50,643 bases of DNA from the NCBI GenBank assembly GCA_004347685.1, contig SLTJ01000022.1, positions 1-50,643 on the forward strand, given 5' to 3'. The translations under genes and the position numbers were made by a program. Below, in pieces: positions 1 through 50,643 of the stretch (its first letter is position 1; the number at the start of each line of letters is the position of its first letter). Below the pieces are notes generated by a model. That model was not told the DNA's origin. It worked only from the letters and a program-made list of their open reading frames with translations, and made no database searches. This DNA is from Clostridia bacterium. Lineage in GTDB: Bacteria; Bacillota; DSM-521; Neomoorellales; SLTJ01.

Positions 1-72
1 CATAGCCTCTTTCAACTTGCGTAGTTACGTACCTAAAAACTTACGCTGTAGTATTAGGGAGAAAAAATAAAA

Positions 73-90
73 GCCCTCGATAAAGGGCTG
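73..90. repeat. Short inverted repeat upstream of the symporter genes
   Basis: AGCCCT and AGGGCT flank a six-base loop. No T-run follows, so this is not an obvious terminator. It lies 56 bases before the first gene and could be a leader hairpin or the end of an upstream transcript. Confidence 0.3.
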
Positions 91-145
91 AAATACCAGT
101 GGTTGGGAGTTTTCGAGAACGTACACTTAATAAGGGGGGGGCAAA

Positions 146-337
146 ATGCCGATTCTTATGAGCTTAATCCTGGTTAGCTATGGTATTGCTGCATCTGTTT
201 TAGTGAGTGTAACCCGCGGCAACGGTAACGCCAGTCTTGGCGCTTGGTTTACGGCTGCTGGTATGTTCGTAACAATTGGTGTAATGGTGACGGGTGAGCT
301 ATTAAAAAGGATAAAGTCTCAAAACGATAAACTCTAA
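146..337 (+). CDS. Small two-helix membrane protein, probable symporter partner
   Basis: A 63-residue protein with two hydrophobic stretches (about residues 3-22 and 32-51) joined by a short polar loop, ending in a basic, polar tail (KRIKSQNDKL). A strong ribosome site (AAGGGGGGGG) lies just before the ATG. It is 97 bases upstream of a sodium:solute symporter in the same direction, and small two-helix proteins often accompany transporters of that family. The link to transport is inferred from position and membrane topology; no family is recognised with certainty. Confidence 0.65.
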   Translation: MPILMSLILVSYGIAASVLVSVTRGNGNASLGAWFTAAGMFVTIGVMVTGELLKRIKSQNDKL

Positions 338-434
338 CAAACGGGGCAAAATCAGGGCGGCGTCTGCTTTCCTTAACAAGCTGCAGAAAAAGACAGTGCG
401 TTCAAAAATTTTAACCAAGGAGGCTTGAATCCAA

Positions 435-1871
435 ATGATGACTACGGTAGGTATTATTAGCACCGCGTTTATAATCTTGTACGTTATAATCGGTATATGG
501 AGCGCTCGTACTGCACGTAAGAGTATAGACGAGTACCTTGCTGCTGGTCGCCGAATAGGGATGCTTGTTGGCGGATTTGCCTTATACGCCGCTTTCTGTA
601 GTGCAATGGTGTATGTAGGCCTTCCGGGTATGACGTACTCCCTTGGTCTTAACGCTACTTGGCAAATTACTCTTGGTGCAGCCTTAGGATTTGGCTTACT
701 CTATTTTCTTCTTGCTGAGCCTGTACGTCGTTTCGCTCAGTTTACGTTGGTTGATTATTTAGCCGCGCGATACAATCATCTGGCAATAAGGATCTTAGTT
801 GCTTTATTCATCTGCGGAATATTTACTTTTGCAATTGTACCTCAAATAATTGGAGCGGGCTTAATGATTGGCAATACGTTTGGCGTTTCCTTACGAACGG
901 GCGAGATTATTTTTGCGGTGGTCCTCTTGTTATACGTGTCTATCGGAGGCATGCGTGCAGTTACTTTTTCTGATGCTTTTCAAGGCATCATCATGTTTAT
1001 TCCACTGATGGTCGTTGGCTTGCTAGCCATCGCATATTTCGGCGGCATCACCCCGATGATAGCCCAGGCCGCCCAGAATAATCCAAAGATAGTCGAACCA
1101 ACATTGCCTTTAGTTTCCTACCTGGGCCTTGTTTTTGGCATTGCTCTTGGTCAGTCAAGTGCGGCACATATCATAATGAGGATTTCCAGTGCTGCATCAC
1201 CCCCGGTAGCCAGGACTACGGTTGTCGTTGGAGTTGTTCTTGCCGTATTAATGTATTTTTTGGCAAGCAATATACTCGGCATTGCGGCATGGGCGGTTAG
1301 TCCTGGCCTTTCCAAGCCCGATAACGCTTTGTGGGCTGTAATGGAAAAAATTATACCTCAATGGTTATTCGGTTGGATAATAGCAGGATTAGTAGCTGCG
1401 GCAATTTCTACCGCCTCAGCAATGCTTATGGGGTCTGTCGCTTCGCTAGTATCCGATATTTATTACAGGGTTCTAAATCCTAATGCTTCTCCGGGCGAGC
1501 TTTACTGGCGAGGTATCGTCATAACCTGGGCGCTTGGAGTAGCGGCAGTACTTGTCAGCCTTTTTGCCTCTCAGCAAGTAAGTTGGTTTGTGGCGATACA
1601 ATCGCAGGCACTTGGGGCTACCTTTTTCTTCCCGCTGGTCCTGGGCATTTGGTGGAAGCGAACTACCACAGCTGGCGCCATTTCGGGCATGGTTGGTGGT
1701 CTTGGATCTTTTATCCTATTTACGGCATTAAAAATCCTTCCTTTGTACGGTCCTGTTGTACCCGCAATAATAATTTCGCTATGCCTTACAGTCTTAATTA
1801 GCTTGCTTACGCAACCGCCACCAGTAGAAGTAGTGGAAGCTTGTTGCACGAAGCTTCACCAGAGGGAATGA
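435..1871 (+). CDS. Sodium:solute symporter family (SSS) transporter
   Basis: A 478-residue integral membrane protein with about 12-13 predicted hydrophobic helices, the usual length for the SSS family. The N-terminal half carries family features: GIWSARTARKSIDEYLAAGR near residues 21-40, and a GGMRAVTFSDAFQGIIMF segment near residues 171-188 that matches the family's conserved GGM-A-ToxDxxQ region. The ribosome site AAGGAGG precedes the ATG by about 9 bases. It probably drives uptake of an organic solute with Na+ at the cytoplasmic membrane. The substrate cannot be read from sequence. The nearby aromatic cluster makes an organic acid conceivable, but transposon debris separates them. Confidence 0.85.
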   Translation: MMTTVGIISTAFIILYVIIGIWSARTARKSIDEYLAAGRRIGMLVGGFALYAAFCSAMVYVGLPGMTYSLGLNATWQITLGAALGFGLLYFLLAEPVRRFAQFTLVDYLAARYNHLAIRILVALFICGIFTFAIVPQIIGAGLMIGNTFGVSLRTGEIIFAVVLLLYVSIGGMRAVTFSDAFQGIIMFIPLMVVGLLAIAYFGGITPMIAQAAQNNPKIVEPTLPLVSYLGLVFGIALGQSSAAHIIMRISSAASPPVARTTVVVGVVLAVLMYFLASNILGIAAWAVSPGLSKPDNALWAVMEKIIPQWLFGWIIAGLVAAAISTASAMLMGSVASLVSDIYYRVLNPNASPGELYWRGIVITWALGVAAVLVSLFASQQVSWFVAIQSQALGATFFFPLVLGIWWKRTTTAGAISGMVGGLGSFILFTALKILPLYGPVVPAIIISLCLTVLISLLTQPPPVEVVEACCTKLHQRE

Positions 1872-1960
1872 TGTAGTCTTCCCGTAATCGTCGCGGGGAA
1901 ACAGTCCTTATGCCGGAGAGTGAGAACGCCATGCTTCGCTAAGTATTCCCCTCGAACAAG

Positions 1961-2230
1961 TTAAAGAGGCCCGCCGGCGTAGTGCTGGCCTTGGTCGTCG
2001 CCGTGGCCCTGGCAGGCGCAGGGTGCGCCCAGAAGCCCACGGAGCTCGCGGCGACGCCAAAGCCCGAAGCCTCCAGGACGATCGAGCTTAAGCTGGTCCA
2101 CTTCTGTGGAGGCTCGCACCAGGGTCGAGAGCAAGTTTGTTCCTGGCAGTAAGAAGCCAATGGAGGGGGCCGCCAACGGCCAGGTCAGAATCACTAGCAG
2201 CCTGTGTGAGTAATTGCGGATGAAATTTTT
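1961..2230 (+). pseudogene. Decayed N-terminus of a TRAP-type (DctP) solute-binding lipoprotein
   Basis: One frame gives a hydrophobic signal with a lipobox (ALAGAGC, then AQKPTE) followed by RTIELKLVHF, which resembles the mature start of DctP-family binding proteins. After a frameshift near 2110 another frame gives NGQVRIT, matching the family's TNGRVKIT segment. The two are in different frames and the rest of the gene is absent, so this is a remnant. Membrane subunits of a TRAP transporter are not present in the window. The call rests on short motifs only. Confidence 0.5.
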
Positions 2231-2364
2231 CATGGAGACAAGAAGGAGATTTCATCCAGGTGGCGAATCATAACAACATGGCTAAGAAGTTCAAGGACTA
2301 CCAACCAAACCCAGTACTGACGCATGCTTTTAAGGTACCTTGAGCAACGAGGGTTTGGGGTTCA

Positions 2365-2386
2365 GCGCGCAAAAATTTTTTCGCGC
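2365..2386. repeat. AT-cored inverted repeat
   Basis: GCGCGCAAAAA is followed directly by TTTTTTCGCGC, an almost perfect 11-base inverted repeat. It may be an old terminator or part of the end of the mobile element that carries the DruA-like gene. Confidence 0.4.
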
Positions 2387-2420
2387 AGAGGGGCTGGACA
2401 AATTTTGGCGGATTTGAGAT

Positions 2421-2460
2421 AAAAGCGTGGGACTCTAGGTGGGAGGGGGCCCACGCTTTT
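2421..2460. repeat. Inverted repeat immediately before the DruA-like gene
   Basis: AAAAGCGTGGG (2421-2431) and CCCACGCTTTT (2450-2460) form an 11-bp perfect stem around an 18-base loop. The second arm ends three bases before the ATG of the DruA-like gene, so a transcript starting upstream would fold over the translation start. It could be an element end, a terminator guarding against read-through, or a translational control hairpin. Confidence 0.5.
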
Positions 2461-2463
2461 GTT

Positions 2464-3360
2464 ATGGATGGCGAAGGAACTCAGCTTTTGTTTGGTCGAG
2501 ACTTTACCGAGGCGGAGTTAGCTTTAGTTCGGGAAGTAGTGGCCCTATTTCCCAGGTTAAGCAGCAAAGAGTTAGCCGCCACGCTATGCGAGCATTTGGG
2601 GTGGGCGACATCGGCTGGCCGGCTAAAGGTAGAGTCGTGCCTAAAGCTTCTTTTGAAGCTGGAGGCCAAAGGCGAGATAAAGCTTTTGCCCAAGGCAAGG
2701 AAGGCGAAGCGAAAAGAAAGCGCGCCGCTTTTAAGCAAACGCACTGATCCACCCAGTCAAGAGCTAGCGGGCGAGCTTTGGGAATTTGAGCCGGTGTGGG
2801 TTCTGGTACAGGATAAGGAAGGGATGTGGCTTTGGAACGAATACATCCAGCGCTACCATCCTCTGGGCTACCAGCGCCCCTTTGGCGCCCACCAGCGCTA
2901 TTTTATTGTTTGTGGTGGTGGTGAGCTTTTAGGGTGTATAAGCTTTGCCGCTTCAGCCTGGGCAGTGGAGGCGAGGGACCGGTGGATAGGCTGGAGCCAA
3001 TCTGATCGCTCAAGGCGGCTACATCTGGTAGCGAACAACAACCGTTTTTTGATTTTCCCCTGGGTGAAGGTAAAAAACCTAGCGAGCCGGGTACTGGCTT
3101 TGGTGGTGCGGCGCATTCGGGAGGACTGGCAGGCGCGTTATGGTTATGGGCCTGTGCTCTTGGAGACGTTTGTAGACTTAGAGTACGCGTGCACCTGTTA
3201 CCGGGCGGCCAACTGGATTAAGCTAGGCCAGACCGCGGGGCGGGGGCGGATGGATCGCGACACCCAGTATCTTTCCACGCCGAAGCGGATTTACGTATAT
3301 CCGCTGGTGCGGGAATTTCGGGCCGTTTTATGCGGCAAAGAGAAAGGTGGATCGGGGTGA
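2464..3360 (+). CDS. DruA-like protein (DUF4338), probably carried by a mobile element
   Basis: A 298-residue protein. The N-terminal ~90 residues look like a winged-helix-type segment with basic residues. The C-terminal two thirds match the DUF4338/DruA pattern as I recall it: a WNEYIQRYHPLGYQRPFGAH segment near residues 120-139, a GCISFAASAWAVEARD segment, and VLLETFVDLEYACTCYRAANW near residues 237-257. DruA is named from the Druantia anti-phage system, but solitary DUF4338 proteins are common beside transposase genes. Here no large Druantia helicase (DruE) follows. Instead the next reading frame is a truncated transposase, so an element-borne role is more likely than a complete defence system. 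The stop overlaps the next frame. Confidence 0.7.
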   Translation: MDGEGTQLLFGRDFTEAELALVREVVALFPRLSSKELAATLCEHLGWATSAGRLKVESCLKLLLKLEAKGEIKLLPKARKAKRKESAPLLSKRTDPPSQELAGELWEFEPVWVLVQDKEGMWLWNEYIQRYHPLGYQRPFGAHQRYFIVCGGGELLGCISFAASAWAVEARDRWIGWSQSDRSRRLHLVANNNRFLIFPWVKVKNLASRVLALVVRRIREDWQARYGYGPVLLETFVDLEYACTCYRAANWIKLGQTAGRGRMDRDTQYLSTPKRIYVYPLVREFRAVLCGKEKGGSG

Positions 3361-3740
3361 AGGAAAGCCTATTGCTCAACAGGCGGCTGATGTGGCGGGA
3401 GCTTCGCGCCAAACAAAAGGAAAAGGGGATAAAGCCCCGGCCGCGAGCTAGCCTTACTAACGGCAAGGCTGGGTGGCAGACGGTGGAGGAGGAGCGGGCG
3501 GGGCGCTGGCAAGTAGTAGAGGAGTGTCACAAAGTATGGCGGGTGGTACTGCCGGTGCTTTTAAAAAGACTGGCCAAGATACCTGATCCCCGCAATCCGC
3601 GGTCAAGTAAGCACAAACTTCAACGACCGGAAAAACCCCTAACGTTTCCCGGGTGGGAAAGGAATAGCGGTACCAGGATCGGTCTGTCATGCGGTATGAG
3701 AATCTACTGGCTGGTGCCGGGACCTGCTGGGGCGGAGTAG
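3330..3740 (+). pseudogene. Truncated ISAs1/H-repeat-type transposase start
   Basis: The frame overlaps the 3' end of the DruA-like gene. Near residues 73-94 it contains LLKRLAKIPDPRNPRSSKHK, which resembles the N-terminal LxxIPDPRxxRGxxH signature of ISAs1/H-repeat transposases. After that point the sequence no longer resembles the family and the frame soon ends, so the DDE catalytic domain is missing. DruA-like and transposase genes in this order suggest a two-gene mobile unit that has lost its right part. Confidence 0.5.
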
Positions 3741-4863
3741 GTCCCGGTGACCGGCTGCGGGCTAGGCGAGCAGTCCGCTGTTATGGGCCTGGGTGGAAGA
3801 ATAGTGGGACGGCGGCTCGAAGCAGCGGGCCGCGTTGCGGGCAAGTACCCGCGGCAGATGGTGTCCGGGAGGCCGGCCCCTTTAAGGGCCGGCCGGGTTG
3901 TGCACCGGCGTGGGAGCCAAGGGCAAGGGCCACGACTGCAATGCAGGGTGTGCGCGGAGCTGACAGTAAACCCATGGCCCGAGACCTTTGCGCTGGGGGG
4001 GGCGGAAGGGAGGGCAAAGCTTCCTCCTGTCGAGGGGCGTGGCGGTGGACGCAGTGCTTCCGAAACAAGTATGATTTTCCGGTGATCGAAGCCTTGTGCC
4101 TCGAGGGCTTCCAAGTTTGAGGGGGAGGGGGAAATCGAGGAGGGGTACAAGAGTTAAGTTGCGCGCAGTTGCGGATTTCGGTTTCGGAAGTACCGTGGAC
4201 TCGGCAGGAGGAGCGCCGCAATGGTACCGGTGTCCGGGACCAGGGGGCGAAGGTCGGCAAGATCGCAGGCCGCGGCGAAAGGAAACGGCAAGGGCTGTCT
4301 GGGCCTGCCAAGCGCAAGTCGACTGGCGCCGCAGCTTCCGGTATATTCAGCGGCATGGGGGCTCCTGGAATTACGAGGTAGTATCTTGTCCGCCTCCTCC
4401 CCCGGCCGTGGGTTCCATCTCTTCTCCACACGGGCGCGTAACGCTTTGAATTGGACGGCCAGGTGACAAGCGTGGTTTGGAAGCCTCCGTACCGGGCCGA
4501 AGGGAGTTTGAGCGGGGTGTTTTCTTCCTTCCCTCGCTACATTTAGGGAGGTGGATATCGTGGCAGGTTGGTTAAAGGGTTACTTGCCCAGCGGCAAGTC
4601 TTGGAGGTTGGTTCAAAAGGCGGCACCCGCGGTGGCTGTTGCGGAAAAACGCTCATGAACCGGGTGGCGAGCAGGCGTTGGTGCTCATCCGGCTAGCGTT
4701 TCCCGAAACCGACGGCGGTCCTTTGAGGCTGTTTGGAACGCGGGCACACCGGTCCGTGCCACAGGCTGTTAGAGCCGGACCGGGGAGTTGGTGGCAGGAC
4801 AGGAAGGGAGTCCCGTCGTATGATGTCTTGAGCAGATCAACCACAGAGGTCGGGGGTGGGCGC
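3741..4863. other. G-rich stretch without a recognisable gene
   Basis: About 1.1 kb with strong purine/G bias on the plus strand. Open frames exist on both strands but show no family motif, no consistent codon bias and no ribosome site that selects one of them. A perfect 9-bp GC stem with a six-base loop lies at 3871-3894 (GGCCGGCCC / GGGCCGGCC). The stretch is bounded by a truncated transposase and a broken DUF1670-like gene, so decayed mobile DNA is the simplest reading. A structured RNA cannot be excluded. Confidence 0.5.
3871..3894. repeat. Perfect GC-rich hairpin
   Basis: GGCCGGCCC and GGGCCGGCC flank CTTTAA. No U-run follows (next bases are GGGTTGTG), so it is not a canonical terminator. 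Confidence 0.5.
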
Positions 4864-5922
4864 ATGGGCCGGCAGTGCTTTTACCGCCAGAAGATCGTGA
4901 CCCAGGCTCGCTCGGTCGAGGCCAAAACGCTTGTCAGCTACCTGGTGGGCGAGATCCGGTCAAGGAGGGAACTTGCCCCGGAAGAGGCAGCCCTGGTGGC
5001 GGAGGACGCCCTGGAGTACCTGATGCACCTGGCTGATCGGGGTCCGGGACAGATCGACTTCCCCGCCATCCTGGGTCTGGATGCCCACTGGGGTGCTCCC
5101 GGCGGGACCAGCCCGAGCAGATAGTCACACTGACAGTCATCGCCGACGAGGATGCCGAGGTGCTGGAGGAGTTCGGCGTGGTGGCCATGCAGGTGGGGCG
5201 CATGGCTCGCTGTATCGAGGAGGCCTACTTCCAGGGTTGCCTGCTTGACTGGCCCAGGCTAGGGGTGCTGTTCCCCTACAACCACCAGGCCCTGCGGCAG
5301 AGGCTGGAGCCCCTTTTTGGGAGACGGGAGCACTCCTGCCCGTGGCGGGCATGAGCAAAAAGAGGCGGCAAAAGATGCGCAAGGCTATCGCCAGCCCTGG
5401 CGGTGGAGCTTTACCTGCGGGGCGAGGACCTTACCTCGGTGAGGAAAAAGCTCTGCTGTTCCCGCACTGCCTGGCGCAGGTGGTGGCAGCTTTTCTGCCA
5501 GGTGGGAGGGCTGGGCGAGGAGGACCCCGAAGAGGCGGCCAGAAGGCTTGGCCAGCCGGTGGTCCTGGTGAGGGGCTTTGCAGAACTGTGGGCCGAGGTC
5601 AGGGAAAATACCCGCTTGTCCGAGAAGGTGAAGCGCGAGGGGTTGTGGGCGCTGGCGGCACCGCCCGGCGGTGGCCCGCGCCAGGCCTTCCGGCAGCGTC
5701 TGCTTGAGCGGCACCGCTACACGCCGGCGGCGGCCGACCAGTTCGAGCAGGAACTGCGGGAGCTGGCCAGCCGCTTGAGCAGCCGGGGCCGCTCTGCCGG
5801 CCAGATCGTGTGGACAGGCGTGGCGCAGGACCAGCCCCCGGCCGCAGCCTGGGAGACTGCCGCATGGTTTCCGCCGTACTGGACTACCTGGTGCCGCGGG
5901 TTAGGAAGAAAGGAGTATAAAT
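4864..5922 (+). pseudogene. Multiply frameshifted DUF1670-like gene
   Basis: Four segments in changing frames read as one protein: from the ATG at 4864 (KTLVSYLVGEIRSRRELAPE, GQIDFPAILG), then around 5115-5330 (EQIVTLTVIADEDAEVLEEF, MARCIEEAYFQG), then LLPVAGMSKKRRQKMRKAI near 5340, and finally 5403-5922 (VELYLRGEDLTSVRKKLCCS, GRSAGQIVWTGV). At least three frameshifts separate them, so no intact protein is made. The pattern resembles DUF1670 proteins, often found with mobile or repeated DNA in anaerobic Firmicutes and Chloroflexi. The family name is from memory and moderately certain; the pseudogene status is clear from the frames. Confidence 0.5.
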
Positions 5923-5925
5923 AGC

Positions 5926-6867
5926 ATGAGTAGTAGTCAAGAGCGGGCCCTCATTTTTGACATTCAGGGCTTTAGTGTACACGACGGCCCCGGCGGGAGA
6001 ACTTTGGTCTTTTTTAAAGGCTGCCCTTTAAGATGCTATTGGTGTTGCAACCCGGAGGGACAGAACCAATATCGCGAGGTCATGTACAGACGCTCAAAGT
6101 GCCAAATGTGTTACCGTTGCATGGATAGCTGTCCAAATGGCGCGATACATGTAAAAAACAAGGGGGATTTTATTGCTATTGATAGATCGAAGTGTGGGTA
6201 TTGTAACAACCTGGATTGTGTGAAGGGCTGTTATAATGGTGCCTTGAAGGTTGTTGGTAAATATATGACAATAGACGAACTAATGATGAAAATTGAGCGA
6301 GACAGGCGCTTTTGGGGTACTGGCGGTGGGGTAACGCTCGGAGGAGGCGAAGTGATGCTTCAATATAAATTCGCTGCTCGCCTATTAGAGGAATGTCATG
6401 CAAGTTACATCCACACGGCAATTGAAACATCCGGCTATGCTCCCTGGTCTCACTACCAGGAAGTCCTAAAGAACGTGGACTGGTTGTTTGTAGATATAAA
6501 ACACATGGATCCGGATATTCATCGAAAAGGTACGGGCGTATCTAATGTATCTAATTTGGAAAATATAGAGCGCATGGCTAGCCACCAAAAGGACTACCAA
6601 ATGGTCATCAGAATACCGGTCATTCCCGGGTATAATGACAATACAGAAAATATTGTTGCTACCGCCAAATTCATGAAAAGAATAGGTGTTCATGTAATAA
6701 ATATCTTACCATTTCACCGTTTGGCCACATCAAAGTATGAGCAACTTGATCGTAAATATGCATGTAAGAATATGGAATCACCCCGTTTAGGGGACATGTA
6801 TCAAATTCAGAATATTTTTCATAACTATGGCTTGATGTGCTACGTAGGTAGTGACACTCCTTTTTAA
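5926..6867 (+). CDS. Radical SAM glycyl-radical-enzyme activating protein
   Basis: A 313-residue protein of the pyruvate formate-lyase activase family. The [4Fe-4S] radical SAM motif is GCPLRCYWCCNPEG near residues 32-45 (CxxxCxxC). It is followed by a ferredoxin-like insert with two Cys clusters (CQMCYRCMDSC and CGYCNNLDCVKGC, about residues 58-100), as in activases of decarboxylase- and benzylsuccinate-type glycyl radical enzymes. A GGGVTLGGGE segment near residue 125 matches the family's SAM-contacting glycine motif. It would use SAM to place a glycyl radical on a partner enzyme. No glycyl radical enzyme is encoded in the window, and the gene lies between transposon remnants. The RBS AAAGGAG fits the ATG. 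Confidence 0.88.
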   Translation: MSSSQERALIFDIQGFSVHDGPGGRTLVFFKGCPLRCYWCCNPEGQNQYREVMYRRSKCQMCYRCMDSCPNGAIHVKNKGDFIAIDRSKCGYCNNLDCVKGCYNGALKVVGKYMTIDELMMKIERDRRFWGTGGGVTLGGGEVMLQYKFAARLLEECHASYIHTAIETSGYAPWSHYQEVLKNVDWLFVDIKHMDPDIHRKGTGVSNVSNLENIERMASHQKDYQMVIRIPVIPGYNDNTENIVATAKFMKRIGVHVINILPFHRLATSKYEQLDRKYACKNMESPRLGDMYQIQNIFHNYGLMCYVGSDTPF

Positions 6868-7319
6868 CTGATTATGTTTCCATTTTTTCAATAACTATTT
6901 TCGTTGCACTCACATGACTCTAAAGTGTTTAACGTAGCAGTGTCAACAGGAATTTCGCCTGGGTCATCCCCAGTTTCATACACTTGGCATCAGGGAAGGT
7001 AGAAAACTCAGTAGTCGGGAGCAACCTATCCTGACTCCAAAAGTGTTTAGCACATGGTAGCCAACCTGCCACAGTCCGAGGACACGTCTTTTAGTAGTGG
7101 AACTCGCTACTAATTTTCGGTGGTAACCTTTTTCCTCACCATAGGCCCCGGCCAAAAGTAAGAAGAAATAGGCATAGACTACTACCAAGACCGGAGTTCG
7201 ACAGTGCCTAGGCATTTTTTAGCGCTGTTTTAAGGAACGATTCGCAAGGGTTTCAGGTTCTGAAGCCTAGCTAGGCAAAATCCAAAAATCCATAGGCACA
7301 CGAATTCATAAATTCCTCT
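6868..7319. other. Intergenic stretch with a possible minus-strand transposase remnant
   Basis: No intact gene. On the minus strand 7215-6976 a 79-codon frame includes VLVVVYAYFFLLLAGAYGEE and WQVGYHVLNTFGVRIG, which has the look of the C-terminal tail of a DDE transposase. There is no catalytic region and no convincing start site, so this is a weak call. Confidence 0.3.
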
Positions 7320-7348
7320 TTCCATTTAGATGGTATACATGGTATAAT
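7320..7348 (+). promoter_or_regulatory. Sigma-A-type promoter of the IS1634-type transposase
   Basis: TTCCAT (7320-7325) and a perfect TATAAT (7343-7348) are separated by 17 bases. The ATG at 7355 is only six bases after the -10 box, so the message would be leaderless or nearly so, which fits low expression of a transposase. Confidence 0.55.
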
Positions 7349-7354
7349 ATAGAC

Positions 7355-9022
7355 ATGTACATCCGAACCATCCAGCGCAAGAACAAAGACGGATCCGTCG
7401 TCCGCTACGTCCAACTGGCCCAGAACGAGTGGGACCCCCAGGCCAGGTGCGCCAAGGCTAGAGTGCTCTATAGTTTCGGCCGCGAGGAGGAGGTTGACCG
7501 GGAAGCTTTAAAGCGGCTGATCAGGAGCATTAACCGCTTTCTGGGTCCGGAGGAAATGTTGCGGTACGAGGCAGAAACCACCGGCCAAAACCTCCTCAGG
7601 TTTCTCTCCAGCCGTCCCCTAGGCGGGGCCTGGGCACTGAACCAACTTTGGGAGGAACTCGGGATCAAGGAAGTACTGCTAAAGCTGCTCAAGAAGCGCC
7701 AGTTCAAGGCTCCGGTAGAGCGGGCCATCTTTGCCATGGTGGCCAACCGGGCCCTTGACCCCACCAGCAAACGCGGTGTCCAGGAATGGGTAGAGGAGGA
7801 CGTGGTAATTCCCGACCTGGACCAGATACCCCTGCAGCAGCTCTACCGGGCCATGGACTTCCTGTTGGAGAACGAGGCCGAGATGCAGAAGCAGGTCTAT
7901 TATGCATTAGCCAACCTTCTCAATCTACAGGTTGACCTACTGTACTTCGATACCACCTCCGTCTACTTTGAGACTGAGGAAGAAGATGAAGATGGCTTAC
8001 GCCGCCGGGGCCACTCCAAGGATCACCGGCCGGATCTGCCCCAGGCGGTAATCGGCCTGGCCGTCACCAGGGATGGCCTGCCGGTGCGTTGCTGGGTCTG
8101 GCCCGGCAACACGGCCGACATGTCGGTGGTGGAGCAGGTGAAAAAGGACCTTATCGGCTGGAAGCTGGGCCGAGTAATCACCGTGCTCGACCGTGGCTTC
8201 AACTCCGAAGACAACCTGCGCTACCTGCAGCGGGCCGGGGGTCACTACATAGTTGGCGAAAAGATGCGTAGCGGCAGGGAGAATACAGTCAAGGCCCTGA
8301 GCCGGCCCGGCCGTTTCCAGACGGTGCGGGACAACCTGGAGGTCAAAGAGATCGTCGTTGGCGAAGGAGAGGCCCGCGAGCGCTACATCCTGGTACGTAA
8401 CCCACAAGAAGCCCAGCGAGATAAAGCCAAGCGGGAGGCCGTCATCAAGGAGTTGGAAGAACAGCTTCCCAAAATCAGAAGCCATGCCAAGGCTGTTTGT
8501 GAGCTCATGGCCCATCCCGTCTACGGCCGTTACCTGAAGCTGGATTCCCGCGGCCTGCCCAAGATTGACCGGGGCAAAATCAAAGAAGAAGAAAAGCTCG
8601 ACGGCAAGTACCTATTGCGGACCTCAGACGACACCCTCTCGTCCGAAGACGTAGCCCTGGGGTACAAACAGCTATTGCTGGTAGAAGACGCCTTCCGCAC
8701 CCTCAAGTCCCGGCTGGAACCGCGTCCTGTTTACCACCGGCTGGAAGACCGCATCCGGGCCCATGTGCTGCTATGCTGGCTGGCGCTGCTGTTGATCAGG
8801 GTAGCTGAGAACAAGACCGGACAGACATGGAAGAACTTGAGATCCACCCTCGAGCGCATGCATCTGGGAGAGTTCAGCGGCGAATGCGGACAAGTATGGT
8901 AGAGAACCGAAACCACGCCGGCCCAACAGCAGATCTTCAAGGCTTTAGCTGTCAAAGAACCGCCCCGGATCTTCTCCATTAACCCGTCCGGAAAGAAGGA
9001 GACTCTAGTAACACGCGGCTAA
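7355..9022 (+). pseudogene. IS1634-type (IS4 superfamily) transposase with an in-frame TAG
   Basis: The frame encodes 515 residues up to TAG at 8900-8902, then continues in the same frame for 39 more codons (RTETTPAQQQIFKALAVKEP and onward) to TAA at 9020. The intact protein would be about 555 residues, normal for IS1634. DDE residues are visible: D in LLYFDTTSVYFE (near 196), D in VITVLDRGFNSEDNL (near 280), and E in LLVEDAFRTLKSRLEPRPVY (near 455). The nonsense codon removes only the C-terminal tail, so activity may be reduced rather than lost. A weak pair of possible ends (CGCAAGGGTTT near 7243 and its approximate complement near 9037) was noticed, but the element borders are not proven. 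Confidence 0.8.
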
Positions 9023-9043
9023 AACTGCAAATCCCGAACACCC

Positions 9044-9543
9044 TTGGCGCCAAGGCTTTTGGGCTACTGTTTGCCTATGGACTGTCGAACTCGGGATGAA
9101 GAGGGGAAGGATATTCACTATGAGGTAAAAATTCATGATGTAGAAGGCTTTACGAGCTGGGAAGGAGTGGAGCAGCCTTTAAGAGTATTGCGGGTAAAAG
9201 AGGCTTTGATCAAACCGGATAAGAGCAGAGAAGAAAGCCTGTTTACTATCTGGTGACCACTGCGCCCAAATCGAGTACTAGCGCAGAAGTTATCTGGCGT
9301 ATAGCCCATCGGAGGTGGGACATCGAGAATAGCTGCTTCAATGACTTAAAGCAGAACTGGAACTTTGAGCACTGCTTCAGCCATAACACCAAAGCCATGG
9401 TAGCCATATGGACACTGATGGTCATAGCTTTTAACCTGCTGTTGCTATTCCTTTACCGTAACCTTAGAAGCTTTGATCCAGCCAAAAAACCCATAATTCA
9501 CATGGCGTTTGAGATATGCTGGGACTGGTTACCGCAGAAGTAA
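9044..9543 (+). pseudogene. 3' remnant of a DDE transposase with a frameshift
   Basis: Two frames join at about 9245. The first carries DEEGKDIHYEVKIHDVEGF; the second starts YYLVTTAPKSSTSAEVIW and continues to WRIAHRRWDIENSCFNDLKQ and NWNFEHCFSHN. The RRWDIEN segment matches the region around the last catalytic Glu (YxxRWxIE) of IS4-type transposases. The N-terminal part with the first two Asp residues is missing. It lies directly after the IS1634-type element, which may have inserted into it. Confidence 0.65.
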
Positions 9544-9948
9544 GCTTGTTGGAAGACCCTGGAGGATAGCGGCTGGGCTGGATGTGTCTGGCTGAAGCAA
9601 AGCAGCAATAAATCGGACATTATCTATTACATAATTTTCCTGCTGAATATCACCACGGCAGGAAGGGGTTATTTTATCCTCGATGCTCAACAACCCATTT
9701 TTAGGACATCTCTCGGCCCTGCGTGGCCAACTGCAGGGTCAATTTGATAAAGGGGGATGCGGAATTCCTGAATTTCCCTTGTTGTTCTGTTGTTCCTTGC
9801 TTTTTCATGGTAGAATACCTTTTAGGTGATACATGGAGCTAGAAGCCAAGCGCCGGGTGCTGTTGCGGGCGGAGATTTTCGCGGGTGCGGTTTACAGCGA
9901 AGACTCACCGAAATCCAGGCAACCGGCCGGCAAAAGAAGTTTATCTGG
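9544..9948. other. Intergenic stretch between a transposase remnant and the Rpn gene
   Basis: No gene is supported. Near the right end TAGAATACCTTTTAGGTGATACATGG (9811-9836) resembles a -10 box followed by a start codon, and a close relative of this string occurs on the other side of the Rpn gene at 11132-11157. A short plus-strand frame starting at 9833 runs into the antisense of the Rpn gene and is not considered real. Confidence 0.4.
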
Positions 9949-10968
9949 TTACCGGGGCTTTGTTTTGCCGGCACGGGAGATTATCTGCTTTGCTTGCTCT
10001 ACGGTCTCAGCTTCGAGCAGTTCCTCATAGATCCGGTCCAAAACCTTTTCAGCCGTCATCTGCCTAACCTTTTCCTGTAACTCGCCGGCAACCGGCTGGA
10101 ATCTCTTGTCCAGGAGCGTGCAAATGGCTTCTTGCTTGGCTTCTGCTCTACCCTCTGCTCTACCCTCTGCCATGCCTTCCGCCCTACCTTTTGCCATACC
10201 TCTCTCCTCGGCAGTCTTCAGGGCAGACAGGCGGTCCATTTTCCCCTTCATCCGGGAGATATACTGCGCTATGGTCTCCGGGTCCCGGCTCAACCGTTCC
10301 CATTCCCTTATGGCCTTTTGCAAGGCAGCATCGCTCATGGCCATCGCCTCCAGTTCCTTGGCAATTTCTTGATCCTCGTTGGCCTCAAGTAACAAGAACC
10401 ATTTGGTCAAAGGCTCTGTCTCTCTTATCAGTTCACTTTTCCTCCATTTGTCCAGCATCTTGGGTAGGTCGACGAAACGAATTTCTTCAACGTCGGTGAG
10501 CTGGAAACCTTCTGTCTCCTCGCACAGGTGAAACACCGTGTGGTACCTGGCCGTCTGTTTCAAAAATACATAGTCCAGGATATTGATGCTGATGGTCTTT
10601 TTGATCTCAGCATAGGTCATCCCGGTAACCATTTGGGAAGTAAAGACAACGCTCCAGTAGTAGACGGCCCTCTGGGCCATGTTATGCTCGTCGGCCACCT
10701 GGATCTCGATGGTCACCAGGGTGCCGTCGTTGGTGCGGGCGAGGATATCCATGACGGCTTCCTTATCTGCCCGGTGGTCGCGAGGCTTGATGGGGTTCAG
10801 GATGTTGACCTGACAGATTGTTTTCTCCGGCGTCGGCTGGAGGATGGAGTTGAGCAGGTCGGTGAGCAGGTCTTCGTTTCCCGGGCTGGAAAACAGCTTT
10901 CTGAAGATGAAATCGTTCTTAGGGTCCAGCCGCCCGGGCTCTGCATACTTTTTTGTCCTGCCGGCCAC
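9949..10968 (-). CDS. Rpn family recombination-promoting nuclease / putative transposase (PD-(D/E)XK)
   Basis: A 339-residue protein that opens with LDPKNDFIFRKLFSSPGNED, the standard start of the Rpn (PDDEXK_2, formerly transposase_31) family. The nuclease core is visible as AVMDILARTNDGTLVTIEIQ near residues 71-90, giving the D...ExQ pattern. A short Gly-Arg/Ala-Glu repeat region (GMAKGRAEGMAEGRAEGRAE) near residues 255-275 is typical of the family's variable C-terminal part. Rpn proteins are implicated in RecA-independent recombination and phage defence. The GTG start has a good site (AAAGGGGGG) about 6-7 bases upstream. The gene appears intact in a region full of broken mobile genes. Confidence 0.85.
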   Translation of the reverse strand: MAGRTKKYAEPGRLDPKNDFIFRKLFSSPGNEDLLTDLLNSILQPTPEKTICQVNILNPIKPRDHRADKEAVMDILARTNDGTLVTIEIQVADEHNMAQRAVYYWSVVFTSQMVTGMTYAEIKKTISINILDYVFLKQTARYHTVFHLCEETEGFQLTDVEEIRFVDLPKMLDKWRKSELIRETEPLTKWFLLLEANEDQEIAKELEAMAMSDAALQKAIREWERLSRDPETIAQYISRMKGKMDRLSALKTAEERGMAKGRAEGMAEGRAEGRAEAKQEAICTLLDKRFQPVAGELQEKVRQMTAEKVLDRIYEELLEAETVEQAKQIISRAGKTKPR

Positions 10969-11351
10969 TACCTGCCCCCCTTTACCGGGACTATTATATC
11001 ACGGTTTCTGCAGCTTTGGAAAGCACGATTTATGCTGCCGTGCCCGTCTCCGGGCGGGGACAGCCACCAAGTCTTGACTTTCCTGTATCCTGGCCAGCCT
11101 GTTTTGCCTTGCCCCGCTTCTCTTGTCGTGTTAGAATACATTTAGGAAATATCATGGGGGTATTGGTGCTTGGAGAATAGTGTCGCGTTTTCCCCAACTG
11201 TACGGTAAGGTCACAACCGTCAAGATTTGTCTATTATTACCAATTTGGCCTTTATTTTACATGAATCCTTTGGTTATCTTTGATAGACAACACATGGCAT
11301 GGTTGCCGGTAGAGGTTTGGGTTCAAAGAACGGGTTGGGAGCTGGCTTTCT

Positions 11352-12941
11352 TTGCCTGATATCTTTGTGGAGGTTGTACCCGACCTGGGGGCCAGATGGG
11401 TGGACAAGTCTTTTTGTTACCGGGTGCCCCCGGTTCTGAAGGAGAAGGTGGCCCCGGGTTGCCTGGTGCAGGTCCCCCTGGGCCGCCGGATGGTGTACGG
11501 CTTCGTGGTGAGGCGGGTAGAGGAGCCCCCGGCGGTGGCCATCAAGGATATTGCCGGCGTATCCGGCCTCAGGCCTCTGGGGCCGGACCTGCTGGACCTG
11601 GCCCGCTGGATGGGCCGGCGGTATTTTTACCCCCTGGGCGCAGTACTGGGTATGATGGTGCCGTCCCCGGCCAGGGAGGGGACGGGCAGGCAGCGGCGGT
11701 ATGCTGTGCTGGATGTACCCGCAGAGGCGGCAGCGGCAGAGGCGGAACGCTTTCAGGCCAGGGCTCCGGCCCAGGCAAGGGTGCTGCGGGGGTTGGTTAC
11801 CGCCAACGGCCTGGCGATGGAGGAACTTGGGCCGGCCCGGAGGTCCCTGGCCGCCCTGGTGTCCAGGGGTCTGGTGCGGGTGGAGGATTATCCCGTGTAC
11901 CGTGAAGGCTATTCCGGCGTCGAAGAAATGGCGGACCGGGCCGGGCCGCCCGCGCTCTCGGCAGAGCAGCAGGAGGCCGTGGCCAGGATCATGGGGGCGG
12001 TGGAAGGGGCCGGATTCGCCCCCTTTTTGTTGCACGGGGTGGCGGCCAGCGGCAAGACCGAGGTCAACCTGCGCCTGGTTGAAGAGGTGATCCGCCGGGG
12101 GCGGCACTGCCTGTTCCTGGTGCCTGAGATCGCCCTGGTGCCCCAGGTGCTGGCCCAGCTCCGGCGCCGCCTCGGCAGCGAACACGTGGTAGTGTGGCAC
12201 AGCAGCCTTTCCCCGGGACAGAGGCACGATGCCTGGGAAATGGCAGCCTCCGGCCGGGCCGGCGTGGTGGTGGGGACGCGCTCGGCAATTTTCGCCCCGG
12301 TCCCGCGCCTGGGCCTGGTGGTGCTTGACGAGGAGCAGGAGCCGGCTTATAAAGAGGATCAGGGCTGCCGCTACCACGCACGGGAGGTGGCCCTGAAGCG
12401 TTGCCAGTTGGCCCGAGCGGTGCTGGTCATGGGCAGCGCCACCCCCAGCCTGGAAACCTACAGCCGGGCGAGAAGCGGTGTTTACCGCCTGGTCCGGCTG
12501 CAGCAGCGGGTGACGGGGACCGGGCCTCCACGGATATGCCTGGTGGACATGCGGGAGGAAGTGAAGGCCGGTAACACCGGGATTTTGAGCCGCCTGCTGG
12601 TTCGCCGCTTGCAAGAGGTCCTGGAAGCGGGCCGGCAGGCCCTCGTCTTCATCAACCGCCGCGGCTTCTACCCGTACGTTTATTGCGGCAATTGCCGGTT
12701 TGTCTGGCGCTGCCCCCACTGCGACGTGGGCCTGACCTACCACCGGGCCCGGGAGGAGTTGCGCTGCCACTACTGCGGCTACGCGCTCCCCTACCCGCAG
12801 CCTTGCCCGGCCTGCGGCGCCACCCGGGTATGGCAGGGCCGTGGCGCCGGGACGCAACAGGTGGAGGCCGAGCTTACCAGGCTTTTCCCGGCAGTGGAGG
12901 TGCTGCGGGTGGACCTGGACACTACTCGCTCCTCGTGGTGA
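11352..12941 (+). pseudogene. priA: 3'-truncated primosomal helicase PriA
   Basis: 529 residues of a protein that is normally about 730-830. Visible parts: the N-terminal DNA-binding domain (IFVEVVPDLGARWVDKSFCY), Walker A (GVAASGKTEV, near residue 232), a Walker B-like DEEQEPAYKE where PriA usually has DEEH, and the zinc-binding region with Cys pairs (CGNCRFVWRCPHC, CHYCGYALPYPQPCPACG, near residues 447-485). The frame follows the family to VEVLRVDLDTTR and then stops after three unrelated codons, so helicase motifs V and VI are absent. The likely start is TTG. A transposase pseudogene follows 270 bases later, pointing to insertion or deletion at the break. A complete priA is expected elsewhere. 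Confidence 0.85.
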
Positions 12942-13209
12942 GAACAACATAAAAGCGTTTTGTCAAGTCCCGTTTTCGGCGATTATTGGCTATTTGGGCC
13001 GTTTTGCCATACGCCATTTCCATATAGCCCCAGGTAAGATATGGTGTTTATAAAAACCAGTTTATGGATGCTCTCATAGAATGTTGGCATCCCCCCAAGA
13101 AGAACAAAATAATCTTTTCACAAAGCATCATTTTGGCTTTTGGTGTCGAATCCCTTCTATATCAGAACGTTAGCCTAGTCTAGTTCTCTGTTGGAAGGGG
13201 TAATAGAGC

Positions 13210-14601
13210 ATGACCGAACCGATCCAAGGCGTAATTTTTGTTAATCCTGAAGTCAGGGATGACCTGTTCTATTGGCAAGCTGCCCGCCGCTACCCCTGGG
13301 ATGAGTTTACCGATATCGCGCAGCAATTCCTTCAGGCCCGTTACCAGGAACTCAAGCGTCGCTTGCCTCAGGTGGAGGGTCAGGCCGAATTATTTAAAGA
13401 CGCAGTAGACCTTGACTCCTCGTGCGGTAGCGGGGAACGCAAAAGCCCACGAGGCAGAAAAGGGATTCCCTTTTGGCCTTTGTTCAGGGCGTTTTCCCTG
13501 GCCCGCTTGATGCGGGTGGAAGATTCCGCCCGTGACGTTTACTTTCTCCTCAAGAACAACCCAACCTTCGCCCGGGCCTGCGGCTTTGAGGCTGTCCCTT
13601 CTTACCGAGTTACAGCCCGTTTTGATCACATCATGACTCACCACGGCCTTTGGGCCAAGGCCAGGATCAAAGCGGTGCAATTGAACCTGGACAAACAGGT
13701 CTTTTTCCCCCTCCGGGGAAATAGCAGTGGATACCACCCACGTAGAGGCCGAGGCAACAGCTCCTCCAAAGGATAAGAAGGACGATCCCGCCTACCAGCA
13801 CACCGATGACAATGTCGGGGTATTACGCAAGAGTAACACCGTTACCTATATCGCCCACAAGGTCGCTTTGGTAGTAGACGCTAACGAGGATTTTTGCTAT
13901 ACCCATTGCACCTTTAAGGGGAATACCTCGGACCCCGAAACCCTGGAGGGAACCCTCCTGAAGTTTAAGGAGGAATTTCCTGAGGTTGCCAAAGAGGTAG
14001 AAATTGTCCTGGCTGACGGGATCTATCAATCCGCCAACAACCAAAAGGTCAGCAAAGAAGTTTTGGAAGCTAAACTCTATGCCCCCATTAACCCCCGTAA
14101 CCGCAAAAGCGTAAAGCTAGAAAACGTCCGGGGGATTACGGAAATCGATCCTTATGGCCGGCCGAAGTGCTTAAGCGGCCGCTGCCTGGACCTTGTGGGG
14201 CGGGATCAGAAGCAGCAGCAATACATTTGGGGTTGCCCGGTATTTGGTATCAGGCATCAAGAAACTTTGGATTGCCCCGAAGCTAATCACCTCCAATGCT
14301 GTAACCTTAACGCGGGGGGTAGGTACTACCGCACCAACCGGACGGACTTTCCCCAGATTGACTGGGAAAACCCGCAGCATTCAGTTCGTTTTGGCCTCCA
14401 TTACAACAGAGAAGTTCCGTTGAACGGTTGAATGGCAACCTCAAGGAGGGTTATGGTTTCCGGCGGGTGCATAAGCAAAACGCCATCAATGTTGACGCTC
14501 ACAATGACCGCTGTATTTTGGCCAGCCATATCCTGGCCTATATGGCATGGGAGATGGGTAAACCAAAACTTAAACGGAGCTGGAGCACCCTGGCGGCCTA
14601 G
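13210..14601 (+). pseudogene. Frameshifted IS1182/IS5-like DDE transposase
   Basis: Three segments read as one protein of about 460 residues: 13210-13730 (FWPLFRAFSLARLMRVEDSA, SYRVTARFDHIM), 13727-14405 (VDTTHVEAEATAPP with the first catalytic Asp, IVLADGIYQSANNQKVSKEV with the second), and 14401-14601 (SVERLNGNLKEGYGFRRVHK with the catalytic Glu, then ILASHILAYMAWEMG). Frameshifts near 13725 and 14400 break it. The DDE spacing and the VERLNGxLKE-like end fit the DDE_Tnp_1/IS1182-type group; the subfamily is uncertain. It lies just downstream of the truncated priA. Confidence 0.7.
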
Positions 14602-14876
14602 CCAAATAAAACAACTGACTATCACAAAAACCCCCCATGTCCACCGGGCACAACCAAGCATGAAAATGTGCTAAGGTACTTGTAAACATTTGGCTTTCCT
14701 GCTACATTAGACTTATCAGGGACAAAGGCTGATTTCCTTTTGACGGTATAACCTCGGGCAAAAACCTAACCTGATTGCCTTTGAGCACAGCCAATTGTCG
14801 CCCCTTGTCCATGAGGACTTGGAACAGCACGTGTATTAAACTACGTACATTCTCGGGCAATCATCCCTGAAATCCA

Positions 14877-16146
14877 ATGGTGCGGGAAGTGAAGCGTATG
14901 CAAGACATTCTGGAAATCTGTTGCGGACTCGATGTTCACAAGGAAACCGTCGTCGCCTGCCTGCTCAAAGGCGATACAGACGGGGAACCGAAAACAACCA
15001 TTCGTATCTTTTCCACTCTTCTGGCCGGGCTTGATGAGCTAAGAGCCTGGCTGGAAGCGGAAAACTGCCGGCATGTCGCCATGGAAAGCACCGGGGTCTA
15101 CTGGCAGCCTGTTTACAGCGTGCTGGAAGAAGCCTTTGACGGCAGTATGGTTTTGACCGTTACTAACGCCCGGCACATGAAGAACGTTCCCGGCAAGAAG
15201 ACCGACATGAAAGACGCTGAATGGATAGCCACCCTTCTGCGCGCCGGATTATTGCAAGGGAGTTTCATCCCGGTTAAACCTATTCGGGAACTCCGTAATC
15301 TGACCAGGTACCGCAAAAGCATCATGGAGGAAATTACTGCCCAGAAAAACCGGATCGAAAAGCACATGCAAAGCTGCGGCTTCAAGCTCTCCACTTTCTT
15401 GACAGATATCTTCGGTGTATCGGGACGCGCCATCATGGACCATCTTTGCCGTCACGGGAAGATCTCCGCTTGGGAAGTAGATGCTTTGGTAAAGGGCCGT
15501 GCCAAGAGTAAGCTCCACGAAATCAAGCAAGCTGTCAATGGTAAAATGGATCTTCACCAAAGGGAATTCCTCAAGTTGTTATTGGTGTGGCTGGACCAGC
15601 ATTACGAGCATCTTCGCCAGGTAGAGCAAAAGCTAGAGGAAAAAATGGCGCAATACCAGAGGCAACTGGAACAACTGGACGGCATACCGGGAATTGACAA
15701 GACCGCCGCCGCCGCTATCCTGGCGGAAATCGGGATTGACATGAGCCACTTCAAAACCGCGGAACACATCTGTTCTTGGGCGGGCCTAAGTCCCGGTAAC
15801 AACGAAAGTGCAGGAAAAAAAGTCCACTCGCACCACCAATGGTAACACCTATCTAAAACGAATCTTGTGTCAAGTTGCCTGGTGTACCACCCGAGTACGC
15901 GATAGCTATCTGTCGTCCTGGTACTGGAAGGTCAAGCAGCGCCGCGGGGCCAAGAAAGCGCTTATTGCCTTGGCCAGGAAGCTACTACTCGTAATCATCT
16001 ACCACTTGCTACGAACCGGCGTCAACTATGATGAAACAACATTGGAAAAGACAAAGCAGAAGCAGGAGAGATTCCGCATCAAAAGGATTATAGCCGAGGC
16101 CCGCAAGTTGGGGCTCGATATACGGGAAGTCCCCCAGACGGCCTAA
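14877..16146 (+). pseudogene. IS110 family transposase split at a run of seven A
   Basis: The first frame (14877-15845, 322 codons) begins with the IS110 DEDD motif (ICCGLDVHKETVVACL, AMESTGVYWQPVY, KKTDMKDAEWIATLL). It then carries the Transposase_20 domain (LEQLDGIPGIDKTAAAAILA, near residues 264-283). It loses frame at GGAAAAAAAG (15813-15822); the second frame (STRTTNGNTYLKRILCQVAW and on to 16146) completes the protein to about 421 residues. One A fewer restores the fusion. The conserved Ser of the C-terminal domain is not placed with certainty. RNA polymerase or ribosome slippage on seven A could still give some full-length enzyme. IS110 elements lack terminal inverted repeats, so ends are not assigned. 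Confidence 0.8.
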
Positions 16147-16511
16147 GCATCAACCCTATAAAACCCATCGCAGACTTAAATTGGAAGATGTAGCGTTATA
16201 TACATCGGAGGGGTCATTGTTACCTTTTTAGGGCTTGCCTGGCAGGTGTATTCCCTATTAAAGAGCACCCATGACTTCTTCCGTGTAACAATATCTGGAC
16301 GCTCGCGAGACTATTTTCGTATTAATGTGTAATGACGTGCTGGATACAGTTCAATATGATGTAATATGGTAAACTCTAGGCTGCCCGAGCCAGTAATTTA
16401 TTAACTTTGGCTTGCAAGGCTCCAAAAGAAATGCCCTCGGATGTAGCGGATACTATGTCCTCGTTATGAGCAGCTGCGCCAGAGAGATGGAGGGTTTTCC
16501 CCGCACTCCCG
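16147..16511. other. Intergenic stretch with one copy of a ~33-base repeat
   Basis: No gene is supported. It carries the first of two diverged direct repeats (16324-16356) that flank the HD-domain gene. On the minus strand an open frame (16511-16376) ends in SEGISFGALQAKVNKLLARA but has no start outside the HD gene. Confidence 0.4.
16324..16356 (+). repeat. Direct repeat copy 1 (flanks the HD-domain gene)
   Basis: This 33-base segment matches 27 of 33 bases of 17400-17432 (shared core TAATGAC...CTGGATAC). Looser similarity continues for about 60 bases downstream (GCCCGA ... TAACTTTGG-like). Confidence 0.55.
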
Positions 16512-17087
16512 TTAGAACAGGTTATCGGATTGTTCTGCCAGTATCCGCCCCCTGGCCAGCGCCATGGCCCTGGCGGTAAAGAACCACCGGTCAATCTGCT
16601 GCCCAAGCCATTGGAGGTGAACTACAGGGTCGCGCCTAAATCTCTTGACGTCTATAGCGAAGCCCCATCTGGAAAAGCGATACAGCTTGTCGGCATCTTT
16701 TACCACCATGTCGTTGAGTGATAGGGCCTCGAGCCGCGAATCGTGACCGACGATGATCTCGGCTATCTCCTCTATTTTCTGCTCGTCATACGTGGCCTGC
16801 CGCAAGATATCCCTAGCCAACCTCGCCCCTTCCACTTCGTGGACGCGGTTGAGGGCTGGATTGGTCGGATTGGGGCCGAAGGCCGTCAACTGCAAGTGCT
16901 CCGGCACACTGGACCAGCCCACGTCATGTAGCAATATGGCCGGAATTACGGTTTCCCGGTCGCCCCCTTCGTCTCTTAGAAGGCGTAAAGCGTACCCATA
17001 CGAAATCACCGTGTGAATGTCGTTGTGGCGCGTGTTAAGAAACGGCCGTGCCAGGGAATACACTTCCCGGATCTTGGCCCGCTGCAC
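16512..17087 (-). CDS. HD-domain phosphohydrolase-like protein
   Basis: About 191-193 residues with HD-superfamily metal-site motifs: H in NDIHTVISYGYAL, the HD pair in PAILLHDVGWSSVP (near residues 50-63), H in NRVHEVEGARLARDIL, and IIVGHDSR near residue 113. It is probably a metal-dependent phosphohydrolase, but the substrate is unknown. An ATG at 17093 touches the GGAGG site, while the GTG at 17087 lies eight bases after it, so the GTG is the better start. It follows a 46-residue gene on the same strand and runs away from the aromatic cluster. Confidence 0.8.
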   Translation of the reverse strand: MQRAKIREVYSLARPFLNTRHNDIHTVISYGYALRLLRDEGGDRETVIPAILLHDVGWSSVPEHLQLTAFGPNPTNPALNRVHEVEGARLARDILRQATYDEQKIEEIAEIIVGHDSRLEALSLNDMVVKDADKLYRFSRWGFAIDVKRFRRDPVVHLQWLGQQIDRWFFTARAMALARGRILAEQSDNLF

Positions 17088-17111
17088 TTGCATCTCCTCC
17101 CATCCCGAGGG

Positions 17112-17252
17112 TTACTCAAACACCACTTGTGCGGCGTCGTACAGAGCCACGCCGGCCACCTGAACTCCGACAATGGTGCGAACCCGGTCAATGGCTTCTA
17201 TCATGTCGCGGCTGATCAGTGTCTGGGCATGATCTTCCTTTGCGGAAAGCAT
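17112..17252 (-). CDS. Small conserved-looking protein of unknown function
   Basis: A 46-residue protein starting MLSAKEDHAQTLISRDMIEA and ending AALYDAAQVVFE-like. It has an ATG start with a purine-rich site (GGGGTGAAGGGTG) and ends 19 bases before the HD-domain gene on the same strand, so the two are likely co-transcribed. The family is not recognised. The short length and mixed charge suggest a folded helical peptide or a remnant. Confidence 0.45.
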   Translation of the reverse strand: MLSAKEDHAQTLISRDMIEAIDRVRTIVGVQVAGVALYDAAQVVFE

Positions 17253-17619
17253 TAACACCCTTCACCCCTCGCCTTTTTTATCATTGGCACAGTCGGTTTG
17301 ATTCAATTTTCGCCAACAAAAAGCTAATTCCTCCTTCTGTGGCTTTAAATCTTAGATCTTTGTAATAAACATGAAACCTACTCACTCAGATTTAGCAAAA
17401 ATGTATAATGACTTCCTGGATACGGTCCAGTACAATAGTTTCTGGTGGACAGCCCGACCTGATAGTTTACTAGCTTTGGTTGGTTTGAGAGGGGGATGAC
17501 AAATCTCGCAGGGCTCCATAGCAAAAGCCAATAGGTAAAGGAGCCAGGTAATGCCTTGTTTTAGTAGTTTTGTTTTAGTGACAGCGATTTATTATTAGGT
17601 AGGAGGTGACAACTGGAGC
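17253..17619. promoter_or_regulatory. Divergent intergenic region and leader of the aromatic cluster
   Basis: It separates the minus-strand HD unit from the plus-strand Pps/Ppc-like genes and must hold both promoters. It contains the second copy of the 33-base repeat (17400-17432). From about 17490 to 17560 it has a segment rich in short complementary blocks (CTCGCAGGGCTCC, GCAAAAGCC, GGAGCCAGG) that could fold into a structured leader. No promoter matches the consensus well enough to assign. The ribosome site GTAGGAGGTGA ends about 10 bases before the ATG of the first gene. Confidence 0.4.
17400..17432 (+). repeat. Direct repeat copy 2, upstream of the Pps-like genes
   Basis: It matches 16324-16356 at 27 of 33 bases. 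It lies about 190 bases before the first gene of the aromatic cluster, so it may be a regulatory sequence that was duplicated, or a footprint of insertion of the HD-gene segment. Confidence 0.55.
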
Positions 17620-18669
17620 ATGACTGAAAAGTTGATTTACTGGCTTGAAGAACTTGGAGTTGAGGACAATGATCTGGTAGGGAAAAAATGTGCCAATCTA
17701 GGAGAGCTTACCAAGGCCGGGGTAAGAGTTCCACCCGGATTTGCGCTTGCGGTGCAGGCGTACGAGCGTTTTCTCGCCACGACAGGGGCCCGGGAAGAAA
17801 TGCAGCGTTTCTTGGAGACGTTTAAGGCCGACCCCAATGATCCCAAAGACCTGGCGAAGTTTGAAAAGGCGAGCGAAGTTCTGAGGGAAATTGTAGATTC
17901 GAAAGAAATGCCTTCTGACATGGCGGATATCATATCCGCGCATTATGACAAACTGTGCCAGAGGACAGGAATATCAGACGTGCCGGTGGCCGTGCGTTCG
18001 GCGGGTCCAGTCAGCCGTCCTGGCCAGTACGAAACGTATCTGTGGGTGATTGGGCAAAAGGACCTGATGAAGAAAATAATTAGGGTGTGGTCCAGCACAT
18101 TTAATCACCGGTCCATGGTTTACCGGGCTCAGAACGGCTTGCCGATGGAGTTCGATCCCATAGGGTGTGCTGTGATCCAGATGGTAGACGCCAAGGTATC
18201 TGGCGTTATGTTTACCCTACATCCTGCAAACGGTGATGTCTCAAAGATCGTGATTGAGGCAAACTGGGGGCTGGGTGAAAGTGTAGTGAGCGGCAGACTA
18301 TCACCTGATTTTTATGTGGTTGATAAGCAAACTCTTAACATTGTAGAGAAGAGGGTGTCGGACAAGACTTACGAATATCTATTGGATCCGGCTACTGGAG
18401 CTACGGATTTCTTCGAAGTGCCGCAAGAAAGACGGAACATACCTTGTCTTACCGATGAAGAGTTGGTTGAGCTTGCCAAGTTGGGGCTGTTTGTCGAGAA
18501 ACATTACGGAAAGCCGCAGGATACTGAATGGACTATAAGCAAGGATCTGCCCTTTCCTCAAAATATCTTTATGGTCCAGAGCCGTCCTGTGACGGCCAAG
18601 ATGTCAAAAAAGAAAACTGCTACCGATACGATACTGGATATGATGATGAGCCGGTTATATCAATTGTAG
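17620..18669 (+). CDS. ppsB: Phenylphosphate synthase subunit B-like protein (ATP-grasp part of PEP synthase)
   Basis: A 349-residue protein matching the N-terminal ATP-binding domain (PPDK_N) of PEP synthase: GKKCANLGELTKAGVRVPPG near residues 22-41, VAVRSAGPVSRPGQYETYLW near 125-144, VIQMVDAKVSGVMFTLHPAN near 186-205, and EANWGLGESVVSGRLSPDFY near 215-235. It ends after IFMVQSRPVT, where PEP synthase continues into its swivelling His domain. In the known Thauera/Aromatoleum system the ~40 kDa PpsB and ~70 kDa PpsA divide these functions to phosphorylate phenol with ATP. The loop after VRS is shorter than in PEP synthase (no SATAEDLP). The PpsA-like gene follows after 109 bases. The gene symbol is by analogy; the substrate is inferred. 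Confidence 0.75.
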   Translation: MTEKLIYWLEELGVEDNDLVGKKCANLGELTKAGVRVPPGFALAVQAYERFLATTGAREEMQRFLETFKADPNDPKDLAKFEKASEVLREIVDSKEMPSDMADIISAHYDKLCQRTGISDVPVAVRSAGPVSRPGQYETYLWVIGQKDLMKKIIRVWSSTFNHRSMVYRAQNGLPMEFDPIGCAVIQMVDAKVSGVMFTLHPANGDVSKIVIEANWGLGESVVSGRLSPDFYVVDKQTLNIVEKRVSDKTYEYLLDPATGATDFFEVPQERRNIPCLTDEELVELAKLGLFVEKHYGKPQDTEWTISKDLPFPQNIFMVQSRPVTAKMSKKKTATDTILDMMMSRLYQL

Positions 18670-18778
18670 TTTGCAGTACAAGGACTTCTCCTTCACGTGC
18701 TGTGGGGATGCTGGTTGAGTTTTCAGGTCGTTCTTGCTCGGAGTTTATTGTCAATGTAGAAGACCGGGGGGGAACCAA

Positions 18779-20458
18779 ATGCCGTACGGATATTATCATT
18801 ATGATTGGCGCGGCGAGCCGGATTTGGACCCGCAGTATTATGATTGTTGGGTATGTAATGTTGCCCACTCTGTGCCCGCGTGGACGCCGCTCTTTACTTC
18901 TGAGTGGTACCGGCTTATTCCGTATGCAATGCAGTATGCCAATGATTATATTTGTGAGCCGACAAGTAAAGGTTGGGACTGGAGGATATACAACGGCTAT
19001 GCATACATTACTTCAATAAAGGTTCCTGAAAGCGAAGTTGAAGGTCGGAAGCAGGTTTACAGGGAGCAACTGGCATCCATCATTGACGACCCGTGGGGTT
19101 ACAGTGAGCGGCTCTTTTCCAGATTAATGGAAAAGTATGATTATTATAAGCCTCTTAACGTCAAGGAGATGCGAGATTGTGAACTGGTACAACATCTCTG
19201 GGATATGGCCGAGCTGGACCGGCTGATGTGGGAAGTGCACATGCTTGGATGGGATGGACTGCTGGGCGGCTTGCGGCTTTGGCGGGAGATGCTAGTGGAT
19301 CTTTTTGGGATTACTCCCTATGATGTCAGGTATGCGAAACTCTTGTCAGGTTTTGATAATGCTTTGTTTAAACTCAATAGCGATCTAACGCACGTTGCGG
19401 CTAGAGCTGTCGAGCTTAACGTTGAATCTAATTTCAGCCTTCCTGACGAAGAAGTAATTCCGGCAATGGAGCAAACGGAGGCCGGCCGAGAGTGGCTTGG
19501 CGAGTTTGATAAGTTCCTTAACGAACACGGCTACCGGTCGGACCGGATGCTAGAGTTTACCCGTCCCACCTGGCTTGAAAAACCAACGCTGGCTATTCCT
19601 GACATCAGGCGTATCATCTCTGCAGGTGTTTCTCACGCGCCTGATATTCTCAGACACCAACTGCGGAAAGAAGGTGAAGAAATAGAAAGAGAATTGTTGG
19701 CTAAGCTCCCCTCCGACCAGAGGGAGTGGTTTCATAAGCTGACCCAGTGCGCCCAGGCTGCGCACTCCTGGAGCGAAAGCCACGACTACTGGTGCGAATT
19801 CCAGACTTACGGATTGCGGCGCCGGGCCATTAAAGAACTGAGCGAGCGGTTATACCGGAAGGACATCATAGACGACCCAGAAGATACCGCGTACCTCCTT
19901 CACCAGGACCTCATTTATGCTGCTGTAATTCAGGAAAAAGTTGGAAAGAAGTATTTCCGCGATCTCATAAAGAGAAACAAGGAGGAGTTTGAGTATTATA
20001 AGAGCATTCCCCCAGGTGGCGACACGACGCCTCTATTCCTAGGTGATCCTTCAAAGCTGCCGCTTGTAGCCGGGAGAGATACGCTGTTTGGGGTAGTCGC
20101 TGCTCCTCCGGCGGAGGATGCTGCAAAGGTTGGTGCCGTTGCCGTAGGCTGCGCCGGGGCTCCTGGCATTGTCGAAGGGACTGCTCGTGTCATTGCCTCC
20201 GCTTCGGAATGGGACCAGATTAAGCCGGGTGATATATTGGTATGTCCTATGACTGATGCTACGTGGACACCTCTCTTTGCACTTCTTAAAGGAGTGGTAA
20301 CAGATTCGGGCGGGCTTCTTGCGCACCCAGCTATAGTATGCCGGGAGTACGGTATTCCTGCGGTGTGTGGCACCTTCGATGCTAGCAAGAAGATTAAGAC
20401 AGGAGATAGGATTAGAGTAGACGGTAACTTGTTAAGGGTCTATAAACTGGACCAATAG
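18779..20458 (+). CDS. ppsA: Phenylphosphate synthase subunit A-like protein (phospho-histidine part of PEP synthase)
   Basis: 559 residues from the ATG that follows GGGGGG; an earlier in-frame start lacks a good site. The C-terminal ~100 residues are the PEP-utilizing mobile domain, with VTDSGGLLAHPAIVCREYGI, whose His (about residue 516) would carry the phosphoryl group. The preceding ~430 residues include DPQYYDCWVCNVAHSVPAWT at the N-terminus and a long helical region. The PEP/pyruvate-binding barrel of PEP synthase is absent, as in Thauera PpsA, so the acceptor should not be pyruvate. Together with the preceding ATP-grasp subunit it is expected to transfer the beta phosphate of ATP to a phenolic substrate. 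No CBS-domain PpsC subunit is adjacent. Confidence 0.75.
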   Translation: MPYGYYHYDWRGEPDLDPQYYDCWVCNVAHSVPAWTPLFTSEWYRLIPYAMQYANDYICEPTSKGWDWRIYNGYAYITSIKVPESEVEGRKQVYREQLASIIDDPWGYSERLFSRLMEKYDYYKPLNVKEMRDCELVQHLWDMAELDRLMWEVHMLGWDGLLGGLRLWREMLVDLFGITPYDVRYAKLLSGFDNALFKLNSDLTHVAARAVELNVESNFSLPDEEVIPAMEQTEAGREWLGEFDKFLNEHGYRSDRMLEFTRPTWLEKPTLAIPDIRRIISAGVSHAPDILRHQLRKEGEEIERELLAKLPSDQREWFHKLTQCAQAAHSWSESHDYWCEFQTYGLRRRAIKELSERLYRKDIIDDPEDTAYLLHQDLIYAAVIQEKVGKKYFRDLIKRNKEEFEYYKSIPPGGDTTPLFLGDPSKLPLVAGRDTLFGVVAAPPAEDAAKVGAVAVGCAGAPGIVEGTARVIASASEWDQIKPGDILVCPMTDATWTPLFALLKGVVTDSGGLLAHPAIVCREYGIPAVCGTFDASKKIKTGDRIRVDGNLLRVYKLDQ

Positions 20459-20534
20459 GCAAGAACCTTAGGCGGTGTCTTTGTCCACAGTGGAAACCGC
20501 GACAGACCAGAAAACAATGGGAGGGATGGTGTTG

Positions 20535-21962
20535 ATGAAACCAATAAGAAATCTTAGGGACTACATCGAGGTGTGCGAGGCTGAGGGAGAGGTAAAGAGG
20601 GTAAAGGCAGAGGTAGACTGGGACTTGGAGCTTTCACATATTGCTAAGATTAACGAAGAGCAGGGAGGGCCGGCGCTTCTCTTTGAGAATGTAAAGGGTT
20701 GCCTGGGCTCTGTTCTGATTGGGGTTTTTAGTTCGCCAAAGCGCATGGCCATCGCCCTCGGCATGCCACCAGAGTATACCATGTGCCAGATGGCTGATGA
20801 GTGGCGAAGAATTGGCAGCAGAAAGCCCATTCCTTCTGTAGAGGTAAATACCGGGCCTATTATGGAAAACATTGTCGAGGAAAAGGACATTGACCTGACT
20901 AAGTTTCCGGCCCCCAAATATTTTCCCCTCGATGGCGGGAGATTTATGGGAACGAGTGCGTTCCGCATTACCCGTGATCCAGAGACCGGTGAACTGGAAA
21001 TTGGTATGGGCAGGATGCAGTTGTATGATGAGAAAAATGTCGGGCTCTATCTCTCACCGGGAAGAGGGGGGGATAAAATTCGGGCCAAGTATGAAAAACT
21101 TGGCAAACCCGCGCCCTTCGCGTTGGTATTTGGTTGCGATCCTGCCCTTGCGCTGGCATCGGTAATGTTCATAAAGGGGGCAAGCAAATACGATATTGCA
21201 GGGACTCTTCGCGGCATCCCGGTAGAGACTGTCGTAAGCGATTTTACCGGTCTGCCAATACCAGCGGAAGCTGAACTCGTGGTGGAGGGATTTATGGACC
21301 ATGACGATCTCAGACCCGAGGGCCCTTTTGGCGACGTCACGGGGCTGTATACATCTGAGTTGCAAAAACCTATTCCAAAACGGTTTGTTAAAGCCAAGCG
21401 CGTTCTCTATCGAAACGATCCTATTATGCTGGCTAACTCCTCCGGTAGACCTGTTTCCGACGTGCAGATGATGATTTCACTGCCCAGGACTGCTGCTCTC
21501 TGGCAAGAGCTTGAAGCCATGAAGATCCCGGGGATAAAATCGGTTTACATTCCTCCGCAGATGGCGGGGCGATTCTGGGCGATTGTCTCTGTCAAAACCC
21601 AGTACCCGGGCCATGCTAATCAGGTAGCACATGCTGTGATTTCAACCACAACCGGGCACCTTGGTATTAAAGGAGTAATAGTCGTTGACGATGATATTGC
21701 TGCCGATGATATGGACAGGGTTTTGTGGGCCCTTGCTACCAGATATCTCCCTGATCGAGATACAGAGATCATAAAACGGGGGCGTTCAAGCCCATTAGAC
21801 CCTGCAGTGCCGCCTGAGACGGGTTACGTGGAAATCATCTCGAAAATCCTTATTGATGCTACAGTCCCATATGAGTGGCCGCAGAAACCGGTAGTGGCAG
21901 CGCTGGATGAGGAAGTTGTCAAGAAAGTGAAAAGTAGGTGGAAGGAATATGGCCTTGATTAG
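20535..21962 (+). CDS. UbiD-family decarboxylase/carboxylase (PpcA/PpcB-like), copy 1
   Basis: 475 residues from the ATG nine bases after GGGAGGG; upstream in-frame starts lack this spacing. It opens RNLRDYIEVCEAEGEVKRVK, typical of UbiD. The prFMN/metal region includes FRITRDPETGELEIGMGRMQ near residue 140 and a FGCDPALALASV segment. The catalytic acidic loop reads RPEGPFGDVTGLYT near residues 258-271, with Asp as the second acid. UbiD enzymes use prenylated FMN to add or remove CO2 on aromatic or unsaturated acids. Directly after the Pps-like pair it is the best candidate for a phenylphosphate carboxylase core subunit. The reaction direction and exact substrate are inferred from context. 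Confidence 0.85.
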   Translation: MKPIRNLRDYIEVCEAEGEVKRVKAEVDWDLELSHIAKINEEQGGPALLFENVKGCLGSVLIGVFSSPKRMAIALGMPPEYTMCQMADEWRRIGSRKPIPSVEVNTGPIMENIVEEKDIDLTKFPAPKYFPLDGGRFMGTSAFRITRDPETGELEIGMGRMQLYDEKNVGLYLSPGRGGDKIRAKYEKLGKPAPFALVFGCDPALALASVMFIKGASKYDIAGTLRGIPVETVVSDFTGLPIPAEAELVVEGFMDHDDLRPEGPFGDVTGLYTSELQKPIPKRFVKAKRVLYRNDPIMLANSSGRPVSDVQMMISLPRTAALWQELEAMKIPGIKSVYIPPQMAGRFWAIVSVKTQYPGHANQVAHAVISTTTGHLGIKGVIVVDDDIAADDMDRVLWALATRYLPDRDTEIIKRGRSSPLDPAVPPETGYVEIISKILIDATVPYEWPQKPVVAALDEEVVKKVKSRWKEYGLD

Positions 21963-22108
21963 TCCTATCCTGTAGGTGTCGGAGAGAAGAAGGTGTTCGG
22001 GCCTGCCGGAGACGCAAGACATACCTCTAACTTCAGCAAACTGTATACAAAGGTTGCTCCGGTGAGTCCTAGGTTAGTCCATCTCTAGAGTTTAAGGGGG
22101 GGGTAAAT

Positions 22109-22666
22109 GTGGGTTTGAAGAAAGACAGGGAGACTGCCGTTGAGAAGGCAACGAAGGTAAAACTGTTTGCACACGATGTGCATGGCGTGCTGACATCCAG
22201 TGCTTTTTTCTGTGACATTGAGGGAAGAAGGCAGTACAGCTTCTGGCACATGGATGGTTTTGGCGACCTCTCACTTTCAGCGAACGGTATCCGGATTGCT
22301 TTTCTAGATACCACCTCGGTGGACGGTGAAGGCCTATACCGGGCCAAGGAGCTCAAGCTTGATCAGTATTACTACAAAGTGAGCGATAAGGTTGCTAAAA
22401 TACGGGAGTTAGAGCAGGAGCTGGGAATTAGTGATGAAAATGTAGGATACATAGGGAGTGAAATCACCGATGCGGCGGCTATGAGGATTTGCGGCTTCAG
22501 GGTGGCTACGGCCGATGCGGTCGACGAGATTAAGGAACTGGCTGATTACGTGACAACGGCTCCCGGCGGCAGGGGGGCCATCAGAGAGGTTTGCGAATTC
22601 ATTTTGGGGTCCATGGGCCTGTGGGAAGCCTGGACAGAAAAGGTAATGAGAATGGGCTATAAATGA
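22109..22666 (+). CDS. KdsC-like HAD protein (PpcD-like), copy 1
   Basis: A 185-residue protein of the KdsC/HAD subfamily C0 type. The nucleophile motif is LFAHDVHGVLTS (Asp23), where His25 replaces the usual Asp at +2. Motif IV reads VGYIGSEITDAAAM instead of GDDxxD, so the first metal-binding Asp is also changed. The end is typical (YVTTAPGGRGAIREVCEFIL). A small HAD protein is the delta subunit (PpcD) of phenylphosphate carboxylase in Thauera, where it is needed for phenylphosphate turnover. The GTG start follows AAGGGGGGGG. A paralogue lies 48 bases downstream. The altered residues make this copy a doubtful phosphatase and a possible structural or specialised subunit. Confidence 0.75.
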   Translation: MGLKKDRETAVEKATKVKLFAHDVHGVLTSSAFFCDIEGRRQYSFWHMDGFGDLSLSANGIRIAFLDTTSVDGEGLYRAKELKLDQYYYKVSDKVAKIRELEQELGISDENVGYIGSEITDAAAMRICGFRVATADAVDEIKELADYVTTAPGGRGAIREVCEFILGSMGLWEAWTEKVMRMGYK

Positions 22667-22714
22667 TTTCAAGCCTGGCTAATTTTGCACTACCGAGGTC
22701 AGAGGGGGGTAAGT

Positions 22715-23266
22715 ATGGGCAACGGAAAGAGCAGGGAGGCAGCCGTCGAGAAGGCCAAGAGAACCAAGTTCGTTATCCTTGACATTCATGGCGTGTTGAC
22801 CGACAACACTTTGTATTATACCGATGACGGGAAGAAATCCGAGAGGTTCTCCCTTCGAGATCGGTTAGGGTGCCTCGCTTTGATGGAGGGCGGTATAAGC
22901 GTAGCATTTCTTACAAGCAAGATTTCCAGGGCGGATGAACAGGTGGGTAAGATCTACAACATTCCTACGGAATATCTGTGGGGAAGCTCAGCGAAAATGG
23001 CGAGGCTTGACGAGTTTGAGAAGGATTCTGGACTAAAAGACGAGGATTTTTGTTACGTGGGAGACGAGATGATTGACCTAGGCATAATGAAAAGGGTTGG
23101 ATTCTCTGTAGCGCCGGCTGACGCTGCGAGCGAGGTAAAAGAGATAGCTGATTATATAAGCAGCGCTGGTGGTGGCCAGGGTGTGGTAAGGGAGCTCGCC
23201 GAGTTTATTCTAACTGCTCAAGGAAAGTGGGAGGCAATAAAGGAGAAGATTTCCGCGTCAGGCTAA
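22715..23266 (+). CDS. KdsC-like HAD protein (PpcD-like), copy 2
   Basis: 183 residues from the ATG after GAGGGGGG. It is a tandem paralogue of the preceding gene: the N-terminus (KSREAAVEKAKRTKFV) and motif I (ILDIHGVLTDN, Asp23 and His25) align without gaps. Motif IV is YVGDEMIDLGIM, closer to the canonical GDDxxD than in copy 1. The conserved end is YISSAGGGQGVVRELAEFIL. Its position between two UbiD genes supports a role as a PpcD-like subunit that handles the phosphate ester during carboxylation. The same Asp-to-His change at +2 in both copies suggests it is functional rather than decay. Confidence 0.78.
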   Translation: MGNGKSREAAVEKAKRTKFVILDIHGVLTDNTLYYTDDGKKSERFSLRDRLGCLALMEGGISVAFLTSKISRADEQVGKIYNIPTEYLWGSSAKMARLDEFEKDSGLKDEDFCYVGDEMIDLGIMKRVGFSVAPADAASEVKEIADYISSAGGGQGVVRELAEFILTAQGKWEAIKEKISASG

Positions 23267-23322
23267 GGACATATAGTACACATTATTCTAGGAAGTATCT
23301 TCCAAGGCAGGGGGACTTGCTA

Positions 23323-24756
23323 ATGGCATTCCGTGACAATCGGGAATTCTTCGAAGCGCTTTTGAGAACAGGAGATGGCATCAGAGTCGCTCGCGAGGTC
23401 GACTGGGATCTGGAGATGGGAGCTATCGTCCGGCGGGTCTGTGAGATGGGTGGCCCTGCTCCCCTCTTTGAGAGTATCCGCGACTATCCCGGCTGGAGGG
23501 CGTTGGGAGCTCCTCTTGCCACCTTCCGCCGGCTGGCTGTGGCTCTTGGCCTTCCTGCTCATGCCAGCGTGCGTGAGATTTCGGAGGTGTACATAGAGAA
23601 AACCAGGGCACCAGGTCCTGAGCCCAAACTGGTTTCAACTGGCCCATGCAAGGAAAACGTAGTGGTCGGCGATGAAGTAGACCTTTTTATGCTGCCTGCT
23701 CCGATGGTGCATGAAGGTGATGGAGGGCGCTACCTTTCTACGTGGCATATGGTTGTCAGTAAGGACCCCGATACTGCTGAAGTGAACTGGGGAATGTACA
23801 GGCAAATGGTGATAGACGAGCACACCATGGTTGGCCCTTTACTCCCAGTATCAGATACGGGGCGGGTCTTTCACAATAAATATAAGCCGAAAAATAAACC
23901 TATGCCCTTTGCAACGGTAATTGGTGCCGACCCTACAAGCAGTATTGCGGCTGCGGCAGGAGTTCCCTGGCAAGAACCGGTCTTTGCATCGGCGCTGAGC
24001 GGCGAACCTGTTGAACTTGTAAAGTGTGAAACGGTGGACCTCGAGGTTCCGGCTACCGCTGAAGTAGTTCTGGAGGGCGAAATTCTCCCAGGAAAGGAAC
24101 TGCCTGAGGGACCTTTCGGTGAATATCCGGGTTACCGCACGTCGCTGCGGGAGCCGCGAACTGTCTACCGCGTAAATGCCATAACTTACAGGAACAACCC
24201 CATTCTACCCGGAGCTAACATGGGCGTTCCAGTAGATGAAGGTCAGTTGCTCAGGGCATTTACTTTAGGTTTAGAGGCACGGCGAATCCTCGCCAGCCAG
24301 GGACTACCGGTCTCTGAAGTTTTCATGCCTCCTTGCTCGGCTCACCATTTGATGATAGTTAGCGTAAAGAGCGCCGTAACTAACATTGCGGTGCAGGTTG
24401 CCCACGCCTTATTTGGAAGCAAGCTTGCTCCATGGTTTTATTATGTTGTGGTGGTGGATGCGGATGTTGACATCTACAACTTGGAGGAGGTCATCCACGC
24501 GATCTGTACCGGTTGCCATCCGGGCCGGGGGATAAGAATATACGAAGACGATATAGGCAGTTTTGCCACACCGTTTTTAAGCCTTGAGGAGAGGAGGCAG
24601 GGACGGGGAGCGAAAGCAGTATTTGACTGCACTTTTCCGCCTGACTGGGATCCAAAGACCGAACTTCCCATAAAAGTGTCTTTCGAGACCAACTATCCAA
24701 AGGAAGTCAAGGAAAGGGTTATTGCTAACTGGAAGGACTATGGTTTCCCCCAGTAG
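23323..24756 (+). CDS. UbiD-family decarboxylase/carboxylase (PpcA/PpcB-like), copy 2
   Basis: 477 residues from ATG (FRDNREFFEALLRTGDGIRV); an upstream in-frame start overlaps the preceding gene and has no site. Family segments include STGPCKENVVVGDEVDLFML near residue 105, WGMYRQMVIDEHTMVGPLLP near residue 155 and FATVIGADPTSSIAAAAG near residue 193. The acidic catalytic loop is LPEGPFGEYPGYRT near residues 260-273 with both acids Glu. It belongs to the same directional group as copy 1 and the HAD pair; two dissimilar UbiD subunits (alpha and beta) form phenylphosphate carboxylase in Thauera, and this pair could play those parts. The small gene after it matches PpcC in position and size. 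Confidence 0.85.
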   Translation: MAFRDNREFFEALLRTGDGIRVAREVDWDLEMGAIVRRVCEMGGPAPLFESIRDYPGWRALGAPLATFRRLAVALGLPAHASVREISEVYIEKTRAPGPEPKLVSTGPCKENVVVGDEVDLFMLPAPMVHEGDGGRYLSTWHMVVSKDPDTAEVNWGMYRQMVIDEHTMVGPLLPVSDTGRVFHNKYKPKNKPMPFATVIGADPTSSIAAAAGVPWQEPVFASALSGEPVELVKCETVDLEVPATAEVVLEGEILPGKELPEGPFGEYPGYRTSLREPRTVYRVNAITYRNNPILPGANMGVPVDEGQLLRAFTLGLEARRILASQGLPVSEVFMPPCSAHHLMIVSVKSAVTNIAVQVAHALFGSKLAPWFYYVVVVDADVDIYNLEEVIHAICTGCHPGRGIRIYEDDIGSFATPFLSLEERRQGRGAKAVFDCTFPPDWDPKTELPIKVSFETNYPKEVKERVIANWKDYGFPQ

Positions 24757-24786
24757 TCTAGCGCATTGGAGAAGGGAGCGGGTCGC

Positions 24787-25035
24787 ATGGAGTTCGAGAT
24801 ATACGTCAGCAGACTAGAGGAGCTACCGGTGGAGCAGGAGTGTGAGCTGTTGATCCGAGCCTTAACGCCCAGTGATCGAAGGAAAAAGTATAAGTACCAG
24901 AAGGTACGTGCTCTCATTTCCCAACAAAAAGATCGCTATCCTGACTTACTTTGGGTCAGATTTTTAAAGGGTCAACTACACACTGATCCTTACTCGATCA
25001 GGATTGCAAATACTAAAGGGGCCACGGATGAGTAA
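24787..25035 (+). CDS. Small PpcC-like protein (putative gamma subunit)
   Basis: 82 residues from the ATG with site GAAGGGAG. The sequence has EFEIYVSRLEELPVEQECEL at the N-terminus and a basic middle (SDRRKKYKYQKVRALISQQK). No catalytic motif or membrane segment is seen. It follows the second UbiD gene after 30 bases. Phenylphosphate carboxylase has a ~10 kDa gamma subunit (PpcC), and this protein matches in size and place, but I cannot confirm sequence similarity. The call as PpcC-like is by context. Confidence 0.5.
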   Translation: MEFEIYVSRLEELPVEQECELLIRALTPSDRRKKYKYQKVRALISQQKDRYPDLLWVRFLKGQLHTDPYSIRIANTKGATDE

Positions 25036-25127
25036 TGAAATGAACGGACTATCTTGTTACAGGCCTTAAGTTTAGAGAGGGTAATTAACGCCTATCTGCG
25101 AGCACGTGGACATGCGTGATTATGTGT

Positions 25128-25410
25128 GGAAATAGTTCGGGGTGAGACCGTGGGGGTGGGGTTCCCGCCCCCACGGAGGTGATATTAGCGAAGGGAGAAT
25201 CCTGCCTGGTATCAAGGAGAGCAACGGATCCTTCGGTGAAGCCAGCGGCTACTACATTACGATTGATGAAGGCCGTGTAATTGAGGTAACTGCGATTACC
25301 CATCGCCATAACCCCGTTTAATATTATTAACCCTGGACCGCCGAACTTGATCTCTTAACGGTTCTGGGCCAGGGCAGCACCACATTAATTACCGATCTTG
25401 GTTTCAGCTA
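25128..25410 (+). pseudogene. UbiD gene remnant
   Basis: Three short frames align with the C-terminal half of the UbiD gene at 28177-29538: EIVRGETV (25128), EVILAKG (near 25177) and then EGRILPGIKESNGSFGEASG continuing to RVIEVTAITHRHNP, stop codons, and PWTAELDLLTVLGQGST. Two in-frame stops and two frame changes show decay. The catalytic loop has also changed (NGSFGE where the intact copy has DGPFGE). It marks a fourth UbiD copy once present between the PpcC-like gene and the ligase. Confidence 0.8.
25148..25176. repeat. 13-bp GC-rich hairpin inside the UbiD remnant
   Basis: CCGTGGGGGTGGG and CCCGCCCCCACGG pair over 13 positions (one G-T) around a three-base loop. No T-run follows. It sits where the remnant changes frame and could act as a weak terminator or mRNA-stability hairpin after the PpcC-like gene. 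Confidence 0.55.
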
Positions 25411-25469
25411 ACGAGATAACCTAATAACATTATAGCATATGGCATTAAAGAAAGGGGCAAACGGGGTCG

Positions 25470-26861
25470 ATGTTTTGTGATTTTGCCAGTCCAAAAGCTG
25501 TAACTATGACCAGGGAAGAGCTAAGGGAGTATCATCTTTATCATCTACAGCGCCTCCTGGAGCGAGTTTATGCTAACAGCGCTTTTTATCGCAAACTTTG
25601 GGCCAATGCGGGTTTGCACCCGGAACATATCAAAACGCTAGATGATTTTACCAGGTTAGTTCCCATGGTAACTAAACAGGATTTTCTAGCAGACCAGAAC
25701 TCCTCTCCACCTTACGGGCAGCGTCTTGCCGTCTCGGAAGAGGAGATTTGTCAGGTGCATTTGACCAGTGGAACCAGCGGTATTGGCCAGGAAGTGTATG
25801 CCCTTACCAGGGATGACATTAGTCTGGAAGCACAGGGATGGGTTATCCATTTGCGGAGTATTGGGTTGAAACCTGGTGATGTTTCTATAGTTACATGGCC
25901 AGTAGCGACTATGGCTGCGGCGCTGAATGTCTACGAGGCATGCAGGGAGATAGGAGTTAATGCCTTCTTAGTGGGGATCTATGATGGCGAGACGAAGATT
26001 AAACTCATGCAACGATTTGACATGAACCACCTGGTGGCTACACCCACGTATGTTTCCAGGCTGGCTGTACTGTGCCAGGAAATGGGACTCAACCCTTCCC
26101 AAGCGTTTGGCAATCTAAAAGCCATCAGCGTAGCTGCGGAATCGTACCCGGCAAATTGGCTGGAGGAAATGGAGGCAGTTTGGGGCTGCCCTATACATGA
26201 TGTCTACGGATCGACCCAAAACGCGACTGCGTTAGGCATGACGTGTCAGACGCGACGTTCCGCGGGAGAAGGGGGCGGTACACGGCGGAACATGCATCTT
26301 TTTGAACACCTAACCTTCGTCGAAGCAATTGATTACGAATCGGGAGAGCCAGTCAGCTACGGTGCTGAAGGAGAATTGGTTCTCACTCCGTTGTTTCGGC
26401 AGGCCACACCAGTTATCCGCTTCCGTACAGGTGATAAGGTTATACTCTATCCAGGGCAAACATGTTCGTGCGGCAGTCAATTCGACTTCCTGGAGGCAGG
26501 CACTATTGCGCGTTTTGATGATATGATAAAAATCAAGGCGGCAAATGTGTGGCCTCAGACAGTAGATGACATTATCTTCTCCTATAAGGAAGTAGAAGAA
26601 TATAACGGTGTCGTATCCATAGATGAAAAGGGCAGGGAAAATGTGCGTGTCCTGTTGGAGTTTCGGGATGGAGTACCGGAGGGAACAAAGGCCAGTTTGA
26701 TGAAACAAGTAGGTGAGCGTATCCGGCAAAAGACGCAGGTGACCATGATAGTAGAAGAAGTTCCCCGAGGAACCCTGGAACGTACTCTTTTTAAGAGCAG
26801 GAGATGGGTTGACAGGAGGCAGGAAGGTTTGCGACAGGTGGTAAGATACCTGGAAAAATAG
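25470..26861 (+). CDS. Phenylacetate-CoA ligase family (AMP-forming) aryl-CoA ligase
   Basis: A 463-residue protein of the PaaK-type adenylate-forming family. It shows the phosphate-binding loop VHLTSGTSGIGQEVYALT near residues 97-114, the adenine-region motif VYGSTQNATALG near residue 247, and FRTGDKVILYPGQTCSCGSQ near residues 314-333, the usual RTGD and Cys-containing segment. It would activate an aromatic acid with ATP and CoA to the acyl-CoA, AMP and PPi. In this cluster the natural substrate would be the carboxylation product, for example 4-hydroxybenzoate, but this is inferred. The start has AAAGGGG about 14 bases upstream. Confidence 0.82.
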   Translation: MFCDFASPKAVTMTREELREYHLYHLQRLLERVYANSAFYRKLWANAGLHPEHIKTLDDFTRLVPMVTKQDFLADQNSSPPYGQRLAVSEEEICQVHLTSGTSGIGQEVYALTRDDISLEAQGWVIHLRSIGLKPGDVSIVTWPVATMAAALNVYEACREIGVNAFLVGIYDGETKIKLMQRFDMNHLVATPTYVSRLAVLCQEMGLNPSQAFGNLKAISVAAESYPANWLEEMEAVWGCPIHDVYGSTQNATALGMTCQTRRSAGEGGGTRRNMHLFEHLTFVEAIDYESGEPVSYGAEGELVLTPLFRQATPVIRFRTGDKVILYPGQTCSCGSQFDFLEAGTIARFDDMIKIKAANVWPQTVDDIIFSYKEVEEYNGVVSIDEKGRENVRVLLEFRDGVPEGTKASLMKQVGERIRQKTQVTMIVEEVPRGTLERTLFKSRRWVDRRQEGLRQVVRYLEK

Positions 26862-27010
26862 AGATGAAATGGACGTGGAGAATTTGCTGGTTGATATGAT
26901 GGCTGTGGGTTGATGCGTTGGTTGTCCGCCAGGCTAGTTCCGCCAGGTAGGCCGGGCACTTGGGGAAACGGCAGCTCCGCTTTTGCTCTATCATTTCAGT
27001 ACCACAGACA

Positions 27011-27175
27011 GTCACCAAATGGGGGCTGAAGGATCTCGTGGGGGGTAAGTGGCCTTGCACATCCGGGTAGCTAACAGCTAGGTGTGTCCTGGCTGCATCT
27101 CTGCGAGATTATTTGTTCGCTGGCACAAGCCAGAAAGTACCGCGGGTTTGCTTGCAGTGCAAGGAGATAGGGTGA
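27011..27175 (+). pseudogene. Ghost of an AOR 3' end joined to a ferredoxin gene
   Basis: The DNA from 27011 resembles the junction of the intact AOR and ferredoxin genes at about 31437-31650. VTKWGLKDLVGGKW aligns with the AOR tail VSRLRLEEFLGGGW. It is followed by TATCCGGGTAGCTAGCAG-like bases, a Cys region (VCPGC, where the intact copy has VCSGC) and then CGCGGGTTTGCTTGCAGTGC, which is identical in the intact ferredoxin gene. Stops and a large deletion have destroyed it. The UbiX start site (AAGGAG) is built directly onto its end. Confidence 0.75.
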
Positions 27176-27177
27176 CA

Positions 27178-27783
27178 ATGACTGCACGTTTAATAGTTGG
27201 TATGTCGGGAGCTACGGGTTCCATTTATGGTATCCGCCTGCTGGAGGTGCTCCGCGACCTTGGTGTTGAAACCCACCTGGTGATGAGCCGGTCGGCGGAG
27301 AAGAATATAAGCCTGGAGACAAAATGGCGGGTGGAGGACGTCAGGGCTCTGGCTACGGTTGTCTATCCTTTTGAGGACATCGCGGCGGCCATTTCCAGCG
27401 GTTCTTTCTTGACTTGCGGCATGGTGGTTGCTCCGTGCTCTATCCGAACCCTGTCAGGCATAGCCAATTCTTACAACGAGAACCTGCTGGTACGGGCGGC
27501 TGATGTGACTTTGAAGGAACGGCGCCGCCTAGTACTTCTGGTCCGAGAAACCCCGCTGCATACCGGGCACCTGCGCCTGATGACTGAGGTGACGGAAATA
27601 GGCGGCATAATTCTGCCTCCCATGCCGGCTTTCTACCACCACCCACAGACCATAGACGACATCATCAACCAGACGGTAGGCAAAGCTCTGGACATGTTTG
27701 GCATCGAGCACCACCTTTTCTGCCGCTGGAGCGGTGGGGAGGCAGCAGCCGGAGTTGTCCAGGGGCCGGCTGGTGAAAGGTAG
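27178..27783 (+). CDS. ubiX: UbiX-type flavin prenyltransferase
   Basis: 201 residues from the ATG after AAGGAGATAGGGTGACA; an in-frame upstream start lies in the ghost ferredoxin and is rejected. It has the UbiX signature IVGMSGATGSIYGIRLLEVL near residues 6-25, MVVAPCSIRTLSGIANSYNE (81-101 region, with the Ser/Cys of the flavin pocket) and RRLVLLVRETPLHTGHLRLM (near residues 120-139). It joins a dimethylallyl group to FMN to give the prenylated flavin that UbiD enzymes need. Its presence among three UbiD genes makes the cluster self-sufficient for cofactor. The C-terminal ~20 residues after HHLFCRW are an extension of low complexity. Confidence 0.92.
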   Translation: MTARLIVGMSGATGSIYGIRLLEVLRDLGVETHLVMSRSAEKNISLETKWRVEDVRALATVVYPFEDIAAAISSGSFLTCGMVVAPCSIRTLSGIANSYNENLLVRAADVTLKERRRLVLLVRETPLHTGHLRLMTEVTEIGGIILPPMPAFYHHPQTIDDIINQTVGKALDMFGIEHHLFCRWSGGEAAAGVVQGPAGER

Positions 27784-27946
27784 GGGGAGGTAGCCTTTCT
27801 GGGTCTCCAGTGCCATGCGTAAACCCGTGCTTCGCACTGGTGGGTAATGAGACGACTGCAGCGACATCCCGAGCCATATTCTATCAAGATCACTGCTAGT
27901 ACGAGCGCTGCCGGGGGCTGGGATGATGGGATTGGAGGGTGAAGAG
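27784..27946. other. Spacer between ubiX and the zinc-ribbon gene
   Basis: About 160 bases with no supported gene. A ribosome site (GGAGGGTGAAGAG) at its end serves the next gene. Confidence 0.4.
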
Positions 27947-28144
27947 ATGCCTATTTACGAGTATAAATGTAGCCAAGGACACCGGTTTGAAGCTGTGAGA
28001 CCGCACGCCGGTTCGCAAAAGCATAGTTGCCCACAGTGCGGGGCAGAGGCGCAGAGGTTACCGTCACTCTTTAGTTATCCGAGAGGCCGGGGCATTTACC
28101 TGTTCGACAGAAGAACAGGGCGCGATCTTCTTCACGATGATTGA
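27947..28144 (+). CDS. FmdB family zinc-ribbon protein
   Basis: A 65-residue protein starting MPIYEYKCSQGHRFEAV. The metal site is formed by C and H of YKCSQGH and the CPQCG pair, the normal FmdB/CxxC zinc-ribbon arrangement. Such small proteins are often found beside molybdenum/tungsten or amide-handling enzymes and are thought to be regulatory or structural. The stop overlaps the region upstream of the next UbiD start, suggesting translational coupling. An ATG 24 bases further upstream has no equally good site. Confidence 0.8.
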   Translation: MPIYEYKCSQGHRFEAVRPHAGSQKHSCPQCGAEAQRLPSLFSYPRGRGIYLFDRRTGRDLLHDD

Positions 28145-28176
28145 CGCGCCCTCTGAGAAGAAAGAAGGGAACTTAT

Positions 28177-29538
28177 GTGGACATGCGCGCGTATCTCGAT
28201 CTCCTCCAGGACGCCGGGGAGATCATGGTCATAGAGGACGAACTGGACCCCGTGTACGAAGCGTCCGCGGTATTGGGCACCAGGGAAGTGCAGATGGGCC
28301 CGGCAGTACTTTTTCGGAATCTAAAGGGATATCCGGGCTGGGAAGTGCTGGGCAATCTATTCGGCAGCAGGAGGAGGGTAGCCCTCTACCTGGGAGTACA
28401 TGAGGATGAAGCAGAAGCGGCATTTGTCAGGAGACAGCAAGAGTTAAAGCCGCCGGTGCGCGTGAAGGACGGTCCGTGTAAGGAAGTGAGGGTAAGGGAG
28501 CCCATTGACCTGTTGCGGGAGTTGCCGATCCTGACCTTCAGCGAGGGCGATGTGGCTCCGTACATTACCGCAGGGATCATGGTTTCTCACGACCCGCACA
28601 CCGAGGAGAGAGGGGTGAGCGTTCACCGGCTGAGAGTAGCCGGGCCTAACCGTCTGGGCACCATGTTGATGAACCCGCCGCTAAATCTTTTTATGCAAAA
28701 GGCGGAGAAGGCAGGTACACCACTGGAGGTAGCAATTTGCATTGGTCCGGAACCGGCCGTGCTCCTGGCTACCCTTACCAGGTGGACGCCCGGGATTGAC
28801 AAGTACGAAATTGCCGGCGGCATTGCCGGCAGTTCCCTAGAGGTAGTGCGCTGCGAGACGGTCAATATTGAGGTTCCTGCTGCCAGCGAGGTGGTGATTG
28901 AAGGCCGCATCTTGCCGAATGTTAGGGAGCCGGACGGGCCCTTTGGCGAACACAGCGGCTGTTATGTTGTATCTAACGAGGGTCGTATTGTGGAGGTAAC
29001 TGCCATAACACGCCGCCAGCACCCCATCTATCAGGTGATCAAGCCGTGGACGACCGAGCTCGATCTCTTGATGGCCCTTGGTCAGGGGAACAGCACCCTG
29101 CGCCGTCTGAAGGAGGTTGTGCCGGAGGTCGAGGCCATCCACGTAGTTCCCCTTAGTTCCATGCTGGCTGCGGTGATAAAGCTGTCTTCTACCAGCAGGG
29201 CCAGAGTGCGAAAGGCTATCCTTACCTGCCTGGCCATTGACCCGCGGATAAAGCAAGTGGTGGCTGTAGACGATGACATAGATATTACCAACCCGTATGA
29301 GGTGGCCTGGGCAATGGTCACAAGGTTTCAGGCTGACAGGGATGTGGTAATCCTAAGGGACACTGAGGGTACTCCGCTGGATCCTTCTCGTAAAGCAGGG
29401 AATCTAACCTCCAAGATAGGTTTTGACGCCACTTCGGCAGACATGGAAGGAAACTTTAAGAAAATCTCTCCTCCTGCGACTGCCGTAATCAGGGCGCAGG
29501 AGGTCGTTGGCCAATACTTGAGGCGTTATAGCTCGTAA
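28177..29538 (+). CDS. UbiD-family decarboxylase/carboxylase, copy 3
   Basis: About 453 residues from GTG (an ATG two codons later is the alternative; AAGGGA lies 6 and 12 bases upstream of them). UbiD segments: RAYLDLLQDAGEIMVIEDEL at the start, KDGPCKEVRVREPIDLLREL near residue 97, ICIGPEPAVLLATLTRWTPG near residue 188, and the acidic loop EPDGPFGEHSGCYV near residue 250, with Asp as first acid. The metal-site region (SVHRLRVAGPNRLGTML) differs from copies 1 and 2, so this is a distinct subfamily. It probably acts on a different aromatic acid or in the opposite direction. It lies between the zinc-ribbon gene and the AOR module. Confidence 0.85.
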   Translation: MDMRAYLDLLQDAGEIMVIEDELDPVYEASAVLGTREVQMGPAVLFRNLKGYPGWEVLGNLFGSRRRVALYLGVHEDEAEAAFVRRQQELKPPVRVKDGPCKEVRVREPIDLLRELPILTFSEGDVAPYITAGIMVSHDPHTEERGVSVHRLRVAGPNRLGTMLMNPPLNLFMQKAEKAGTPLEVAICIGPEPAVLLATLTRWTPGIDKYEIAGGIAGSSLEVVRCETVNIEVPAASEVVIEGRILPNVREPDGPFGEHSGCYVVSNEGRIVEVTAITRRQHPIYQVIKPWTTELDLLMALGQGNSTLRRLKEVVPEVEAIHVVPLSSMLAAVIKLSSTSRARVRKAILTCLAIDPRIKQVVAVDDDIDITNPYEVAWAMVTRFQADRDVVILRDTEGTPLDPSRKAGNLTSKIGFDATSADMEGNFKKISPPATAVIRAQEVVGQYLRRYSS

Positions 29539-29605
29539 TGTGCTTGACCGGCTTTTCTGGAGCAGGTGCATCTTGCGTGCAAGGCACTAGAAAGGAGGAA
29601 GGTTT

Positions 29606-31498
29606 ATGCCTTTGTCGAGGCAATTGCTGTTCGTAGACTTAAGCAGCGGCAACAGCCAAAGCGTCCCCATTCCGCTGGAGGTACGGCAAGGCTTTCTCGG
29701 CGGCCGTGGTTTGAATATGCTGCTTCTCTACAGGCTGGGTCTGCGCTGTCACGATCCCTTTTCTTCTGACAACCCGCTTATTTTCGGCGCCGGCTTGCTT
29801 ACCGGTGTGCTGGGCGGGCGATTAAACATATCGGCCAGGTCGCCGGAATCCGGATTGTTGGGAGATTCCAATGTTGGCGGAGATTTTGGGGCCGAGTTGG
29901 CGGCCACAGGCTATAGCCATCTGGTGATAGTCGGAAGGAGTGACAGGCCAGTATATCTTATCGTTACCGAGGACGGTGTTGAGATACGCGACGCCGGGTA
30001 TTTATGGGGACGTGACACCCTGGAAACCCAAAGAATGATCCGGCGAGAGCTGACCGACCCGGAAGTAAGGGTAGCGTGCATCGGGCCGGCAGGGGAGAAC
30101 CTGGTACGGTTTGCCGGAGTTGTCACCGGGCAAAAGAATATTGCCGGCCGCACGGGCATGGGGGCGGTTATGGGCAGCAAGAACTTGAAAGCCGTGGCGG
30201 TCAAGGGTAGCAGGGGTTTTAGGATTAGCGACCCGGACGGGTACCTAGAGGCCGTCAAGGACGTGGTGGGCCAGGTGAGTTCTACCCGTTGGGGTCAAGC
30301 TCTAGGCAAGATGGGCACACCCCTTCTCCTCCACTATTCCAACGCCATGGGGTTTCTTAGTGTACGCTATCACCAGAGGACCACCCTGGGAGAGCAAGGG
30401 CGCCTCCTGGAACCTTCTGCCCTGGAGGAATTCAGTACCGGGATGCTTGCCTGCTATGGTTGCCCGGTTCATTGCCGTCACCGGTACGCGATAGATGCCG
30501 GTAGCCGGTATGCGGGTGCTGCAGGCGAAGGTCCTGAATACGCATCAGTGGCTTCCCTGGGGAGTCACGTTGGCAATTTAAACATCGAGGCTGTAATCTA
30601 TATGGCCCAGTTATGTAACCGTTACGGTCTAGATACGATTTCTACAGGAAACTATCTTGCCTGGGCTATGGATCTTTACGAGCGGGGAATTCTGACCAGC
30701 GCCGATACTAGCGTCCCTCTGGAGTGGGGCAACGAGGATAGCCTTATACAAATGCTGCATATGATCGCCAATCGCAGGGGATTTGGTAACGTGTTGGCCG
30801 AAGGCTCCCGGGCGGCTGCCGAGCTCGGACCTGAGGCGGCGAAACATCTCCTTCAGATTAAAGGGTTATCCATGGAGCTGACTGATGAGCGGCCGGTGAA
30901 ATCCTTTGCCCTTGGGCTGGCGACAGCCACCCGGGGGTGTTGCCACATGCGCAGCCGGCCTTCGGTTGACGTTACCAACCTGCCCCGGAACATTTTGGCC
31001 GGTCTCTATGGCGGGGACGTAGGCCGTGATTACACCGAGTATGAAGGAAAGGGGCGAATGGTGTGGTGGCACGAGCTTTTCCACGCTGTTACAGATGCCA
31101 TAGGCTATTGCCGCTTCCTTTCCATATTTAGCAGTATACATGCTGTCGGTTACCAAGAGTACGCTAAACTGATTCACAGAGCTACCGGCCTGGAACTGGA
31201 CGCGGGAGAGCTTCAGGAGATTGGAGAGCGTATCTACACTACTGAGAGAATGTTTCTTACTCAACAGGGCATTTCTCGTAAGGACGATACGCTGCCAGAT
31301 TTGTACTTTGATGTGCCCGTACCGGCTGGCCCGTCCCGGGGAAAACTCATCTCTCGAACACGATTTCAGGAGATGCTGGATGAGTATTACGGGCTCCACG
31401 GCTGGAACGAAGACGGAATTCCTCGCCCTGAAACTGTATCTAGGCTGAGGCTTGAGGAATTTCTTGGGGGTGGGTGGCTTGCGTATCCGGGTAGCTAG
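29606..31498 (+). CDS. Aldehyde:ferredoxin oxidoreductase family tungsten/molybdenum enzyme
   Basis: A 630-residue protein of the AOR family. The N-terminal domain shows FLGGRGLNMLLLYRLGL near residues 29-45 and ISARSPESGLLGDSNVGGDF near 75-94. The pterin-binding region is near 170-200 (GRTGMGAVMGSKNLKAVAVK). Cysteines for the [4Fe-4S] cluster lie at CYGCPVHC near residue 285, and the fourth near DAIGYCRF (about residue 496). The usual reaction is oxidation of an aldehyde to the acid with ferredoxin as acceptor, or the reverse. A ferredoxin and a MoaD-like gene follow with overlaps. It could act on an aromatic aldehyde. It could also be related to BamB, the AOR-type subunit of class II benzoyl-CoA reductase, which I cannot separate by eye. 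Its RBS AAAGGAGG is ideal. Confidence 0.85.
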   Translation: MPLSRQLLFVDLSSGNSQSVPIPLEVRQGFLGGRGLNMLLLYRLGLRCHDPFSSDNPLIFGAGLLTGVLGGRLNISARSPESGLLGDSNVGGDFGAELAATGYSHLVIVGRSDRPVYLIVTEDGVEIRDAGYLWGRDTLETQRMIRRELTDPEVRVACIGPAGENLVRFAGVVTGQKNIAGRTGMGAVMGSKNLKAVAVKGSRGFRISDPDGYLEAVKDVVGQVSSTRWGQALGKMGTPLLLHYSNAMGFLSVRYHQRTTLGEQGRLLEPSALEEFSTGMLACYGCPVHCRHRYAIDAGSRYAGAAGEGPEYASVASLGSHVGNLNIEAVIYMAQLCNRYGLDTISTGNYLAWAMDLYERGILTSADTSVPLEWGNEDSLIQMLHMIANRRGFGNVLAEGSRAAAELGPEAAKHLLQIKGLSMELTDERPVKSFALGLATATRGCCHMRSRPSVDVTNLPRNILAGLYGGDVGRDYTEYEGKGRMVWWHELFHAVTDAIGYCRFLSIFSSIHAVGYQEYAKLIHRATGLELDAGELQEIGERIYTTERMFLTQQGISRKDDTLPDLYFDVPVPAGPSRGKLISRTRFQEMLDEYYGLHGWNEDGIPRPETVSRLRLEEFLGGGWLAYPGS

Positions 31499-31892
31499 CA
31501 GCGAGGTTTGTTCAGGTTGCCGCCTATGCGAGATAGTCTGTTCCCTGTACCATCTGGGCGAAGTAAACCCAAGGCTGGCGGCCATCCACGTAGTCAAGGA
31601 CGACCTGGGGACGAGCATGAATAATCCGCGGGTTTGCTTGCAGTGCAAGGATAAAACCTGTCTGAAGGGTGAAGAAGTGGACGAAAAGGCGGAGATGAGC
31701 GCCTTTATCTGGCCGGTTGGACGGGCGCAAAAATGTCCGTACGGGGCCCTGCATGTACATAACGGTCAGGCGTATCACTGTGACCTTTGTGGCGGGGACC
31801 CGCGTTGTGTACAGGTTTGCACTACCGGTGCGATAGCCGTGGCAGGTAAGGAGGACGGCCATGGGAAAGTCAGGGAACGAGAAGGTAGTTAA
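31470..31892 (+). CDS. Ferredoxin-like electron-transfer protein of the AOR module
   Basis: About 140 residues. Cysteine clusters are VCSGCRLCEIVC near residue 14, CLQCKDKTC near residue 54, CPYGALHVHNGQ, and CDLCGGDPRCVQVC near residue 103, enough for three or four [4Fe-4S] clusters as in AOR small subunits and HycB-type proteins. The start is uncertain (TTG 31464, GTG 31470 or TTG 31479) and lies inside the AOR gene, so translation is coupled. It is the likely redox partner of the preceding AOR. A decayed copy of the same gene lies at 27050-27175. Confidence 0.82.
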   Translation: MGGLRIRVASSEVCSGCRLCEIVCSLYHLGEVNPRLAAIHVVKDDLGTSMNNPRVCLQCKDKTCLKGEEVDEKAEMSAFIWPVGRAQKCPYGALHVHNGQAYHCDLCGGDPRCVQVCTTGAIAVAGKEDGHGKVREREGS

Positions 31893-32148
31893 GGTACATT
31901 TGCCTGGTCACCTGGCCGGTCTGGCCGGTGACCGGAGGGTGGTCGCCGGTCACGGCGATACGGTGGAAGAGGTGCTGGCCAGCGTGCGGGAGCAGTTTCC
32001 CGGGCTGAGTGAAGCCCTTGGCGGTGCTGGTATGGCCTCTTTTAGTATTTACATTAACGATGCCGCGGTCGAAGCGCGTGAGGGCCTGCGGACCAAAGTA
32101 CGGGACGGGGACGACATCTACTTGGTAGTACCTTTGGCAGGAGGATAA
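31861..32148 (+). CDS. MoaD/ThiS-like small sulfur carrier
   Basis: A 95-residue ubiquitin-fold protein ending in the required Gly-Gly (VVPLAGG). It overlaps the ferredoxin gene by 32 bases and has a strong site (AAGGAGG). MoaD-like proteins donate sulfur for the dithiolene of molybdopterin/tungstopterin. AOR operons, including the benzaldehyde-oxidising AOR of Aromatoleum, often carry such a gene. The C-terminal pattern DDIYLVVPLAGG is typical. Confidence 0.85.
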   Translation: MGKSGNEKVVKVHLPGHLAGLAGDRRVVAGHGDTVEEVLASVREQFPGLSEALGGAGMASFSIYINDAAVEAREGLRTKVRDGDDIYLVVPLAGG

Positions 32149-32180
32149 CAGACTTGCACGTTAGCGGGCGGAGTCGGGGC

Positions 32181-32273
32181 TTGGCGTGCATGCATATAGT
32201 CCCCTACTTCTCGGCGAGCGCAGCAGCGAGCTCGCTATCCGCCGTTTGGCGTGTATGCATATGAATCCCCTAC
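32181..32273 (+). repeat. Two ~28-base direct repeats upstream of the glycosyltransferase
   Basis: TTGGCGTGCATGCATATAG-TCCCCTAC at 32181-32207 and TTGGCGTGTATGCATATGAA-TCCCCTAC at 32246-32273 differ at only a few bases. Each holds an ATGCAT palindrome. They lie between the AOR module and the GT4 gene and could be binding sites or a short tandem duplication. Confidence 0.6.
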
Positions 32274-32318
32274 CCTTGGACAGGCTATACATGGATGGCA
32301 ATGGAAAGGGTAGGGGAT
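32265..32318 (+). promoter_or_regulatory. Inverted repeat covering the glycosyltransferase ribosome site
   Basis: ATCCCCTACCCTT (32265-32277) and AAGGGTAGGGGAT (32306-32318) are perfect 13-base complements around a 28-base loop. The second arm contains the purine-rich ribosome site of the GTG start at 32321, so folding would hide it. This could give translational control of the downstream gene, or mark an old element end. Confidence 0.6.
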
Positions 32319-32320
32319 AG

Positions 32321-33526
32321 GTGGCCAGGCGCAGGGTTTTGTTGTTGGTGAGACCGGCAGTTGGGGGGATAGCCACCCACGTGCTCTCCTTGGCTCTGGG
32401 ACTTGACCGGCAGGAGTTTTCTCCGGTGCTGGTGGCTCCGGAGGGATACGGGGTTTTGGAAAGAGCCAGGGAGCAGGGCCTCGCAAGTTATGGGGTACGG
32501 TTTGGTGACGGCCTTAACCCCTGGCAGGACCGCAAAGCCGTGGCGCGGATCAGGGAAATTGCTGTCCGGGAAGGAACCGGGCTGGTGCACAGCCACGGGC
32601 TGAAGGCTGACCTGCTGGCCAGCCTGGCCACCAGGACCGGGACGATTAAGCATATTGCCACTGTGCATACTTTTCCGGTGCGCCGGGCCGGGCTGACCGG
32701 GTTTGCTTCCCGGTTTTTGACCCGATATGTATCCGGTCGCGTTGGCCATTATATCGCGGTTTCCCAGGCCCTGGCCGCTGAACTGACCGGCAGGTATGGC
32801 GTGGACCCGGAAAAGGTATCGGTCGTCCCTAACGGCCTGGCGCGGGAAAAGCTGGAGGACTATTCCCGCCAGAAATTGGTGCGGCCTGATCCGGCCATGG
32901 ACGGACCGGTAATCGGGAGCGTGGGCCGGCTGGTTCTGGAAAAGGGGATGGAGGACTTTATCCGGGCGGCCCGGCTCCTTCGTGGGGAGTTTCCCCAAGC
33001 CAGGTTTTGGATTGTGGGTGACGGTCCGCTCAGAGCCAGGCTGCAGGCTCTGGTCAGTCGCCTGGGGCTGGAGGGTAAGGTCTCGTTGCTGGGCTATCAG
33101 GCGGAAGTAGCTCCCTGGCTGGCAGCCATGGATGTATTTGTTACCTGCCCGGTAAGCGAGGGCTTTTCCCTGGTCACTTTAGAGGCCATGGCCAGCGGCA
33201 AGCCGGTGGTGGCTACTGCCACCGGTGGCCTGCCGGAACTGATCCGCTCCGGGGTAAACGGCTTGCTGGTTCCGGTCCGGGATCCGGCAGCCTTGGCCCG
33301 GGCCGTGTCCCTCCTACTCAGGCGGCCGGACGTGGCCAGCGAATTGGCCGTCAAGGCCAGGCAGCATGTATGCCAGCGGTACACGGCCGAGAGCATGGCC
33401 AAGCAGACCCAGGCGGTTTATGAACGGGTCCTGCGGCAGGATTCTTCTGGAGGAGGGCTTGTGGGTTTTGGGGTTTGCGCTCCGAGCAGGACGGCATCAA
33501 GCTGGGGGGGTGAAGATAGAGCTTGA
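32321..33526 (+). CDS. Glycosyltransferase family 4
   Basis: A 401-residue GT-B glycosyltransferase. The N-terminal Rossmann segment RVLLLVRPAVGGIATHVLSL is typical of GT4. The C-terminal nucleotide-sugar site shows VGRLVLEKGMEDFIRAARLL near residue 207 and PVSEGFSLVTLEAMASGKPV near residue 282 (the E-x7-E motif). It transfers a sugar to a lipid or polysaccharide acceptor on the cytoplasmic side; the acceptor is unknown. The start is GTG. It overlaps the next gene by four bases (TTGA), so the two form an operon. Confidence 0.88.
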   Translation: MARRRVLLLVRPAVGGIATHVLSLALGLDRQEFSPVLVAPEGYGVLERAREQGLASYGVRFGDGLNPWQDRKAVARIREIAVREGTGLVHSHGLKADLLASLATRTGTIKHIATVHTFPVRRAGLTGFASRFLTRYVSGRVGHYIAVSQALAAELTGRYGVDPEKVSVVPNGLAREKLEDYSRQKLVRPDPAMDGPVIGSVGRLVLEKGMEDFIRAARLLRGEFPQARFWIVGDGPLRARLQALVSRLGLEGKVSLLGYQAEVAPWLAAMDVFVTCPVSEGFSLVTLEAMASGKPVVATATGGLPELIRSGVNGLLVPVRDPAALARAVSLLLRRPDVASELAVKARQHVCQRYTAESMAKQTQAVYERVLRQDSSGGGLVGFGVCAPSRTASSWGGEDRA

Positions 33527-35718
33527 AAGTATGGGTCGCTGCGGCCGTATTGGCGATAGTGTCAGTGGGGTTTTCCCGGCCGGCCCTGGCCCAGTCCCCC
33601 AGCGGGCGGGTAGTAGTGGTGGTAGTAGCCGACCGGATGTCCCTGGCCGACTTGGCCGGGGCCGACCAGCCGTGGCCGGAGTTGCTGTCCCGGGCCGGCA
33701 TCGCCTTGATGAATACCAATACCGGGGGCGGGCGGACGCCGGAGAACGCCCTGGCTACCATCTCGGCCGGGGGGCCGGCTGTGGCCGCCCCGGACGCCGC
33801 CCTGGCCTTCCGCGCGGATGAGGGTTTTGCCGGAGAGGAGGCGGGGCTCACCTTTACCAGACGTACGGGCCGGACGGCGGCGCCGGAAAACGTGGTGGTG
33901 CTGGCCTGGCCCCAGATCGCCGGGAACAACCGCCAACGTGATGGCAATCCGCAGCCGGGCTTTTTAGGGGAAACCATACGGCGGGCCGGGGGCAAAACGG
34001 CCGTCCTGGGGAACGCCGATATGCCGGATTCCCCCCGGCGGGAGGCGGCCCTCCTGGCCATGGATACGGGAGGTATAGTGGACTACGGCCTGCCGGGGAA
34101 AGATACGGTCACCACCACCTCCCAGGACCGTCTCTTGCCCCTGGTCACCGACTATGACCGCCTGCGGCAAGCGTACCGGCAGTTACCGGGGGACGCTAAC
34201 CTGGTGGTAATTGAGGTCGGGGATATGGCCCGGCTGGATCGGCTGGACAGCCTGGGCACGGCTGAGGTAGTGGCGAGGGAGAAGCAAACCATCATGCGGG
34301 ATATCGGCTACTTTCTGCAAAAGCTGCTTGCGGACGAACCGGCTCGGGTTATTTTCCTGGTGCCGACACCCTCCAGCCCTGCGGCCGCAGAAAAAAACCT
34401 GCTTACGCCGCTGCTGCTTTTTGCCAGGGATGTACCGCCGGCCTCCTGGCTGACCTCTCCTAGCACCCGGCGGCCGGGACTGGTCAGCAATGTGGATGTG
34501 ACGGCCACCATCTTGAGCTGGCTGGGCCAGCCCCTGCCGCCCGGCCTGGCCGGCAGGCCGGTGGCCCCGGCGCCAGCCACGCCACCCAGACCGGTGGAAG
34601 CCCTCTTGGACTTCAACGAACGCAGCGTCTTTGTTTACGCTCTGCGGCCGCCCCTGTTGAAAACCTATGTCGGCGCTCAGATTGTGGTCATCGCCGGAGC
34701 AGTTCTGGGGCTCTTGGCTGGCTGTTCCCGCCTCCTGGGATGGTGGCGGCCAGTACTCTTGGCTCTGGTATCCGTGCCTCTAGCCCTGTTGCTTTTACCG
34801 CTGCTCCCTAGTTACGGCTCGCCGATCTTCTACACCGGTATTTTCCTGCTCCTGACCGCCTTGCTAACCGTAGCCGCCCTCCGCTTTTCGAGGTCTACGC
34901 TGGCGGCCTTCGGCCTTCTGACGGCAGCTACCTGGACCAGCCTGATCGTAGATGTATTCACCGGCAGCAATCTGGGCCGGCAGTCCATCCTCGGTTATGA
35001 TCCTATGGCTGGGGCCAGGTATTACGGTATCGGCAACGAGTTCATGGGAGTGCTGGTGGGTGCGGCCGCCATGACCATCGGGATCGGTCTGCAATTGCAC
35101 CGCGGCCGGGAGCCGCTTTCGTCGTGGCCTCTAGCCGGGGTGGCCGTGATTTTGGGCCTAACGGCCGCTATCCTGGCGGCGCCCCAGTACGGAGCCAACG
35201 CCGGCGGGACGATAGCCATTTTGATAGCCGCTTGCTTTCTCTGGGCGAAACTGGCCCGTGGCGGCCTTGACTGGTCCCGGGTGGCCCTAGCCGGTGTGGC
35301 CGTCTTCGCGGTGTTGATCGGGATGAGCCTGGCTGATGCCCGGCGGGCGGTGGAGGTGCAGTCACATTTCGGCCGTACCTGGGAACTGATAGGGAGCGAA
35401 GGGGTTGGCCCGATCCTGGATATTGCCGCGAGAAAGGCGGCCATGAACTTGAAGCTTATCCGTTATACCATCTGGAGCCGGGTTCTGCTGGTGGCGCTGG
35501 GAACCCTGGTCTTGCTTTGTTACCGGCCGGTTAACCTGTGGCGGCACGTATGGCGTAGCAACCCACATTTTTATAACGGCTTTTCCACCGCCGTGGTGGG
35601 GGCGGTAGCGGCTCTGATCTTCAATGATTCCGGGATTGTCTCGGCAGCTACGGTGATGACCATGGCCATGGCGCCTTTCCTCTACCTGTTGCTTCAGGCC
35701 AGGGCCGGGCCGGAGTGA
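33523..35718 (+). CDS. Membrane protein with alkaline-phosphatase-like ectodomain
   Basis: A 731-residue protein with a signal peptide at the N-terminus (VWVAAAVLAIVSVGFSRPAL, cut near ALAQS). An extracellular domain of about 350 residues follows, with features of the alkaline phosphatase fold (ADRMSLADL, NTGGGRTPENALATISAG, LVVIEVGDMARLDRLDSLGT, LVSNVDVTATILSWLGQPLP), then about ten transmembrane helices (residues ~380-725). The usual nucleophile (Ser/Thr after the first Asp) is not obvious, so catalysis is uncertain. It is co-translated with the GT4 gene and may act in cell-surface polymer modification. No named family is assigned. Confidence 0.7.
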   Translation: MKVWVAAAVLAIVSVGFSRPALAQSPSGRVVVVVVADRMSLADLAGADQPWPELLSRAGIALMNTNTGGGRTPENALATISAGGPAVAAPDAALAFRADEGFAGEEAGLTFTRRTGRTAAPENVVVLAWPQIAGNNRQRDGNPQPGFLGETIRRAGGKTAVLGNADMPDSPRREAALLAMDTGGIVDYGLPGKDTVTTTSQDRLLPLVTDYDRLRQAYRQLPGDANLVVIEVGDMARLDRLDSLGTAEVVAREKQTIMRDIGYFLQKLLADEPARVIFLVPTPSSPAAAEKNLLTPLLLFARDVPPASWLTSPSTRRPGLVSNVDVTATILSWLGQPLPPGLAGRPVAPAPATPPRPVEALLDFNERSVFVYALRPPLLKTYVGAQIVVIAGAVLGLLAGCSRLLGWWRPVLLALVSVPLALLLLPLLPSYGSPIFYTGIFLLLTALLTVAALRFSRSTLAAFGLLTAATWTSLIVDVFTGSNLGRQSILGYDPMAGARYYGIGNEFMGVLVGAAAMTIGIGLQLHRGREPLSSWPLAGVAVILGLTAAILAAPQYGANAGGTIAILIAACFLWAKLARGGLDWSRVALAGVAVFAVLIGMSLADARRAVEVQSHFGRTWELIGSEGVGPILDIAARKAAMNLKLIRYTIWSRVLLVALGTLVLLCYRPVNLWRHVWRSNPHFYNGFSTAVVGAVAALIFNDSGIVSAATVMTMAMAPFLYLLLQARAGPE

Positions 35719-35732
35719 GGGTGAAAAATTTG

Positions 35733-35761
35733 TTGACAAACTACTGGTATGTGATTAAAAT
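35733..35761 (+). promoter_or_regulatory. Sigma-A promoter of speD
   Basis: A perfect TTGACA (35733-35738) and TAAAAT (35756-35761) are 17 bases apart, ending 43 bases before the speD start. This is the clearest promoter in the window. Confidence 0.8.
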
Positions 35762-35804
35762 GTTGGGTGACGTGTTAGGAACCCTGGATGAGGAGGAATG
35801 GTAA

Positions 35805-36182
35805 TTGCATGCTCTAGGTCGCCACGTCCTAGCTGAGATTTACGGGTGCGAATTTGGGATCCTAAACGACGAGAAGAAGGTTGAGGAAATAATGGTTAAT
35901 GCCGCCCTGGCTGCCGGGGCCGATGTCCGTGAAAGTATATTTCACAAGTTTAGTCCGCAAGGGGTTAGCGGCGTGGTGGTCATCTCTGAGTCTCACTTGG
36001 CCGTGCATACTTGGCCGGAATACGGGTATGCCGCGGTGGATGTATTCACGTGCGGGGAAAAGGTTAGTCCGTGGGAGGCATGTCGCTACGTGGCATCCGA
36101 GTTAGGGGCTGCACACCTTAATGCCACAGAGGTACATCGTGGCTTGTTTGCCGATCCCCACCAGAAGGCGGTCAACCTTTAG
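35805..36182 (+). CDS. speD: S-adenosylmethionine decarboxylase proenzyme
   Basis: A 125-residue protein of the short bacterial/archaeal SpeD type. The self-cleavage site is [17 protein letters not shown] near residues 58-74; cleavage between Glu and Ser creates the pyruvoyl group from Ser. The other active-site region is [18 protein letters not shown] near residue 79, with the catalytic Cys. It makes decarboxylated SAM, the aminopropyl donor for spermidine. The start is TTG after GAGGAGG. Its own promoter and a terminator bracket the gene, so it is monocistronic. Confidence 0.93.
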
Positions 36183-36224
36183 GAGGGATATTTATTCTAC
36201 GCGAAAAAATAAATAAGGGCTAGT

Positions 36225-36267
36225 ACAAGGTCCGGCAAAGTGAAAGTGTGCTGGACCTTGTGTTTTT
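36225..36267 (+). terminator. Rho-independent terminator of speD
   Basis: ACAAGGTCC and GGACCTTGT form a nine-base perfect stem that can extend through GC near the loop, followed by TTTTT (36263-36267). Confidence 0.85.
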
Positions 36268-36326
36268 ATAGAGGAAGGATTTTGGGCCCAGGTGGCGAAA
36301 CATATAACGCGAAGGGAGGAGGTGCA

Positions 36327-37052
36327 ATGCTGGATATTCTGCAGCCTGTCCAGAGCGAATTGCGCCTGGTCGAACTGAGAATGCGAAAGGAATTTGCTCT
36401 CAAGGAAGGGCGGTTAAACGAGTTACTGCCATTGCACCTGAAAAATCCGTGGGACAGGCTTTTTCTCCCGGCCATGGTTTTGCTGCACAACAAACTGTTC
36501 GCTCCCATTAAGGAAAAAACCGTGGCCATGGCGTGCGTGTTCCAGTTTATTTACCTGGCCACCCTTACCCACCGCCAGATCGAAACCAACCCGGCCATGG
36601 TGGTGCTGGTCGGAGACTACCTGTACACCAAGTTCTTTTCCTACCTTTGTCGGCATGAAGCCCTGGAATACCTGGATCCTCTGTCCAGAAGCATCTGCCA
36701 GATTCAGGAGGCCGGTATATGGCGGCAGCAGCAGCGCTCCGTTCAGACTGATTCCGATAACCTGGATATCATTGATAAAGAGAGGGCTTTGCTGGTTTCG
36801 CAGGCTTGCGGTTGTGGGGCCGAGCTGGGCGGGGCCGGGGAGGAACAAATCCAGATGTCACGAGGTTTTGGCCTGCATATAGGCCGGATGTGGGCTTTGT
36901 CGGAGGCCGAACCGGGACCCCGGACAGGCGTGGAAAGGGCAGAAGCCTTGAAGTGCCTTTACCGGTTACCCGGTGGCGAGGCCAGGGAAACCCTGGAGAG
37001 GTTGCTTTTACATCTGGATAGTTTTGCCGAGACGGTTTCGGTGGTTGGCTAG
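36327..37052 (+). CDS. Heptaprenyl diphosphate synthase subunit 1-like protein
   Basis: 241 residues from the ATG that follows GGGAGGAGG; a longer frame runs back into the speD terminator and is rejected. The protein has FQFIYLATLTHRQIE near residues 70-84 and LVGDYLYTKFFSYLCRHEAL near residues 93-112, which resemble the helices of polyprenyl synthases but lack the DDxxD metal motifs. This matches the non-catalytic HepS subunit that sets chain length in heterodimeric heptaprenyl diphosphate synthases. menG follows after 26 bases, as in Bacillus hepS-menG-hepT; the catalytic hepT is not in the window. Identification is by pattern and neighbour. Confidence 0.65.
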   Translation: MLDILQPVQSELRLVELRMRKEFALKEGRLNELLPLHLKNPWDRLFLPAMVLLHNKLFAPIKEKTVAMACVFQFIYLATLTHRQIETNPAMVVLVGDYLYTKFFSYLCRHEALEYLDPLSRSICQIQEAGIWRQQQRSVQTDSDNLDIIDKERALLVSQACGCGAELGGAGEEQIQMSRGFGLHIGRMWALSEAEPGPRTGVERAEALKCLYRLPGGEARETLERLLLHLDSFAETVSVVG

Positions 37053-37078
37053 CATCCTTGGGGGAGGGTGGAACCTCG

Positions 37079-37894
37079 GTGGCAGCAAGTGACGGAGGCG
37101 GGGGAAGCCTGGTAGCACCGGCGGTAGACAAGGGACAAATGGTCCATGAGGTATTCGCCACCATTGCCCGGCAATACGACCGCATGAATTCTCTGCTCAG
37201 CTTCGGGCGGGACAAGGGCTGGCGGCAGCGGGCGGTGGACATTTTGGCTCCAGGAGCGGCGGACACGGTGCTGGATGTCTGTTGTGGCACGGCTATGCTG
37301 AGTCTGGAGGTGGCCAAACGGCTTGGGCCGCAGGGGAAAGTAATCGGAATTGATTTTTCTCCGGAGATGCTGGCTGTAGGTGAGAGGAACCTCAGGGCCA
37401 ACCCGCTCGGGTCGAGGGTGGAGTTGGTGCCGGGCGATGCCCTGGAACTGCCTTTTCCGGACGACTCCTTTGACAGTGCCGTGAGCGCTTTTGCCCTGCG
37501 GAACTTGACTGACGTGGTGGCGGCCATGGCCGAAATGCGGCGAGTGGTGCGGCCCGGGGGGCGAATAGTGATCCTGGAACTGGCCAAACCATCCGCCACG
37601 GTCTTCCAGAGAATCTATTATTTTTACTTTTACCATCTGGTTCCACTTATTGGCCGCGTAGCCGTCGGCCGTTCTCTCCCTTATTCCTGGCTTCCGGAAT
37701 CGGTCAGGATTTTCCCTTCCCAGGCGGAAGTACAAGCCATGCTTTCCATGGCCGGGCTGGTTAATACCAGTTATCAGGATCTTACCTTGGGTACTGCCGC
37801 CATTTACTGGGGGACAAAGCCTGAGCGCCCCCGGGGCCTTATGGAGGCCGGTGGCGATTCACCGCAGGCCGCGCGGTCCAACACTACTTCCTAA
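37079..37894 (+). CDS. menG: Demethylmenaquinone methyltransferase
   Basis: About 271 residues from GTG with site GGGGGAGGG. UbiE/MenG motifs are visible: FATIARQYDRMNSLLSFGRD near residues 26-45, SAM-binding VLDVCCGTAMLSLEVAKRLG near 64-83, and DDSFDSAVSAFALRNLTDVV near 132-151. The GGRIVILELAKPSA segment follows. It adds the last methyl group to menaquinone using SAM. Together with the HepS-like gene this points to menaquinone synthesis and hence anaerobic respiration, in line with the succinate dehydrogenase/fumarate reductase genes downstream. The C-terminus runs 11 bases past the convergent MBL gene's stop. Confidence 0.92.
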   Translation: MAASDGGGGSLVAPAVDKGQMVHEVFATIARQYDRMNSLLSFGRDKGWRQRAVDILAPGAADTVLDVCCGTAMLSLEVAKRLGPQGKVIGIDFSPEMLAVGERNLRANPLGSRVELVPGDALELPFPDDSFDSAVSAFALRNLTDVVAAMAEMRRVVRPGGRIVILELAKPSATVFQRIYYFYFYHLVPLIGRVAVGRSLPYSWLPESVRIFPSQAEVQAMLSMAGLVNTSYQDLTLGTAAIYWGTKPERPRGLMEAGGDSPQAARSNTTS

Positions 37895-38894
37895 CTTCTA
37901 GGCGGCGGTAGAGTACCAGGTCCGGGCGGCAACGTTTTGCCACCCGCCCCTGGCCGAGCAGGTATTCCAGGTGGGCCACCACTTCCATCAGGGCCGATCT
38001 TCTGGCCCAGACATCAAATTGCTCCCAGGGGCCGATGGCCCAGGAGATGTGAGCGGCTACCCGGTAGGCGGTTTTCTCCTCGTCGCCGAGGGCGGCCAGG
38101 ATTTCCTCCAGGCGTATCCGGTGGTGCTCCTTGATCTGACAAATGCGCTGCCGCAGGTTATCAAATACATATTCATGGGCCGGCAAGACCAGGTTCACCT
38201 TGAGCCCGTCCACCTTGTCCAGGGAATGGAAAAAGACGGCCAAGGGATTAGGAGGGGATTGAGGATACATGCCGATATGCGGGGAAATAGTGGGGAGGAC
38301 ATGGTCTCCGGCGAAAAGGAGCCCCGCTTCCCTGGCAAACAGGCAGATATGTCCGGGCGAATGGCCAGGCGTTTCAATAACCTGCAAGGTGGTAAAGCCA
38401 GCCTCCAGCAGGTCCCCTTCGCGGAGGGTGGCATCCGGCTGTACCGGTCCTACCCGGTTCAGGACCCGCAGGCTGGCCTGCTGCAGGTCCGGGAGTTCAC
38501 CCTGACCGACGCCGTTTCTGGACAGCCAGGAGCCGACCTCGGCCAGGAGTTGCCGGTAGTCCTGGTAGCGGCTGCTTATCTGTTCGGCCTCTATCCGGGA
38601 CATGACCACCGGTGCCCCCGAGCGCTCCCTGATGGTGCCGGCCAGTCCATAGTGATCGGGGTGCAGGTGAGTGATAATGATCTGGGTAATGTCCCTGAAG
38701 GAGAGGTTAAGGGCAGGCAGGTGCGATTCCCAGGCGGCAATGGCTTCCGGCGTGTTCCACCCGGCGTCAATCATCCACGTTCCGGCCGGAGTCTGGACCA
38801 GGTAGGCCAGCAGGTTCTCCAGGGGGTTGTTGGGTATGGGGATAGGACATTGGTAGACGTGCGGCGTGATTTCCGTAGGCTCGAGCCTTGGCAT
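37884..38894 (-). CDS. MBL-fold metallo-hydrolase
   Basis: About 336 residues from the ATG (38894) with site AAAGGTGG nine bases upstream; a TTG three codons earlier is less well placed. The metal-binding signature is IIITHLHPDHYGLAG near residues 69-83 (HxHxDH). Further ligands are in GHSPGHICLF and LLFAGDHVLP, then PAHEYVF. A helical C-terminal region of about 80 residues follows, as in the glyoxalase II-like/LACTB2-type group. The substrate (thioester, lactone or other) is not known. It is convergent with menG and divergent from galU. Confidence 0.88.
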   Translation of the reverse strand: MPRLEPTEITPHVYQCPIPIPNNPLENLLAYLVQTPAGTWMIDAGWNTPEAIAAWESHLPALNLSFRDITQIIITHLHPDHYGLAGTIRERSGAPVVMSRIEAEQISSRYQDYRQLLAEVGSWLSRNGVGQGELPDLQQASLRVLNRVGPVQPDATLREGDLLEAGFTTLQVIETPGHSPGHICLFAREAGLLFAGDHVLPTISPHIGMYPQSPPNPLAVFFHSLDKVDGLKVNLVLPAHEYVFDNLRQRICQIKEHHRIRLEEILAALGDEEKTAYRVAAHISWAIGPWEQFDVWARRSALMEVVAHLEYLLGQGRVAKRCRPDLVLYRRLEVRK

Positions 38895-39019
38895 TCCTAT
38901 CAACCACCTTTTCTTGCGACGATGTGCGTAACAATATCAGTATACTGCTGCGCGCCGCAGGAAACAAGGGTGGGATGTCTCAATTTGATAACCTGGCGTA
39001 ATTTTCAAGGAGGATGGCA

Positions 39020-39958
39020 ATGAAACAGGTGAGGAAAGCGGTTATCCCGGCGGCCGGCCTGGGTACCCGTTTTTTGCCGGCGACCAAAGCCCAGCCCAAG
39101 GAAATGCTGCCTGTAGTTGATAAGCCGGCAATCCAGTACATCGTCGAGGAAGCAGTGGCCTGTGGTCTGGAAGATATCCTCATAATCACCGGGCGCAACA
39201 AGCGGGCCATTGAAGATCATTTTGACCACTCCCTGGAACTGGAAGCGGCCCTGGCCGAGAAGGATAATCATGAAGCCCTGGAGAACCTGCGCCGGATATC
39301 AGAGATGGCCGACATCCACTATATCAGGCAGAAGGAGCCGCGCGGCCTGGGCCACGCCATCTACTGTGCCCGCAAGTTTATCGGCCAGGATCCCTTTGCC
39401 GTCCTTCTGGCTGACGATTTGATCGTGACCGATGGATCGCCCTGCCTGCAGCAGTTGCTCGACATATATGAGACCCGTCCGGGCAATATTATTGCCATCC
39501 AGCAGGTTTTGCCCGAGGAGGTAAACAAGTACGGCATCGTAGAGGGGCAGGCGTTGCTGCCACGACTCTATCAAGTCAGCCGGCTGGTGGAGAAACCGCC
39601 CGTAGGCAGTGTTTCTTCCAATCTGGCCATCGTGGGGCGGTATATCCTCCAGCCGGAAATATTTACGGCCCTGGCCGAGGTTGCTCCCGGGGCCGGGGGG
39701 GAGATCCAGCTTACTGATGCCATCGGGCGATTATTGGGGCCCCAGCCGGTATACGCATACCTGTTTCAGGGTCGCCGGTTTGATGTGGGGGATAAGCTCG
39801 GATTCCTGCAGGCTACCATCGAGATGGCCCTGATGCGTCCAGATCTGAGGGATGAATTGGGAGCTTATCTCCGGGGGACGTTTATGACTGATAGTAGATT
39901 AGCCGAGGTGGTTTATAATGGAGGCTCCGGAGGCTTTTCTGGAGGGCAGGAGCTTTGA
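39020..39958 (+). CDS. galU: UTP-glucose-1-phosphate uridylyltransferase
   Basis: 312 residues from the second ATG, which is six bases after AAGGAGG; the first ATG abuts it. The nucleotidyltransferase signature AAGLGTRFLPATKAQPKEML near residues 10-29 is followed by DKPAIQYIVEEAVACG and the UDP-glucose site (RLVEKPPVGSVSSNLAIVGR near residue 189). GGEIQLTDAIGRLL is near residue 232. It makes UDP-glucose for cell-surface polymers, in line with the glycosyltransferase and O-antigen-ligase-like genes nearby. Its end overlaps the next gene by 41 bases. Confidence 0.95.
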   Translation: MKQVRKAVIPAAGLGTRFLPATKAQPKEMLPVVDKPAIQYIVEEAVACGLEDILIITGRNKRAIEDHFDHSLELEAALAEKDNHEALENLRRISEMADIHYIRQKEPRGLGHAIYCARKFIGQDPFAVLLADDLIVTDGSPCLQQLLDIYETRPGNIIAIQQVLPEEVNKYGIVEGQALLPRLYQVSRLVEKPPVGSVSSNLAIVGRYILQPEIFTALAEVAPGAGGEIQLTDAIGRLLGPQPVYAYLFQGRRFDVGDKLGFLQATIEMALMRPDLRDELGAYLRGTFMTDSRLAEVVYNGGSGGFSGGQEL

Positions 39959-41081
39959 AAACGGGCAGGATTTGACTATCGGCCTCGAAGAAGAGCTTCA
40001 AATCCTTGATCCGCGGACGTTGCACCTCACCAATAAGTTTGGCGAGTTGAAAAAGGCGGTTCCGGCCGATCTTGATCCCTGGGTCAAAGGAGAACTCATT
40101 GCTTCCGAGATCGAGATAGCCACTGTCCGCAGCCAAGATTTCAGCTCCGCAGCCGGCGATTTCCTGTCCAAGCACCGCCAACTGGTTGAGCTGGCCCTGG
40201 CTCATGATCTCTACCTGGGCGCTACTGGTGTTCACCCCTTCAGCCCTTGGTACGATCAGGAAATAATTGACACCCCCCATTACCGTCTGGTGGAGGGGGA
40301 GTTACGTTACGTGGCTTGGCGTAACAACACCTTTAGCTTTCATGTTCATATCGGAGTCAAAGGGCGGGAACGGGCCATCCTGGTTTGCGACGCCTTGCGC
40401 ACCTTTCTGCCGCACCTGCTGGCCCTAAGCGCCAGTTCACCTTTTTACGAAGGTCGGTATACTTACCTCCATTCTGTACGGACGCAGCTTTTTGCCAAGA
40501 ATTTCCCTCGCTGCGGCCTTCCTGATGCCTTCGGGAGTTGGGCCAGCTACCGCCGCTACCTGGAGTTTCTCTATCGTAGCAATAGTATCCATGAGGATAC
40601 GCAGATCTGGTGGAGCATTCGCCCGCACTTGCAGTGGGGGACGGTGGAGGTCCGTATCTGTGATGCCCAGCCCTGGCCCGAAGACACCCTGAAGATAGCC
40701 TCCCTGGTTGTGGCTTTGGCAGCCAGGGTGCTGTTGGCCGTGGACCGGGGGGAGCCCCTGCCGGTCTATCCGCGTTGCTATCTCGAGGAGAATTTCTGGC
40801 GGGCCACCAGGTACGGCTTGGGCGGGCTGTTGGTGGACCTGGAAACGGAGAGGGAGGTCCCGGCGGTAGAGGCGATCAGGGGGTTGCTGGCCTGGACCCG
40901 GCCGGTGCACGACGAACTTTGCCTGAAACCTTACCTGGAGCCGCTGGGAGAATTTATGGCCGCGGGTAACTGGGCCAGGCGGCAGATCCGGGCCTACGAA
41001 GCTGGGCATGACCTGGTGGCCATCCACCGGTATCTAGCCGGGCTCACCATGGGCCTGGCCGTGGCCGGCACCTGCGGCTAG
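39918..41081 (+). CDS. GCS2-type carboxylate-amine ligase
   Basis: A 387-residue protein of the glutamate-cysteine ligase type 2 (YbdK/EgtA-like) family. It starts with TIGLEEELQILDPRTLHLTN near residue 19 and has GELIASEIEIATVRSQDF near residue 56. VHIGVKGRERAILVCDALRT follows near residue 136, then WGTVEVRICDAQPWPEDTLK near residue 236. These enzymes join an amine to the gamma- or alpha-carboxylate of an amino acid with ATP; the product here could be gamma-glutamylcysteine or something else. It is translationally coupled to galU (41-base overlap). Confidence 0.85.
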   Translation: MEAPEAFLEGRSFENGQDLTIGLEEELQILDPRTLHLTNKFGELKKAVPADLDPWVKGELIASEIEIATVRSQDFSSAAGDFLSKHRQLVELALAHDLYLGATGVHPFSPWYDQEIIDTPHYRLVEGELRYVAWRNNTFSFHVHIGVKGRERAILVCDALRTFLPHLLALSASSPFYEGRYTYLHSVRTQLFAKNFPRCGLPDAFGSWASYRRYLEFLYRSNSIHEDTQIWWSIRPHLQWGTVEVRICDAQPWPEDTLKIASLVVALAARVLLAVDRGEPLPVYPRCYLEENFWRATRYGLGGLLVDLETEREVPAVEAIRGLLAWTRPVHDELCLKPYLEPLGEFMAAGNWARRQIRAYEAGHDLVAIHRYLAGLTMGLAVAGTCG

Positions 41082-41118
41082 TAGATATTAAAAGGTTACG
41101 GGAGAGGGGAAAACTCAT

Positions 41119-43644
41119 TTGTCCGGGAAGCAACGGAAGCAGGGTAGACCTGAACCAAGAGCAGGGGGCTCCGGAGCCGCCCGCCACCAGACGAGCAAAA
41201 GCAACAAAACCTCTACCCCCGAACGGGGAAAAGGGGCGGCAAGACCTCACTCCGGCGGTTTGCCTTCCCGGGGCAGCGGCGGGGCGGGAGTCCGGGCCGA
41301 CGGGAGAGAAAAGCCGGTATTGCCTGCCGGCTCTCCGGGCCGGGCCTGGTACTGGGCCGCGTTCACGGGGGTCAGTGTCCTTCTTTTTTACCCTCCTTAT
41401 TTTCGCGGCCTCTTTTTTCAACCGGAGCAACTGTGGACTCTTCTCCTGGCCGCGGGTGTTTTCGCCCTGGTATGGGGGTGGAAAATATCCACGCGGGACC
41501 TGCGCTGGCTGACGCACCCCTTCGACTTTCTCGCCCTGGCCCTGGTGCTGGTTTACACGGCGGCCACCCTGGTAGCGGCCAACCAGCACCTGGCAATGGC
41601 CGAGGTTGTTAAGGTGGCGCTTTACTTTCTGGTCTTTTGGATGGTAGCCAGGTTGAGCCAGGTGCGCGGACAGCGGGATAACCTGCTGGCCGTACTTTAT
41701 GCCAGCGCTGCGGGGGTAGCCCTGGCTGGGCTGCTTACCGCCACCGGTTTTATCGCCATCAAAGACGGCTTCGTCGCCGGTCGTATTTACTCTACCCTAC
41801 AGTATCCCAACGCCCTGGCCAGCTTTCTGGTGGCCACCAGCTTTACCAGCTTTTATCTTTGGGGTCGCCTGAGAACCTGGCCGCAATTTCTCCTCGCGGC
41901 TGGTAACTACGTGATCGTCCTGGTATTTCTCACCACCGGCTCGAGGGGCGGCTACCTGGTCTACCCAGTTACCCTGATACTATTCTTCCTGCTTCTACCG
42001 GCCGGGGTCCGCGGGAAAACCCTGGCCCATGCGGCGATAACCTTTGGTGGTGCCTTTCTGGCCAACAACTTCGTGATTCCGGCCATTCTGGCCGGGAACA
42101 TGGGCGGGGCCTGGGCCTGGTTTGCCGCCGGCCTGGCGGTGGTGGAAGGAGCCCATGTTGCCTGGCATCTCCTGGCGCGTCTTACGGCTGGGATCCCGCA
42201 CCGGACCAGAGCCATCATCGGCTCCGGCGCGGTGATCGCCGTCCTGGCCGTGGTCGCCATTTTCGGTGCGGCTCGTTTCCAGGCGGTCCCGGCAAGTACA
42301 GACCAAGAAGGGATTCTGGCCAGGATATTGCCACCTACTATGCTGCAACGCCTCCAGGATATCAACCTGGAAACATCAGGTAGCGCCGAGCGCCTTTACT
42401 GGACCCAGGAGGCCATGAAGATAGTGGCCGCTCACCCAGTGCTTGGGGCGGGCGGCGGCGCCTGGGAGGCCACCTACCGCAGCTTCCAGGCCTACGATTA
42501 TAGCTCTACCCAGGTTCACAATCATTTTGCTCAGATTTGGAGCGAAATAGGGACCGCCGGCATGGCCATCTGGGTTGGCCTGTGGGTTCTTTTCCTGGTC
42601 ACCGCGGCGCAAGCTTACCGCCGTAGCCAGGGCGCAGCCCGGGCCCTCCCGGCAACCCTGGGGGTTGCCGGTATCAGTCTGGGCATGCATGCCTTCATAG
42701 ACTTTGACCTTTCCCTGGGGGCCATTTCCTTGCTTCTCTGGTCTATCTGGGGGCTAACTCGGGGCCTGGTGGCCGAGAAGTCGCAGAAAAGCCCCGGCAA
42801 CAGGCGCCTGCGGCTAGAATGGAACTGGTTGTGGCTGGTGCCTTTTGTGGCGGCGGGGGCAATAGCTTTATTTGCCGCCAGTCTGCTTCTCGGAAATTAT
42901 TACGCGCGCCAGGCTGTGGCTGCCGCTACCGGGGGCCGGGCGGCTGAGGCCGGGGAGTACTTCCGCCGGGCCAGCACCTTTGACCCCTTTACCGGCAGTT
43001 ACCTGGTTGACCGGGCCGGTCTCTTGGTGGAGAAGGATCCCCGGGAAGCCGTGCGCCTGGCTCGGGCTGCGGCTGAGAGGGAGCCTTATAACCCCCGGGT
43101 GCTGACCCGCTTGGGCGAGATTGAATGGGCTGCTGGCCACTGGCCAGAGGCGGTGGCAGCCATGGACAAGGCCAGGGATGCGGCTATCTGGTCGGTGTCG
43201 GGCTATGAGAACGTAGGCCGCGTTTCAGCCCTGGCCGCTGTTAACTTTCTGCGTCAGGGGGACAGGGAACAGGCCCGGCAATACGCCGAAAAGGCGGCTG
43301 GGATTCCGGCGGAGATGGAGGAACGGTTAGCCAAGGTAGAGCCTGAAGCCAGGCAACTGTGGCAGCAGAGCGGCCGGCCCTTTCTGGCCCCTTCACCCGG
43401 GGTCATGCTCAATGCCGGGATGGCCTATTTTCTCCTCGGTAAGTGGGATCTGGCCCGGAAATCCCTGGAAACAGCGGCTGTAGATAAGGGCGTGGGGCAG
43501 GAAGCGAGCCTGTGGCTGGCGGCCCTGCTGGAGAAAACTGGAGATGCCGCCGGGGCGCAAAAGCTTCTGGGGGAAATCTCCCGGGAGAATCAAGCCTGGC
43601 AACAGACTTATGCTTTTATCCATGGCCTGCAGGTGCCCCTATAA
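41119..43644 (+). CDS. O-antigen ligase-like membrane protein with C-terminal TPR repeats
   Basis: An 841-residue protein: a basic, disordered N-terminus of about 75 residues, then about 12 transmembrane helices (residues ~78-600). A Wzy_C/O-antigen ligase motif, AHPVLGAGGGAWEATYRSFQ near residue 440, is followed by QVHNHFAQIWSEIGTAGM near 466. After residue 620 it is soluble, with TPR-like helices (AGEYFRRASTFDPFTGSYLV, AGMAYFLLGKWDLARKSLET). Such proteins polymerise or attach glycans at the outer face of the membrane or add sugars to proteins. The TTG start follows GGAGAGGGG. The role in an S-layer or surface glycan of this organism is inferred. Confidence 0.82.
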   Translation: MSGKQRKQGRPEPRAGGSGAARHQTSKSNKTSTPERGKGAARPHSGGLPSRGSGGAGVRADGREKPVLPAGSPGRAWYWAAFTGVSVLLFYPPYFRGLFFQPEQLWTLLLAAGVFALVWGWKISTRDLRWLTHPFDFLALALVLVYTAATLVAANQHLAMAEVVKVALYFLVFWMVARLSQVRGQRDNLLAVLYASAAGVALAGLLTATGFIAIKDGFVAGRIYSTLQYPNALASFLVATSFTSFYLWGRLRTWPQFLLAAGNYVIVLVFLTTGSRGGYLVYPVTLILFFLLLPAGVRGKTLAHAAITFGGAFLANNFVIPAILAGNMGGAWAWFAAGLAVVEGAHVAWHLLARLTAGIPHRTRAIIGSGAVIAVLAVVAIFGAARFQAVPASTDQEGILARILPPTMLQRLQDINLETSGSAERLYWTQEAMKIVAAHPVLGAGGGAWEATYRSFQAYDYSSTQVHNHFAQIWSEIGTAGMAIWVGLWVLFLVTAAQAYRRSQGAARALPATLGVAGISLGMHAFIDFDLSLGAISLLLWSIWGLTRGLVAEKSQKSPGNRRLRLEWNWLWLVPFVAAGAIALFAASLLLGNYYARQAVAAATGGRAAEAGEYFRRASTFDPFTGSYLVDRAGLLVEKDPREAVRLARAAAEREPYNPRVLTRLGEIEWAAGHWPEAVAAMDKARDAAIWSVSGYENVGRVSALAAVNFLRQGDREQARQYAEKAAGIPAEMEERLAKVEPEARQLWQQSGRPFLAPSPGVMLNAGMAYFLLGKWDLARKSLETAAVDKGVGQEASLWLAALLEKTGDAAGAQKLLGEISRENQAWQQTYAFIHGLQVPL

Positions 43645-44059
43645 ACCCAGGGCAGCCGCCCATGCCACCATTGGTGGCACCACAGAGGGTGAAAAAGGAG
43701 CGGTGGCAGAGACGGGAGTTAAGATCAGGAACCTGGCACTCAACTAGTAGCCTCACCATACCTTATCATCCTCAAGGCGGTACCCCGAGGGGGCATTTCG
43801 GCGAACGAACAACGGGTTGAGTGCCAGGTTCCTACAAGTGTCCCACCTCCCACTTCCCACCTCTCACCTCTCATTTTCAGGGCAGGCCCCAAAAGGGCTC
43901 TTGCCGGCAGCCTCGGATAGACAGTTGCCGGCCGTCCTCTTGGGGGGCGGTGATGTAATTTCTAGAAAGTATTTTTACGATTGTGTTATTATGGCCGGGC
44001 CGCCTCCTTGCCCGGCTGCCGTACAGGTGGGCGGGTAAGAGGCCTGGAGGAAGGAAATT
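43645..44059. other. Intergenic region with a MITE-like inverted repeat and a pyrimidine-rich stretch
   Basis: It contains an 18-bp perfect inverted repeat (43727-43744 and 43816-43833), then a block of short CCCACCTC/CCTCTCACC-type repeats at about 43840-43875. A TTATTAT-like -10 box near 43985 could promote the sdh genes. No gene is supported here. Confidence 0.5.
43727..43833. mobile_element. Possible 107-base MITE-like element
   Basis: AGGAACCTGGCACTCAAC at the left and its exact complement at the right enclose 71 bases with no coding sequence. The terminal repeats are longer than usual hairpins. No clear target-site duplication was seen. It could be a miniature element or a cruciform regulatory site. 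Confidence 0.5.
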
Positions 44060-44191
44060 ATGTCTTATTTTTCACATCTGCGGTTTGGATTGCTGGCATG
44101 GTTTTTGCTTATTTCGATGTCCGGTAGGCGTATGGCAGACAAAAGTAATTCTTGCCGATGGGGGGAAGTAGATGCAGGAGCTCAGCCATGA
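44060..44191 (+). CDS. Possible 43-residue leader protein before sdhA
   Basis: An ATG follows the strong site GGAGGAAGGAA. The frame has one hydrophobic helix (FGLLAWFLLISMS) followed by a basic tail and overlaps the sdhA start by 20 bases, so translation could be coupled. There is no similarity that I recognise. It might be a chance frame or a leader peptide. Confidence 0.35.
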   Translation: MSYFSHLRFGLLAWFLLISMSGRRMADKSNSCRWGEVDAGAQP

Positions 44192-45887
44192 TCTTCTAAT
44201 CCTGGGGTCCGGGCTGGCCGGGTTGCGGGCGGCGCTGGAAGCTGCCAGGCAAACCAAGGGAAAGCTGGATATAGCTATCATTTCTAAAACCCAGCTCATG
44301 CGCTCCCACTCCGTATGTGCCGAGGGCGGGACGGCGGCGGCGCTCCGGCCGGAGGAAGGAGACAGCCTCGAACTCCATGCCTGGGATACGGTTAAGGGGA
44401 GCGATTTCCTGGCCGACCAGGATGTGGTGGAACGGTTTGCGGCGGCCATGCCCGGGGAGATATTGCAGTTGGAGCACTGGGGCATTCCCTGGTCCCGCAA
44501 GCCGGACGGCCGGATAGACCAACGGCCCTTCGGCGGCCACAGCTTTGACCGGGCCGTATATGCGGCCGACAAGACGGGTTTTTTCGAGATGCAGGCCCTG
44601 TATGACACCCTGCAAAAATACGGTGGCGTTGTCCGCTACGACGAATACTACGTCACCTCTATCCTCATTGAAAACAACCGGTTTTGCGGCCTGACCTTTT
44701 GGAACCTGGCCACCGGTGAGTTTGGCGTCATCCGGGGGAAAGCCCTGATCATTGCTACCGGAGGCGCCTGCCGCATCTATGGTTTTACTACCTATTCGTA
44801 TACCGTCACCGGCGATGGGATGGCTATGGCCTACCGGGCCGGCCTGCCTTTGAAGGACATGGAATTCGTTCAGTTTCACCCTACAGGGTTGGTGCCGTCA
44901 GGCATCCTGATCACGGAGGCGGCCAGGGGGGAGGGTGGTTACCTGACAAATAACCGCGGGGAGCGGTTCATGAAGGAATATGCCGCTAGTAAGATAGAGC
45001 TGGCGCCGCGGGATATCGTCGCCCGCTCGGAGATGATCGAGATCGAGCAGGGGAGGGGGTTTGCCGGGCCCAGGGGGCTGGATTATGTCAACCTAGACCT
45101 GCGTCACCTGGGGGCCGACAGGATCAACGAACGCCTGCCTCTTATTCGCGAGGTGGCCATCAAGTTCAATGATATTGATCCCATTACCGCCCCCATCCCG
45201 GTGCGGCCGGCGGCCCACTACTCCATGGGCGGCATCCATGTAAACATAGACGGCAAAACGCCAGCAGAGGGTATCTGGGCTGCGGGCGAAGCGGCCTGTA
45301 TTTCCCTCCACGGGGCCAACCGCCTGGGTGCCAATTCCACAGCCGAATGTCTGGTGTGGGGGGGCATTACCGGTGGGGAAGTAGTGCGTTATTTGCAACA
45401 TGAAAGACACCTTCCCGCCCTTCCCGCTGACCGGGTGAGGGAGGAGGAACAGCGGGTTTTCGCGGGATTTTTCCGGCGGAAGGGGAAGGAAAACCTCTAT
45501 ACTATCCGCCAGGAGTTGCGCGATCTCATGGACAACAAGGCAGGTGTTTTCCGCACCGCCCGCGAATTGCAGGAGGCGCAAGAAGAAATCCGGGAGCTCG
45601 GGCAGCGCCTGCAGGAGGCCGGCCTTACAGACCAGAGCCGCATTTACAATACTGACCTCATTTCCGCCATTGAGTTGGAGAACATGCTAGATCTGGCGCA
45701 GACCATTGTGGCGGGGGCCCTAACCCGGGAAGAGTCCCGCGGTGGCCATGCCCGGCGTGACTTCCCAGAACGAGATGATAGTAACTGGTTGAAACATACC
45801 CTGGCCTACTACACGCCCCAGGGACCAAGACTGGAATATATTCCGGTGGCCATTACCATGTGGCAGCCGGTGGAAAGAAAATACTAG
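44172..45887 (+). CDS. sdhA: Succinate dehydrogenase/fumarate reductase flavoprotein subunit
   Basis: 571 residues. The FAD-binding N-terminus is DLLILGSGLAGLRAALEAAR. The covalent-FAD His region reads RSHSVCAEGGTAAAL near residues 42-56. The substrate site shows MEFVQFHPTGLVPSGILITE near residues 232-251 and RPAAHYSMGGIHVNIDG near 344-360; the end of the FAD site is ANRLGANSTAECLVWGG near residue 383. It interconverts succinate and fumarate at the cytoplasmic face of the membrane. It is first in an A-C-D-B gene order, which is less usual than C-D-A-B. Sdh and Frd cannot be told apart by sequence here. Confidence 0.95.
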   Translation: MQELSHDLLILGSGLAGLRAALEAARQTKGKLDIAIISKTQLMRSHSVCAEGGTAAALRPEEGDSLELHAWDTVKGSDFLADQDVVERFAAAMPGEILQLEHWGIPWSRKPDGRIDQRPFGGHSFDRAVYAADKTGFFEMQALYDTLQKYGGVVRYDEYYVTSILIENNRFCGLTFWNLATGEFGVIRGKALIIATGGACRIYGFTTYSYTVTGDGMAMAYRAGLPLKDMEFVQFHPTGLVPSGILITEAARGEGGYLTNNRGERFMKEYAASKIELAPRDIVARSEMIEIEQGRGFAGPRGLDYVNLDLRHLGADRINERLPLIREVAIKFNDIDPITAPIPVRPAAHYSMGGIHVNIDGKTPAEGIWAAGEAACISLHGANRLGANSTAECLVWGGITGGEVVRYLQHERHLPALPADRVREEEQRVFAGFFRRKGKENLYTIRQELRDLMDNKAGVFRTARELQEAQEEIRELGQRLQEAGLTDQSRIYNTDLISAIELENMLDLAQTIVAGALTREESRGGHARRDFPERDDSNWLKHTLAYYTPQGPRLEYIPVAITMWQPVERKY

Positions 45888-45899
45888 GAGGTGAACAGG

Positions 45900-46331
45900 G
45901 TGGCCGAAGGCCGGAAAAGAGAAAACTACTTGGGGATAAAGGGTTGGGTGAGGGCCGGGAGGTACGGGCTGGAACGATATCTGTACTTCCTGCAGCGACT
46001 TACCGGGTTTGGTCTTATTATCTATCTGCTCATCCACCTGTACGAGACCAGCTTCCGCCTACGGGGCGAGGTCACCTGGGAGGGGGTCATGGGCCTTTTT
46101 GACCAGCCAGTCTTTGCGGTGCTGGAGTATGTAGTGATGGCCGCCTTCATCTTTCATGCCCTTAATGGTCTGCGCCTGGTAATCGAAGAGCTTGGTTTTG
46201 CTTTGGGAAAGCCCCGTCGCCCGGTTTATCCTTATGAAACATCCTTACAGCGGCAGCGGCCTTTTATGTGGGCCATTGGCGTACTGATTATCGTATTCCT
46301 GGTGGTCAGCTTGTATGATTTTTTGGTGTAG
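45900..46331 (+). CDS. sdhC: Succinate dehydrogenase/fumarate reductase membrane anchor subunit C
   Basis: About 143 residues from the GTG seven bases after AGGAGGTGAA. It has three transmembrane helices. Candidate haem ligands are His in YLLIHLYETSF and in AFIFHALNGLRLVIEE, the latter matching the conserved SdhC H-x-NG-R motif. The N-terminal LERYLYFLQRLTGFGLIIYL gives the quinone-site region with a QRxTG-like motif. It anchors the flavoprotein and iron-sulfur subunits and carries electrons to menaquinone. Confidence 0.85.
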   Translation: MAEGRKRENYLGIKGWVRAGRYGLERYLYFLQRLTGFGLIIYLLIHLYETSFRLRGEVTWEGVMGLFDQPVFAVLEYVVMAAFIFHALNGLRLVIEELGFALGKPRRPVYPYETSLQRQRPFMWAIGVLIIVFLVVSLYDFLV

Positions 46332-46345
46332 GAGGGGATGGTGGT

Positions 46346-46708
46346 ATGCGGGAAGCTCATTTCTGGTTGCTACAGCTCGTCACCGGGCTGGTTTTGATCG
46401 TGTTGCTTGGTTTACACATGATCGTAATACATTTGGAAACGATTCTTGGCTTTCTCGGTTTGGGAGCAGGGGGGGCCGTGGCCTACGCCTCGGTAATGGA
46501 GAGGGCAGCTTCATCTCCGTGGACATGGTTTTATATAATCTTCCTGGCCCTGGCCCTTTACCACGGCCTTTACGGATTACGGACGATCATCCTGGAATTA
46601 ACTCTGTCTCGGACGGCCAGTACAGTAGTTACGGTGCTCTTGGTAATAGTAGGGATTGCCGCTTTTTCTTTTGGTACTTATGTTACCTGGCAGGCTTACG
46701 CGGGATAG
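46346..46708 (+). CDS. sdhD: Succinate dehydrogenase/fumarate reductase membrane anchor subunit D
   Basis: A 120-residue protein with three transmembrane helices. His residues in LLGLHMIVIHLETI and ALALYHGLYGLRTIILE are placed for haem b ligation; YHGLYGLR parallels the H-x-NG-R motif in subunit C. It is 14 bases after sdhC, with site AGGAGGGG. Together with C it forms the quinone-reactive anchor. Confidence 0.85.
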   Translation: MREAHFWLLQLVTGLVLIVLLGLHMIVIHLETILGFLGLGAGGAVAYASVMERAASSPWTWFYIIFLALALYHGLYGLRTIILELTLSRTASTVVTVLLVIVGIAAFSFGTYVTWQAYAG

Positions 46709-46720
46709 GGGGGAAGGTAT

Positions 46721-47581
46721 TTGTTCACCGAGGAACAGATTATCACTTTCAAAGTACAGCGGTTTGACCCGGAAAGGGACCAGGGGCCTTATCTCAAGGA
46801 ATACCATGTCCCATATACCCAGGGATTGACGGTCCTTGACGGGCTTTACTATATTAAGGAGAAATTGGATGGCAGCCTGGCTTTCCGGGCTTCGTGCCGG
46901 ATGGCTGTTTGTGGTTCGTGCGGTATGTTTATCAACGGAAAGCCGCACCTGGCCTGCCACACCCAGATTACCGAGCTGGAGAGTACCGTGCTCGAGATCA
47001 GGCCCTTGCCCAACTACAGCGTCATTAAGGACCTGGTATGTGATTTTACGCCACTGTTTGCCAAACATAAAGCCATCAAGCCGTATATTATTCGCCGGGA
47101 GGCGGGGGAAATAGATAACCCCACGCGGGAATTCCTCCAGTCCCCGGCCGAACTGGAGAGCTATCTGCAGTTCTCCTATTGCATGAAGTGCGGGCTTTGC
47201 CTGGCCGCCTGCCCTACGGCCGCTACTGACCGGAACTTTCTTGGGCCGCAGGCTTTAGGGCAGGCTTACCGGTACTGTGCTGACAGCCGCGATGACGGCC
47301 TGGCAGAGCGAGTAAAGGAAATAGATCACGCCCACGGCGTCTGGCGTTGCCACCTGGCTGGGGCCTGCTCAGAGGCTTGCCCCAAGGGAGTAGATCCAGC
47401 CCTGGGGATACAGTTGCTGAAAAGACAGGTTGTGCTTCGGGCTGTAGGCTTGGGGAAGGGGAGGAAACTGGCGGCGGTGGTTCCGCCACCATCCGGCCAG
47501 GCCAAGCCGAGAGTCGAGGCCCCGCCCTTTACTGTCCCCAGAGCCAAGGCTGAGATTGCCGCCGGCGACAGCAGATCATAA
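46721..47581 (+). CDS. sdhB: Succinate dehydrogenase/fumarate reductase iron-sulfur subunit
   Basis: 286 residues from TTG after GGGGGGAAGG. The [2Fe-2S] motif is ASCRMAVCGSCGMFINGKPH near residues 57-76. The [4Fe-4S]/[3Fe-4S] Cys groups are YCMKCGLCLAACPTA near residues 152-166 and HLAGACSEACPKGVDP near residue 210. It relays electrons between SdhA and the anchor. A C-terminal extension of about 40 residues (low complexity, Pro/Ala-rich) is unusual. It is the last gene of the operon. Confidence 0.93.
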   Translation: MFTEEQIITFKVQRFDPERDQGPYLKEYHVPYTQGLTVLDGLYYIKEKLDGSLAFRASCRMAVCGSCGMFINGKPHLACHTQITELESTVLEIRPLPNYSVIKDLVCDFTPLFAKHKAIKPYIIRREAGEIDNPTREFLQSPAELESYLQFSYCMKCGLCLAACPTAATDRNFLGPQALGQAYRYCADSRDDGLAERVKEIDHAHGVWRCHLAGACSEACPKGVDPALGIQLLKRQVVLRAVGLGKGRKLAAVVPPPSGQAKPRVEAPPFTVPRAKAEIAAGDSRS

Positions 47582-47915
47582 ACGAACTCAAGAAACTGCC
47601 ACCGGACCCGGGAGGCTTGTTGCAAAACCCCGGGGCGGCAGGGTTTGCAGCCGCAGCGACATTAAGGGCGGAGGGTAACCGGACCAGGCGCGGCCAGGGT
47701 GGGCCGGACCCGGAGGCAGCCAGCCTTGCGGGCGGCAGCCTTGCGCATGGACGCCGAATTGGCCGCGTAGTCCGGCCGAGCCCCGAAGCCGAGCCCGTGG
47801 TCCGGTCCGAACGCCCGCCCGGAGCAAGGCGCCGGCCCTGCCGCCGGACAGAAGGCTTTCTCCACCTGCTGGTGGCGCGCTGGCGCCGTGAGGGGTTTGC
47901 GTTTTTCGGCCGGTT
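47582..47915. other. GC-rich intergenic region between sdhB and the SDR gene
   Basis: About 330 bases with high GC and no recognisable gene on either strand. Several open frames exist but none has a ribosome site or motif. No clear terminator for the sdh operon was found. Confidence 0.4.
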
Positions 47916-48752
47916 CTACTGCGCTGTCCAGCCGCCGTCCACCACCAGGGTGGTCCCAGTGACAAAGGAAGCCTCATCCGAAGCCAGGTACAGGGCCGCC
48001 CGGGCAATATCCTCCGGCTCGCCCAGCCGGGGCAGGGGAGTGGTCCTCTCCATTCCCTCCTTGGTCTCCCGGTCGGCCAGCATGGTCTCGGTCATGGCGG
48101 TACGGATGACGCCGGGGCAGATAGCGTTAACCCGCAGGTTATCCCGGCCATAATCCAGGGCCGTAGCCTTGGTTAACTGGACGATGCCTCCCTTGGAGGC
48201 GCAGTAGGCTGCCAGGCTGGGGAAACCAACCAGACCGGCAATGGAGGCGGTGTTGATTATCACCCCACCACCTTGCTTCAGCATGGGGGGAATAGCGTAT
48301 TTCATGCCTAGATAAACGCCCTTTAGGTTGATAGCTATAACCCGGTCCCAGGTATCTTCAGCGACATCGGCAATCTTGCCATCTTTTCCCAATAAGGCCA
48401 CGCCGGCATTATTGACCATGATATTTAGCTTGCCATAATTGTTGACGGTGCTGTCCACAAGTCTTTTTACTTGGTCGGCCTGGGATACGTCTACCTTGAC
48501 AAACTCGGCCCGGCCGTCGGTGGCCCCGTAGGTGGGCCTGGCCTCAGCCCCGGCCGCCCGCTCCATCTGGCCTGAGGTCTCTCTGGCCTCCTCCTGGATC
48601 CGGCGCACCGTCTCCTGCCCGCCAACCTCGTTGACGTCGGCCACCACCACAGTGGCCCCCTCCCGGGCAAACAAGAGGGCCATGGCCTGGCCCATTCCCG
48701 AAGCCGCGCCGGTTATTATCGCTACCTTGCCATCGAGTTTCAAATCAGCCAC
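47916..48752 (-). CDS. Short-chain dehydrogenase/reductase
   Basis: A 278-residue classical SDR. The NAD(P)-binding TGAASGMGQAMA is at residues 14-25, NNAGVALLG near 112, and the catalytic YCASKGG (Tyr-x3-Lys) near 181. PGVIRTAMTETM is near 210. An insertion of about 25 residues between the third beta strand and VDVSQ (EEARETSGQMERAAGAEARP) is longer than usual. Acidic residues after the second strand (ADVNE) favour NAD+. The substrate is not predicted. GTG is the likely start. It is on the opposite strand to its neighbours. Confidence 0.88.
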   Translation of the reverse strand: MADLKLDGKVAIITGAASGMGQAMALLFAREGATVVVADVNEVGGQETVRRIQEEARETSGQMERAAGAEARPTYGATDGRAEFVKVDVSQADQVKRLVDSTVNNYGKLNIMVNNAGVALLGKDGKIADVAEDTWDRVIAINLKGVYLGMKYAIPPMLKQGGGVIINTASIAGLVGFPSLAAYCASKGGIVQLTKATALDYGRDNLRVNAICPGVIRTAMTETMLADRETKEGMERTTPLPRLGEPEDIARAALYLASDEASFVTGTTLVVDGGWTAQ

Positions 48753-49168
48753 CTCGTATCTTGGTTTCCTTAAGGGGTTTTGTTTATAACATGGGCGGTT
48801 TTAAGGGGGGTTATACCCGGAAAAAGATAACTTGTACTGAGGATTTTCTGCGGAAGGCGGAGGTAGGCTTTGGTTAGAGGCCTTGGTTAACATAATATCT
48901 ATTATGGGTAAAAAATAATTTGGCCAGGCCCGCACCCTCCGGCGTAACCCTCCCCACTTCTCACTCGCTTGCCCCCCATTCCCCAGGTAAGCTTTTTGTA
49001 GAACTCAAATAAGTATTTTGTTCGGATAGCAGGATTTTTCCCCGGCTCGGTCGAAATAATACAACCTGGCCACTGGTGGCCTTTAGTCTTGGCAGACACT
49101 CAAACCAACAAGGATGTGCGACCCCAACTCAGGCTCCGAGAAGGGAATATTTATTGGGAGGGATAAGG
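48753..49168. other. Intergenic region upstream of the CBS-ACT gene
   Basis: No gene is supported. TTGGTTAACATAATATCTATT near 48880 is AT-rich and might contain a promoter, but no box pair is convincing. A pyrimidine-rich block (CCCTCCCCACTTCTCACTCG, 48950-48970) resembles the one at 43840-43875. Confidence 0.4.
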
Positions 49169-49798
49169 TTGTTTGTCCGCAATCACATGTCGGCCAACCC
49201 CATAACCGTGCAGCCAGACGACAGCATTAACTACGCCGGAACTTTAATGAAGGAATACGGTATCCGTCATCTCCCTGTCGTCTCAGAAGGACAGTTAGTA
49301 GGCGTCGTGACCCAAACAGACATCTTCAAGGTTTCGGCCTCTCCCGCCACTTCCCTCAGTATCTGGGAATTGAACTATCTCATTGCCAAGCTTGCGGTTA
49401 AGGACGCCATGACCGCCAGGGTTATCTCAGTGCAGGAAGAAGCGCCGGTCGAGGAGGCAGCCCTGCTGATGCGGCAGAACAAGATAGGCTCCCTCCCTGT
49501 CCTGAACTCCACGGGCAAGCTGGTAGGCATCATTACCGAAACCGACCTCTTTGATGCCATACTAGACGCCATGGGCAGCAATACGGCCACCACCAGGGTA
49601 GTCATCGAATGTGATGACCGGCCGGGTGAACTCAGCAGGATTACCGGGGTAATAGCGGAATACGGGATAAATATCTGGAGCCTGGTGGTATTTCACCCGG
49701 CAGAAGGTATCGCCCATGTGGTTGTCCGCCTGCAGGGTGAAAACCTGGAGGGCGTATTTGAGAAATTAGCCAGCGAGGATTTGCGGCTGGTCAGGTAG
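49169..49798 (+). CDS. CBS-domain protein with C-terminal ACT domain (AcuB-like)
   Basis: About 209 residues from TTG, seven bases after GGGAGG; an in-frame start further upstream gives an extension that does not match the family. It has a CBS pair at residues 1-60 (VRNHMSANPITVQPDDSINY) and about 75-135 (VKDAMTARVISVQEEAPVEE), followed by an ACT domain (TRVVIECDDRPGELSRITGV). CBS pairs bind adenine nucleotides and ACT domains bind amino acids, so this is a small regulatory protein. Thauera PpsC also contains CBS domains, but lacks this ACT arrangement as far as I recall. Confidence 0.85.
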   Translation: MFVRNHMSANPITVQPDDSINYAGTLMKEYGIRHLPVVSEGQLVGVVTQTDIFKVSASPATSLSIWELNYLIAKLAVKDAMTARVISVQEEAPVEEAALLMRQNKIGSLPVLNSTGKLVGIITETDLFDAILDAMGSNTATTRVVIECDDRPGELSRITGVIAEYGINIWSLVVFHPAEGIAHVVVRLQGENLEGVFEKLASEDLRLVR

Positions 49799-50010
49799 TA
49801 ACCCGGCGGCAATTTACCGGGGACCAGTATATGTTAATGAGGGCGTTGCAGAATCAGTCACGGGCTGCAGGGGCTCCAAACCGGTTGCTTCTTACAATCA
49901 TGGGTGCGGTAGTAAGCCAGGGGCAGGTCATCTCCCCTGGCAATTTTATGACCTGCTTTTCGGGTACAGTTTTATGTTAACTACTCAGCCTGATAGAGAC
50001 ACCACTTATG
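49799..50010. other. Intergenic region with repeated TATGTTAA boxes
   Basis: TATGTTAA occurs at about 49831, 49973 and 50007. AACTACTCAGCC occurs near 49980 and again at about 50599. Repeated short boxes of this kind appear at the ends of some insertion sequences, so an IS footprint is possible, but no transposase is present. Confidence 0.35.
49916..49960 (+). terminator. Two overlapping hairpins after the CBS-ACT gene
   Basis: GCCAGGGG (49916-49923) pairs with CCCCTGGC (49934-49941). GCAGGTCAT (49923-49931) pairs with ATGACCTGC (49948-49956), followed by TTTT. The stems share bases or interleave, so they are either mutually exclusive or a pseudoknot. The second stem plus T-run is a plausible rho-independent terminator. 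Confidence 0.5.
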
Positions 50011-50295
50011 TTAACTTGCGTTTTGCCATAGCTTAAGGCCGTCACGGAAAAAACTCACCGCCTCCCCCCTTCCCTCCAGACAGGCCAGAGCATCGGCCAC
50101 GGCATTCACCGGGGCCATGAGCTGGCCGCATCCGGAGTAACCATAGGCAGAGGCGTATTCACAACTGGCCGTTTCCACGCTTTCAGGGTATTCAGCCCGC
50201 AGTTCGGCCAGGACTTGTTCCAGGGTCCTAGCCCTACCGTCAGAAAGGACATCGGCAATCACGGCGACCATCTCTTCCCGTACTTCCGACAGCAA
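50011..50295 (-). CDS. Short protein of unknown function
   Basis: A 94-residue soluble protein, helix-rich at the N-terminus (SEVREEMVAVIADVLSDGRA), then LEQVLAELRAEYPESVETAS and a Gly-Tyr-Cys region (YASAYGYSGCGQLMAP). TTG start with site GGGGAGGGG. I do not recognise the family. The winged-helix-like pattern of the N-terminal ~70 residues is only suggestive. Confidence 0.6.
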   Translation of the reverse strand: MLSEVREEMVAVIADVLSDGRARTLEQVLAELRAEYPESVETASCEYASAYGYSGCGQLMAPVNAVADALACLEGRGEAVSFFRDGLKLWQNAS

Positions 50296-50376
50296 GTAAA
50301 TCCCCTCCCCTGGGCATTATGCCACTGACCAAACCTGGCGGGAGAGAGCTTTCATGCTCATCGTCCGCGATAATAA

Positions 50377-50643
50377 CTAAGCCCCTATTTCACCGGTATA
50401 GTTTAGATCTGTCCCGCCAAGGTATTTTTGGGGATTATCCCAGGTAATAGCCGTGATTTCGTTTTCTGTCAACCCCATGGCGGAAAGCGTTTGTATACTT
50501 TGCCACAGAGTTTCGGCGGTCGAAGGGAGCAGCCAGTCGGATCCCCACAAGATGCGGTCCAGATGATCCCTGATAAAGCTTATATATCCGTCTCGTAACT
50601 ACTCAGCCCACCAACGTAAAAGTTAGAGATCAGATATCATCAG
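50377..50643 (-). pseudogene. 3' end of an amidohydrolase-type metal-dependent hydrolase (broken, runs off the edge)
   Basis: The minus strand reads FIRDHLDRILWGSDWLLPST, then ENEITAITWDNPQKYLG, matching the C-terminal D-R-I-L-x-G-S-D-W and DNPxxxLG motifs of amidohydrolase family 2 (including aromatic-acid decarboxylase-type members). Upstream the frame has in-frame stops, and another frame reads NFYVGGLSSYETD, which fits the segment expected just before, so a frameshift near 50600 is likely. The N-terminal part lies beyond the window. Confidence 0.65.

Follow-up and report, generated by a model that had tools for sequence, protein, structure and literature searches.

A derived clade of HAD proteins with an altered acid/base residue and a divided active site in phenylphosphate carboxylase operons of anaerobes

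Two altered HAD proteins between ppcB and ppcA

The Asp two residues after the nucleophile in the DxD motif is the general acid/base of HAD phosphatases, and its replacement in two adjacent HAD proteins raises the question of how both came to share the change and what such proteins might still do. The two genes lie on the forward strand of a 50,643-nucleotide stretch of contig SLTJ01000022.1 from a Clostridia bacterium, referred to here as the window, at positions 22109-22666 (copy 1, 185 aa, GTG start) and 22715-23266 (copy 2, 183 aa, ATG start). For copy 2 the ATG at 22715 is the best start, the listed TTG at 22685 adding nothing except an N-terminal extension. The initial annotation had described motif I of both proteins as D-V/I-H-G with His at residue 25, and reading the sequence of 22109-23266 confirms motif and numbering: copy 1 carries AHDVHGVLT (D23-V-H25, 22175-22183) and copy 2 ILDIHGVLT (D23-I-H25, 22781-22789), each with the nucleophile Asp23 and with His25 encoded by CAT (22181-22183 and 22787-22789, respectively). 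The contrast it had drawn in motif IV, SE in copy 1 and GDE in copy 2, is equally present. In copy 1 (GSEITD, Ser117-Glu118 at 22457-22462) the metal-binding Asp has become Ser, copy 2 (GDEMID, Asp117-Glu118 at 23063-23068) keeps it, and in both the following Asp118 is replaced by Glu. Lys94 of motif III is present in both proteins. Motif II of copy 1 is altered (LDTTSVD), and Arg77 and Gly50 are found in copy 1 and are absent from copy 2, in which the nucleophile of motif I and motifs II, III and IV are intact. The complete motif set of KdsC or C0-type HAD proteins (DxD, T/S, K, GDDxxD) is thus found in neither, the +2 Asp being gone from both and the metal Asp from copy 1.

Against TIGR02726, the PpcD equivalog model, copy 1 scores 107.7 bits and copy 2 135.0 bits, both below the cut-off of 281.95, and both also fall short of the cut-off of 208 for the KdsC equivalog NF007019 (102.6 and 118.1 bits). 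Only the broader KdsC-phosphatase subfamily model TIGR01670 accepts copy 2 (110.7 bits, cut-off 106.95). Since DxH proteins escape the curated PpcD model, annotation of such an operon would name ppcA and ppcB but no delta subunit. AF2 models of copy 1 (pLDDT 87.4) and copy 2 (pLDDT 93.2) nevertheless adopt the KdsC fold, and in Foldseek comparisons with the PDB both predicted folds match KdsC with TM values of 0.83-0.89 in the best matches. A search of the host genome found no third close homologue of the pair.

The pair is flanked by ppcB and ppcA in a pps-ppc operon, all genes of which are on the forward strand. PpcB, the phenylphosphate carboxylase beta subunit (20475-21962; TIGR02724 563.2 bits, cut-off 468.95), and PpcA, the alpha subunit (23323-24756; TIGR02723 570.4 bits, barely over the cut-off of 564.6), both belong to the UbiD family. 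Upstream lie a phenylphosphate synthase beta-like subunit (17620-18669; PPDK_N, ATP-binding, Pfam PF01326), which shares 41% identity with the Azoarcus ppsB product and 50-55% with relatives, and an alpha-like subunit with a PEP-utiliser mobile domain (18734-20458; PF00391), 27% identical to the Azoarcus ppsA product. Downstream of ppcA, an unlisted ORF encodes a PpcG-like gamma subunit of 82 aa (24787-25035), which matches the PpcG of relatives in tblastn with E-values down to 1.5e-19 and reaches 61 bits with TIGR02725, below the cut-off of 135.6. It is followed by a PaaK-like aryl-CoA ligase (25470-26861; PF00501 and PF14535), a UbiX-family flavin prenyltransferase (27082-27783; NF004685 266 bits, cut-off 188) and a third UbiD-family protein (28141-29538; TIGR00148 331 bits, over the cut-off), which is the counterpart of UbiD3 of the Azoarcus operon and 43% identical to it. 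Azoarcus sp. KH32C has an annotated ppc operon with this gene order, in which a single ppcD fills the slot of the two HAD genes.

Several further features of the region were recorded. PpcG-like ORFs come after PpcA in nearly all relatives whose contig is long enough. In the gap that separates the PpcG-like ORF from the CoA ligase (25100-25470), reading frames contain a broken UbiD-like stretch, e.g. SFGEASGYYITIDEGRVIEVTAITHRHNP..., with stops inside, apparently the remnant of an additional UbiD gene. Directly upstream of the operon (13210-16146) are broken transposase-like ORFs, apparently of two insertion sequences as judged by eye, and the third UbiD gene is followed (29606-32148) by genes for aldehyde:ferredoxin oxidoreductase-family, ferredoxin-like and ThiS/MoaD-like proteins.

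Distribution and descent of the DxH proteins

The spread of the motif among relatives was surveyed twice. A first contig scan yielded a set biased to DxH proteins together with many Cof-type HADs; it included nine contigs (L003-L011, mostly from Desulfobacterota-type MAGs), each carrying both genes with order and motifs unchanged. Genome searches then enlarged the set. Because the set was biased toward DxH and the genome searches had been seeded mostly with DxH proteins, a second survey was anchored independently on Azoarcus PpcA (threshold E<=1e-150) and covered 793 genomes, 395 of Desulfobacterota type and 398 of the window's own phylum. A strong PpcA match was obtained in 31 of them (25 and 6, respectively), and PpcA adjoins a DxH HAD in all 31 loci and a DxD HAD in none. 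The link to the phenylphosphate carboxylase operon proposed in the initial annotation is therefore well founded, both by the slot between PpcB and PpcA and by this association. Contig and genome searches together gave 57 distinct DxH proteins: 22 related to copy 1 (HAD1), 22 related to copy 2 (HAD2) and 13 encoded as single copies. The single-copy proteins occur in ppc operons of both the window's own phylum and Desulfobacterota (e.g. G001, G002, G250 and G447). In two genomes (L009 / L111, L214; G067, G072) HAD1 and HAD2 are about 1.5-1.8 kb apart (about 1.8 kb in L009), with other sequence in between, and in both genomes HAD1 is still beside PpcB and HAD2 still beside PpcA. One genome, G000, gave 34 first-look PpcA candidates, compared with mostly 0-13 in the other genomes listed, hinting that it holds many UbiD-family paralogues.

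In a tree of 110 relatives, comprising the 57 DxH proteins and 53 DxD proteins, the DxH proteins form one clade with support of 100/100, which persists when the motif residues are masked (SH-aLRT 100). HAD1 and HAD2 each form one clade, and their common node lies within a grade of single-copy DxH proteins. As there is one DxH clade, with single-copy DxH proteins outside the pair, the His common to both copies reflects inheritance and not convergence; in these trees, D-to-H most simply happened once, predating the duplication. The initial annotation had taken the same change in two paralogues as a sign of parallel selection, a view that finds no support, the duplication being younger than the change. 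A separate parallel origin in the two copies is ruled out by the tree, including the motif-masked one. The free tree places PpcD away from the DxH clade with weak deep support, and holding Azoarcus PpcD together with the DxH clade improves the log-likelihood by 16.7 over a short free search (p-AU 0.82), which allows common descent of the DxH clade with PpcD to the exclusion of KdsC as a possible history. Support is only moderate for the duplication node (85/83) and for where Azoarcus PpcD branches, deep in the tree, with respect to the DxH clade.

With one canonical PpcD sequence compared, that of Azoarcus KH32C, DxH is a derived trait and not a general PpcD trait. Azoarcus PpcD reads DVDG and GDD and scores 366.8 bits with TIGR02726, above the 281.95-bit cut-off, so that the possibility raised in the initial annotation, that every known PpcD carries DxH, does not hold. 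Changing its +2 Asp to His in silico costs 2.7 bits, equal to the loss of the nucleophile, which suggests that TIGR02726 members are DxD, one such sequence having been read. The window pair shares with PpcD (TIGR02726; Thauera, Azoarcus, Aromatoleum) the slot at ppcB-ppcA and the KdsC-type HAD character, and copy 2 is about 42% identical to Azoarcus PpcD; unlike the single-copy PpcD with its DVDG...GDD, the pair is duplicated, reads DV/IHG...G-x-E and has a divided active site. The single-copy DxH HADs (G001, G002, G250, G447) share with the pair the DVHG and GDE motifs, the operon slot and the clade. They differ from it in being unduplicated, in a shortened motif II (T-RKSK) and in having the metal Asp and Arg77 together in one protein.

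Among known phenol-degrading anaerobes, two candidate comparators were set aside on the basis of extracts from PMC6114531: Desulfatiglans anilini, whose cluster is described there without ppc-alpha and ppc-delta, with distant candidates elsewhere in the genome, and Geobacter metallireducens, whose cluster is described with a ppc-beta homologue only. A comparison of syntroph pps-ppc operons, in the portion of PMC5946492 consulted, names PpsAB, PpcB and UbiD-like and UbiX-like proteins and speculates on an alternative decarboxylase. The consulted portions of the phenol-operon literature on Desulfatiglans and Syntrophorhabdus contain no description of these HADs, an absence that is not proof of novelty.

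Complementary losses in the two copies

The change in motif I does not stand by itself. DxH occurs together with G-x-E in 57/57 members of the DxH clade and in 0/53 DxD relatives, which excludes an origin of DxH by chance; the position following the motif IV metal site holds Glu in all 57 and Asp in all 53 DxD proteins. On this alignment, the +2 His and Glu118 of motif IV are fixed as a pair. Median omega is about 0.05 for HAD1 and for HAD2, i.e. both copies are under strong purifying selection, and the earlier view that the change was selected and is not noise is borne out by the co-occurrence and by omega alike.

Beyond this pair of residues, the two copies diverge. In HAD1 the metal-site Asp is gone from all 22 proteins (17 Cys, 3 Ser and 2 Tyr) and motif II is rebuilt, with Arg78 and His47 retained. 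Arg77 is present in all 53 DxD proteins, all 13 single-copy DxH proteins and all 22 HAD1 proteins, and is Val or Met in 22/22 HAD2 proteins (past an alignment gap, residue numbers in the real proteins are one higher than in the column table, giving Arg77 by column and Arg78 by protein). HAD2 has further replaced the Gly of the DG loop, by Arg in 90%, and His47 by Leu in all members. Asp23, Thr67, Lys94, Asp117 and Asp121 are invariant across HAD2 and the single-copy DxH proteins. The alignment thus shows that the duplicates went on to lose complementary portions of the predicted active site, selection retaining both genes. Because different conserved residues were lost in all 22 pairs, a division of labour between the copies, one of the options considered in the initial annotation, is the reading that fits best.

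The DxH clade is therefore genuine, old and conserved, and it is confined to the phenylphosphate carboxylase operons of anaerobes. Its members make up a derived branch of delta subunits in which the acid/base residue has changed and, within one sub-clade, the active site has been duplicated and divided; what they do is approached below from sequence comparison.

A possible composite active site and its rivals

KdsC-type enzymes are tetramers whose active site is completed by a neighbouring subunit, and Arg77 is presumably the residue that reaches into the active site of the neighbour. The window proteins resemble KdsC / YrbI (3-deoxy-D-manno-octulosonate 8-phosphate phosphatase) in fold, nucleophile Asp and motif III Lys. 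They differ in having His for the acid/base Asp, GDE/GSE in place of GDD in motif IV and, in HAD2, no universal Arg77, and they belong to an aromatic carboxylation operon, whereas KdsC serves LPS sugar synthesis. The complementary losses fit a tetramer with shared active sites, and we therefore tentatively favour, at somewhat below an even chance, a reading in which the pair serve phenylphosphate carboxylase as delta-type (PpcD-like) subunits and share, as a hetero-oligomer, one functional Asp-nucleophile site, that of HAD2, with changed acid/base chemistry. HAD1 and HAD2 would assemble as a KdsC-type hetero-oligomer with the chemistry confined to HAD2, whose Asp23 would accept the phosphoryl group of phenylphosphate with Mg2+ held on Asp117, and the catalytically crippled HAD1 would lend its cap and the substrate-side residues Arg78 and His47 to the adjoining site. 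A strong general acid would be dispensable, since phenolate leaves readily. His25, probably paired with Glu118, may allow phenolate to depart without a proton to the prFMN site of PpcA/PpcB and may serve as base when the aspartyl phosphate is slowly hydrolysed; such a His-Glu pair would favour phenolate over phenol and could still activate water. We infer both activity and assembly of HAD1 and HAD2.

What is described for the canonical subunit provides the background to this proposal. According to extracts from PMC6114531, phenylphosphate hydrolysis by the isolated Thauera delta subunit is very slow, and the alpha-beta-gamma core depends on this subunit for phenylphosphate carboxylation, which its addition restores; PpcD is likewise described, in the part of PMC7500099 consulted, as turning phenylphosphate into a phenolate intermediate.

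Two other explanations deserve weight, each of them unlikely. The pair could be ordinary phosphatases in which His25 replaces Asp as the acid/base and each copy works independently, providing dosage or two specificities. The intact nucleophile and motif III Lys, the whole metal site kept in HAD2 and the single-copy proteins, and the 13 cases in which a GDE-bearing single-copy DxH protein serves alone are what such enzymes would look like; the loss of the metal Asp from every HAD1 and of Arg77 from every HAD2, however, indicates that the copies are not interchangeable active enzymes. Alternatively, and we regard this too as doubtful, they could be pseudo-phosphatases, i.e. structural or regulatory carboxylase subunits that bind phenylphosphate or phosphate without turnover. 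The general acid/base Asp is gone from both copies and the metal Asp from one, and animal CMP-sialic acid synthetase offers a precedent in its C-terminal domain (3ewi), which has the KdsC fold, is matched by sequence and fold and serves as a non-enzymatic assembly module, although unlike the window HADs it is fused within an unrelated enzyme. The five residues invariant in HAD2 and the single-copy DxH proteins would be unexpected if catalysis had been abandoned, and the dependence of phenylphosphate carboxylation on canonical PpcD (extracts of PMC6114531) also speaks against a subunit without turnover.

We consider it very unlikely that the pair holds or relays the phosphoryl group, the D-to-H change slowing hydrolysis of the aspartyl phosphate so that the group is kept or passed on and not lost as Pi, with the energy of the phosphate bond possibly saved. 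A changed +2 residue is known to slow aspartyl phosphate hydrolysis in P-type ATPases, the nucleophile is retained while the water-activating residue is changed, and every sampled operon of Desulfobacterota and of the window's own phylum has DxH, the lone DxD read being that of Azoarcus (Betaproteobacteria); His can nonetheless serve as a base, and hydrolysis need not be slow. Neutral decay, with the motifs of redundant proteins simply drifting, has the several altered HAD1 motifs in its favour and is ruled out by omega and by conservation, His25 and Glu118 being 100% conserved in 57 proteins and 22 pairs being retained across two phyla.

A broader version of the composite-site reading we hold to be quite doubtful: it would define a D-x-H/G-D-E HAD subfamily as an obligate hetero-oligomer with a composite site, in which His slows or redirects aspartyl phosphate breakdown, phenolate reaches the prFMN carboxylase unprotonated, and the phosphoryl group is possibly retained or conserved. 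If true, such a site would follow an acid/base logic unlike that of textbook HAD phosphatases, tied to energy-limited anaerobes. Canonical DxD, single-copy DxH and the HAD1/HAD2 pair form an evolutionary series in which a HAD active site has, in effect, been mutated step by step by nature; it makes the role of the delta subunit in phenylphosphate carboxylase directly testable and is relevant to methanogenic and sulfate-reducing phenol breakdown.

Within the window's operon, identities and gene trees are discordant. Identity to the Desulfobacterota counterparts reaches 75% for the HAD pair and is only 48-60% for PpcA and PpcB; set against the trend among the other tandem operons, this is a departure of 17 to 29 points for HAD2 and 5 to 19 points for HAD1. 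The other 14 tandem operons group together in the PpcB tree (100/99), leaving the window outside, whereas for HAD2 the window falls inside the tandem clade; the discordance is less clear for PpcA than for PpcB. Either a two-gene HAD cassette moved into a resident operon, or PpcA and PpcB of the window evolved unusually fast. The nearest same-family relatives of the window (G001 and G002) have a single-copy DxH protein, the end branches of the window PpcA and PpcB are 1.19-1.43 long, and window-specific changes occur at positions invariant in the others, 21 in PpcB and 15 in PpcA.
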